Positions 1 to 64,000 of a stretch of DNA of 64,000 nt are shown here, piece after piece (the stretch's first letter is position 1; each line of letters starts with the position of its first letter). Source of the stretch: Pomacea canaliculata (lineage: Eukaryota; Mollusca; Gastropoda; Architaenioglossa; Ampullariidae); NCBI RefSeq assembly GCF_003073045.1, contig NC_037602.1:1364001-1428000 (forward strand), in the 5' to 3' direction. Both the position numbers and the translations under genes were made by a program. Below the pieces are notes generated by a model. The model ran no database searches. It was not told the DNA's origin and saw only the letters and a list, made by a program, of their open reading frames with translations.

Positions 1-589
1 GGCCGAGTTTGGAATAACACATTTTAATATTTTGACATAGAATACAGCGCATAGTGAGATGTAGATAAGACAGTCCATTCCCACTTAACAAAAATGTAAC
101 ACATAGTACTATGTATGATGTCCCTGGATGCAGAAATTTTAATAAAACAGAAATTACTACACAAGCTATAATTATTCGCTGTCCCTGATGACCGGAAAAC
201 GCCTATTGTTTTTTTTTTTTTTTTTTTTCTCGCTCTCTCTCTCTGCAGACGATTTCCTTCCATTCTCGAATGATCTTCCTTTGTATCGTCTAAATTCTCA
301 TTTAAGTCCCGCACACGCATCGATGTCTTTCACGCTCATTCGTTCTATGGACTTTAACCTCCGTTCAAGGAAGACAACAAACAAGGCAAAAGTACAAACA
401 GCGGAACAAGAAGATTCAAGCCTGACTTGCCCAGAAGCAATGATAAAAAAACCAGATATGACTAAACTAAAAGCACAAGTTGTCATCTCGATCAGTCCTT
501 GTGTGTGGCTGAGAGCTAGACCCTGACAACTGAGGGTCAGAAAATCAAAGCTTTAAGACAAAGTTTTTCTCGAGACTCGTGATGTCCGA

Positions 590-910
590 CAGAGAGCAAA
601 GGACGAACGACTTCGTGCACAGTCCAGTCACCTGCTCGGTGGGAGGATCTGCTCTCTGCTCTCAAAACTCAGAAGCTGGTGTGGTTCAGTCATGTCGTCC
701 GACACGACACCTTGCCGAAGACGGTCCTCCACAGGTACTTTGAAGGCGGTCGACGTGGTCACAAGTGACAGGTGAACACGTGACTAACGTAACTAACGGG
801 ACTAACTTGACGGAATGGACTGGCTGTTGACTGGGGGACCTTCTCGAGCGGGGGCTTAAGTTCTGCTGTGTCCCGTAGTGTCTTCCATACGAATAGTACA
901 TCCGGATCCG
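590..910 (+). mobile_element. LINE relic, C-terminal RT-region fragment (unit 1)
   Basis: Frame 1 around 670-775 reads LVWFSHVVRHDTLPKTVL followed by a Gly-Gly-Arg-Arg stretch. This is the typical C-terminal tail of invertebrate non-LTR retrotransposon ORF2 proteins, and it is then broken by stops. The same fragment recurs at about 7330-7650 and 14120-14460, so it was inserted before the unit duplicated. It lies about 0.5-0.8 kb upstream of the alpha first exon and may form part of the promoter-proximal region. It is non-functional. Confidence 0.65.
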
Positions 911-1405
911 GTGCCAGTTAAAGAATGAAAAAGGAAAAATTCACATAGCGTCTACGTTCGCAGCAATGATCATATAGCCGAGCTCAGGTGACTGGATGCA
1001 GAAATGTGAAAATGCATTGACCCTATATTGCAATTTACGCAGCGATTCCTTTTGTAACTGACTCGTACAGTTCTTCCCTAACACCTGATCAGATGGTATA
1101 CACTGTATAGAGATCCATCAGACATCCTATATGCACTTCAGAATTCAGCCAGGACTAAAATAAAATACTTCTTATCCATATCATTCGGGCATTTCCAGTT
1201 ACTGAGACGGCGCTGCAGGCGATTACGTGTTGGGACGAGTTGGTCTTGCTTGGATGGAGTTGGGATTGGTGGCTCTGACTCTGATTGGTTCGCGATGTAT
1301 ATGCCTGGCGGGGTTGTTGAATGTTAGGTCAAAGGAGCGACACCTACATCCCGTACATCCGTCATTGCTCTATCTGAGTCTATCATTCCATCGAACAGCT
1401 CGACG

Positions 1406-1520
1406 ATGAATTCAGTAGAGAGTCGCGGGTGCAAACAATTACTATGTTTGTTAAGTGGAGAAGACCTGGTGTCACTGAAAGACACGGTAGTGGGACGCCA
1501 CATCGCTGTGGACGACGACC
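1406..1520 (+). CDS. Alternative first coding exon (alpha) of C3orf38-like copy A
   Basis: The exon starts at an ATG in the context CTCGACGATG and encodes about 38 residues, including the conserved C3orf38 N-terminal pattern of Leu-rich residues followed by LVSLKDTVVG. It ends in phase 1 before a GTATGT donor. Its phase and sequence fit exon 2 at 3116 exactly, as do those of the beta exon at 2566. Copy A could therefore be transcribed from either first exon. Identical alpha exons lie at 8122 and 14928. Use of this exon by copy A is inferred; in copy C it is the only first exon seen. Confidence 0.6.
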
Positions 1521-1799
1521 GTATGTATTTATATTTGTCTCTATCATCTCGCAATGTAGCGCGATTTATCTACTTTCGGTTTCGTTTCACAAAATCCAGA
1601 AAGAAGCATTTCAAAGTTTATTGAAATACCATAATTATCACAATACATAATGCAAGGATGTACAATTTTATGTAAACATTTGTTCCACAGGCACTAATTG
1701 TAGTAAATTAGTTTCTCACATGTTTTCTACTAAGTCAAAAATAACAAACTTAATTTCTTGATGCCATTCATTATAAAATTGTGTTTTAGAATGAAAATA

Positions 1800-1930
1800 C
1801 AGTCAAACCTCGCTACTATGCCACCCCACTACTATGCCACTCTCGGTATTATGCCACTTTTGCTCGGTCCCGACTATAAATTCAATGTAAAATAAATTTA
1901 CTATGCCACCCCCTCGGTTAGTAGCATAAC
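1800..1930 (+). mobile_element. Truncated mariner/Tigger-like MITE end (unit 1)
   Basis: After a TA dinucleotide the sequence starts CAGTCAAACCTCGCTACTAT, the same terminus as the complete element at 15322-15863. Several 'ctatgccac' repeats follow, and the match then dissolves near 1930. The matching remnant in unit 2 starts at about 8525. The element is internally deleted or truncated and non-coding. Confidence 0.6.
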
Positions 1931-2565
1931 TGACTTAGAGGCCATAACAAACGGAAATATATATACACACACATATAAGTTGAGTCTTTGAGATTCAGAT
2001 TTCTGGTATAAACCTTCACAAGGGATTCGAGATCCCCCAAAATAGAGGAGGGTGTCAATAAATGCACTTGTTGCATCACCATATAAAATGCCAACTGTTT
2101 CCAAAAACACCATAAGAGATTTGAGGAGGCAGGAGAAGAAATCAAAAGAACAGGTTGCTTTTGTAGCCCGCTTAGAACATAAAAATATAACATTGCAATA
2201 ACTGACTAATAACTAAAGACTGAAGACAGCAGTGGGTGATGTTTGTTTATATTATTGCTGCTCTGAGGTAAAGGTCAGACCAAGAGACCTCTATTGTTTT
2301 GGAAAGGAGAAAACTTGAACTTTGCAATGAAAGTAATAAAACTCGCCTTCCCCGTGTTTTCCCGGCCAAGCCAGGATGGTGGCCTATCGTGGTTACAGGG
2401 CTAATTAAAGCTCGCTGTGCCCAGGCAGCAAGTAGCCGCCTCTGATCGATGGCGTCGCGCGCTTGTCGTGAGCAGGCGCCAGCAGGCCACAGCCTTGCTC
2501 GGGTACTTGTCTGTGTACAACACCCACATCGCGTCCACCCGTTAGTGGCGTCCTGGAGCACGACG

Positions 2566-5500
2566 ATGACACCAGAAGAGAAGAGGGAGTGTAGATGTCT
2601 GCTCCACTATTTAAGTGATGAAGATCTCGCATCTTTGAAAGACACTGTAGTGGGACGAACATTTCCCGTGAAAAACAGGCAGGGTATGTATATTGTCTCT
2701 CTCTCCTATATATATATACCATTCACTTACTTTCGGTTTCGTTGAACGAGGAAAAGACGTACTTGTCGACATCTTAAAAAGCAAAGCAATGACAAATTTT
2801 TCTACGAGCTGTATGTAACTGAAAGCGAGTCTTTGTTTTTTGGAAGTATTTTAATCACTAGTAAACGAATGAAGTAATTGTCTGGCACCACATCATATCT
2901 GTTATCATTTGTATAGAAGGGTACACAACAGTGGCTCTCAGCCATTCTTACTCAAGCCATGACATGCACCAGGCCTTGTTTTAGTAAGCTGGAAGACCCA
3001 TCCATCAATATGGTCGATAGAAACCTTTTTTTTTAGGTTCTAGTCAAAATCAATGTCTGTTTGTGTGTGTGTGTGTGCGCGTGTGTGAGAGTGTGTGTAC
3101 CTTTTTTTTTTCCAGATATGATAAAAGTAATCGTACGATGCTCTTCAAGTGCAAAAGAACTACTTCAGCGCAGAAAAATTCGAAGAGAAATTCTTTTCCA
3201 ATATCTTATATCTAAGTCTATCCTTGTTCCATCAACAACAGAGAAATCTGTCTTCATCAAAAAAGTACTGGCTCTCTGGAAATCTCAGCAATCAGTGTGC
3301 AGCAAGCCAAAGGTAAGAATATAGTTGATTCTTCAGTCTTATTTTTTTTAAAGACTGAATGCAGATATAATTTTCAGCTACAAAGATGGCACTCATGTCC
3401 AATTTTTTTGTGCTTCATAGTGATAATACTTAAAAAAGTTAATGTTAAACATTTTATCAATGTACAAAAGACATGGATACTAAAAACATTCTTTCTTTAA
3501 TGTGTGATTAGCTACTAGAGCTCTTTTTCTCCCTACCTCAGTTCCATACCTAAGAACCTCCGAGACAGTTTTTTCAGATCTTACAATCATTTTTGTTTCT
3601 TACCTTTGATTGAAAATATGCAAATAAGAATAAAGTTTGAGAAAACACTTAACCATAACGCCAGGGCTAGAAAAGGTAGGTCTCTAGTACTTTCAATATA
3701 ACCTTATCCTTAAACATCACCTTCTCAGGCAAGTGATGTGGCTATCCAAAATGCTTCTGTCTTATCTTTTTACTATTTAGCTTCTTGTCTACTTATGCTC
3801 TTCGGTATTTTGAATGCAATATTCCAGTCATGATATTAGACTTCAGACAAAAGCAAGTACTTTAACATGGTCTTTTGTGTCTACTCTTCATTTATCCTGC
3901 AGCCCTCTGCTTCTTACACCTGTATGTCAGCACCTGCTTCACAGAGATCAACATCAGGAACAGCCTCTGCTTCTTACACCTTTCTGGAAACACCTACCTC
4001 ACAGAGATCAACATCAGGAACAGCCACCGATTCTTACACCTTTCTGGAAACACCTACCTCACAGAGATCAACATCAGGAACAGCCACCGATTCTTACACC
4101 TTTCTGGCAACACCTACCTCACAGAGATCAACATCAGGAACAGCCTCTGCCTCTTACACCTTTCTGGCAACACCTACCTCACAGAGATCAACATCAGGAA
4201 CAGCCTCTGCTTCTTACACCTTTCTGGAAACACCTACCTCACAGAGATCAACATCAGGAACAGCCTCTGCTTCTTACACCTTTCTGGAAACACCTACTTC
4301 ACAGAGATCAACATCAGGAACAGCTACTGCTTCTAACCAGACACTACAACAAACCCCAGAAAGAAGTTCTATCTATGAGGACACAAAGACTACAAGAACT
4401 CTGAAGGTAACACGTTTTATCAAACAGTGCTGGAATACTTCCTCAAAAATAAATTTACTTACAGGAAAATCTTTCTCTTCTGAAAGGAAGTGCCAGCTGT
4501 TTCTTTACAAGAGGTCAGCTCAGAAAGTCTCTTGCCTTTATAAAGTTCAGTTTATGTTAATACAATGTTACCTAATACAGATTTTGTTTCATAAATATTT
4601 GACTATTCTCAACTTTATGTTTTCTTAACAATAATCTTTAAACGAACGAGTTTTTAATTGTATTTCATTTTGTTTCACTTCCTCATTCGTCTTGCAGCCC
4701 ATTGCATCTCACACCAGACTGGCATCACCTGCTTCACAGCGTTCAACATCAGGAACAACCACTACATTCAACACACATCTGGCAACATCTACTTCAAGGC
4801 GCTCAGCATCTGAAACAGCCACTGTTTCTACCCAGCCATTGCAAGATACCTATCCAAGACGACCTTTCTATGAAGACAGAAAAAATGACAGAATTGCAAA
4901 GGTCAAAATTTTTGTCCAGCTGTTCAAAAGCAAACAAATATTTTCCTAGGTTTCACCTACTCCAGAAAGTCTGCTGCATTTTTCTATAACAAACTTTAAG
5001 TGACTAAGATGCTTATTATGCCCTCTACCTATTGATAAAGTAATATAATTATAACTGATGGCAAACAGAGGCACATTTTGCCTTTTGCTTAGTACCTAAA
5101 GCCTTGGTATGCCTCTATTTACACCACGGAAACTCACTTTTACTCAACATCAGATTTTCACCCAAACTGATGACCAAAATTGTCATAACTCTTTTATAAA
5201 TTTTACATTCCAGTGATGGTAGAAATTTTAATCAAAAGAAAGATTTTCATTTGGTTTTGCATACTGTTTTGCCTCAATTTGGTCCTGTTTGGACTTCACA
5301 GCGCCCTGCATCAATGACAGCCACTGTTTCCATAACAGCCACTATTTCAAACCAGCCGCTGCAGGAGACATCTCCAAAAATAAGTTGCTATGAATACCTA
5401 CAGAATCAAAGAATTCCCAAGGTAACAGTGCAGCAAGACCAAACTCATTATTTGCTTATAGAGTGGTAAGCCACTGGAAGTCGCTTTCTCCGAGCATAAG

Positions 5501-6532
5501 ATCTGCACCTGAGAGCTTCCAAACAGCTTTTCAAATTTTGTTGAAGCTTTCTCTTTCTTCCTTTGAAAATATGAATGAAATGTGAAATATGAGTAAAGTC
5601 AGATACAACCTAACTTTGGAAGTAATGAGAAGATATTTATAGTCAAAAAGATTTGTCAATACTTCCGGTACTAGTTATCCTTAAAAGATCACCATCTTCT
5701 CAAGAAATAGTTCTGATAATCCCTGCAACCCCTACCCCTACCATCGTCTAATCTTTTTCAGGCTGTTTCAGCTTTTGTGTTTTACATCATATCCTGTTTT
5801 TCTTCTGTTTAGGTCACGGTATCTAACACCACCTGTCTGGCGACATCTGATTTACAGAGACAGGTATCACAAACAGCCAGTGTTTATAACCAGCGCTTGC
5901 AAGAGACAAGTATAAGAAATTTCAATGAAGACCACAAGAGTCTGGTTGTGAGTCAATGCCAACCGAACCCATTTAAAAAAGGCCTTGGCGATTTCCATAA
6001 AAAAACAGAGAATGAAGTTATGGGGGAAAGTTTCGTCATCTGGTTTTACAAGCTCCTCAATGCTGAAAATCCAGCCATGAATGCCGTGGATGAAGTAGAC
6101 AAGTTTGGACCTCAACATTTTTGGGATAACTGCACTCTGAGGGTTGTCAGCAGAACAGAAAGTTTCTCAGATGAAACATTCACTGGTAGCTTGCTTGTCT
6201 CACAAAGACTGAAAGCTCTTGTCAGAGAGGAACACCTTTTGTTCAACCCTAATGTCAGCAAGGAAGGTGTTCATACAGTCAAAAGTCCATTTGGAATCGT
6301 CATGGTAATGGTATGTGGAACTATTCATCAACACAACACCTGTCTCGGCAGCTTTGAACAGGCTTTTGGTCTTGTCCGGGAATCTTTCCAATCCAATAAA
6401 TGGAAAATTCAGGTCACACACTTGCATGTGGAGAGCTTCCATGTAACCGCTGTTCCAAAATTAAGAAATTCCGTAGAACAGGACTTGCTCGCCATTGCTA
6501 GTGAACATGCCCTATGCTTATCTCGAGGCTAG
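2566..6532 (+). CDS. C3orf38-like: C3orf38-like protein, copy A (six exons, ~620 aa)
   Basis: Inferred exons: 2566-2683, 3116-3312, 3903-4406, 4698-4901, 5302-5421, 5813-6532 (stop TAG). Phases agree throughout (1, then 0). Exons 1-2 encode the family N-terminal module, with LSDEDLASLKDTVVG then SAKELLQRRKIRREILFQYL. The last exon encodes the C-terminal NTF2-like (DUF4518) module, with FGPQHFWDNC and MVCGTIHQHNTCLGSFEQAF. Between them lie about 330 residues of Ser/Thr-rich repeats absent from the roughly 330-aa vertebrate protein. Exon 3 holds seven 20-aa repeats ending QRSTSGTA. The exon 4 donor (GTCAAA) is weak and the exon 5 acceptor is the least certain boundary. The ATG at 2566 was chosen because it sits in the same CGACGATG context as the alpha exon. 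Biochemical function is not established; the human protein has been linked to apoptosis. Confidence 0.8.
3910..4345 (+). repeat. 60-bp coding VNTR in exon 3 of copy A (7 units)
   Basis: Seven tandem copies of a 60-bp unit, each translating to 20 residues ending in QRSTSGTA, with SYTFLETPTS as the common first half. The first unit is degenerate (TCMSAPAS). The unit length is a multiple of three and no + frame contains a stop, so gains and losses stay in frame. Variation between units is mostly Glu/Ala and Ser-Ala/Thr-Asp swaps. The encoded tract is rich in Ser and Thr and probably disordered. Confidence 0.95.
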
Positions 6533-8121
6533 AAAATCTAGGCTTACTTATGAAACTAATCCTTGGTACTTGAAAAATGATAATTTTCGGCAGATTGCTC
6601 ATTAGCACCATAGTCCTGTGTGAGCAGCTAGGTTCATTATGCCAAAGGAAGTAAATTTCATAAAAGATTATATTTATGCCACTTAGTTCGTCTTGTCTAA
6701 AATCAGTCTCTACTACTTTCAGTACTTTGAATGTTTGAGGAATATAGGTAGTTCCATTTAGAAGTATGCATGCATACTTACATTTGCACAAGATGATGGC
6801 CAAGTCAGTTCTGAAGCCACAGATATTTATGTATGAACCGATGTGTAATGGTAATTCCCACTAAACAAAAATGTAACATTTTGTTTATTGTCGCTAGATA
6901 CAGAAATTCCAATAAAGCAAATCACTTAACAAGCTGTAATTATTCTTTGTCACTGATGACGGGAAACTCCTATTGCTTTTTCCTTCTCTCTCTCTCTCTG
7001 CAGACGATTTCCTTCCATTCTTGAATGATTTTCCTTTGTATCGTCTAAAGTCTCATTTAAGTCCCGCACACGCTTCGATGTCGTTCACGCTCATTCGTTC
7101 TTTCTCCAAGCAAGGAAGACAAAAAAAAAAAACAAAGCAAAAGTACTAACAGTTGAACAGCAAGATTCAAAACCTGACTTGCCCAGAGGCAATGATTAAA
7201 AAAAACTGCAGACATGACTAAACTAAAAGCACAAGTTGTCATCTCAGTCCTTGTGTGTGGCTGAGAGCTAGACTCTGACAACTGAGGGTCAGAAAATCAA
7301 AGCTTTAAAGACAAAGTTTTTCTCGAGACTCGTGATGTCTGACAGAGAGCAAAGGACGAACGACTTCGTGCGCAGTCCAGTCACCTGCTTGGTGGGAGGA
7401 TCTGCTCTCTGCTCTCAAAACTCAGAAGCTGGTGTGGTTCAGTCATGTCGTCCGACACGACACCTTGCCGAAGACGGTCCTCCACAGGTACTTTGAAGGT
7501 GGTCACAAGTGACAGGTGAACACGTGACTAACGTAACTAACGGGACTAACTTGACGGAATGGACTGGCTGTTGACTGGGGGACCTTCTCGAGCGGGGGCT
7601 TAAGTTCTGCTGTGTCCCGTAGTGTCTTCCATTCGAATAGTACATCCGGATCCGGTGCCAGTTAAAGAATGAAAAAGAAAAAATTCACATAACGTCTACG
7701 TTCGCAGCAATGATCATATAGCCGAGCTCAGGTGACGATGCAGAAATGTGAAAGTGCATTGACCCTATATTGCAATTTACTCAGCGATTCCTTTTGTAAC
7801 CGACTCATACAGTTCTTCCCTGATCAGATGGTATATAGAGATCCAACAGACATCTTATTCACTTCGGAATTCAGCTGTGACTAAAATAAAATACGTCTTA
7901 TCCATATCATTCGGGCATTTCCAGTTACTGAGACGGCTCTACAGGTGATTACGTGTTGGGACGAGTTGGTCTTGCTTGGATGGAGTTGGGATTGGTGGCT
8001 CTGACTCTGATTGGTTCGCGATGTATATGCCTGGCGGGGTTGTTGAATGTTAGGTCAAAGGAGCGACACCTACATCACGTACATCCGTCATTGCTCTATC
8101 ATTGCATCGAACAGCTCGACG
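6533..8121. other. Inter-gene region between copies A and B
   Basis: It holds the 3' UTR of copy A, with a possible AATAAA signal at about 6911-6916, a pyrimidine-rich microsatellite near 6990, a LINE relic at about 7330-7650 (same fragment as 590-910) and the presumed promoter of the copy B alpha exon. No other gene was recognised. Confidence 0.6.
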
Positions 8122-8236
8122 ATGAATTCAGTAGAGAGTCGCGGGTGCAAACAATTACTATGTTTGTTAAGTGGAGAAGACCTGGTGTCACTGAAAGACA
8201 CGGTAGTGGGACGCCACATCGCTGTGGACGACGACC
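8122..8236 (+). CDS. Alternative first coding exon (alpha) of C3orf38-like copy B
   Basis: Same 115-bp exon as at 1406-1520, starting at ATG in the same context and ending in phase 1 before GTATGT. It can be joined in frame to the copy B exon 2 at 9841. Whether it or the beta exon at 9290 is used cannot be told from the sequence. Confidence 0.6.
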
Positions 8237-9289
8237 GTATGTATTTATATTTGTCTCTATCATCTCGCAATGTAGCGCGATTTATCTACTTTCGGTTTCG
8301 TTTCACAAAATCCAGAAAGAAGCATTTCAAAGTTTATTGAAATACCATAATTATCACAATACATAATGCAAGGATGTACAATTTTATGTAAACATTTGTT
8401 CCACAGTCACTATATATATAGTTGTAGTAAATTTGTTTCTCACATGTTTTCTACTAAGTCAAAAATAACAAACTTAATTTCTTGATGCCATTCATTATAA
8501 AATTGTGTTTTAGAATGAGAATACAGTCAAACCTCGCTACTATGCCACCCCACTACTATGCCACTCTCGCTACTATGCCACTTTTGCTCGGTCCCGACTA
8601 TAAATTCAATGTAAAATAAATTTACTATGCCACCCCCTCGGTTAGTAGCATAACTGACTTAGAGGCCATAACAAACGGAAATATATATACACACACATAT
8701 AAGTTGAGTCTTTGAGATTCAGATTTCTGGTATAAACCTTCACAAAGGATTCCAGATCCCCCAAAATAGAGGAGGGTGTCAATAAATGCACTTGTTGCAT
8801 CACCATATAAAATGCCAACTGTTTCCAAAAACACCATAAGAGATTTGAGGAGGCAGGAGAAGAAATCAAAAGAACAGGCTGCTTTTGTAGCCCGCTTAGC
8901 ACATAAAAATATAACATTGCAATAACTGACTAATAACTAAAGACTGAAGACAGCAGTGGGTGATGTTTGTTTATATTATTGCTGCTCTGAGGTAAAGGTC
9001 AGACCAAGAGACCTCTATTGTTTTGGAAAGTAGAAAACTTGAACTTTGCAATGAAAGTAATAAAACTCGCCTTCCCCGTGTTTTCCCGGCCAAGCCATGA
9101 TGGTGGCCTATCGTGGGTACAGGGCTAATTAAAGCTCGCTGTGCCCAGGCAGCAATTAGCCGCCTCTGATCGATGGCGTCGCGCGCTTGCCGCGAGGAGG
9201 CGCCAGCAGGCCACAGCCTTGCTCGGGTACTTGTCTGTGTACAACACCCACATCGCGTCCACCCGTTAGTGGCGTCCTGGAGCACGACG

Positions 9290-12200
9290 ATGACACCAGA
9301 AGAGAAGAGGGAGTGTAGATGTCTGCTCCGCTTTTTAAGTGATGAAGATCTCGTGTCTTTGAAAGACACTGTAGTGGGACGAACATTTCCCGTGAAAAAC
9401 AGGCAGGGTATGTATATTGTCTCTCTCTCTATATATATATACCATTCACTTACTTTCGGTTTCGTTGAACGAGGAAAAGACGTAATTGTCGACATCTTAA
9501 GAAGCAAAGCAATGACAAATTTTTCTACGAGCTGTATGTAACTAAAAGCGAGTCTTTGTTTTTTGGAAAGTATTTTAATCACTAGTAAACGAATGAAGTA
9601 ATTGTCTGGCACCACATCATATCTGTTATCACTTGTATAGAAGGGTACACAACAGTGGCTCTCAGCCATTCTTACTCAAGCCATGACATGCACCAGGCCT
9701 TGTTTTAGTAAGCTGGAAGACCCATCCATCAATATGGTCGATAGAAACCATTTTTTCAGGTTCTAGTCAAAATCAATGTCTGTTTGTGTGTGTGTGTGTG
9801 TGTGCGCGTGTGTGAGAGTGTGTGTACCTTTTTTTTTCAGATATGATAAAAGTAATCATACGATGCTCTTCAAGTGCAAAAGAACTACTTCAGCGCAGAA
9901 AAATTCGAAGAGAAATTCTTTTCCAATATCTTATATCTAAGTCTATCCTTGTTCCATCAACAACAGAGAAATCTGTCTTCATCAAAAAAGTACTGGCTCT
10001 CTGGAAATCTCAGCAATCAGTGTGCAGCAAGCCAAAGGTAAGAATATAGTTGATTCTTCAGTCTTATTTTTTTTAAAGACTGAATGCAGATATAATTTTC
10101 AGCTACAAAGATGGCACTCATGTCCAATTTTTTTGTGCTTCATAGTGATAATACTTAAAAAAGTTAATGTTAAACGTTTTATCAATGTACAAAAGACATG
10201 GATACTAAAAACATTCTTTCTTTAATGTGTGATTAGCTACTAGAGCTCACTTTCTCCCTACCTCAGTTTCATACCTAAGAACCCTAACCCTAACCCTACG
10301 AAATATGCAAATAAGAATAAAGTTTGAGAAAACACTTAACCATAACGCCAGGGCTAGAAAAGGTAGGTCTCTAGAACTTTCAATATAACCTTATCCTTAA
10401 ACATCACCTTCTCAGGCAAGTGATGTGGCTATCCAAAATGCTTCTGTCTTATCTTTTTACTATTTAGCTTCTTGTCTACTTATGCTCTTCGGTATTTTGA
10501 ATGCAATATTCCAGTCATGATATTAGACTTCAGACAAAAGCAAGTACTTTAACATGGTCTTTTGTGTCTACTCTTCATTTATCCTGCAGCCCCGTGCTTC
10601 TTACACCTGTATGTCAGCACCTGCTTCACAGAGATCAACATCAGGAACAGCCACTGCTTCTAACACCTTTCTGGCAACACCTACCTCACAGAGATCAACA
10701 TCAGGAACAGCCACTGCTTCTAACACCTTTCTGGCAACACCTACCTCACAGAGATCAACATCAGGAACAGCCACCGATTCTTACACCTTTCTGGCAACAC
10801 CTACCTCACAGAGATCAACATCAGGAACAGCCACCGATTCTTACACCTTTCTGGCAACACCTACCTCACAGAGATCAACATCAGGAACAGCCTCTGCTTC
10901 TTACACCTTTCTGGAAACACCTACCTCACAGAGATCAACATCAGGAACAGCCTCTGCTTCTTACACCTTTCTGGAAACACCTACCTCACAGAGATCAACA
11001 TCAGGAACAGCCTCTGCTTCTTACACCTTTCTGGAAACACCTACCTCACAGAGATCAACATCAGGAACAGCCTCTGCCTCTTACACCTTTCTGGAAACAC
11101 CTACCTCACAGAGATCAACATCAGGAACAGCTACTGCTTCTAACCAGACACTACAACAAACCCCAGAAAGAAGTTCTATCTATGAGGACACAAAGACTAC
11201 AAGAACTCTGAAGGTAACACGTTTTATCAAACAGTGCTGGAATACTTCCTCAAAAATAAATTTACTTACAGGAAAATCTTTCTCTTCTGAAAGGAAGTGC
11301 CAGCTGTTTCTTTACAAGAGGTCAGCTCAGAAAGTCTCTTGCCTTTATAAAGTTCAGTTTATGTTAATACAATGTTACCTAATACAGATTTTGTTTCATA
11401 AATATTTGACTATTCTCAACTTTATGTTTTCTTAACAATAATCTTTAAACGAACGAGTTTTTAATTGTATTTCATTTTGTTTCACTTCCTCATTCGTCTT
11501 GCAGCCCATTGCATCTCACACCAGACTGGCATCACCTGCTTCACAGCGTTCAACATCAGGAACAACCACTACATTCAACACACATCTGGCAACATCTACT
11601 TCAAGGCGCTCAGCATCTGAAACAGCCACTGTTTTTACCCAGCCATTGCAAGATACCTATCCAAGACGACCTTTCTATGAAGACAGAAAAAATGACAGAA
11701 TTGCAAAGGTCAAAATTTTTGTCCAGCTGTTCAAAAGCAAACAAATATTTTCCTAGGTTTCACCTACTCCAGAAAGTCTGCTGCATTTTTCTATAACAAA
11801 CTTTAAGTGACTAAGATGTTTATTATGCCCTCTACCTATTGATAAAGTAATATAATTATAACTGATGGCAAACAGAGGCACATTTTGCCTTTTGCTTAGT
11901 ACCTAAAGCCTTGGTATGCCACTATTTACACCACGGAAACTCACTTTTACTCAACATCAGATTTTCACCCAAACTGATGACCAAAATTGTCATAACTCTT
12001 TTATAAATTTTACATTCCAGTGATGGTAGAAATTTTAATCAAAAGAAAGATTTTCATTTGGTTTTGCATACTGTTTTGCCTCAATATTGGTCCTGTTTGG
12101 ACTTCACAGCACCCTGCATCAATGACAGCCACTGTTTCCATAACAGCCACTATTTCAAACCAGCCGCTGCAGGAGACATCTCCAAAAATAAGTTGCTATG

Positions 12201-13342
12201 AATACCTACAGAATCAAAGAATTCCCAAGGTAACAGTGCAGCAATACCAAACTCATTATTTGCTTATAAGTGGTAAGCCACTGGAAGTCGCTTTCTCCGA
12301 GCATAAGATCTGCACCTGAGAGCTTCCAAACAGCTTTTCAAATTTTGTTGAAGCTTTCTCTTTCTTCCTTTGAAAATATGAATGAAATGTGAAATATGAG
12401 TAAAGTCAGATACAACCTAACTTTGGAAGTAATGAGAAGATATTTATAGTCAAAAAGATTTGTCAATACTTCCGGTACTAGTTATCCTTAAAAGATCACC
12501 ATCTTCTCAAGAAATAGTTCTGATAATCCCAGCAACCCCTACCCCTACCATCGTCTAATCTTTTTCAGGCTGTTTCAGCTTTTGTGTTTTACATCATATC
12601 CTGTTTTTCTTCTGTTTAGGTCACGGTATCTAACACCACCTGTCTGGCGACATCTGATTTACAGAGACAGGTATCACAAACAGCCAGTGTTTATAACCAG
12701 CGCTTGAAAGAGACAAGTATAAGAAATTGCAATGAAGACCACAAGAGTCTGGTTGTGAGTCATTGCCAACCGAACCCATTTAAAAAAGGCCTTGGCGATT
12801 TCCATAAAAAAACAGAGAATGAAGTTATGGGGGAAAGTTTTGTCATCTGGTTTTACAAGCTCCTCAATGCTGAAAATCCAGCCATGAATGCCGTGGATGA
12901 AGTAGACAAGTTTGGACCTCAACATTTTTGGGATAACTGCACTCTGAGGGTTGTCAGCAGAACAGAAAGTTTCTCAGATGAAACATTCACTGGTAGCATG
13001 CTTGTCTCACAAAGACTGAAAGCTCTTGTCAGAGAGAAACACGTACTTTTGTTCAATCCAAATGTCAGCAAGGAAGGTGTTCATACAGTCAAAAGTCCAT
13101 TTGGAATCGTCATGGTAATGGTATGTGGAACTATTCATCAACACAACACCTGTCTCGGCAGCTTTGAACAGGCTTTTGGTCTTGTCCGGGAATCTTTCCA
13201 ATCCAATAAATGGAAAATTCAGGTCACACACTTGCATGTGGAGAGCTTCCATGTAACCGCTGTTCCAAAATTAAGAAATTCCGTAGAACAGGACTTGCTC
13301 GTCATTGCTAGTGAACATGCCCTATGCTTATCTCGAGGCTAG
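9290..13342 (+). CDS. C3orf38-like: C3orf38-like protein, copy B (six exons, ~661 aa)
   Basis: Inferred exons: 9290-9407, 9841-10037, 10590-11213, 11505-11708, 12110-12229, 12620-13342. The structure and phases are identical to copy A. The protein is about 41 residues longer because exon 3 carries nine VNTR units, not seven, and the last exon has one extra codon in the KHVLLFNPN region. All exons are open, so both tandem copies look functional. The domain plan is N-terminal C3orf38 module, Ser/Thr repeat region, then NTF2-like C-terminal module. Substitutions relative to A are few and scattered. Function is unknown beyond family membership. Confidence 0.8.
10281..10299 (+). repeat. Telomere-like (CCCTAA)n patch in intron 2 of copy B
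   Basis: The sequence ACCCTAACCCTAACCCTA appears where copy A has about 55 unrelated bases (about 3560-3617); flanks on both sides are otherwise the same. TTAGGG/CCCTAA is the molluscan and general metazoan telomere repeat. The patch looks like a deletion filled by telomeric sequence during break repair. Confidence 0.8.
10597..11150 (+). repeat. 60-bp coding VNTR in exon 3 of copy B (9 units)
   Basis: Nine tandem 60-bp units encoding the same 20-aa repeat ending QRSTSGTA. The order of variants differs from copy A: two SNTFLATPTS units, then two with TDSYTFL, then four SASYTFLETPTS units. The change from seven to nine units fits unequal exchange or slippage after the duplication. Confidence 0.95.
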
Positions 13343-14927
13343 AAAATCTAGGCTTACTTATGAAACTAATCCTTGGTACTTGAAAAATGATAATTTTCGG
13401 CAGATTGCTCATTAGCACCATAGTCCTGTGTGAGCAGCTAGGTTCATTATGCCAAAGGAAGTAAATTTCATAAAAGATTATATTTATGCCACTTAGTTCG
13501 TCTTGTCTAAAATCAGTCTCTACTACTTTCAGTACTTTGAATGTTTGAGGAATATAGGTAGTTCCATTTAGAAGTATGCATGCATACTTACATTTGCACA
13601 AGATGATGGCCAAGTCAGTTCTGAAGCCACAGATATTTATGTATGTACCGATGTGTAATGGTAATTCCCACTAAACAAAAATGTAACATTTTGTTTATTG
13701 TCGCTGGATACAGAAATTCCAATAAAGCAAATCACTTAACAAGCTGTAATTATTCTTTGTCACTGATGACGGGAAACTCCTATTGCTTTTTCCTTCTCTC
13801 TCTCTCTCTGCAGACGATTTCCTTCCATTCTTGAATGATTTTCCTTTGTATCGTTTACAGTCTCATTTAAATCCCGCACACGCTTCGATGTCTTTCACGC
13901 TCATTCGTTCTTTCTCCAAGCAAGGAAGACAAAAAAACAAAGCAAAAGTACTAACAGTTGAACAGCAAGATTCAAAACCTGACTTGCCCAGAGGCAATGA
14001 TTAAAAAAAACTGCAGACATGACTAAACTAAAAGCACAAGTTGTCATCTCAGTCCTTGTGTGTGGCTGAGAGCTAGACCCTGACAACTGAGGGTCAGAAA
14101 ATCAAAGCTTTAAAGACAAAGTTTTTCTCGAGACTCGTGATGTCCGACAGAGAGCAAAGGACAAACGACTTCGTGCGCAGTCTAGTCACCTGCTTGGTGG
14201 GAGGATCTGCTCTCTGCTCTCAAAACTCAGAAGCTGGTGTGGTTCAGTCATGTCGTCCGACACGACACCTTGCCGAAAGACGGTCCTCCACAGGTACTTT
14301 GAAGGTGGTCTACGTGAAGGTGAACACGTGACTAACGTAACTAACGGGACTAACTTGACGGAATGGACTGGCTGTTGACTGGGGGACCTTCTCGAGCGGG
14401 GGCTTAAGTTCTGCTGTGTCCCGTAGTGTCTTCTATTCGAATAGTACATCCGGATCCGGTGCCAGTTAAAGAATGAAAAAGAAAAAATTCACATAACGTC
14501 TACGTTCGCAGCAATGATCATATAGCCGAGCTCAGGTGACTGGATGCAGAAATGTGAAAATGCATTGACCCTATATTGCAATTTACTCAGCGATTCCTTT
14601 TGTAACCGACTCATACAGTTCTTCCCTGATCAGATGGTATATAGAGATCCAACAGACATCTTATTCACTTCGGAATTCAGCCAGGACTAAAATAAAATAC
14701 GTCTTATCCATATCATTCGGGCATTTCCAGTTACTGAGACGGCTCTACAGGTGATTACGTGTTGGGACGAGTTGGTCTTGCTTGGGTGGAGTTGGGATTG
14801 GTGGCTCTGACTCTGATTGGTTCGCGATGTATATGCCTGGCGGGGTTGTTGAATGTTAGGTCAAAGGAGCGACACCTACATCACGTCTATCCGTCATTGC
14901 TCTATCATTCCATCGAACAGCTCGACG
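13343..14927. other. Inter-gene region between copies B and C
   Basis: Same content as 6533-8121: 3' UTR of copy B, a pyrimidine tract near 13795, a LINE C-terminal relic at about 14120-14460 and the likely promoter of the copy C alpha exon. A block of about 20 bases present in unit 1 ('cgacgtggtcacaagtgac') is partly lost here. No separate gene was recognised. Confidence 0.6.
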
Positions 14928-15880
14928 ATGAATTCAGTAGAGAGTCGCGGGTGCAAACAATTACTATGTTTGTTAAGTGGAGAAGACCTGGTGTCACTGA
15001 AAGACACGGTAGTGGGACGCCACATCGCTGTGGACGACGACCGTATGTATTTATATTTGTCTCTATCGTCTCGCAATGTAGCGCGATTTATCTACTTTCG
15101 GTTTCGTTTCACAAAATCCAGAAAGAAGCATTTCAAAGTTTATTGAAATACCATAATTATCACAATACATAATGCAAGGATGTACAATTTTATGTAAACA
15201 TTTGTTCCACAGGCACTAGTTGTAGTAAATTAGTTTCTCACATGTTTTCTACTAAGTCAAAAATAACAAACTTAATTTCTTGATGCCATTCATTATAAAA
15301 TTGTGTTTTAGAATGAGAATACAGTCAAATCTCGCTACTATGCCACTCTCGGTATTATGCCACTTTTGCTCGGTCCCGACTATTAATTCAATGTAAAAAT
15401 AATTTACTATGCCACCCCTACTCTCGCTATGCCACTTTTGTGTGATTGTTAAAAGGCACAAGTTGTAAAATTCCGTGCAGTGCTCGATTATTATACTGTA
15501 TGGTAGTGTGGGACATCACAGTTAGGTGGATGGAGCATAGCACGCACACAGGGAGGGTGGAGGCTGGCGATGGAGGGTAGTCGCTGGCCGGGTGACAGTC
15601 ACGTGACAGAGGGAGAGCGGGAGGGGGTCGACTAGCGACAGGATGCAGGTGCGAGGATGTGGTTGGAAGGGGTGGAGGATGAAGAGGCGAGGGGGAGAAT
15701 GAGAGGAGACAACTAGCGCCTGCGACGATTCTTGAGAGCTTTGGACTGACGGGTAACTTGAGCAAATAAAGCCGTTTTTACGAACCCTCGCTACTATGCC
15801 ACTCTCGCTACTATGCCACTTTTGCTCGGTCCCGGTAGGTGGCATAGTAGGGAGATTTGACTGTACAACATTCCTGTTCT
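13651..15880 (+). repeat. Partial third duplication unit upstream of copy C
   Basis: This segment matches the 5' part of units 1 and 2: the region after the copy A/B gene end, the LINE relic and the alpha first exon. Homology stops just after the mariner-like element ending at 15863. Beyond that point the sequence (intron 1 and body of copy C) is unrelated to units 1 and 2 outside coding exons. One duplication breakpoint therefore lies near 15.9 kb. Confidence 0.8.
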
Positions 15881-18800
15881 GGCCCAGACAAATTCGACGA
15901 ATGTTATAATTTTTAACATTTTGAAGTTATCGCATATTATGAATGTTCATCATGTCCTCTATTCACTCTCCAAGTGTTTTTTTTTTTATAAACCCATCTA
16001 CAAATGTGTATATTTTGTCGATGAAGACAGTGACTGATTTTCATATTTTCTTGCTGAGCGCAGAAACAGCGAAAATGTTAGGGACATACATGGAAACACA
16101 AATAATGGACCTTTTGAAAAAAAAAAAAAAATGGGTCACAGCCGTTAGAAGTTGCCCACGCTGTGATTCCCGCTCCTTTGCACGGGTAGAAAAATACGGA
16201 CCATGCGTATTTTGAATCACCGTCCTTGGCCACATTACCGGTCACACGAACACCAATTAAAGTTCTTGGGTGTCGCACAATCCACCTGTCATGGCTTCCG
16301 GGTGTAAACTAACTCCGAGGATACTTTCCGAGACATTAACGCTACATATTAAATATTAAATGTTCACTGTGCCTGTCATGCGCTCATTCTCAAAATACTA
16401 CATGTGAAAGGAGAAAAACGGCTTACGGGATTTTTAGGCCGGTGAAGCAGCAAAAACAAAAATCTGACACAACTTTGTGCACCTAATTCTGCTGTCGAAA
16501 TCATCAATCCTGTGGTAAGCGTCTCGAGAGAAAAAATCCGCTGCCTAATCAGCTCACAAAATAGTAACAAAGATGTAGAACAAGTTAATAAATAATAACA
16601 AAGATGTAGAACAAGATCACACAATAGTAAAAAGATTTAGAGCATCACACAATAGGAACAAAGAATTAGAAGGAAGAACAACTCGAGGACTCGCTGCATG
16701 CATACAGTCCTGTTGCAAACCAGATGAGGAAAAAACGCAAAAGAGACATAAAGATCCTACACTTTTATCAAAGTGAAAGTACGACCACAAAACATAAACA
16801 AAATCAAGGGGAGGCGATCACCTCGGCCTGTTGGGCGAAGGGACACAACTCTCAGAAACTCAATGTGGGTAGGTCTGATTTTCACTTCTGTAAAGTGCTC
16901 TGAGGATATTTTTGAAAAGCGCTATAAAAATGTTCATTATTATTATTATCCTTACTGGGACAATGTCAATATCTGCATGCTTGCGTGTGTGTGTGTGTGT
17001 GCGTGCGCGTCTGAATCATAACTTTTTTTCAGAGATTGTAAAAGTAATCATCAGAAGCTCTTCAAGTGCACAAGAACTGTTGCAACGCCAAAGAGTCCGA
17101 AAAGACATTCTTAAAGAATATCTTATATCTAGGTCTGTCATTCCATTATCAACAGCAACAAAACCTGAACTGGTTCAAAAAGTATTGGATTACTGGAGTT
17201 CCCTCCGTGAGCATGAGGTACAGAATGGAGTAATAAACAGTTGTCATTAAAAAAATAGAAACTTTTCAGCGACAGACGACTCTTGTGTTTGTTTGCATTA
17301 GCATTAGAAATTGTTATGACAGTGCCACATTCTTTATTTCGGTTAGAGATGTATACTAAGTGCCCTTTATTCGACTAAGACAACATATCAAAACCTCACT
17401 TTACCAAAGATGCTACCAGAAATCACGAATCACGTGACCCTTCTCAGGATGTCATTGACCTGGTCATGCATATCCTCACAAATCTGACTGCTGTAAAGCT
17501 CCCAGAGAAACACCTCGACTCATTAATCACAGCCATACGACAGCTCCAGGAGACACCACACCACATTTCTCAGGTGATGGTCCTTGCGGCAGCCGACCTC
17601 ATTTCCCTCAGCAGACTATGTGGGCTCTGACAGTGGGCTCTGGCAGACACGTGAAACCCACTTTCTCAGAACTGGGATCTCTCCATGCCAACAACGCTAA
17701 CGCTCCGACAGGTTTTATAGTCTCATGGACCCATCAACAGCGATTATGTCGAGGGGTCCCTTTAGCCAGAAACACGGCAAGTCTTTCTTTTTACAGATGC
17801 GTCGATCACTAGCTGGGGTGCCCATCTCTCTCAGACCTGTTTAGTTCCAGTCAGTGATCACACGATAAACGAAGCCGTCATATAAACGAGTTAGAAATTC
17901 TGGCAGTTGTTCACAGTCTGGAGCAATCATCTTCGCTGCCACACAGTGATGCTTCTGTCGGATACCTCCACAATTGTGGCTTATATTCGCAATCAGTGCA
18001 GTACTCGTGTCTGCAACCTTTTTCACCTGAAAACTTATATTCTTCTCTTCTGCGATGCGTCCGACATAGCATTAGCAGTTCGTCCCATTTCATGACACTT
18101 TAATGTCATGTCCGACGGGCTCGTCCTTTCGCAAAACCTTTAATTGTCTCTCCTGTTCCGGGCCCGTAGTCTTGGGCGGTAGACGGGTTAGCAGTGGATT
18201 GGTCCAGCCCCGACATCTCTGCCTTTTCGCCTCTCTCTGATCTCCAGTTTTGCAAAGTCTGGAACAGTTCGAGTGTCAGATGACACTTATTGCTCCGTTC
18301 CATCAGAATCGAGCGTGGATGACATCGCTGTAACAGTGCTTTTGACAGCCTTCCACACGTCTGCCGATCCTCTCAGGTCTCTAACGACAAAAGCAGAGTC
18401 AGCGAAATTCATGCACTCTCGGCCTACCCTCATTGTCTGCGTTTCAACCAGGATGGTTCAGTCTCCCTCCTCAACATACCTGGATTCCTGGCCAAGAATC
18501 GTCTGCCAGAATGGGTACCACAGAGCCACACCTTACGACCCCTGGGGCAGTCTTTATTTTGTCCTTTGCGGGTGCTTTCGGTATACCCTGAGTCGTACCA
18601 AGCGTTTAAGAAGAAGCACAGGTCACCTCTTCGTACAGTTCCAACTCCAAGATTTCCCTACAACTCATTCCTTCGTGGATCAAGTGCCTCATCCAGAAGG
18701 CCTACACAGCAGCAGGAGGAGCAACTATGCGTGTTCACGGCTGGCAAGCCAAAGTTCCAAGTCTTCACTTAGTCCTTGGCATGCCGTGCGAGGCTGCAGT

Positions 18801-21781
18801 GGAGCTAATCACAGACCAGGTGACTCTTCATCTGCCTGAGCCTCCAGTGGCTACCTTCACCACACCACTAACTTTGATGAGAAGAATACAGTAAGGGTTT
18901 CCCCTGTGGCCTGTGCTTTGTCCTCCAAAATGTTTGGACTCTTCTACCTTGTATCATGCCAGACACGGCGTTGGCCCAGATGTCGGCACCTGTGCAACTT
19001 CCAGCTTCAACTGGCTTGGTCTCCTTTTCAACTTCTCACTGACCAGCCTAATCTTAGCAATGTTGCAGCTATCTTTTAGCTTGTACCTGGTATATGGTAC
19101 AGGTTCTTATTTTTGTCTTCTTCTTCCTTCCATTAACAGTACTATCCCTTAATCTGAAGGGTAGCTGGTCAGTGGTGGGGTACTGGTTTCTCAGTTGTAA
19201 CCTCACTCCCTCCTCCTGTTCTGGATTCAGCACTTAGTATAATTTCTAACTGAAATAAAAGGAAAGATTTTGGAGAGGTTTTCAGGTGCAGATTGGGAGA
19301 GAAAGTGTTATGTAGGTTAACCACTTTGTAAGGAAAAGGACATTTTTCTCAAGTAAATTTAGTTTTAGTAAAGTTAGAGATGTATTTTACCCAGTATGCT
19401 CTTCCATGAACCCATAGGGAGGTGATGCTAAGATTTTACCTGATATTCACAGCGTAGGCCAGAAGGGAGCTACATCATGCATTAGGCTGACCGGTGGACC
19501 AGAGGCGCCATTCTGAGTTACAGAGTCAGAGTTACTCTTTCTGGTAGCATCCTTGGCTACCGTTACCATTAGGCTATGTTGTCTGGGTGCGATAAAATAA
19601 AGGGCACATAGTACACATTTCTAACCTTACTAAAACTGATTTTACTTAAGTAAAATGTCCCTTCCCTTACAAAGGGGTTAACCTATGTAACACTTTCTTC
19701 ACAATTTGCACTTGAGAACTTCTCAAAAAGCTTTTCAAATTTTGATAGGATTGTTTTTCTAATTTTGATTGAAAACATATAAATAGGAAAGACCATAAAC
19801 TTCAAACAAACGCAAGAGTCTTTTTATTTGGCAATGTAGTTTTTTTTCTTCATCCTCACCATTCACCCTGCAGGCCACTGGGTCTAACAGAAAATGGACA
19901 ACACCTCTTAAGTCGCCTTCAACATCAGGAACAATCGCTGTTTCAAGCCAGCTGCTACAAGCGACACTTTCAAATAGAGATTCCCAGGTAAGATGAAATG
20001 AAAGAAATTCAACTGTAATAAATTTTGTCATTCAGGTCAGTAATACCACACTGCATGCTCTTTCTTTGCATAGAAGTTAATAACTGGAACTCAGTTTTGT
20101 ATTTGGTATTGTATCTTACTCATCATTCACCATGCAGGCCACTGCATCTAGCAGAAATTGGGTAACACCTAAGTCGCCTTCAACATCAGAAACATTCACT
20201 GTTTCAAGCCAGCTACTACAAGCAACACTTTCAAATAGAGGTTCCCAGGTAAGATGAAATGAAAGAAATTCAACTGTAATAAATTTTGTCATTCAGGCCA
20301 ATAATACCACACTGCATGCCCTTTCCTTACAGGGTAGTTAACGACTAGAACTCTGGCCTTACAGTTTTAATAATACCTAATTCTTAAATATCATCTCCAT
20401 TTGCAATGGTGCCTTCCCTTTCTCCACCCCTACTCAAACTCTGCTCCATTACTGCATCGTTCTTGTTGTTTCAAGATAAAAGCCTTTTTTTTTTTTTTTT
20501 TTTTTTTTGTTTCGTCGGTATTTTAAATTCAATATTCCAGTAATGATATAAAACTTCAAACAAAAGTTTTGTCTTGGACATTGTACCCTGTTTTTCTTCA
20601 TCATTCACCCTGCAGGAAACTTCATCTAACAGTACCTGGGCTGCACCTACTTCATGGCCTACAGCATCAGGAACATTCACTGTTTCAAGCCATCTACTAC
20701 AAGTGACGCTTCCAAATACAGGTTTCCAAGAAAAACAGAATGAAGGAAGTTCAACAGTAATAATTTTTATCAATCAGACCAGTAATACCACCCACATTCT
20801 TTCCTTACAAGATAGTAAAGACTGGAACTCACATTCTCTCAACATTAGGTTTGGTCCCGAAATCCTCCCAGACAGCTATTTAACATTTTCACAGCTTGTC
20901 CCTTCTTGGTGTTGATTGAAAATGTGCAAATAGGAAGGAAGTCAGATAGTCAGCAGTAACAAGGAGATATGTAAAGAGTCACAAGCCCTGAGCTTTAGTC
21001 TTTACTACTTCCAGTACTAATCCTTACATATCACTGTCCCTTCTTGTAATTGCACCTTGTCTTGAATCTCCCTCCCTCCCCTCTCAAATTTTGACTGCCT
21101 TATCTTTGTTGCTGTTTAAGATTACAGTCTTATTTATCTTTAGTTTCTTCAATATTTTAAATGTAACATTTCAGTAAAAATATAAAACATCAAACAATTT
21201 TTTTTATTTATTTAACACATCCTGTTTTCTTCAAAACTACACAGAATCAAGTGTTTGGCGAGAGCTTTATTAGATGGTTTTACAGACTACTCAACGCTGA
21301 GAATCCAGCCGTACCACCTGTCTTTGAAAGGGATACATTTGGACCTCAGCATTTTTGGGAGAACTGCTCAATGAGGATCATCAGCAAAACTTCAAACAGA
21401 TCAGACCAAACATTCACAGGTAGGGTGTTGGTCTCAAACCGTTTGAAAGAACTTGCCAGAGATGAACGCCTCCTATTCCACCCAAATGTCAGTATGGAAG
21501 GTGTTCGTACAATGAAAAGTTCTTATGGACCCTTCATATTGATGGTGTGTGGAACTATTCATCACAGTAATGCTTGTCTCGGCATCTTTCACCAGCTGTT
21601 TGGCCTTGTCTGTGACCCTTTACAAGACAATATCTGGAAAATTCAGGTCACTCAGCTGCTTGTAGAGAGCTTGGATGATGCAAGTGTCACTCCTAGATTA
21701 AGTATTGCAGCAGATCAAGACATGCTTGCTGTTGCACAAGTCCTCGATCATGAGGTAAAAAAAAAATTTGTAGTACTTTAA
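14928..21781 (+). CDS. C3orf38-like: C3orf38-like protein, divergent copy C (six exons, ~400 aa)
   Basis: Inferred exons: 14928-15042 (alpha type), 17033-17217, 19874-19987, 20138-20248, 20616-20756, 21245-21781. Phases agree throughout. Exon 2 encodes SAQELLQRQRVRKDILKEYL. The last exon encodes the NTF2-like module with FGPQHFWENC and MVCGTIHHSNACLGIFHQLF. The middle is three single repeat modules, each with STSGT or similar and then SSQLLQATL; there is no 60-bp VNTR. The body is well diverged from A and B, while the first exon and upstream region are nearly identical to theirs. Intron 2 (2.66 kb) contains a DIRS-like relic. The C-terminus could instead splice at the GAG/GTAAAA near 21755. 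Exon 5 has lost its ancestral donor, and the 20756 donor is my best substitute. Confidence 0.75.
15322..15863. mobile_element. MITE of mariner/Tigger type, complete, 542 bp
   Basis: Termini are inverted repeats: the left end starts CAGTCAAATCTCGCTACTAT and the right end is its near-perfect reverse complement (the last 20 bases include 'gggagatttgactg'). It is flanked by TA on both sides, the TA target duplication of the Tc1/mariner superfamily. The interior holds several more 'ctatgccac' copies and a purine-rich, non-coding core. No transposase is encoded. It sits in intron 1 of copy C, and truncated relatives occur in units 1 and 2. Confidence 0.8.
15864..17032. other. Rest of intron 1 of copy C, with a LINE/SINE 3' tail
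   Basis: About 16865-16955 matches the generic 3' end of many animal LINE and SINE elements: 'gtaaagtgctctgagga', then 'aagcgctataaaaatg', then an ATT microsatellite. A TG-rich microsatellite (16983-17010) and a T-tract directly precede the exon 2 acceptor. I see no gene in the rest. Confidence 0.55.
17341..19730 (+). mobile_element. Decayed DIRS-type retrotransposon in intron 2 of copy C
   Basis: Three signs support this. First, broken frames at about 17795-18100 read as an RNase H of the DIRS type (TDAS..SWGAHLSQ and later DTSTIVAYIRNQ). Second, frames at about 18270-18900 read as the tyrosine recombinase region; key pieces are PGFLAKNRLPEWVPQSH, CPLRVLSVYPESYQAFKK and ATMRVHGWQAKVPSLHLVLG. 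Third, inverted repeats: 17341-17430 matches the complement of about 19530-19626, and 19270-19395 matches the complement of about 19600-19730. No LTRs are seen. Many stops and frameshifts make it inactive, and the reverse transcriptase part is missing. Confidence 0.75.
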
Positions 21782-24700
21782 AATCATCAGTTTTATTGAT
21801 CAACAAGATTGTTCATATGCAATCAAGTCCTCTGTGAAAAATAAGAGAAAACTTAAATATGTTGCAAAGGATGAAATTAATGCAAATTATTTTGTGATGT
21901 TTAAATATTATAAATATATTATCTATTCATATACATGCTTGTTAAACTGCACACACAAGACAGATATAATCTGTGTGCATAGGTGTTCACGTGTGCATAG
22001 ATATGGTGGAGTGAGATATGCCCTATACAATGTCACACTAAAAACCAATCATCAAAGCTTCGTTAATTAAGCAATGTAAAAGAAAACATTAAGTATAAAC
22101 GGCATTGTTATAGTCACATTGTTTTCTTTTCACTGGACTAAACTTCCTAAATATTGATAAATATATATATGCCATGTTTTCCTCCTTCTCATTTAGGTCA
22201 TTATTATCTACTGCTTCTACTTTTTCTGGGGTAAGCATATCTTTCCCAGACTGTCTGTTACTCAGATTAAATTTATTTTACCCTTGACTAACACATCTTT
22301 CTCAAGCTCCTTGTAGCTTTTAGTCTCTCTGACACCATTTCCTGTTTCAGTTGTATTTGCACTCAGTCTGTGATAACTGTAGGCACCACACCCTTGCCTG
22401 CTGCTTTGAAATATGGAATGCCTTTTATTTACTGTACACATTCAACCAGTTCTCTCGCATACTATTTCGCTTCGCAGTAGCATATGTATGCTGATGATGC
22501 ACAGCTGCTATATAGTGTCTGGCCCTGCTTCTCACCTTTGGCAAGTCTTAATCACTGCACACTGCACACTGTAAAGAGCTGGAGGCCCGCAAAAAAAAAA
22601 AAATTAAAAAAAAAAATGGGATGACATAACTGAGGTCCTTCCTCTGAAATGTATGCCATCATCTACTGCTTCTACTTTCTCTGAAGTAAACATCTTTCCC
22701 AGACTGTCAGGAGTCTTGTTGTTATGAGCTACACTGGCTGCTAGTTTAAGCTTGCACTGATTACAATATTGAAATAAACATTACTGTACTAGCGATGTCA
22801 AAGCTCATGTCTGCTTTGTTTTTCTGCCTTTTCCCTTACACCACCTAGTTGATCTCCCTGTGTGGACAAGCTTTGAACGACTCAGAATAATGCCACTCCT
22901 ATTATTTTCTAAAGATGAAAAGCAGACATACTACACCTATACTCTCTGAAATACACTGGCTATTGGTTTGAGCTGCAATTGATTATATTATTGACCCAAT
23001 ATTAACTACACTATTAATGTGTCCAAGCTACTGATGCCTTATCATGAATCTGCTTTTTATGTGCCATGCATCAGGAAAGAGAAAACCTTTTATAGTCCCA
23101 CTATTTGGGATTCTCTTCCTCTTTCTCATAATTTAGCAAACTCTTCTGCTCAGTCAGCAGTTCTTAATCATCATCCATACACTTTCTTCATCTGTCTGCT
23201 CGTTTTTTTTTAATGGTTAGCTCTCTTTGTTTATAGCCTTTCTTGTACAACGCATGTCTCTCAATACACTTACAAATTCTATTATTATTTGTATGATAGA
23301 AATATCACCTGCCTACCCAGATTACTTTCATGATTGTAAACATCTCAGAATTCTTTCTCTTACTGTTGGCTTTCTCTACTGTGATTTTGGTGTCTCCAGA
23401 GTTCGTTGTGGCAAAAGCTTTATTGAAAGACTGCTTGAAATATTTAAACACTTCTCCTGATAGACCTGCAAATCACATGCATAAACCTGTTTACTCAAAT
23501 TTATGTTGACAGGTTATGTATATTACATGATATATTTGATAAAGTTTTAAAAAATGGTTTACTTTTATCTTTTAATATGTATGAATTGGTGGACTGGTAT
23601 GGGACACGTGCCATAGATGCATGCATGTGTGTGTGGGTGGTTTTAGAACACTGACACATTGTTTTCACAAAACAGATTGCTTTAGGTTATTCAGTCTTGT
23701 GCATTCTTGATGGGCCTTAAAGTATCAGAATACATGTCTCGCAGATCTCTTGGGTTGACATCCATCTCCAAGTACAATTCAAGAAATAACTCAGTAGTGG
23801 AAAGTCTACATCTCAACTAAGGTAATCCATGAAAACCCATAGTGTGTTGGAAAGATACCATCTCCTGCAGTGGTGGTACTCTGAACTGTTGTCAAGAAGC
23901 CATAGGTGGGTGGGTGGAGCACGGCTGCAGCTGGCTTTGACAGGGGCCACAGGCATCAGGTTGTGCAAATCGAGGCACCTGAGGATGAAAGCTGCTCACC
24001 TTCTGTGTAGTAACAGTAGCTTACTGCCCAGGAGAGGCTGGTGGGTGCAGGACACCTGCCCAGTGGCTGGGAGGAGGCACAACAAAGTACATTCAGAACA
24101 CACAACAATAGTCAACTCTTCTCCTGCAATGTTGTTTTATTTGACATGTTGTATTAATCACAGTGTATTTGACACACATTTCAGAGGGAAATATTTCACT
24201 GGTTATTTACACGCGCATGGTGTTATGACATATTTCAAACATCTCCAGCAGCAGCAGGACATGCAGCGATTCTAGAAGTTTAGTTGCTGCGATTCCTTCA
24301 GTACAGGTACTAATAAAGGTTTTAGAAGAGTGGGTAATGTGCCCTTTAGTTTTTAATCTGTTAGTTACTTTGTGAATAATTGATGATTAATTAATAATTA
24401 TGCATAAATGCAAGATCCCTTCAAAGCTTCCAGGACTTTCCCCCCCCCCCCCCCCATCTGTCACACTGAGAAAGTAAGTTATAAAGCTGACGTCTAAGTT
24501 GTAATTTACAATAACCTATATAGCTAACTGTTCATTGCATCAGGTTTTCCACCTCTGGTTTTTATTGAAATTATTATTTGTGGCAACATGAAAATGTACT
24601 GTCATATGTGTGGTGCAAAAGAGTAAAAGCATTTAATTATTGCTTATTAATAATGCAGATTTTACCTATGTTGCCTGTGAAATGTTCACTTCTAAAATAG

Positions 24701-25586
24701 AGACGGCATTTATCTGAATGATTGATTCTTCCGTGTGTAAACAAAAATAGCCTATAGATACTACAGAATCACATAAAATACAAAAACTTCTTTTAAGTTG
24801 AACAGACTAGTTCCCATAGCATGATATTATATATCTGCTGCCAGATGCAATATTAGTCTTCGCATGCAAAAATTCAACTACCCACAAGGCATATGGCATG
24901 TTGTTAGACACTAAAAGATGTGAATTAGAGGTGTCAAAACTAAATGTTTTAAATGGGACTGAATATATAGAGTGAGTAGTGGTAAGAAACTGTACCTTAA
25001 ACTGTAGATTTTTTTTGGCTAATGACCACAAATCTGTAAAGATAATATACTGATTGTGCAAGTGTGTGAGAGAGAGAGAAAGAGAGAAAAGAAAGAAGAT
25101 TCTGACAATATATTATGTGTCCTGGTACACCGATAGGAATCAGGATCTCCAAAACTACCTTTCTGAATTTCCTAGCACAGATGACCTTAAGAGTGAAAGT
25201 AAATCGAACACCAGTGTTGTCTTGCATGTCATTGCTTTGTGTGTGTGATGGTCAGGCCAACCCCCTGCATTCTCTGATATCAAATGGCAGTTCTACTAAA
25301 CATTTGAACTGGTATTAACCTAAAGCTAAATACTAGCAGATGTGTATTCCTGTCCTTTGCAGGTCATCTGCAAATCAAAATTCTTTAAACTGATCTCAAC
25401 CATTTGGTTAAAGCTTTATAAAACAGATAAATTCAGAGGATTTCAAAATGTCTTTACAAAATTCTACGATACAAAATAGATGGGCTCTAAATGCCCTTAT
25501 TTAGATGAAAGATTTTTAGCTTTGAAAAAACACATTTTTATTTTCACTTTTTTGTACATTTCTTTTTGACACTAGATTTGCTTCCT
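21782..25586. other. Intergenic region between copy C and NEIL1
   Basis: It contains LINE relics (22200-23220, listed separately), a CA/TG-rich stretch, a C-homopolymer at about 24440-24454 and a GA-rich microsatellite at about 25066-25098. The short open frame 23829-24275 shows no recognisable domain and no splice or family support. Nothing else is supported as a gene. Confidence 0.6.
22200..23220 (+). mobile_element. LINE (non-LTR retrotransposon) relic with RT YADD box
   Basis: Around 22480-22520 one frame reads HMYADDAQLLYSV, the reverse-transcriptase catalytic box of Jockey/CR1-type LINEs. Two tandem, diverged copies of the ORF2 C-terminal region follow (about 22680-22850 and 22930-23215). 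Both start with a 'leucyl-x-Trp-Leu' motif before a conserved Tyr-Lys/Asn-Ile stretch. The second ends with YSPTIWDSLPLSHNLANSS, which matches the usual 'P.lWNsLP..lr.s' ending. Stops and frameshifts are frequent, so it is inactive. Confidence 0.7.
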
Positions 25587-28500
25587 TTAATGATTCTTTC
25601 TACGCTTCTTTGTGGCATTAATTTTTCTGTCATTCTGGACATATTCCTCCTCGTTCATCTTCGTGTCATCAGAAAGGGAAGTGCTTGGTAATTTCCTGCT
25701 TATCCCACCTCTGCCTTTGTTCCTTTTCATCTTTTGTCCAGCAGCAGGTAACTTCTGTAGGGAAGATATCTCCTTCCTGTTGTCATGTCTTCGTGACCTC
25801 CTTTTTTCAGTTTGTGACATGGTGGGTTGAAGGTCTGGTTTAGCGGCGATTTTCAAAACATCATCTTCAAAACTGCTGTCTACAGGTTTCTTCTGTCTGC
25901 GACGTTTTGTAACCTTTTCTGTATCATTTGTATCTTCAGTTTCCTTGTCTACCTCCTTTTTCAGTTTCTGATGCCAAAGACAAAAAAAAAAAAAAAAAGC
26001 AAATGAAAGAAAACAAAAGTTGTAAAGTTATTAATTCTGAAAATCAAATTTAAACCATCTTAATTCTAATTCTAATTCTGAGCATTTCCCATAATGTACC
26101 TTTGTTGCTTTCTTGCTGGAGGAAACACTTTTTCTTTTCCCTCTGCAACTTCCACCTTCTGATTAAAACAAGAAAATGGCAAATACTAAACAAGCACTGA
26201 AAACAGAGGTTAAACCAAAATTACTAAAAATTCAGAAAACTATATAGGATGGGTTGTTGAGCTAGAATGAATGCTACTACTACTTATTTGACAGGAGTAA
26301 GGGCAGGGAAACATGTTGCTTTAGTCTTTTGTGAGTCTTTGGCTAATGATGTCACTTTATTTCACTTGAGTTCTTTAGCATATGAACTTTAATCATTTAC
26401 ATTCAGCTGAGCCATTAGGTCCGTGGTTCTGTTTTGTTACAAATACCATGTCAAGACTGTTGCCATTCTGCACTACAGAAACAAACTATACCTCTTAATA
26501 TTTTCAAGAATATGAAGCATCACTTGAAAACATTTTTTTTTAGATGTATCCTTTTTTTATTTAGCTGACCTTTTGGTACAAGTGGTCCTGCATCACCATG
26601 GTACCACATTGTACGCTTATTGTGGTCTGGAATACTATTCATACCAGGCTGGCAATAGCATCTCAACCACTTCCAAAACTTGGACTCCTTGCCAAACTCT
26701 TCTTTAGTCAAATAAAGAGAGGTTCCTGAAATCAGACAACATGGTGCAGATGTTGCACAAAAATAAAGACATCTACTTAGGTTCTACTTCTAGTAATGCC
26801 AATGGCACAGACATTCCATCTGTCAAGACTGTATACTTGCAAACATATCCTACTATAAAACCTGCACATTAACATACCTAGTCCAATGGCCTCTAAAGGA
26901 ACAAGGTTGCAGAGTTGCAGAAGATCTGGGGACTCAGATTTCATCTTTCCTGTGTTTTTGGCTTTATCTTCGATTTGCGCTTTCACATCCTCAGGCACAT
27001 CAGATAAAGTGGCCAGGACTGAACGAGCTTGTTCAAAAGGTTTAACACCGGCTCTGTCAGAAAGACAACTCTTCTCAGGCTGCTTTTCACACAGCTTTTT
27101 GTTTGAGTGAGAGAGAGAGAGAGACAGAAAAAGAGGTGGAGAGCACATCTGCACATACATCATTAAAGGGAGATACAGAGGTGAATGTCTGGAAGAACAC
27201 CCTAATGCACCAGAAGAAGACACATTTATAAAGTGGGTGCTAAATTCCATGAGATAATTTAAATTGTATTGGTAACATTGGTTACAATTTATACTAATCT
27301 ACTAAACCACCTTTTGCATAAACAATACTTAATTTCTTGATGGAATCTCATCATAACAGTCACAGAAGTACAGTATTTCTTTTCCAGGGACTGCACCATT
27401 AATCAGTAACAAATGTTTTTAACCTTTGCTGCTTCTGGGCATTTTGTTCACCTCAGTCTTTGGTGATATATACCTGTAAATGATTTCAGCACGAAGGTAG
27501 TTGCCAATTCCATTGAAGTACTTCTGGTTCAATAGAGCCTCACAAAGGGGTCGATTGAAAACCGAATCTTTCAAGTTTTGCAGAACGTTAGATCTGTTAA
27601 TAATAATTAAAAGCAAACTGAGTATAGCAGTTTTCATGATCAGATATGATGGATGATCCAAAAGTGACAATTACAAACTGAATTGTTCACAAACATGATA
27701 AATCTGACTCAAATAAAAACTTGAAGACAACGATCTCATTAGTCTTTACTGAAATGTATTCTGTGACTGATAAACTCCTCTTGTGGAGTTAATCATGTAG
27801 AGATGATCACTGCTGAAGCTGTTGATAATCACCTAAACCTACAGAGGCTAATTCTTGGTCCTATATGCCCCACTGTGGGGTGAATAGAAACAAGACGAAG
27901 AAGACAGGGTTTCTTAGCTGCTGAAGTTTTGCATCAACTCATGTCTTTGTGTAAGAAGTTGAAGGTGTCCCGAATTGGCTTTCACACCAAGCAGGTGTCA
28001 TACCATTGGTCACCGGTCATTTCGCCCCACAACCATATCGCCCCACAGCTTGAGTCAAATCGTCACAGCTATATCCGTCTCACACACACACATATACAGA
28101 TCGACTTTGAATAGAAAACTGCTAGGACCAGACGAGGCTTTCTTTGTAATCTGACACTTTTCATTTCTGAGAAATCATGGCAGGCGTAAATGATCGAGGA
28201 ACCCTTCCCGCTCCCCCGGGAAAAAAACCACTTAAACTAAGGTAAACTATTTTTAATAATGAAAAATAAAAGAAAGGCACCTGAACTGTGGGTATTCAGA
28301 CATCACACACGGTCCCCTGTTGGGAGACCAGTCGGTGTCCACTTGCCATTTTCCAAATCGTCGTGGATCCACGAAGCTCAAAGCCATCGCTGGCTGCGTG
28401 TTGGTGAAGAAACTCAGGTGGGCATGCTTCGGAAGCTCTTTTACCGATGTAAATTCGAAGTGGCCAGACATGCCAAAGTTGAAGACAATATGCAGTCGCT

Positions 28501-28744
28501 TACCTTCATTCTTCACTCTACTTTTCGCGCCCTTTTTCTCGTCTTTCTCCTCGCGATGAGTTTGAAGGAAAACTTTCAGTTCTTTCCCGCGCGAAACAGC
28601 AGCCACAGTGTAGCGCGGTTCGTTCCACTTCACTTCAGCGCACTTATGGATGGGATTTTTCCTCACTTTCCCCGCAAATAATCGGCCTTTCGATATAAAG
28701 TTGATGAACTGACTCGACAGGTTCAACTCCGGACCTTCAGGCAT
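25587..28744 (-). CDS. NEIL1: Endonuclease VIII-like 1 DNA glycosylase (six exons, ~451 aa)
   Basis: Inferred exons (5' to 3' on the - strand): 28744-28281, 27593-27474, 27053-26878, 26725-26570, 26158-26100, 25967-25587. All phases agree. The protein starts MPEGPEL; Pro2 (the nucleophile after Met removal) and Glu3 are the Fpg/Nei catalytic pair. The catalytic-domain Lys is in SRGKELKVF. The H2TH region includes NRPLCEALLNQKYFNGIGNY and LRAEIIYR. The 'zincless finger' is RTMWYHGDAGPLVPK, aligning with the human RTIW..GD.GPLAPK motif and keeping its Arg. A long basic C-terminal tail (exons 5-6, e.g. KRRRQKK) probably serves nuclear targeting and partner binding. NEIL1 removes oxidised pyrimidines and ring-opened purines in nuclear base excision repair. 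The loop that carries the RNA-edited Lys in human NEIL1 is not conserved here. An in-frame 5' extension exists, but the Met before PEGPEL is the required start. Confidence 0.93.
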
Positions 28745-31700
28745 GGTTGATGAAGAACGTGAAGTTCCCGCGAACTGCCGTGACGATCTCCGTGGAGACT
28801 TTGCAAGGGACGCTATCGAACTATCGAAATTACCTCCCCTGGTCATAATAATAATAATTTTAAAAAACGTGATTTACATAACAAACGTGTATGACTAGAC
28901 TGCTGGCAGACGATTTTTTTCTGAACTACTTCAGCGAGGCTGGTGTGCTCAAAGCTTCCGGTTTAGTCACAGTCATTATTCAGGCTTGCCGAGACTAACA
29001 ACGGATCGCAAGAGGCTAAGCGTTGGTCTCGGCAGACAGACAGCAGTCCACCTATACACGTCCGTGAGTTATGTATCAATAATAATAAAGTGGGATTTAT
29101 ATAACAATAATAATAAACGTGTGATTTATATAGCATAATGACGCTCACCAAGGAGCATGATATCAATGCTTGGGACAAGTAGGAGACATGGACAGCATAG
29201 GAAGTACGGAAGGAGAAACAACAGCGCGTGCAGACAAGTAATAACAGACAAATATAAAAGACACAAGGAGGAACCAGGAAGCAAACAATAAGGACGGAGA
29301 GTGTCATAAGTCCGAAGAGGAAGACGAGCAGCTGGCGGACAGACAATTAAATACAATCGCAACTACTGACAAGTATGTTGATTGGTGCAAGGAGCCACGA
29401 GCCAAGAGGCGCCGTGCTCTGAGTACAAGACCTCACAGTCTCAGTGATGACATGGAAAGTACTTTTAACACCTGTGGATACTGCCCCCAACAACTTGACT
29501 ATTGACTATAACAGCAATATTATTGATTCCATTAAGTCACCCGAAGTGGACTGATTGGCTTTAGTCGCTGATTGCGCTGGCTAGGGAGACTGGGAGGTGG
29601 GGATGGATAAGTGGAAGAAGATGCAGGGAGGAGGTTGGTTTGATGTAGAAACGTGGAGGGAAGTTTGAATGGGTCGAGACCGGTAACTGATATCGGTGAA
29701 TGCCAGGTAATGGTCGTATTGGTCGACACAAGAAGTCAGTTGATGCTGTTTGTGACGTCGAGTCACCACATCCGGGCACTTTACATCGTCCATTCCGAGC
29801 GATGACTGATATACAACGGTTATTTACGGCGATACGTGTTTGATCTCAGCCGCTGCTTCACGAGTGGAGTGGATTGGGAAGGAATGAAAAATTTCGGGAA
29901 AATCCGTTTCTTTTGCAACTTTCGTTACGTGTAGGTTATTTTTGAAGGGAGTTCCCCTTCTTCCCTGTAAGCTGTTGTCGGAGGGATTTTAAAGGGAAGG
30001 ACGTAAACATTAGATGGGAAGGTAAGTTAAGGGATGTTTTTTCACATTTCCAAATACAGTACATGACACCTGAATCTGCTCTTGCCAACATGACGATTTC
30101 CAGGTAGCAAGATGGCTGTAGAATGCACCCCATGTTACGTGCATCTGTCTGACCTCTTGATTAAACCTGTTGCAGCTTGCTACTGACTTGTAGGTACATA
30201 AATATATTTGACTGCTAAGTGTAGACATGTACTCTGATAGGAATAAACACCGGCACACATCTACTATTGCACACGGGCATACCCAGAGCAGAGAGTATAT
30301 GTACACACGTTTGTAAACACACACAAATACAGACATACATACGTGCATAAACACTGTCAAGAACGCATCTGTTTATCCATGCAGGCAAATTGCATCCAGA
30401 GTGACTATTTTCCTTTATTAAGCTTCCTTTTCATCAATACCATTGTGGATTTCATCTAGTCTCAAATGACTATCATGCAAAACCCGCTTTTCGCCATAGT
30501 TTTGAAAGAAGGAAATTCCCCCACAGGTTATTAGTGGCTGTAAATTATCTACCCTCCTCATGTCGCCACCCCTGCCTCTTATTTGTGATGTATACATGGT
30601 GGCGAGATAACGAGACTATTTCACACACATAGAAGAACGGGAAATCGACAACTTTGGAGAACAAATAAAGTCACCCATTGCCACACCCATTAACAAAGTC
30701 ATCTCTAGACCACACCCAGTCAACAGTCATCTCTAGACCACACCCAGTTGACAGATGATTTTACTGGAAAATCTGGATGGGACACTGGCTGAACACACAC
30801 AAAGCTCAAGAGAATGAGGCGCCGGGTTCACTAGACCAGTGGTTCCCGACCTTTTGTGTCAGGTTCACTTTTACTATAGCATGCGACCCCGTGACAGACA
30901 AATGAGAAGCCATTTATTATACGAAATTTATACTAAGGATTTATATATATCCTTAACTTTTAGAAGTGTTAGATGAGTCTTAGACAGTGAGTCTTTTTTA
31001 ATGTTATCTTGCCTGGAATGTCTGCTAAGTAAGCAAGTTTTTTCCTCCAAGTTCCATCACTCCAGTAAGCCAGACGGTCATGCTTCCCTTGAACTTCCAG
31101 GAACAATTGGATTTCAGCTGGAACTCAAAGACCCGACTGACATTTTCTTTCGACAACCAGCGTACAGAAATGTAGTAAAGGAGAATTTCACGATCAGAGT
31201 CCATATCTTTACTTTAAAAAAAAAAAAAAAAAAAGCGGCTGCCTAGGGCCCCACATTTAATGCAATTCATTTTTTAACCGATTTTTAACCTACAAGTACA
31301 ACTTGTAGAGGAGGGGAGGAGTCTCAGTGGCAGGAGGGTGTGGGTGAATCATGCAGTGAGTGCCCTTTGCCTGGGGAGCAACTTCTTTCCCTTTTATCAG
31401 AAAGTCCGACCTCGTCCCAAGCTGAGCTGGTGGTCCATCCGTACAAACCTTGCACAGTCTTTCCACTGTAGGTCTTCATCTTTAAAAAGGTATTTATCTT
31501 CTCTAAGCTATCGTGACTTTTTAGAGCAGCTTCTAGTGCACTACAAATCACAAACTCCTCTCTCATGTCATCTGCATGAATGTATATTAAGAAGACAAGT
31601 AACTGAGATGATGAAATGGCATCCGTCGATTCATGAACTTAAATAGTGTCAGGGTTGTTTGGCAATTTCCACTGCCACGTCATCTGAAGCTTGGACCCCT

Positions 31701-32436
31701 GCTGTGGTTTGTTGACAAACAATTCCTTTGGCATGGAATCGAGTCTTTGATGTCTGAGATTAGCTTCATGGCGACTTCTCTGTCATTGCTGATCAAGGTG
31801 CTAAAACCAAATTTCATGTAGTCTTACAAATATTTACTTTTCTTGTCCATAGCTACCAATTTCTCTGATGTTGTCAAACACTTTAACTTCGAAAATAATT
31901 ATTCTCCCCACTTTTGATTTAACTCTTATGCATCAGTGAAAGTTAAAGTGCTGCTTGGGAGTCAAGTATGGTCAAATCCAGACACCACATTGCTTTTTTA
32001 TGATATCAGAAGCTAATAAATGTCAGGAATTCTTAGTGACAACAATTAACCAAACTAAATATTCTGACAATGTTGTGGTGTAAAGAATATGTATATATTT
32101 ATACATAGATATGTAGACAAACTCAATTTAGCTTCAGCTCTGTAAGAAGGATCCTGGATATCTGAAAAAGTACAGTTACCCATTACAGCCATTTCTTTTA
32201 AAATAATATTGCGAATAACTTGCTTTTTTTATACTTTAATCAGAAATGTGGAATCAGAGCATGCCATTCTCAAAGCAAGTTTTATAAATATATCTTATGT
32301 ATATGTCTATAATGCCCTGCTTTGCAATATCTGTGTCTGCATTTTTGTAGCGGTATTCTTGCCCTAGACTTCCCCATGTCGATGTATGACTTTTTATTCA
32401 TCCGTGGTTTGGACCTCGTTTCAATCTGCAGATGGA
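28745..32436. other. Intergenic region between NEIL1 and the NERD/SF1-like gene
   Basis: The NEIL1 and downstream-gene promoters must lie at the two ends. AAT-repeat ends of LINE/SINE type occur at about 28845-28860 and 29080-29135, oriented to the - strand. A hAT relic occupies 30837-31860. The rest (29.1-30.8 kb) has short open frames on the - strand without recognisable domains. The 5' UTR exon(s) of the gene starting at 32437 are probably in the last kilobase but cannot be placed. Confidence 0.5.
30837..31860 (-). mobile_element. hAT-type DNA transposon relic (ZBED5/SCAND3-like transposase)
   Basis: The left boundary at 30837 has the hAT terminal motif CAGTGGTTCCCGACCTTTT. On the - strand, 31640-31330 reads VHESTDAISSSQLLVFLIYI then DDMREEFVICSALE, the conserved hAT 'DESTD...QLLVF.RY' block. 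A separate block at about 31205-31005 reads LLYYISVRWLSKENVSRVFE, then a frameshift and AYLADIPGK, matching the 'HT.VRWLSRG.VL.RVFEL' block. These two blocks are in the expected order for a - strand transposase, with the part between them lost or scrambled around an A-run. The distal terminal repeat was not found. Confidence 0.75.
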
Positions 32437-35400
32437 ATGGAAGGCGAACAACATGAAAAAGAGGCGCTGCCAAGAGAAGACATAGCCCCGCCCACAAGCC
32501 AGACAGCCCCGCCCACAAGCCACACAGCCCCGCCCACAAGTCAAGCAGCCCAACATACAAACCAAGCAACTCAGTCCACAAGCCGAACAACCCTGTCCCA
32601 AAGCCAGACAGCCCTGTCTACCTGTCAACAAACACCTTTGTCCACCTGTCAACAAACACCCGTCTCCACAAGCCAAACAGTTCATGTTACCTCTCAACGA
32701 GATGGGAGCTTCCGAACAGTTCCTGTTTCACGTGTTCCTCCGTTCCCACTGAGGTCAGGTGAGGGCTGTACTATTTACCGGGGCGGTGCCTTACACTCAC
32801 GACATCTACCACCACCACCACCGGTTGTTGGCGGGCTGCTGTACTCGTCTTACCCAGGCTCCGTCCTGCAGCCTGCTCCATCGTCCCTAAGTCTGCCTCA
32901 AGCAAGCGCCCCACAAGCTCTCATGTCTCCGCCGGCGATGACAATGTATTCTTCGCAGCTGCAACACACGGACATCAGTTATCAACTGCAGAGCTATTCT
33001 CCTCCCTTTCTGTATCAGCAACAGTTTCACCCGACAGCTTCCCCATCTCGGTCCCCTCGGCTACTGAACATCCAGTGGACGGCGTCCGTTGCTCCGTTCC
33101 CTGAAGACATGGAGTCCGCGCAGCTTCCTCCTGCAGCTGTAGAGCAGGTACAGATGGTGCTTGTCCAGCCTCAGAATGTTTTCCCTTCGTCAGCAGCTGT
33201 CAGCCCCATGGCAGTGTTTGAGGCGGACCTGATGTCCGTGCAGGACACCCAGTATGTCATGTCCGAGCCAGGTCTTCCCACCCAGCCATTCGTGTGTCCG
33301 GCAGATGTCAGCCAGGAACCTGACACGAGACAAGGTGAGAGATATAGATATCTGTCAGCATCTTCCCTTCTGCCCTTTGCCCCTGAGCAGTGTGTGTTCG
33401 ACTTTTGAAGACGAGGGGAACAAATAATATTTGCAGTTTGTCAGTCAGTCGGCGAGTACTAATTCTGTTAACTTCATCCTCGTTGACATTCTTCTCGCAG
33501 TCACTGCTGTAGCTGCCAACACATACCTCAAAATAATATTTCAGTTTTGTCATGTTGAATACGTGAATTATAATTGCAAACATGGCCTGCAGGCTGATCA
33601 GTAAATATAAATAAAGCCGTTTGGGAAGGTAGATTTTAACGGACGAATTACAGCTGTAATACTTGTGTGGCAGCAATAAAACAAGCCAAGCAGACCAGAG
33701 GTCGACTCAGCTTTAAAATCCATGCAGAAATATATCCATAAATAAAACAAGCCATGAGTTTAGTGAACGAATTTCTAGAACTTACTTGCCAACTATGTGG
33801 GTGAAGTGTGATCCAGCAACATTCAGTTACTCTTTGAATTTTATCTTTACAAAAACACACATTAAACAATCAGACAGCATCATGCAAAGTACTAAATAAC
33901 ACCCTTTCTATAAAAAAATCTGTTTTCATGAGGACAAAATAAAATAATTTTAAAAAACAAAACAAAATATAAAATAATGTTAAAAAGAGAAAATAAAGAG
34001 AAATAAAGCTACACAATCGGACGACTGACAGGATAGGTAGTAGAGAGATATCACACACACACTCTCTCTCTCACACACACAGACACAGATGGAAGGGGCA
34101 GAAGAGTGAGTGAGAGAGAGAGAGAGAGAGAAAGAAAGAGAGAGGGAGCCTGTTGCTTTGATCCTAATCCTTTTTTTTTAAATTTTAGACTACGACACGT
34201 CGATTACAAATATTACAGAAGGCACCCCGTCCTTCTCAAGCCCTGAGGGGTGGCCCATCTCAAGCAGCAGGCTGAGGGCAGAGTCCAAGGAGTTTATACC
34301 GAAAACTCATCAACAACAAATACAGTTTCACCTGGCAACAGTGCCACCTTTCAAAATGTCTGTGTCACCGACACGACTGACACCAGAACACCAAGCTGAC
34401 ATGTACACTCAAGCATTCAGACTCATGGAATCGTACGCCCAGAAGATTCTACGGCCCGATTTCGAGCAAAGGGTCCTCAGGGTTCCTGCCACCAACTTTA
34501 ATGAACAGAAGCTGGAGCCGGTCCATACTGGAGGCTACCTGTTGCTAGGTATGCCCCAGACACCAGCCCTCCGAGGTCAAGAAGCCCTGTCAAGGGTTTG
34601 CTGTGCTCTTGAGAACATTCTGCGCCTCCGAGCACGATTGGCTGTCATCATCAGCAACTACAAATACAAAGAGTGCTACCTTCGCAGAGCTCCCTTTGAT
34701 GTCTTTCCACGTCCTTCTTCAGAAGGTAGTCACGATATCCTGATGTTTGGAGTGGACATCGGCGTCGTCTGCATCCAGGTAAACATACTCTCCAGGTAAA
34801 CATAAAGTATGAGTTGTAAACTACACAGGCCAACAATGTCGAACAATGAGAAAGAATTGGCCTCAGAGAGAAACAAAGAGAATACAGGTGTGTGTGTGTG
34901 TGTGTTTGCCTATATATGTATATGTATACGCCCACCTAACATGTCTGATGTCTGTTGGTGTCCTGTGGAGCACGAGTTTGTGCTCAGATCCCTGACTGTG
35001 CAGGTCACGTGTGTGGAGAGGGGCACGAGCAAGGGAACGGTGAAGAAACAAATCCGGGACACGCTGAAGCAGCTGAGGAAGGATGAGGAGGCCGTGCGCA
35101 GTCTCCTGCAGGACCTGCCCCTGCCACACCTCTCTGTCGTCAGGGTGCTCGCCCTTCCCAACCTCTCCCAGCAAGAGCTGCGCCAGAAACTGGAGACGAG
35201 GATGCTAAAGGTTTCTCAATCTGTGTGTATGTGTGCGTGCGTGCGTATGTGTATGTGTCGTTGGGAGGGGTGGTATTTTTAGTGTACATAACATGCCCAT
35301 AACATTCTGTCCTTACAGAAGCTCGCCTCAATGTTTGGGTCTGGAGACAACTTGGAGGGAGTCATCACATCCGACCACCTGCCGTTACAGGGCCACCGCC

Positions 35401-37311
35401 ATTTTCCTGACAAAGCCTCCCACGATCTCCTGCAGCAGTGGTTGAACCAAGCAGCTGGACGCGGGTCGCCCCTGCCCATCAATGTCTGCATGCAGATGTT
35501 CGCAAGGTACAACCAAGGCATAGAAAGAACGGAAGGTGAAACTTTGTTTTCTATGTTTGTCAGCAGCGGTTAAAACCTGAACATGAGGACACCTAACGCC
35601 ATCTTACATGATATTTCTTCTTCCTTGCAGATACACCAGTGAGTGGTCTGTACCAGAGGTGTGGACTCTAGAGAAACCCCGGGTAGAAGTACGAACTCTG
35701 TCGGACGCTGCCATTGAAACCTCTCACCGGTATGGGCTGCAAGTTCTGACACCGGAACAGGAAGCGTTGCTGAACACGCCGAAAAGTCACGTGATGATAA
35801 TCGGAGTGCCCGGGTCTGGGGCCACTCTCGTGCTGCAGCTGAAAGTGAGGCAGTGGCTGCAGCACGGCGCATGCGTGGCTGTCTTCATCCCTCAGCGACT
35901 GACAGGCTTGTGGCAGGCGTACCAAGCAGCAGACCTGTTCCAGACCTTCAGGAGCAAGGTCTTGCTGTGGACCGGCAGGAAGCTCGATGGAGAGGGCGTC
36001 TGGTGCACGTCGCTGGAAGGTGAGGAGGTGGACGTGTCGCAGCAGCAAGGGGGAGCAATGCTGGCCGTGTTTGATGGCGCTGACTACGATATTCCTCTCG
36101 TCTCCTTCGCTGTGGAGAGAGCGACAACAATGTTTGCCTCGGTGTGGATCGCTGCTTTCAAGTCCTTGCCCGTGGACACACGTATCCATGGTTACAATGA
36201 AGTGAGACTCACCAAAGTCACCCGCATCCCCACTAGTATCCAGGCCCTTCTTAGGCACGGACTTCAGGCAATCTTGGACGAGCAACCAGCTTCAACTTTT
36301 CTTTCAGCCTGCAACGCAAACAATTTCTCAGCTTCAGAGTCGGATTCCATTTTATCTCCAGCAGACGAACCAGTCCCTCCCTCGATACTGTCGCCCAGAG
36401 TTACGCTGGATGAAGTCAGCTGCTATGTTGAGGCGAGTTCAGATAACGGCTTTGCGTGCGACGGACCCACCCCGGTGATAATCTTTCATCCGCCGCACTG
36501 TTCTCCCCACAGTCGGGTCTGTGACTGCCGCATCTGCTGCAGGGAGCTGGCGCGTGTGCTGCAAGAGCTAGGTCAGCTCGATCCGCCTTCCGATGAACAG
36601 GAAAGGACATGTGATGGCGACGATAAAGACGAGGCTGACAACGAAGACGATGACAAACATCGGAAGCATGGACGGCGGTGTCACGTGCCGCACAACGTTG
36701 TCGTCTTCACGGACACCGCGGACGACGCAGCCCGACTGGTGCGCTCGCTGCAGACACACGGGGTAGTCAAGGAGCAGCTGCTGGGTAGCATGCATCAGCT
36801 GCACGACATCCCGCGCATGGTGGGCAGGGAGGTGGCGCTGGTCGTGTACGCCGGGGAGGTGAAGGTCAGCAAGGGCAGAGTACTGCTCGGACTGGTAGCC
36901 CACCTGCGTGAGGTCATGAGCCTGTGTCAAGGACACCTTGTTCTAGTGCTAGAGGTCAGGTGGCTGCCACGGAGTGGAGGTTCTCCAGAGGACGAGGAGG
37001 GTCAAGGGTTGCAGATGAAACCTTTTGAGCTTGAGCTGCAGCTGTTGATGGAAGAATCCGAAAGACAGCATTTGGTAGAGGTTGCAGCAGTCAACACTGC
37101 ATCAGAGGGTGGAGCAGTCAACACTGCATCAGAGGGTGGAGCAGTCAACACTGCATCAGAAGGTGGAGCAGTCAACACTGCATCAGAGGGTGGAGCAGTC
37201 AACATTGTATCAGAGGGTGGAGCAGTCAACACTGCATCAGAGGTTGCAGCAGTCAACACTGCATCAGAGGGTGGAGCAGTCAACACTGTATCAGAGGATT
37301 ATCCAGATTAG
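32437..37311 (+). CDS. Large protein with degenerate NERD-like and SF1-helicase-like NTPase regions (five coding exons, ~1187 aa)
   Basis: Inferred exons: 32437-33334, 34189-34778, 35004-35210, 35319-35506, 35631-37311. All phases agree. Residues 1-300 are a Pro/Thr/Ser/Gln-rich, probably disordered region with short repeats (APPTSQT). Residues about 330-560 resemble a NERD/PD-(D/E)XK nuclease fold: HDILMFGVDIGVVCIQ followed by VTCVERG, where the usual E-x-K catalytic motif reads Q-V-T. A conserved LPNLSQQEL segment follows. Residues about 665-1050 look like a superfamily-1 helicase core: Q-motif-like LTPEQEALL, then Walker A GVPGSGAT at 686-693 with Ala for the essential Lys, and KVTRIPTSIQALL. 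The tail has eight 9-aa repeats (AVNTASEGG). The first ATG follows a good acceptor with G at -3 and +4; an upstream non-coding exon is likely. Catalysis is doubtful, and a scaffold or sensor role is possible. Domain identities are by eye only. Confidence 0.7.
37085..37300 (+). repeat. 27-bp coding minisatellite at the 3' end of the NERD/SF1-like gene
   Basis: Eight tandem 27-bp units encode AVNTASEGG with small variants (AVNIVSEGG, AVNTASEVA). They lie just before the stop codon. Both strands stay open through the array, so the - strand open frame here is a by-product of the repeat. Confidence 0.9.
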
Positions 37312-37984
37312 CAACATGCTCACAACTGACAAAACTTAACAAATGTTGATCAGCTTTATTCCATAATGCCCTGGATTAAGGAAACAGCAGAACACATTTG
37401 AAGTTTTTAAGATTAAGCTTATCTTCTTTCTACAAATAATAAACGACTTTAAATTATAAAGAAATCTTTCAAGTTGGCAAAAATAAGTTAAATTATATTC
37501 TTTACTTTGAAGCCCTGAGAGCAAATACAGTGACAACCCGTTGTCTCGCCAACCCCTCCTCTCGTCGCACTCTGGGGTAGGACGGAGTTCTCCCATAGTC
37601 CTCCTTAGTTCCAGCAACTGACAGATGACCAGCTTTATTAATGACGGTTGGCGATTATGAATTCTATACCTTCTTTATATTTCCACCCTCGCCTCTCGCC
37701 TAACAGTGCTGCTTCTCGTGAAAGTTTGGTGGCTACAGACGGACTGAGCTTATACAAAAATAATAATTCTGATAGTCTGTTCAACGGTGACTTTACTGCT
37801 ACAATGATGTGAAAAACTACAACATCCACCTAACTAATGCTGCATACCTTTGCTTAGGTAGGTAATCATGATAGACAGCACTTCAGTAACAACTTTATGT
37901 GGTGATTATTTATGATATATAATAATTACTTGTATGTAGTGGGCTTGTAGCCAACAGCAACTATTTATAAACACTGTAACAGGA

Positions 37985-38400
37985 ATTGTATACGGCTGTA
38001 TCTATTATAAGTAACAGTGCACAGTATTACTAGCACATGTAACAGTGGACATTATATGTAACAGTGGACATTATATATGTAACAGTGAACACTATTATAT
38101 GTAACAGTGAACACTATTATATGTAACAATGAACATTATCATGTGCAACAGTGAACACTATTATATGTAACAGTGAACATTATCATATGTAACAGTGAAC
38201 ACTATTATATGTAACAGTGGACATTAACAGTGGACATTATTGTTTGTAACAGTGAACATTATCATATGTAACAGTGGACATTATATATGTACCAGTGCAC
38301 ACTATTATATGTAACAGTGAACATTATCATATGTAACAGTGAACACTATTATATGTAACAGTGCACACTATTGTATCTAACAATACACATGATTACACTC
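37985..38400 (+). repeat. Minisatellite, ~18-22 bp units (TATGTAACAGTGAACA...)
   Basis: About 17 imperfect copies of a unit with core 'atgtaacagtgaacatta' and alternating spacer 'tcat', 'ctat' or 'tat'. Units vary in length and in a gaac/ggac/gcac change. It is non-coding and AT-rich. Confidence 0.9.
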
Positions 38401-39898
38401 ATCATCCCGTCACGTGGGTGCTCCATGTATACACACGGATGATGATGGCAATGGTCTCTAACCAAGCTGAATGTCAATTAACTTAGAAAGCTAGTCATCT
38501 GCTCCTAGCATGAAGAGTGTCATGGAGAACACTGAACATAGATTCCTGTGATTCAAGTCTTTTGTTCACATGTCATGTCTAGTCTTTACTCTGCTAGTAT
38601 TTAATTATCCTGGCATGTTTACACCTTTTGTTGACACACACACACACAAAACCTACAAGGCATGCATGCATAAGTCATGTGACAGAAGGTATTTCATTGT
38701 ATTTGTTGCTGGGGCTTCATGGTGCTGAACTGTGTGACTTCACTTATCAACTTGAAAAAAAAAAAACAAAGCACAGAGATTTTGTTGTTTGTTAGTGAAC
38801 TGCTCTCCAATTTTACTGTCCAAAAAAATTGTGCTTCTACTGATCTTTATAACAGAGATAGATACAAAGCCAAGCTCAAAGCAGAAAGCTCGGCGTCCAA
38901 TGGGTAGAGAGACAGGTAACAGAGGACGAGGTGAGTGCAAGTATTAACAACACACAACAGAAGATAAGAAGTCCCGCTCTAACAAGAGAGCAGTGGACAC
39001 TGACATTGTACATTGTGTACTCGTATTACTCAGTTAATCGGGACATGATAAAGTGTATACATTACAAGCTTTCCTACTCTCTCTCTTTCTCTCTACTTGC
39101 CTCTCTCGTTCCCCCCCCCCCCTCTCTCTGTCGCTCATACTCTCTTGTCTTTTTATGCCTATACTCTATATTTTCATCTTTTATATAAAAGCAAAACAAA
39201 AGTCATCAACAAGAAAGACATGATATCAAGAGAAAATATTAAATACAAAAACTAAATTAGGTTTAGGCATCTTAAAATAAGACTTGTCATAAAGCTTTTT
39301 TTGCAAGTTGAGGTGAACACAGAAGAAATGTTTACTAAAACATGAGAGGTATGCACTAAAGTAATTTACAACTAGATAAACATGATGATAAACTTTGCCT
39401 AAGCTTCATAAGTGGAAATATGTACATGCCGAAATCTTCTGCTAGATGTTGTGACCCTTTTACTGTTTAATAAAGAATGTCTAAAATAAACGTTTTTGTC
39501 ATTTTTCAGCAGTGAAGGTCTAATTAAAGGAAACCATTATCTATACAATCAAATATGGATAAATTATCCCATTTAATAACAACCCGTTCGTGTTATATTG
39601 CACTGCCGAACGATCGGCACATACAGGCTTTCTCCAGATGAGCTACAAAAAACTTACACTCTACGCAAAATTTTATGTTGTGTCCACATTAAGAAACATC
39701 TAATTCCATAATTATTATTATTCTCGATTAGAGTCGTGTTAAATTCTGTCGTTATTGTTGTTGCTGTTTTTAATGTTAAGGCAAATTTCGTTCAAAAATA
39801 AAGTAACACTTTTGTGAAACACCAACAGGTAAAGTTGAAAGGCAATGGCTGTTGTCCACTATTTTACAGGAACCTGTTACCACATTCACAGTCAAGTA

Positions 39899-40760
39899 CA
39901 GTGATACCTCGGTTCTCGAACGCCTTGACTTTCGACCAAATCGGTATTCGACCAGGAAATTCGAGAAAATTTTGTCTTGGAATCCGAACAAATATTTGGA
40001 ACTCGAACATCCGAACGTCCGAGATGAGCCGAGTTTAGCCGAATGGCGTTCATTCTGCCCAGCGCGCCTTGCTTGCGTCATCAGTGTGAGTGCAGAGAGA
40101 GAGAGAGAGTCACGTTTTTGTGGAGAGAGTCATGAAATGTGTGCAAAATGGGCAGAAATCGCAAATTTTGTTGAACAACATCACCCTGATAAAGTGGTAG
40201 CAAATAGAGCAGTTAACATTTTTAATGACAATGTTATGTCCACTTTCCGCAAAATTTTGCAAAGGAGAAAAAAACAGCAAACAACTGACAAATTCTTCCG
40301 TAAAGAAATCAGACCAGCAACTGCAGAGCAAGATTCTGATTCTCCTCAGCAAAAGATACAGAGAACAGAAACACCAGAAGAGCAGTTACCCTCTGTTTTT
40401 ATTGAAGAGGACTCAAAACAATAACCATCCCCCTTCCCTCCTCCCTCCACATTCATTCCCTCCTGCCATAAAGTTTGGTACAGGTACAGTAAATGAAACA
40501 CAATTTACTGTACTGTACAGTACATTTTATTTTGCTTTTGTTTTAATAAATACACTTTTATTTCTTATTTCTTGTTGAGACTCATGTTTTTCTACATATT
40601 ATATACAAATTAGGCCAGTAAATAGGCATTTTCTGGGGCTTGGAACGAATTAATCCAGTTTCCATTATTTCCTATGGGTTTCATTGCTTCGGTTCTCGAA
40701 CAATTTGGTTCTCGACCGTCCTCCCGGAACGAATTATGTTCGAGAACCGAGGTATCACTG
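39899..40760 (+). mobile_element. Tigger-like (pogo/Tc1-mariner superfamily) element, 862 bp
   Basis: Left end starts CAGTGATACCTCGGTTCTCG and the right end is its exact reverse complement. Both are flanked by TA (39897-39898 and 40761-40762). The inner part encodes the C-terminal piece of a Tigger-type transposase: WAEIANFVEQHHPDKVVANR and FNDNVMSTFRKILQRRKK, ending in a stop at 40424. Most of the transposase (DNA-binding and DDE domains) is missing, so this is an internally deleted, non-autonomous copy. The near-perfect termini suggest recent insertion. Confidence 0.88.
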
Positions 40761-40831
40761 TATTATGACTTATCGGGATCCCTACAGAACTTTTTTCTTT
40801 TCCTCCTGAATGGTCCACGCAACCTTCCGGT

Positions 40832-43800
40832 CTACGAAATCACACAGCATCCTGAAGTAGTCTTCACCTGCGCCATTCTGGGCATGGCCCCGCGATTGTA
40901 AGATTCATTGTGTCCTTCGTGCCCGTTCTTGCTTGACAATGAAGTCTCTGAGACAGTTCTCGCAACATTATTGTTATCATTTTTCCCGAAATGGTCTTGA
41001 GATTGGTTTTCACCTTTCCCCTTCACCCCCTCACGATCTGGTGGTGCTGCTGTTGCATCTTTAGGACGAGGGTCTTTGACCTGTGGGTTTACTTGCGACT
41101 GTACCACGCTGGTTGTCAAGGGGTTGATGTGCTGGTCAATCTTGGCCACGATCTCGTCAAACTTTGACCCTTGCCACTTCTCCTGGAGGCTGGGGTCACC
41201 CGTGCAGTCTATGTACAACAACTGAGTAAGTATCGGTCCCATCGGTCCCGGGGGAGGCCAAGAAGTAGTCTCCAGCAACAGAGGAACAATTGGCTTGTGA
41301 AGCGCATCAGCTAAACTCACCTGACAGGAAGAAACGAAAAGAGTATTTGTAGAGAACCAATGTGGAGAGAAAAGGGTAAACATGTACAACAATATGTTGC
41401 TATCTTTGATGTGTCAAAAAATCCTTGTACAAAACAAAATACTGTTAAAAAATATTGTTGCTTGTCTACTTTGTTTATGTACTTCGCCTTTTAACTTAAA
41501 TAAGGTCGGAAACTGTTTACACTTTGCAGATCTGCAAGTGTATTCAACGCCCCTTTTTGTTTGTTTGTTTGTTTGTTTGTTTGTTTGTTTGTTTGTTTGT
41601 TTGTTTGTTTGTTTGTTTGTTTGTCTGCCTGCCTGACGTTGGAATGCTGTTGGCACCACTGCTCACCTCCCGCCTGCAGTTGGCGGACAAGGCGTACTTG
41701 GGGGTGACGCACGACAACACCACGCGACAACCTCGCAGCCCGCGGTCAATCTTGTCGTATAACGAGTCGCCTCCCCCCATCTGCATTATGTCCAGCCAGC
41801 ACGTGTAGCCAAGGGCAGTTAATGATCGATACAGCTTCACGATCTGTGGTTGTCTACCCCACTGGTAAGAGATGAAGACGTCTGGCGAGGCCGATACCTG
41901 AGGCCGAAGGAAGAAAACAAAATGATGATGAAAGGTTTTGAGTGATCCGTGACAGCTTTTCGAACCGAGTCCATTATTTTTTATGTTTTATCCAAAAGCT
42001 AAATCATTCAAGTCAAGACAAGACGAATGATCATGATGTTAATTATACCTAAAAAGTTCTCTCCTAATTATATATTTAGGATACTTTGAGTGAAGCTTTA
42101 GATGCCTGACTTTTCTGGGAGCCATCATTTTCTAAGGATACCATCTCCTCTCATTGATATACTTTTAGCTTACTCTCTAAGGAATCGAACTGAGTAGACT
42201 AGGAGAAGGATGCTGCGCCACATGGGTATGGAACCGGTGCGCCTCTAGTTTTGGATTCCAGGGCTCTAAGCATTCTGACCAAACACCAACCTTATCGGAA
42301 GTTGCAGCGGCGACTGGCGCAGATTGAGTTTCGCCTTTTTTAGATCGGTTTTTGTCCACCGTAACCTCCTCGATCTTTGGAATCCACCAGTTTTTGTACT
42401 CTGCAATGTTAACATCAGGTAAGCATTTATATTAGCGAAAAGAAACTGCTTCTAAAGTTGAAAGAAAATGCAGTTTTGAGCAAACAAATAAGAAATGTCA
42501 AACAACGCACATAACAAAGACTACCAAACAACCCATACAACAATAAATATCCAACAAACCACATAACAAGAAATATAAAAATAACCATATAACATGATCA
42601 TGCAATGCATTCTTTTCAACTTTATTGTCTTTATTTCTCAACGATTTTATTTAACCATAAATGTATCAAATGGCTGGTAGGTTAATTTTTAAATGAGATT
42701 GTTTGAGTTTCCGTTCCCATAAATTGATACACATCTAACTAATAAAATATTTTCGTATAGAATTCTAATAAATCACAGAAAAGAAGAAAAATTCACAAAA
42801 AATTAATAAATAGCAGAATGGGTCCGTCAAGAGAACGGAAGCGCAGAACAGTTTTAATTTAAAGAGAGATTTGGTGAAACAAACTGTTCCCATACTGCAC
42901 ATATATGTTCTTTTGAGATTGTATACGAGTTGCACTAAAGAACCTGCAAGAAAGTTTCGAGGCTCACCTGGCTGCACTGCAGCTTCGTCCGGAGTGACTC
43001 CGTTCATGGACAACTGCATGAGCAGCTCCTGGAATTTATCCAAGGGCCAGTACCGCTGGTCAGTTGTCTGCTCCTTGTCTCGCTGGAAAAAGCGGACGAA
43101 CAGGTATTCGCTGAAGATGGGGCCCATGGAACCAGGTGGCGGCCATGTTGTTTTCTCCATCAGCAAAGGGATGATAGGTTTGCCCAAACTGACGGACAGG
43201 TTCACCTGAAGGTGTTAAAACCATGAATAAAATTCTGCTAACATTTTACCGGCAGTTTCAGGAAATTATCGTCAGAGACATCCAGATAGACACAAAACTA
43301 CTGTTCGAAGAGTTGCGATAAGTTTCTTGCAGGGATGTTTCTTTCACCCACTCATCTTACTGTCTTTAGAAGGATTCTGACCTCTCTGTTACAGTTGGGC
43401 GACTTGGCGTACTTCTCTGTCACACAACTGATGACCACCTTGGCGCCGCGGATCCCGGAGTCGATTTTCTCGAACAGCTTGTCGCCCCCACCCATCTGAC
43501 CCACGTCCATCCAGCAGCTGTAGCCAGCCATCTCCAGATGTTGGCGTAGCAGTCGCACCTCGCTCTGGTGGCCCCACTGGTAGCTGAGGAAGATGTCAGG
43601 GGGCTTGGTGTATTCAAACTCCTCGTCTTCCACCACAGCTTCTGGAAAAAAAACAACCACAGGTGAGTCTGGTTAAACACTGTCCGCGGAAAATGTCGAA
43701 AGCACATTTACAAGCGGTAAAAACCGTTCCTCTGAAACCTGAAACAGAATAGGTAAATCAATCCTGTCCATTATTTGTAATTCTGAAATAGATGTGATGA

Positions 43801-46800
43801 CAACAGTTGTTGCTATGTGCAGCTGTTTTCTGGATAATCTCCACACGTGGGTGTAGCTACCTGTTTATCCGAACTGATATCCTCTTTGCTTTATCTACAG
43901 TCGTCATAGTTCACAAATATCAACAGTAGTCTAGAACAGAAAAAGCACCAACAAAAACTCCCTCTCTTCTCTCTTCTGCGGATGCTGGTTGGGGGTAGGG
44001 GTGGCAAGGGAGAATGATCTCCTTTTGCTAAATTGAGATGGGGGATAATTTTCGAGGTGTTGGAAACAAATGCGGACAACATGTTGTCTCAATCTTTTTT
44101 TTTTTTTTTTACCTTGCCCTAGTACTTATGGGAAGGGTCTCAATAGAATAAATTAGGGACAGTGGGTAGCCGAATGATCAGACCAACGGCCTCCAAACCT
44201 AAAGGTGCGCACACTTCTGGTTGGATACCCATGTGACCCGGGTGTCACTGCCCTCACAAAGCTGGCAGACATAAAAGGTGAGGATTTGACAACCCTCCGA
44301 CCGTAGGGTCAGGGAACAATTTTTACCCTTTTAATTAAAAAAAATTAAACCTTGTGGATATTTACAAACTGTATTATAAATATATATATAATTATAAAAC
44401 ATCTTTTACTAACCTGCATTCTTCATGGCATTTTCTACGATCACAGCAGCATCTAATCGGCTCATGGCTTGAAGGGCCGTCAGCACCGCGAAAGTGGCCT
44501 CCCTTGTCTTGTGAGTGGCGTACCACTCGTTGAGCATCGCCATGCACGGGTCGTGCTGCTGGGCCCAGCTCCGTATGTCGTCGTTGCTGTAACCAAGGCG
44601 ACTGGACAGAAGGCGCCAGTCGTGTTCTGCTTCAGGGTTGAGGAGTTTCGCCACGTCACGTGACCAGAACGGGGCGTGGCTTAACGTCTGAAAAAGGGAA
44701 ATACTCGATTTTAACGACAAAATAGAAAGGTGTGCAGCAGTTCTCAATCACCGACAGAGTGTGACGCGTGCTACGGATGTAAGTCCGTCACATACCTTGC
44801 CATCGATCTCCTCCACTTTGATAACCGTGTCCTCAACAGTCTCCTCCACCTGATCAAGGCGCTGTCCTTGACCTGCTACGTCCTTCTTGACGATGTCAAT
44901 GTCCTGCCCTTGACGTTTCACCGTGTCCTTGACCTCAGTTACTACTTTCTCGTTGTCGTTAACGCGAATGTCAATGTCAGCGACTTCCACTTGAAGAGCT
45001 TTCAAATCGTCGACGATCTTATCCACACTAAGACAAAGAACAGAGAAAATCTTGGATTCTGTGACTAGATACATTATAATAGAATATAATAGACCTTCCA
45101 AGTTCAATTTTAAAACAATACTTACGTCTCGTTAAATTTTGTTTTCTTCAAATTTCTTATTTTCAGTATGAACTATTTTCCTTAAGGTTTTTAAAACTTT
45201 GTGATTTGAAAAATAAAGTATGTAAACTGACTCATTGCTCATGTACATAGGTAGCGGAAACTGGGGTTCTCGAGGTCAACTCAAGGGACACGAACAATGC
45301 ACAAAGCTCCTTGGCCATACCTTCTTCCGTCCAGCATGTCGAGGATCTGACCACACAAAATTCTGTAGTCTCCGTCTTTCGTTTCCTCTTTAATCTTCTC
45401 TATCCTCGAACGATGCTTTTCAATGGCGGCACGGTGTTTGTAGCCAATCAGCCTCATGGCATTGAGTGCAGCCAGGGTTGCCGTCTTGTCATCATAGGTC
45501 TCGACTTGTTTTATCATGCAATTCATTATTTCTGGGATGCCTGCCTAAGAAAAAAATCGAAATTTTTAACATTCCAAATTATTGTGTCCTGTAACAATTA
45601 ATCAGATTAAACATCCACCAACTGATCAAGATTGTAAAACCTAACGGTGTTTCAACGCAAGCTTTATGAACAGATAGTTCTTTTAATAATAAATTCTCGT
45701 TAGCTGCATTCTGCCTCTTTGGATTCATTTCACTTTCTGTTAATGAAAATGCTTAAGTTACTGATAACCATATGCAGTCCAAGACAGGCTTAGATTATTC
45801 GAAGTCAATGTTGTTTGTTTGTTTGTTTGTTTGTTTGTTTGTTTGTTTGTTTGTTTGTTTGTTTGTTTGTTTGTTTGTTTGTTTGTTTGTTTGACGTTTA
45901 AAGTTTTGAAGAATGGACACTGAGCTGATAAAACTGGAGCATAAGCTGAAGGTCCTGAATATTTCTTAGGACAAGAAAGCAAGATGCTATACTACAGTTT
46001 GTTGGTGCTAGTACTTCGTTATTCCCTTCCAGCTTCAGGGCGTAGAACTGAAGTATCCGATTTATAAAGGACAGGGACAAAGGTTGCCAGAGGCTAAGGT
46101 TCATCAGCTCGTTCAGGTGAGGCGTGATCTTGTCCGACCGTTTCTTTGTGATCTCTTCCATTGTCATCAGCAGCTGTATCTGGTTCCCTGCGTCCTCCCT
46201 GGCTTCTTTCATCAGAGCCACCATGTTATCCTTCGTAAACAGCTGTGACACAGGGGCAGAGAAATATTCCCCATTACTATTTGTATAATTTAATATTTCC
46301 CCATTACTATTCGCAAGAAAAATAAAAATTCTTATTCTTTGCTACCAAAGTTTGTCGTTCTTTGTATCGCTAATGGGGAGAGAGGTTGATCAGTCGCATT
46401 ATTTCCTTTCTCTGTCTCTGTCTAGCTCTCTCTCTCTCGCATGTACACATACACAGCCAGTTAGCCAGCCAAACAGACAGACAAAGACGGACTGATAAAT
46501 CAAGATTTAACCTCCCAACCAGCCAGTCGGCAAGGTATTGTTAATGTTGTTGTTAATGTTGCGGTAAAAGGTCAAGTCCCCGTGAAACTAAATGTATTGT
46601 TGTTGTCGTCGTCTTCGTTGTCATTGCTGTTCTCTTCCTATTTTTGTTCTTCTCTGAAGAAAAACCTTTTTAAGAATGAAAACTTACATCTGGTTGGTGT
46701 TTAGCTACTTTCTGTATAAGCTGCAGCATGTTGCTCCGTACAGAGCTGTCTCCGCTGTCCAGGTAGTTGAACAGAGCCTGAAAATGTTCGGCCAGCGGCT

Positions 46801-49800
46801 GGGGGTTGTATTCGTAACTGTACAGAACGCTAGCTGCAATGGTTCAAGAACGAGAATATTCAAAGAACTGAGACTGTCTGTGTAACTCGCAATGCGAAGA
46901 CCTCGCTGTCATTCATCACCAGAACTTTCTTCTTCACAAGATTACGAGTGAGCTCATGGGCAAGAGGTGGAAAGAGTAAGTAAGAAGCCTTAATCACAGC
47001 GAAAACACTATATATAGGTCTGAATATCTATAAAGAGTATTCGTCACATCTCATACAATAAGTTCCGATACTTTATTCTTTCGAGTTTTGTGATATTTTT
47101 TCAGCAGCTTCTGAATTACTCATTCCCTTAGCCAATTCAATGTTAAATCATTTCTAGCAGCCCACAAGTAGTAAACTATTTTTTTTAATTAATCTTGTGT
47201 AAGAACATGAGCATAATTAGGGGAGACTAGTTACTGTTGCTCTAGGACTAGTAAATTATAGGTTCTCTCCCCTAGTTCGGCCTTTAAGAAGGGAATAAAA
47301 TCACAAAGTAAAACGAAAAAAATGTAGATAAAATTCAAACAATGCAACAGTTCCTTCCCTGAGATGATTGCATTAAAAACAAAAAAAAAAAAAAAAAAAA
47401 AAACCGAAAGATATAACCCTTTAGAGAGGTTGTAAACATAACCCTGTAGAGAACCGTGCGTGTCAACTGTGCTGGTCAGCTTAGGAAATATACGGGCGCA
47501 AAAGTATTGTGCAGAAAGTTTTTCTCATCCTTTTTGTGTGCCCGTGATTTTCACGTAATGTTCACCCAGGTGTCGAGAATTTGACAGCGTGTATCCATAG
47601 AATGCGTCAGTCAGTCGGTCAGTCAGTCAAACGGATAATAAATTAGCAACCGTCACGTTGCGACGACCCTCGACCCTTTATCTCACTAAAATGCAATATT
47701 ACATCATTTCCTTGTAAGTGAGAACACAGATGGATGGAATCACAACGGAAATAAAAAAGATGCCTAACAAAGAAGGGACAAAAGCATCAGGAGAAATTAA
47801 ATCGTCGGAGACTGAAGTCGCGAAGCTTTTGTGACTGAAAGAGAGCCGTGATCAAATAAAAACTAAAAACTATAAAATAAAATCAGTTAAAAAATTTTTT
47901 AACACTTTTATTTGATATGCACTAAACATGGATTTTTTGTTTAATGATTTTATTTAATGCATGTAACGTGAAATATAAAAATGTTAGCGACTACTAAAAA
48001 TCTGATCATCAGTATTATTAAAAGAATTTTTACTTATTTTATTAGTAATTAAAAGTTAAAGTGTTCATACTGAGGAGACTGCTGTCCTCCGTGTCCAGGA
48101 ACATCTTGATCACCCTGTCGATGTAGGGTGCGAAGAGGTCGCCAGATAAGCTGATGATGGTCATCATGGCACTGGCAATGCTTCTGACATTGTCATCATA
48201 GGATGTGAGCATGTCCAGGACTCCGGGCACCAGGGGCGCCGCTCGCTGGATTTCGTTCATCGTCTTCAGCTGTAAGGTCGAGCCACACTTCAAAAACTTC
48301 AGAACAACTATTTTATCGTATAACACTATAACACACCCTGCCCACGCACTACTTATTTCCTGTGTACAATATAATTTCCTGCAAGCCCACTGAGGTCTGG
48401 ATTATAAATACCCTCCTGTCACCTCGAGTGCATGCATTAAAGACATACACAAGTAAAAAAAGCGAGGTCCACATTAAGTGATCTCTAACTTAGTCCACAT
48501 GAGATGTAAATATGAAAAGCAGGGGCATATTCGTCCCCCCCCCGGATTTTCTTTATCTCCCCTCGATTACTATGCAGCCTAGCAAGTCTATGGACTGTGG
48601 ACCTAAAAAATATCAGCCCACCTCCAGAGTCTGCTTCTGGATCTGGTTTCCAATGACAAAACCCTGCAACACCTAGCCTGTAACTCATCCATAGTGTAAC
48701 TAGTCCATATTATAGCTTACCCAGGCTATAACTTTGAACCCAGCTTGGCAGAGCAGGATATAAGTCACACTGCCGGCACTTCCAGTCTCCGGGTGGATTG
48801 GGTCCGCTTCCTGGCAAAACTTCACCAGTGCTATGAGCTCATCATACTCTTCCCACGTGAATGCTCTCCCGTCTCTGAAAACGAACAAGTCCAAGATAAA
48901 GGTGCTAGTGAAAGTGTGTATGAGTGTGTATGTCTGCTTGCATGCGTACCCTAAGCAATATAAAAGTTGTGCCGCACTCCTTCCGAAAGCTGTTATATGA
49001 TGGAAGCTAGCATAGCAACACTGCCAAACATACGCTTGATTGATGAGGAACTCCAATTTGAACATATACATGTATTATACACTTATAACTGGAAATATTA
49101 TATCAAGCAAAGTAAATCTCCTTTATGTTTAGTTCGTTTCATTCGTTCGTTCTGTGTGTTTTTTTTTTTCTTCTATTTTGTCTTTGCTGAATATAATGAC
49201 GACAACGATGATGGTTGTCCCACGATATCAGATGGCTTACAGTAACAATGAAGGAAAGCATAAAACATTAATTTCTGTATTTTCGTCTCGATGCATAAAG
49301 TATCGTACTTAACACAATCCATGGCTTTGGCAAAGAGGTCTATCGTCAAACCGTTGAGTTTCCAGTAGTCTCCTTCGCCATTCCAGCCGTAGGAATCGTC
49401 TGCTAGAGCCGCGGTTATCCGCCTCACCGTCTCCATGATTAAGGCCTTATCTTTCTGGCAAAATACATACATATCTGCATACTTAATCCACCCATCCATA
49501 TATGCATAATCCACCCATCCATCCATACGTACATACATTTATTTGCTTGACACTCAGATTTTATATGAAATCTGAGAATTAAACTTTGTAAAAACTTCTT
49601 ATTTTCGTAAAATCAATATATTAATTTTCCACTTACTTTAATGTTGAAAGATATTTTGTTGGCGATCTCTTTGCCCGCTGCAAACAGCTCAGGATTGCGA
49701 GACTCCATGATGTCGAGAGCGCGGTGAACCATGTCGCCTGTGATTTCCCCGACCAGTTTCGCAGTTCTGGGAAACAAGTCGAACTTGAAAGAATCTTCCC

Positions 49801-52684
49801 AACCCACAACCTGTTCCCACAAAAGTCTGTCGACGTCAGTGCCATTTCTTCGTCTCTCTTCGATATATATGTATTTTAAAAAACCCATCTACTTATTGCA
49901 CACCCTCGCACATACGAGTGACAAAAACACAGACCATCCGACAGAGAAACACAAAAGTGAAAACAGAAGCTGGTGATATCGTTCTGTGTTCATGTGGCTG
50001 TAATTAAATGTAAATAGCTCATGTTAATCTTTGGGTATACTAGCTTTTTGGGGTATATTTTCCTGGATGTAGATGACTAGACAAAAGATGTCTAGAACAT
50101 GTCAGAGGAGAAGTCTACATGACAGCTGGTGGTGGTGGTGGTGGTGGTAACACTATACTTACTCGAAGCCCTGGAGCAGATGTTCCACCGTGTTGTTGTG
50201 GTATTCGTAACACTCCTCTCTTTCCGTATCTGTTAACCAGTCGGGTAATGTGAAGTTAGACAGCAGCTGGAACAGCTCCTTCACGTGCGATGAATATTGC
50301 TGCAATCACAAATCTTGTTTTGTGCAGACAGCACAGTATTTTTCATGAAGAACTGCTGTGGGTTTAATGATGTAAACACGGGATATGGAGATGGGTTTCA
50401 AGTGGTTAAATTACAGAAAATACTATTAGCTGAAAGATGCTTGATGGTATTCATTATTAGAAGTATGGTGAAACATCTATACTGTTCACTGATAATTTTC
50501 TGATTATTTTTTTAATTAGGATAATTTTTTTACAATATCATTTTATTGCTCTACAACACCTGACATGTCTTGTTGACAGTGGGACTTTTAATGTAAGTAC
50601 CTTCCATTTCAGAAGATTTTCTTTCTCTCGCAAAGCATAGTACGCGGCCTCTAGGCACTGGGAGGTGTGGTGTTTAAGGAGCGACTTGACCATGGCAATC
50701 CACAGCTCCACGTGTTCTTTCGATCTACAACGACATTAACCGAGTATATCATGTCAAGTCCAAAACATGGATGACAAAGATAAGATTAAAAAAACGACTT
50801 TTTTGCAAATTTAAAGGCGTACCCACAAATTTTACAAAAATACTTTACAAACAAAACAAGATCAGAGTTATCTCGCGGACTTTTACTTCTGTAATCAGGT
50901 GACATAGCAACCGTTACATAAAGTAACCGAAACAAAATTAAGGACTTGAATTGACAGGGAGATAGGAGGTGGGGAGAGACTTCATTTTTCCATTTCTGGA
51001 TGCATAATAATAAAGGTGTTTAATTTATTAGAAACAGTACCATTAAGGTGTCAAGTGTAGTGTAAATAAGCAGGTGAGGCAACTCAGATGACTTACTTGC
51101 CCATGGCTGGACTGAGGCACTCTTCCATCACTGGCTTTGCAAACGTCAGTGTCAGGTACGTCTCATCCTTCACGTGATCCAGTAGGTGAATGAACTTCGT
51201 GATCAAACCTTCGAACAGCTTTCCTTTTCCCTTACAATTCAGCACACAACTAATTAACACGCATTCCCACACACCAGTTTGCTATTCTTTCATACCTGTA
51301 CTACAATCATATTCCCCTTATTAGTTTGTTTACCTGAGTCTCATTCACCCTTACGGTCAAGTGATTATGTAATTATATTTTTCTGTTTTGTAACGTGATT
51401 ATTATGAAGTATTTCAGTTTCACAATAACTATTTTGATCTCAGTATCTTTAAAACTTAACAATAATCATTAGCTTTATTATCTGAAGACCTTTAATTTAT
51501 CATCTAAAAATGAGTAAATAAAATTAACTGAGGGCAAAGGGAGAGGAGTAATTTTCCTTCGCTCACCCCGGACCCCAGAAACGTTTTGGAACGCCATTGT
51601 CAGCACCAGACACAGAAGTACTGATATTTTATAAATATTCCAGATTGTCTTTAACGCAGTTGTGATTATCCACTACAAGGCAATATTTCATTTAAAACTC
51701 TGTTGTGGTTGGTTACAGAAGCATCGGAGTGTAAAAGACATGCATACAGCTGCTTGCACATATACCTGTCTTACCTTGACATTCTTTGGCTCAATGCTGT
51801 TGAAGAAATCGCCGATAGCCTCGAAATGAGGTTTCGTTCCATCACACCCGACTTTCTTCACTGTCAAGTCCAGCGCCAAGTCCAGTATTTCATTGTAAAC
51901 CTCTTCCAGAGCACCAGCCGTGCTTGAAACAAGAACATGCCCCACTGTGTGTCACTGCCACTGAGCTTGAAATGTTTACATTATTTGACAGCTCTATCAG
52001 ATATCGGTTATATCAATTCATCCTAAGCATTCTTTGAGTATAAACTAAAGAGATTTTCAAACTGAAAGAGTTCCACGTAAACTGCATTGCGCAGACTGCG
52101 TGCGAGCCAATATCTATCAGTCTATCTAGCTCTTTGTCCATCCATCCGTCACTTCATGCTTGTGTGATTTGTTTGTGTTTTCTTTCTTTCTTTCTTTCTT
52201 TGTGTGTGTGTGTTCCTTTACTTGACAGCTGACAGCAAGTCTGACAAGAAACATTTGGTCTCCTCTCCGACTGTCTCAGAGTGTGGAAATGTTGGGTCTG
52301 TGATGACTTTTCCCAGGTCTGTCAGGTGGCGTCGAAGTTCTTTGGCGTCTTTGATGTTCTGAACAACAGTAAAAAAAAAAATAATAATCTCTGAAACCTT
52401 CTTTAAAAGCTGACCCTAGTTCCACAATCGGCAAAACAGATGTGCACAAACAAGTAATAGAAATTTACCCTGTGCAAAGAAAATCTTTGTTAATCAACAT
52501 GTCCATATGCATGTTTTACCAAATCAGCTCAGTCATCTTGTACTTACTCTTGTACATAGACTGACAGAGGCTGAGAAAGACATTGAGACAGACTGACGAA
52601 GCTGTGAAAGATCAGGACATTCGCCGAAATGTGAGTGAAGATGTTGCTCACCTCAAGCGTCCCTCTCTCGTAAGTGAAATCCAT
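40832..52684 (-). CDS. ARM/HEAT-like - coiled coil - DEATH - TIR - TIR protein with CaaX box (>=21 coding exons, ~1290 aa)
   Basis: Inferred exons, 5' to 3': 52684-52652, 52358-52222, 51922-51775, 51230-51097, 50724-50601, 50299-50163, 49826-49637, 49454-49309, 48874-48721, 48269-48071, 46988-46902 (tentative), 46777-46688, 46242-46015, 45544-45321, 45027-44796, 44687-44414, 43641-43382, 43205-42968, 42400-42291, 41897-41667, 41320-40832. Phases agree except across 48071/46988, where a small exon is probably missing. Residues 1-~677 are helical and ARM/HEAT-like; ~678-754 are a coiled coil; ~755-846 a DEATH domain ([20 protein letters not shown]). TIR1 (~858-1000, [20 protein letters not shown]) and TIR2 (~1050-1200, [20 protein letters not shown]) keep the Glu that aligns with the SARM1 NADase residue. 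The C-terminus is CCVIS, a farnesylation-type CaaX. The likely role is membrane-linked innate immune or cell-death signalling. Start: first ATG after a 5' UTR acceptor at 52725. Confidence 0.82.
41555..41627. repeat. (GTTT)n microsatellite
   Basis: About 18 perfect GTTT units in the intron that splits TIR2. It produces spurious open frames of QTNK repeats on the - strand and VCLF repeats on the + strand. Confidence 0.97.
42190..42290 (-). mobile_element. tRNA-derived SINE fragment next to a splice donor
   Basis: On the - strand it reads 'ggtcagaatgcttagagccc' (A-box-like) and later 'ggttccatacccatgtgg' (B-box-like). It parallels the + strand SINE at 44150-44330. Its 5' end lies directly against the donor of the inter-TIR linker exon (42291), so the intronic side of that donor is SINE sequence. 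Confidence 0.6.
42401..42967. other. Intron between TIR1 and the inter-TIR linker exon
   Basis: AT-rich sequence with several 'caaacaac..cataacaa' imperfect repeats near 42480-42590. No gene or clear element was recognised. Confidence 0.5.
44150..44330 (+). mobile_element. tRNA-derived SINE in a DEATH-TIR gene intron
   Basis: The sequence shows an A-box-like 'tagccgaatgatcagacc', a B-box-like 'ggttggatacccatgtg' about 50 bases later, and then a body with 'gggtgtcactgccctcac'. It resembles the fragment at 42190-42290 in the opposite orientation. It lies between the TIR1 and DEATH exons. Confidence 0.65.
45808..45894. repeat. (GTTT)n microsatellite, second locus
   Basis: About 21 GTTT units in the intron next to the 46015-46242 exon. 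It creates the QTNK-repeat open frame on the - strand, which is not a gene. Confidence 0.97.
46989..48070. other. Intron gap with a probable unplaced small exon
   Basis: The exon ending at 48071 leaves one extra base, while the next recognised exon (46988-46902) begins at a codon boundary. A short exon with length 2 modulo 3 probably lies here, or one boundary is mis-set. The region is AT-rich, with an A-run near 47380-47403. I could not identify the exon by eye. Confidence 0.5.
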
Positions 52685-54985
52685 CTTGCTTTATCGGATT
52701 TCTAAAGAGCCGAGTAAATGCTCACCTGGAATAAAAAGATAAAGATCAAAACTACCTTGCCTACCTTTGTAGTAAGAGTGCAGGACTCAAGCTATCGATC
52801 ATCTGCTTTGAGGTCGAGCACATCAACCACAAGGATAGGGAGCACAGATATAGTTGTGATTAATGTACGCTATATTAAAACTATATCTATACTATATTAA
52901 TAATTATAAACTTTTCTGAATTGCTCAGAAAATCAGAATTCTTCCGTGTAGTTTCATTTTCTTTCACAGTAAGATATTTTTTTAACAATATGTCGTCACA
53001 GGAACACTTCAAAATTATTCTTAGAACCTTTTCATATTAGCAACCTGCGAGCAATAGCATGCAAGACTGCCATCGTTCATTTTGTCAGAGAGGCAGCATG
53101 TCCACAGTCTACAGGTTTCTTGCTGAGAATAGAAAGACGTAGGCGAGAGGGCTAGGCTGTGATTTATTATTGAAAAATGACAACAACAAAATACCAGTTA
53201 TGTATAACTGCTCGTTTGCCTTTGTGTCTGGCAGCCTGTCTGACTTAGCCATCTTCTAGTCTCGACATCATCGTCATCTAGCGCATTATCACCATTTTAC
53301 TTGTTGATGTTTTTGTTTGTTTTGTTTTTTTCAAAGCTACCACAAAATAGCTGTAGTGGCGCAAATAATTAAATTAATAAAAATAACCTGCAATCGATTG
53401 TAGTGCTAAAATCTGTTTGCACGACCTCATATTCAATCGGTTTGACTGATCTTGTGGTCATAAGATTGACATAAATACGACAAACATCTACTGTGTTTGT
53501 ACACAAACTGTGTACCTGGCAGCATTGTGTACAATTAAGGTCCCCCGTGAACATTTCATTCAGTCAGGTAAATCGTGTCATGGGAGACAAACCTGCATCT
53601 GTACCTACCTTGCTCACTGCCCCTGTCGCCTCGCTGACCTTTGACCGGCAGACGTGCGATAGCAACACTCACCCTCGTCACATCCCACAGCTCGGCTCAC
53701 AGAGCATGTAACAGACTAGATGTAAGTAAACATGAATGGCTCGGCAATACGACCGACTTTCGCAATGCTGTAGTTGCTGGTGCAATGTCGCTGTCCGTGT
53801 CGCAGTGTATTGTTGGCTGATCGCCGCGTCGCTCGGTCGTCGGTGTATATGTTCGATCACTCCTCAGAGACATTAACTGCCAAACACATTCAGTATGTAA
53901 GCCTCTCGGTCCTTGGTGTATGTTCACAGGCAACTGCTAAACACATTCAGTATGTAGGCCGTCGCCACGATCACGCTGCTCACCGAAAGGGAATTCAAAG
54001 CCCTCGCGGCCTCCATAGTAACACTTAAACAGACGCTCGCGCAAAGGTGATTGGATCGAAAATTTGTTTTCAACCAACATCGATTCGTGCAAGTGTCTTG
54101 AGATGACCTCGCCAGTCGAATGTGACAGTTTACAGCTGAATGAATTTATCATATAACCTCATGCAACTGGGAGCATGATTATCTTCATTTCTACTGACAG
54201 CACACATGATGGATGCGTCTACTGACAACGCTTTAAACTATGAAACACATAAAACTAAACACAAATTAACTAAAAAATATTTTTGCCAGTCATAAGTATA
54301 CTTACAGACTTCAGGCTTCAGATGCTGCTGTCAAGCTTCTGTGGTCTGCTTTAAACAAGGGTAACTAATAATTTAAGCTGAAATTTGCAGCAGATTATGT
54401 TCCTTATAACTGGTGATTGTAGTAAGTAGTATTACCTTAAGGGAAAATTAAAAGCTAAGGTGTCGTTTAGACAAAGATATTCACGAACACCCGCGGGCTT
54501 AGGCATCTTCGCATTAGTATTTGTTGCTTGCAAAAGTGTTGTTTGTAATTTTTTGGGGGGGAAGGGGATGGGGGGCGCAAGGTAGAATATTATCTTCCAC
54601 TGCCCACCCTTAGTATTTTTGTTTGTTGCTGTGTACATGCACTGGTTGGAGAAATAAGGGCAAGTGAAATACTGGCTTTCAAAGTGATGGAACAAAACAA
54701 GCAAAAGTCTAAAAGATTAATTTGAAGACAGCAGTCACAAAGAAAATTAAAAAATTCAGTTCAGATGTGTAATAATTAATTCAATGTCGCAAGAGTTGCA
54801 TTTTGAAGTAGTGTAGATTACAGATCCATATGAACTGTATCATTTCTCTCATCTGAGTTTAACACAGTTTCTATGTATTGTTGACTGAAAATATTTCTGT
54901 CGATAGAACTACTGCCAAATGTTGGGAACCCTTTAATAATTATATCTGACAAACCGTTTATAATGAATTTTTACTTCTGTTGCAG
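52685..54985. other. Region between the DEATH-TIR and TMEM53-like genes (divergent promoters)
   Basis: On the - strand a 5' UTR piece of the DEATH-TIR gene runs to an acceptor at about 52725 (TTATTCCAG), so a non-coding first exon and promoter are further right. A 20-bp-class direct repeat ('aaacacattcagtatgta') occurs at about 53881 and 53940. A first exon of the + strand TMEM53-like gene should lie left of the acceptor at 54985. No other gene was recognised. Confidence 0.55.
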
Positions 54986-55032
54986 CACTAAAGGTCTTAT
55001 TGAAGGAGAGCATTGTTTTGATACAATCAGAC

Positions 55033-56273
55033 ATGAGTAAATCACTCCTAGCTAGATTCGGCTCACGGATATACTGCATAGCAAGAGTAAGCACACGCAC
55101 TCATGTTAAAAGATTCTATGCAACAGAACTGGAGAAGACCAACTCTGGAAAAAGTTTTTCCACAACAAGTGACAAAGTAAAGCAGTTAAAAGTGAAAAAG
55201 ACTCTAATATCATCACATTTGCAGCTCCATGAAATAGATTATTCAGAGAAGGTGAGAGATATAAATTATGGCAAAAGAATGGCACCTCTGGTCATAATAT
55301 TCAACTGGCTCAGTGCCAAGCCTACAGCAGTACAGAAGTACTCTGCACTGTATCACAGTATTGGTTTAGATGTCCTGAATGTGCAAGGAAACTTAGGCAG
55401 CTTTCTGTGGCCCCCCTTTGGCTACAAAATAGCACTTGAACTATATGAGTACCTAAAAGAACACCAAGCACCACATAGGCAGTACTTTATTCATGCTTTC
55501 TCGCTGGGTGCTTACATCTACACCATTGCATTGGAGCAAGCTGCAAGAAAACCCGAGGAGAGCGGACATTTTCGAAACCATGTCTTAGGACAGATTTTTG
55601 ACAGCATTGTGATTGGAACATATGATAATATGTCTCAAGGAATCGCTCAGGTAAGATTCTTTAAAACCTTTTGGTGGAGATATCTATTGAAAACATTTGA
55701 CAATGTGCATAATTAACAGATGCCAATATTGCAATTCGAGTTAAACACTTGTTTGACAGTTTGTATAATTAACAGGTTTCAGTATGACAATTCAAGTTAA
55801 ACTCTTTACAGTTTACTTGGTAGTTAAAAAAAATTGTCTACTTAGCTCATGAGCAAGTTTTGAAGTAACCCTAAACTGTAAAGTTTAAAAACATTTGTTG
55901 AGATGCACATTATCTTCATCACTTTCAGATTCTTCCCCAAAATAAAGCATTTCAACTGGCTGTTTTGAAGACGCTGGATTTATATTACAGAATTACTCAC
56001 AGGACCACTAAGGACACTTATGACCGTCTGGTAAAGTGCTTCAAAGATGAGCCTCTTTGCGTGCCAACACTTATTTTTTACTCTAGGGATGACCCGATGT
56101 GTTGTGCTGACACCATGGATACAATGTTAGCATTGTGGAGGTCACAGCAACCAGATTTTCCATATGAAAGTGTGTCTTGGCCACAATCCAGACATGTTGC
56201 TCACCTCAGAGAACATCCTGAGGAGTATTTAGCAGCATGGACCAAGCTCATGAGTCGGCTACAATTAGCTTAG
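55033..56273 (+). CDS. TMEM53-like: TMEM53/DUF829-like alpha/beta hydrolase (two coding exons, ~320 aa)
   Basis: Inferred coding exons: 55033-55650 and 55929-56273, joined in phase 0. The N-terminus MSKSLLARFGSRIYCIARVS is rich in Arg with no acidic residues, which suggests mitochondrial targeting. Then PLVIIFNWLSAKPTAVQKYS starts the DUF829 fold. The nucleophile elbow is HAFSLGAY, the acid is in YSRDDPMC and the catalytic His in SRHVAHLREHP, so a complete Ser-Asp-His triad is visible. The family (vertebrate TMEM53 about 277 aa) has no agreed substrate. No strong transmembrane helix is obvious. The ATG at 55033 is preceded in frame by an open stretch from the acceptor at 54985; an upstream non-coding exon is likely. 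Confidence 0.88.
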
Positions 56274-59200
56274 TGGCTGGAGGACTTGCATCTGTTGCAT
56301 ATTAAATTGCTGTTTGCCACAAGGTTTCTAAGTCCATATCTGTGATCTCTCTACTGTCTTCCCACATCAACTACAGATCCTATAGCTTGTGATTATTGCA
56401 GCATAAGTCATGGTCATGATTATGTCATTACAGTTCCTGTCATTCGCAAATCACACCTGGCGACTGGCTTTTGGTTTCTAATACTGTGCCCACTTCTGTA
56501 GGGGGAAGAGAACCTACATGTGGTTTAATATGTTCCAAGGGCCAAAAACCTGTGTATTTTTCTAGATTGTGCTCAGAATTCTGCTGTACACTATATGGTT
56601 GCACAGTACAAAGCAACAATGCTTGTGAAAAATGATTGGTTGATAAAATCCCAATTATATTATTCCAGGGACTTTGCTCAGAATTTATTAGCTGCTTTAT
56701 TTTGAATCAGCAAGATATACTTTCTAGTTTTCTTATTGTGTCAGCCAAGATTTACACATTCAGGCAAAAGTGAAGCGCCATGGGCTGTGGTAGGTGCACA
56801 TATGAAAAAAGCACATAAAAGTCAGAGTCCAAAGAGGCATCATGGGGTATGGTCAATTTACACTCTACCATTGACTTAACAAGTCAGATACGTAACTAAT
56901 CATGTAATGCATAAATAATGGGGAAAGACCATGAGAAATATCACATAAAACAAAAACGGAAACCAATGGCACTGATTACTTCACAATAAGTAAAAGTTAC
57001 CTGCATGTTAAAAAGTGTTTTAATGGACCAGCCATGAACATAGTTCTGTCTCTAATGGGTCCTACCACAGACCTTTGGCAAGGAGATGCGCGTATGGTCA
57101 GAAATATACAAATCGCCGGACTTGAAGATACTTCCTCCTCATGATTATCTCCCTCTAATAGAAAAATTAAGGACATTGAACGACTTTCTGGTGAATAAAT
57201 TAGGGAAAATGAGATCCCTAGAAATGAAAGGTTCTGTAGACTCTAAAACACTAAGAATGTAGGGGATGAATTTCATTATCTATTTAGCTGTAAAAAAATT
57301 TCTGACCCGTGTAAAAATAATTGATCGCCTTACTATGCTCACAATCCTAATGCTTTTAAATTCTCAGGGGGATGGGATTGGTGTTTTATACTGAGCCAGC
57401 AACTAAGACTATATCACGGCAAGGCAGCCAGCCCTGTAAACATATACCACATGCAGAGAAAGAACAGCTTGCCAGAGACGAGAGCTTAACCCAGGACAGC
57501 CAATCCTCATCATATTGGTGACAGGCACTAACTGTTGCACCACTGGACTGCCCCTGCTCATAAATTCCATTCATTATAAACTTCAAAATATAAAAAGACC
57601 CTCACAAGATTAGCTCAATTTGTTATTATCGAGGACAGTGACCTAAAAAAAGATTAATAGAATGTGTATCTGTGAGATATATATATATATGTGTATGCCT
57701 TCGCGTGTTTATATTCTTTCTTTGATTACAAAAGCAGATATACTTTATAGGGTTTCAAAGGGCTAGAAGAAGAAAAGAATGAATGATACAGAAAATTATT
57801 TGTTAACATATTAGCTGTTATAGACCAACCAGTGAGTGTTAGCGAGACTTATTTTATAGACAGAAATGTGTGTGTAGGTGTGAGAGACATTGTATAGATA
57901 GGAATGTGTGTGAATATGTATATATTGATATATATTTTAATATTTCAGTACCTCTTAGAGGGTGAAAGAATAGAGGGTGAATCTTGAGTAACCAGAAAGA
58001 AACTGAGACTAAACCAAGAAGCTTATCCAGTAATATAGGTCTGTAGGTGCTCAACAGCAGCATTCATACTTTTAAACTACCACATCGGGTTTTTTTTTGG
58101 TCTTTCATTAATACAAGAATTAAAGCAAAGCACTAAGTGATACAACCTCTGATGGATTTAGCAGCATGCACTTTTTTATTTCACATTTGCAACATGCAGA
58201 ATGACAAATTTGCACATGTAAATACATGTACACCAACATGCACAGATCCATTTATATATATGCTCTCTCTCACACACACACACATGTACCATAATTTTGC
58301 TTAACAAATCTGCCAATAAAACGTGTTTGCAAGAAATTAAATACAGGGAAATTCTATTTATCTTAAAAATCCTGCACGACTTTACAAGTTAATATCCTTG
58401 AAAAAGGAAATCATCACACAGTCCCCCCTTGCATACACAGTTCACTGAATTAAGCTCACTTCGATGCACCTGTCTTAAGAAGCATGTATCAGTACACAGT
58501 ACGGTATATACAATGACAATGACTTATGTTATTATGTTCAGGAAGTGCTCAAAGATACAAGTCACACATTCTGAGAATAATACTGATACAGATTTCATGC
58601 ATTAACAGGTTTCTTGCCGATGAGCTTATCATTTGTAGTCACAATTATGATCCTGGCATTTTTTAATCAAATTTGCATATACTTAGTCAATACACTTTAT
58701 AGGTGTCAACCTGCTTGTGTCAAGGGGACAAATCTTGCTGACAATAGAACTGCTTAATAAAATTCTAGAGAGGAGCAGTATTATTCTTGCATAACAGAAA
58801 TGGCTGGAAATTACAAGTAAAATAGTTATAAATGGATCTAAATATATCTATTATACTTTTAATAATTTGACCAAAAATCATTTAGTATTCTAGTGCATCT
58901 CACATGTACGAATGGTGCTATGAACCTGCAACTTGTTTTCCAATAGAGTACAGGACGAGGCTGTAACAGATACAAGGACTAGACTGCACCTGATTGGAAA
59001 AACCTTCACTTTAACAAGCGTTACATAACACTAAACTTAATAAGGCAGTAAAACAAAGTATATATATTATCAAAATATACAGAGTAAGAAGTCCTTGCCA
59101 GCAGGTAAATAGGAAAATGTCTTGAATGACATGATAAAGAAGCTCAGTTTATGAACTTGAAGTATCAAAAAAAGGACATGAAGTTAGGCACCATACTGCT

Positions 59201-60280
59201 TTGATCCATTCACACATATAAACATAATTTATCTGTTCATACCAACCTAGGCCACAAGCATGCAACTGAATGCACATAGATACATTAAGCTAGCATCTTT
59301 CATCCTAAACTTCATTACTTTTCTGCTTTCAGAAGCAAGCATGAACAAATCAAAATGCATCAGCTCCACAAGCTCAATGAAAGGTTACCTAAAACATCCA
59401 ACCCAGCTAGAAACACAGCATTGAAATAAACTGATTAAGATCCTGAAACTTCCAGTCTAAACTAAGTAAAATCCCAATCCTGCAGTAAACATCCAGCAAA
59501 AAGACCTGTTAGCTGCCAGTCACATCTACTGATGTTGCTTTAACTGAAATGGTTGGTTATCTTCTATGTAAAGAGGTTCACACCTTTAATTATGATGCCT
59601 GCATGTGTTACCCTCCTCTCTGTGCCACCAAACAAATTTAACAGATGATCCTTTTACTTCCCAGGCCCCACTGTTTGGATTCTCTACCCCTTTCTCTTCA
59701 AACTGTGACTACATTTGACGCTTGAAATCCATCCAAAATTCCTCCCTTGCATAATCAAGTTTACTACTCCACTCAGTTCTCAGTTCCTCATCGATGCACT
59801 TTGTTCATGGTTGCCACGGTACCATCCATTTGCTGTCACATGTTTTTTGTATGGTTACTGTCAGTTCATTTGTAGTCTTTCATGTGCAGCACAGTGAATT
59901 TCCATACACATGGGGAAATGCACTTTACAAACACAATTATTATTATAACTATAATTTGCACCTTGTGAAGTTGGACTGAGCTTTCTCAATCAAGTTTATA
60001 AATCCCAAGGGAATCTACACATGCTAGTGTCATATAAACATCCTCACCTCTTCATTCATTTACATGCATCCACTGGCATGCACAGGCACACAAATGTCTG
60101 AATGCATCACTGAATTTACAGTTGAGCAGAAATTATTCTTTTATTTTATATTTATATGGGGTAGTTTCTGTGTGCTATGTTATCACTCTTGCTACTAACA
60201 TTTGCCTGTCTTGGTTTCCATGACAAGCTAGATCACACACAGATGACAAGGTAGTATGTTGATACCAGTTGGAGCTCTCC
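56274..60280. other. Intergenic region between the TMEM53-like and MIB/HERC2 genes
   Basis: About 4 kb without a supported gene. It holds the 3' UTRs of both flanking genes, which converge; a SINE at about 57370-57560; AT/TG microsatellites near 57678 and 57895; and a CA tract near 58270. Short open frames are without domain support. Confidence 0.6.
57370..57565 (-). mobile_element. tRNA-derived SINE
   Basis: On the - strand it begins near 57555 with 'gcagtccagtggtgcaac' then 'agttagtgcc' (A-box-like) and has 'ctgggttaagctctcg' (B-box-like) about 50 bases on. The body includes 'gtgatatagtcttagttgct'. The same body occurs on the + strand at 61440-61575, so this is a dispersed family. Confidence 0.7.
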
Positions 60281-63200
60281 TCATATCTCTTTTTGCAGCA
60301 CTTCTTGATAATTTCCTTCACTTACAACTGCAAGAAAATAAATTCAAGACAAATAACTTTCTACAGTTACATAATGAATTCAAGTAAAGTCATCTATGTC
60401 TAAAAATAAATTAACAAGGACATTAACACATTAGGTATATATTGAAGATATACAACTAGTAGGTATTTAAGACCTATAATGAGTTTTATTTCAGAGATAT
60501 AGTTAGTATTATTGAAGACATATAGTTGGTATATAAGAAGCAATTAAGATGCAACATCAATGGCAGTTTTTTTGGTATGCTTTTTTTCAAAAATGAAAAA
60601 ACATTTAAATCTGTGGAAAATAGTACAGAAAGGGAAGCAAATGTTTCCCTCCCTTTATCTGTGAATAACAAAAGTTAAATTTTAACTAGAATGAATGAGG
60701 GTGGGTCAAAAAATGAATGACACCATAGACTCAGGACTGTGGGAAGTGAAAGTAGTGTCTTGAACAATTGATGAATTTTATTTTGAAATGTATGTAGCAA
60801 GGGTCTGGAGGTTTGTGATGCAATAAACTTCACACTCAGAAAAAAGTGGAGTGGTTACACAGCTCAGTGAAATGAAAAATGCTATAACTTACCTTCTGAT
60901 TTTACTTCGTAAACCAGTCCTTTATCCACAGTCTTCTCCTGGTTTGTCTTAAACAGCACTCTCCGACTGAATACAATAAAATCAATCTAAAAAGACTGTC
61001 TTGATGCTAGTACATTTAATCACTCTTAGATTCTGGGAGAAAATGTACACTATCAAAACACTGTCTGTCAGTGTGAAACTTGCTGATAAACACATCAGCT
61101 GAAATGTAAATTAAAAAGGATACTACTTCATAATCTACTGTTATCAAAAGTTAATGTAAGGAGTACATTTGAACCCCACCAAACCAAAGATAAAAAAAAA
61201 TCTTACTTCAGTCCATTTCTTCGGACTACACAAGAACCTTCCGGGCGGCGTTTATATTCACTTTGTATCTTTTCCTGTAATTCTGGATCATACATATGCC
61301 ACTCATCTATTTTTGATTCTCTCCAAAACCATACACGAGGACCCAATCCTGAAATCAAACACATACCGCACATTTCTCCAGGAATACTAAGAATGAGACT
61401 AAGGAAAGTTCAGTCTGTTCCTGCAATGATTTTGTCACCAATATAGTGATGATGAGCTGTCTGGGTTCAGCTCTTGTCACAGTCATGTTTTTACCCAGGA
61501 TGAAGCACTTAGTTGCAAGGCCAGCTGCTGGGTCATGATATAACCTTAGTTGCTGGTCTAGTGTAAACATCAATTTCCCCCACTACTTCCACCAAGGTGA
61601 TGAAACATTATCAGGTATAGATATATAAATATTATATAGAATTGTTAATACAGATATTAGTATGTGTCTATATATATATTTGATATTATATAGGATGGTA
61701 TGCAGATGATTGACCTTTGAATATCTCAACAGCCCTGAGAGGGTGACTGAAAGGATCTTTTTGTCTCTGGTTAACAATATAGGAGCAGGAGACCTGTTAA
61801 CACCAAGTAATTACTTTTCACCTTCAGATGGGTCATGTCCTCCAACTGCTCCTTGGTCCTCCTCAGATAAGACATGTGAAGAATCTTCAGACTTTGTCAT
61901 AGCATAGCAGATTTCACTACAACAGTCACATATACACACCATGTACAGGATCATAACCATCGCTTGGCCTGCCAAGTTATATCATGTAAAAGTCTGGCAT
62001 CTTTATTAAATATCCATCGTGGAAAATGGTAAACAGGAGGAGTATCTCTTGAAAAAAAAACTTGTCAAACTGAAAAATAATCTCTTCCTCCTACTTTCCT
62101 GCTTATGAACTATACTGCATATAATAACCATCTAAAACAAAAACAAACAAATATTTTCAAGAACATCAGATAATTATAAGATATTGCCCAAAAAATGAGT
62201 ATTGTTAATGATGCTATTATTTATGTAATAATGGCAAAATAAAAATGTTCAAATTTCTTTTAAAATTGACTTCATCCAAATGCTGTTGTCCTTATTTTCA
62301 CTTCATAAAGTTAGGCACATTGTTCTCTATGCCAAATACCAAACAGAAATACTTCTCGGTTTATATTTGACATTATCATAGAAATACTAAATAAGTTCAC
62401 TAATACCTGACTTGAAGCACAGAATTTTTATCTGATGTAAATCTGTATTTGCCAATGTATCCATTACTCCAACGTACCTGAAACCAAATAAGAGACAAAT
62501 ATGGATATTCAGCCCTTCTGATCATCTCAATCTGTTGCAGCATCCATGTATATTAACAGATTGAGGTTCAACCTCTCTTTTTTTTCTGTTTGATGGTATT
62601 TGACATCAGGGAATGATCCCCAGCTTGCCTCAATTGAACACAAATCATTCTTCTGTCAGAATACCTCAATATTCAGCTATCTACTGTGTACTACAATTGA
62701 AGTGACTTGGAACACTTTTCATCCTAAATATCTCTTTGTTGTACAAAACACATCTTCAAATAATGTTTAACTTACTTTGATTTTGCCATCTTTGCGCTTA
62801 CGAATGACGACACCTTTTCCATCGCCAACATCCTCTCCTGATTTCCATCCTTTGCCTGAAAAGTTTTCAATCAATACTACATCCTCTGTTGTCTGTGTAC
62901 TTCTTGGAATGTCAGTTACATTATGTTAAGGCAAATCAGCATGACTGTATAAGCTACAATTCTTGTGATATACTAATATATTCTTAATATGCAAATATAT
63001 ACTAGTGATCCACTAATATATTTGTATTGGCATGCATCTGTGTGTGTACCTGTGGGGATAATGGCTAGAGTAAGCAAGTAAAGTTACATCATGTGTATGA
63101 ATTCCTGTATCTTTTCCATGCAATTATAACATGACTTTAGTAAACCAAAAAACAAAAAAAAACCATACAAAATTATTTTAATGTGGGCACATAGTGCAAT

Positions 63201-64000
63201 CTTGTATTTGCATGCATGCACATGATTCCTATGAATATTTGAACTGTATCCATAATGAAACTAAAATGTCACTGTTAATGTTATCCTCTTTGAATATAAG
63301 TTTTTTTTATTTTTTCTTAATTTTAGTTACACAAATTACAGCGTCTACCACAGATGCAAAAATCAGTACCTTTACTCTCTCTTTCCCAGTGTATCTTTTG
63401 ATACTGTTTTACCTTTTTCAACTTGAACTCCAACTTCAATCAGTTCAGAATCAGCAAGGATCCGAGGACGATGACTGGCTTGCATAACATCAAACTGACC
63501 TCCATCACCATAGCGATAGGCATTGTGAGTCCCATGGTCCCACAGTACATAGATCCAGTCTGTTCAACCAAATTTTAGAAAATCATTGTATATGGGTTGT
63601 TTCAAAGCCAAATGTTTAAAAAATCTTTTTAATGACACAACAGTCAAAGGTTAGTCAGCATTCAACATAAAATATCAATATGCATTAGATATGCAATAAA
63701 ACACATAAGTACAAACATATTTATACATGTCAATATTCATGCACTTTTCATCAAAGTGACAGACATGACAAAATCTTACTGTCTTTTTGACGGTGCTGAA
63801 TGACAGTGCCTGGCTGATCCTTATCTTGGTTGCCCCACTTCCAATCTTGACCACGCACAACTCGTGTGCCCAGTGGCAAAAGCACTCCACTTTTAACACG
63901 TTCTGCAAAATGTATGGAGGTCTTCACATATTAGCACTATCATCAATCATGCCTTGTTCTTACTCTGTTTCAAAAGGTCTGCTTTCTCCCGCATCCCTAC
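60281..64000 (-). CDS. MIB/HERC2-domain protein with WWE-like C-terminus (3' part, at least nine exons, partial)
   Basis: Inferred exons, 5' to 3': beyond 64000 to 63964, 63902-63780, 63559-63413, 62855-62776, 62477-62407, 61916-61822, 61348-61207, 60966-60893, 60327-60281 (stop TGA). All phases agree. Exons 2-3 encode a MIB/HERC2 domain: GTRVVRGQDWKWGNQDKDQP, then NWIYVLWDHGTHNAYRYGDG and GQFDVM. Exons 4-5 encode a second, shorter MIB-like module (GKGWKSGEDVGDGKGVVIRK, VRWSNGYIGKYRF). Exon 6 is an acidic linker. Exons 7-8 look like a WWE domain: VWFWRESKIDEWHMYDPELQ then VLFKTNQEKTVDKGLVYEV. MIB/HERC2 domains occur in E3 ubiquitin ligases (Mind bomb, HERC2), and WWE domains bind poly-ADP-ribose or ligase partners. 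The N-terminal part, where a RING or other catalytic domain might be, is outside the window. Confidence 0.78.
61440..61575 (+). mobile_element. tRNA-derived SINE, same family as 57370-57565
   Basis: The + strand reads 'gctgtctgggttcagctctt', which corresponds to 'gctgtcctgggttaagctct' of the other copy. The tail 'catgatataaccttagttgc' also matches. The copy is 5'-truncated and lies in an intron of the MIB/HERC2 gene. Confidence 0.65.

Follow-up and report, generated by a model that had tools for sequence, protein, structure and literature searches.

A CaaX-type C-terminus shared by tandem copies of an ARM-like, DEATH and double-TIR gene in Pomacea canaliculata

A long ARM-like N-terminus, a central Death domain and two TIR domains are the characteristic build of ecTIR-DC family 6 (PMC6836662, citing Gerdol et al. 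2017), the closest described counterpart of the gene analyzed here. ecTIR-DC proteins are said to occur widely in invertebrates and to be absent in vertebrates, and a role in immune signaling is only hypothesized (PMC6321704). Family 6 is called cytosolic and is reported to be elevated in the gills of other molluscs (PMC6836662, PMC5549309); it is listed among the cytosolic products elevated in mussel gills (PMC5549309), and in Loripes gills it is co-expressed with TLRs, and a part in TLR signaling has been speculated on (PMC6836662). In Aplysia, Death and TIR proteins with an armadillo-type fold, and one with ROCO, were filed as MyD88-like on their domain content (PMC9334734). These share Death, TIR and the armadillo-type fold with our gene; the number of their TIRs is unstated in the description (PMC9334734), and the ROCO version parallels a second Pomacea gene reported below. 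In oyster, six MyD88-like Death-TIR genes were reported and ARM-TIR forms a separate class, and the part of that source available to us names no gene that combines ARM, Death and two TIRs (PMC4346834). TIR clades 10–13, present in molluscs among others, are given as uncharacterized in a preprint (PMC13142454).

We analyzed a stretch of 64,000 nucleotides of the P. canaliculata genome (NC_037602.1, positions 1,364,001 to 1,428,000; hereafter the window), which carries on its minus strand, at 52684-40832, a gene of 20 exons. In the final splice model these exons form one open frame of 1257 amino acids, and all 19 introns are of the GT-AG type. The ATG starts at 52684 with an in-frame TAA upstream, and 40832 is the last position of the stop codon. 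The model was built from anchored exons and scoring of donors and acceptors, followed by comparison with the paralogues described below; this comparison led to three exon-end corrections in exons 7–9, and the first versions of these exons were dropped. The donors of introns 10 and 12 fit the consensus at just 4 of 9 positions, and no convincing counterpart of the 11-residue exon 1 was found in the four paralogues. The protein consists, in order, of a helical region, a coiled coil, a DEATH domain, a first TIR domain (TIR1, residues ~830–970), a linker and a second TIR domain (TIR2, ~1023–1160), followed by a tail of ~100 residues without any recognized domain and the end SGCCVIS. The coordinates are summarized in Table 1.

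Table 1. Features of the window gene, in positions of the window
Feature	Position	Strand	Basis
Exon 1, start codon, 11 aa	52652..52684	-	donor fit 7/9 consensus positions, upstream in-frame stop, splice model
Exons 2-13, helical ARM/HEAT-like region, aa 12-646	45321..52358	-	splice model; same 12 exons in paralogue D
Exon 2, helical region	52358-52222	-	
Exon 3, helical region	51922-51775	-	
Exon 4, helical region	51230-51097	-	
Exon 5, helical region	50724-50601	-	
Exon 6, helical region	50299-50163	-	
Exon 7, helical region	49766-49637	-	
Exon 8, helical region	49454-49309	-	
Exon 9, helical region	48874-48721	-	
Exon 10, helical region	48269-48071	-	
Exon 11, helical region	46833-46688	-	
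Exon 12, helical region	46242-46015	-	
Exon 13, helical region	45544-45321	-	
Exon 14, coiled coil, aa 647-724	44796..45027	-	a/d heptad count; equal length in paralogue D
Exon 15, DEATH domain, aa 725-815	44414..44687	-	Pfam Death; PDB matches
Exon 16, TIR1 first part, ending at Glu E902	43382..43641	-	TIR_2; Glu aligned with SARM1 WVHKE
Exon 17, TIR1 second part	42968..43205	-	TIR_2; splice model; paralogue match
Exon 18, inter-TIR linker	42291..42400	-	splice model; 110 nt in window gene and paralogue D
Exon 19, TIR2 first part, ending at Glu E1095	41667..41897	-	TIR_2; 49% identity with TIR1
Exon 20, TIR2 second part, tail, CCVIS and stop	40832..41320	-	splice model; CaaX in 4/4 paralogues
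CVIS codons (CaaX box)	40835..40846	-	further Cys codon at 40847-40849

Four tandem paralogues, A–D, are located on the same contig (C13:4088286-4147650, i.e., 4.088–4.148 Mb), each with counterparts of exons 2–20 of the window gene in the same order. In paralogue D, ~2.7 Mb from the window gene, all 19 of these exons are open, with GT-AG sites and the same phases; 13 of the 19 exon lengths are identical, and the proteins share 56.5% identity over 1180 residues. Because paralogue D repeats exons 2–20 with their phases and most of their lengths, the gene model is not a product of chance. We consider it almost certain that the ARM-DEATH-TIR-TIR architecture holds. An earlier reading, made from the sequence alone, had proposed a single phased gene running from 52.7 to 40.8 kb with the order helical region, coiled coil, DEATH, TIR and TIR, and both proposals were borne out, the former by the 20-exon model and paralogue D and the latter by the splice model and Pfam. 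The sequence-only reading was wrong in holding that no described family has exactly this order, since genes with an ARM-like region, Death and two TIRs are described in PMC6836662. Its architecture places the window gene in ecTIR-DC family 6, which is known from invertebrates; the two were compared by description only, and they share the long ARM-like N-terminus, the central Death domain, the two TIRs and the molluscan origin. Apparent frame breaks were found in exons 15 and 19 of paralogue A, exons 4, 10 and 19 of B, and exons 10 and 12 of C, and these may represent decay or assembly errors.

Profile searches of the window protein recovered the DEATH and TIR domains and left the ARM label of the sequence-only reading weak, as the matches in that region were all sub-threshold. 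The best of these was Adaptin_N (26.8 bits, where the cut-off is 37), followed by weaker matches to INTS7_N and MMS19_N, which are HEAT-type families; none of the three was matched in paralogue D when its Pfam matches were searched. A PDB sequence search with the helical region returned nine weak sequences (best E 0.046), and SARM1 was not matched by sequence. Furthermore, 366 of the 618 18-mers in this region have a hydrophobic moment that peaks at helical angles, the corresponding counts being 50 of 124 for TIR1 and 24 of 81 for the tail, and this periodicity fits an ARM/HEAT-like reading of the helical region, for which the term "ARM" rests on the sub-threshold matches and on the published wording for such architectures. 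Hydrophobic residues occupy 18 of the 22 a/d heptad positions of the coiled coil, versus 10 of 56 positions elsewhere. The DEATH domain was matched by Pfam Death with 47.4 bits (E 2.1e-12). When the DEATH exon was searched against PDB sequences up to E 1, seven sequences were matched, of which p75NTR and NRADD were the best and Unc5h2 (E 0.99) was another; no MyD88 or IRAK chain was among the seven.

The two TIR stretches were matched by Pfam TIR_2 with 156.8 bits (E 4.4e-46), far above the 30.1 bits of PF01582. TIR1 and TIR2 are identical at 71 of 144 aligned positions (49%), and a phase-0 intron lies directly after the conserved glutamate in both; from this likeness and the shared intron place, the pair probably goes back to a single two-exon TIR that was duplicated. 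In a PDB search with a profile of six TIRs, the best matches were SARM1 and bacterial TIRs, some of them named NAD hydrolases, the similarity being distant, and no sequence named MyD88 was among the 40 matched at E ≤ 0.01. In this search and in that with TIR1, the glutamate was aligned with that of the SARM1 WVHKE motif, which we take to be the catalytic glutamate E642, and it is kept in all six aligned TIRs; when TIR2 was searched alone, its alignment to SARM1 fell in another register at this motif. The tryptophan four residues before the glutamate is replaced by asparagine in four of the six TIRs (N898 and N1091 in the window protein) and by valine and leucine in the two more distant ones. 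E75 and W71 are given as ligand-binding residues in PMC7075850, where it is also stated that the presence of the glutamate does not necessarily track TIR activity. The comparison with SARM1 made in the sequence-only reading is a loose one: the TIR match is only distant and no SAM domain was detected by Pfam at E ≤ 0.1, Death being found instead. SARM1 has SAM domains (PMC7075850), and the window protein resembles it in having a helical region before a distantly similar TIR with the aligned glutamate, but differs in its DEATH domain, coiled coil, two TIRs and CaaX box and in the lack of a tryptophan before the glutamate. Judged from these residues, an NADase output of the window protein is possible but somewhat doubtful.

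We then compared the C-termini. The last exon of the window gene does encode CVIS before the stop codon, as the sequence-only reading had held. The last five residues are CCVIS in the window protein, CCVVL in paralogue A, CCLLQ in B, and CCLIQ in both C and D, so that two cysteines, two aliphatic residues and a variable final residue end all five family genes, and all three positions after the CaaX cysteine vary. A serine, glutamine or leucine at the last position would suit farnesyl or geranylgeranyl transfer, and the cysteine neighboring the CaaX cysteine could take palmitate. The tail that precedes the last five residues is, in the window protein, not alignable with that of A, C or D (z 0.3, -0.1 and -0.6 against shuffled sequences) and barely alignable with that of B (z 1.8); the tail of A aligns weakly with those of B, C and D (z 2.5–5.1), and the latter three align well with one another. 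Among 4603 stop-terminated frames of ≥ 20 codons in two regions, 19 end in C[VILTAM][VILAM]X, five of which are the family genes; in the remaining frames such ends account for 14 of 4598 (~0.3%). As a control, 26 of the 95 TIR_2 places in the genome were read to the first stop. One had no clean frame and one was the first TIR exon of the C10 gene described below running into its intron, and none of the other 24 frames, some of which may enter introns, had a CaaX end. Two of these 24, short TIR frames of ~200 amino acids at C1:36313622-36313975 and C1:36362307-36362660, end in CVISS and CVINP, one residue off a CaaX box. Because of the apparent frame breaks, the boxes of A, B and C are perhaps not under present selection; B, C and D are also closely related, and the independent intact cases are those of the window gene, paralogue D and the C10 gene. 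The lipid-anchor signal noticed earlier in the window gene is upheld and is common to all four paralogues and the distant C10 relative, and prenylation of the window protein, as predicted from these ends, is highly likely.

A lipid anchor was looked for in PMC6836662 and PMC6321704 and none was found for ecTIR-DC family 6, whereas the window gene has a CaaX box; the literature searched, which comprised sources other than the original description by Gerdol et al. (2017), held no mention of prenylation of this family. The words CaaX and farnesyl are absent from the main text of PMC9334734, in which prenyl occurs once, in a reference title. Similarly, in literature on TIR together with CaaX or prenylation, no title among the matches listed named a prenylated animal TIR protein.

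The distant relative is located at C10:7471011-7482000, where a DEATH and single-TIR gene has ROCO-like exon pieces upstream on the same strand. Its Death domain scored 37.8 bits on two exon pieces joined by hand, and its TIR, of the same subtype as those of the window gene, scored 85.8 bits. Upstream, COR-A reached 36.1 bits (cut-off 35.3) and Roc 24.3 bits, below its cut-off of 27. The TIR and tail exons join in frame via GT-AG and end in CTVCTVL, which contains the CaaX box CTVL; a splice for the Death exon was sought and not found in this gene. The C10 gene is a distant relative that may carry a different sensor, for which ROCO is the candidate.

Selection was analyzed by region with Nei-Gojobori counts for the window gene and paralogues A–D, leaving out the frame-broken exons (A 15 and 19; B 4, 10 and 19; C 10) and the unmodelled ones (exon 7 in all four paralogues and others in single genes). 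Between the window gene and D, dN/dS was 0.06 in DEATH, 0.03 in TIR1 and 0.06 in TIR2, and over the comparisons of the window gene with B, C and D it was 0.03–0.08 in these domains where dS was unsaturated. In these comparisons synonymous sites have reached or nearly reached saturation, the lowest dS being 1.1–1.5 (DEATH and coiled coil). In the same comparisons dN was 0.09 in DEATH, 0.08–0.09 in TIR1 and 0.15–0.20 in TIR2, and several-fold higher, 0.47–0.56, in the helical region, whose values are rough because of the left-out exons and the uncorrected ends of exons 8 and 9. Against paralogue A, TIR1 is far more diverged (dN 0.42). The DEATH and TIR domains are under purifying selection. Averaged by region, the values gave no hint of positive selection, the highest dN/dS computed being 0.44 (B versus C, helical exons). 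Between paralogues C and D, dS was only 0.05 in DEATH, 0.08 in TIR1 and 0.13 in TIR2, whereas the helical region gave 0.54–0.65 and the coiled coil 1.1, a pattern resembling gene conversion in the exons for DEATH and the TIRs. Linker exon 18 was not homogenized (dS 0.78, dN 0.26), and any conversion was therefore patchy rather than a simple block event.

The sequence-only reading had proposed a membrane-tethered, oligomerizing immune signaller, which is a reasonable inference, and we regard a prenylated, membrane-tethered innate immune signaller as the best explanation of the whole and as likely. Its innate immune role, which rests on domain analogy and published expression, is itself rather likely. 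The CaaX cysteine would receive a farnesyl or geranylgeranyl group, and the adjacent cysteine perhaps palmitate, so that the C-terminus would be held at a membrane, on its cytosolic side. Sensing or autoinhibition would fall to the helical region, which changes fast. Once the protein is activated, the coiled coil and DEATH would seed an assembly in which the tandem TIRs become clustered at the membrane. These clustered TIRs would then signal, either by scaffolding other proteins with TIR or DEATH domains or by consuming NAD as an enzyme. If the protein instead stayed in the cytosol, the CaaX box being a vestige or coincidence, this would agree with the published description of the family as cytosolic (PMC6836662, PMC5549309), with the background of CaaX-like ends in other frames and with the near misses in the two unrelated TIR frames on C1. 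However, the box occurs in the window gene and in all four paralogues with changes at every position after the cysteine, adjoins a tail in which the window gene cannot otherwise be aligned with three of these paralogues, and recurs in the C10 gene. A chance origin of the box was ruled out on the same three observations, and a cytosolic protein with a meaningless box is quite improbable.

Two familiar modes of action were considered as alternatives. A MyD88-type adaptor, in which DEATH would recruit IRAK-like kinases and the TIRs would dock on Toll-like receptors, is suggested by the combination of DEATH and TIR within one protein, DEATH preceding TIR as in MyD88, by the filing of the Aplysia relatives as MyD88-like (PMC9334734), and by the co-expression with TLRs and the speculated TLR signaling in Loripes gills (PMC6836662). 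The sequence searches do not support MyD88 orthology, as MyD88 is absent from the PDB matches of both the DEATH exon (up to E 1) and the TIR profile (E ≤ 0.01) and the TIRs fit TIR_2 far better than PF01582. MyD88 is not known to possess a long helical region, a second TIR or a CaaX box, which we also counted against this explanation, and such an adaptor is unlikely. In a SARM1-like NADase, the helical region would restrain the TIRs, and their release would destroy NAD and kill the cell. The helical region ahead of the TIRs, the best PDB matches of the TIR profile and the invariant glutamate speak for it; the replaced tryptophan, the register of TIR2 alone, the missing SAM match and the helical region without a SARM1 sequence match speak against it, and the glutamate need not track activity (PMC7075850). 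We hold this possibility to be less than probable, although better placed than the adaptor. We did not file the window protein as MyD88, because its DEATH domain is nearest to p75NTR and NRADD and its TIRs to SARM1 and bacterial TIRs, nor as SARM1, because it has no SAM; it may work like either of them all the same.

The ARM-DEATH-TIR-TIR build was already known, if little studied, and what is added here is its conserved CaaX end, which directly predicts membrane tethering. If the tethering is real, the cytosolic reading of ecTIR-DC family 6 changes, and the contrast between a helical region that changes fast and the conserved DEATH and TIR domains next to it hints at the place to seek a ligand or partner. 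More tentatively, and as a proposition not quite probable, molluscs may join a prenylated DEATH-TIR output module to interchangeable sensors, either a fast-changing ARM/HEAT-like region with tandem TIRs or a candidate ROCO with one TIR; this would be a membrane-anchored class of signalosomes so far called cytosolic, in which the DEATH and TIR exons are near-identical between tandem copies while the sensor diverges. We place this reading no higher because homogenization does not extend to the inter-TIR linker exon and the joining of ROCO, DEATH and TIR is only putative.

A TIR_2 profile search of the 440-Mb genome (24 contigs) gave 95 matches, many of which are long single frames grouped together on C1, C9 and C14. 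Death was matched at 19 places; by eye, only four were near a listed TIR_2 match, and all four belong to the family studied here. Searches for TIR relatives in the sets viral_contigs and genome_contigs gave 63 and 27 pattern matches, respectively, none of which was confirmed. Elsewhere in the window, a 574-amino-acid open frame at 35587-37311 (+) gave no match to Pfam at E ≤ 0.01 and bears a short AVNTASEGG-type repeat near its end. Neighboring genes contain a formamidopyrimidine-DNA glycosylase N-terminal domain (28256-28873, -) and DUF829 (54967-56273, +). Additionally, a tandem duplication with a unit of ~6.7–6.8 kb lies at 1379-15200, where most of the compared 300-nt stretches are 96–100% identical and one is 73% identical. 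It carries 60-bp tandem repeats and, in two copies, a gene that matches DUF4518 (tested for one of them) and is presumably C3orf38-like; a more diverged copy is located at 21167-21781.
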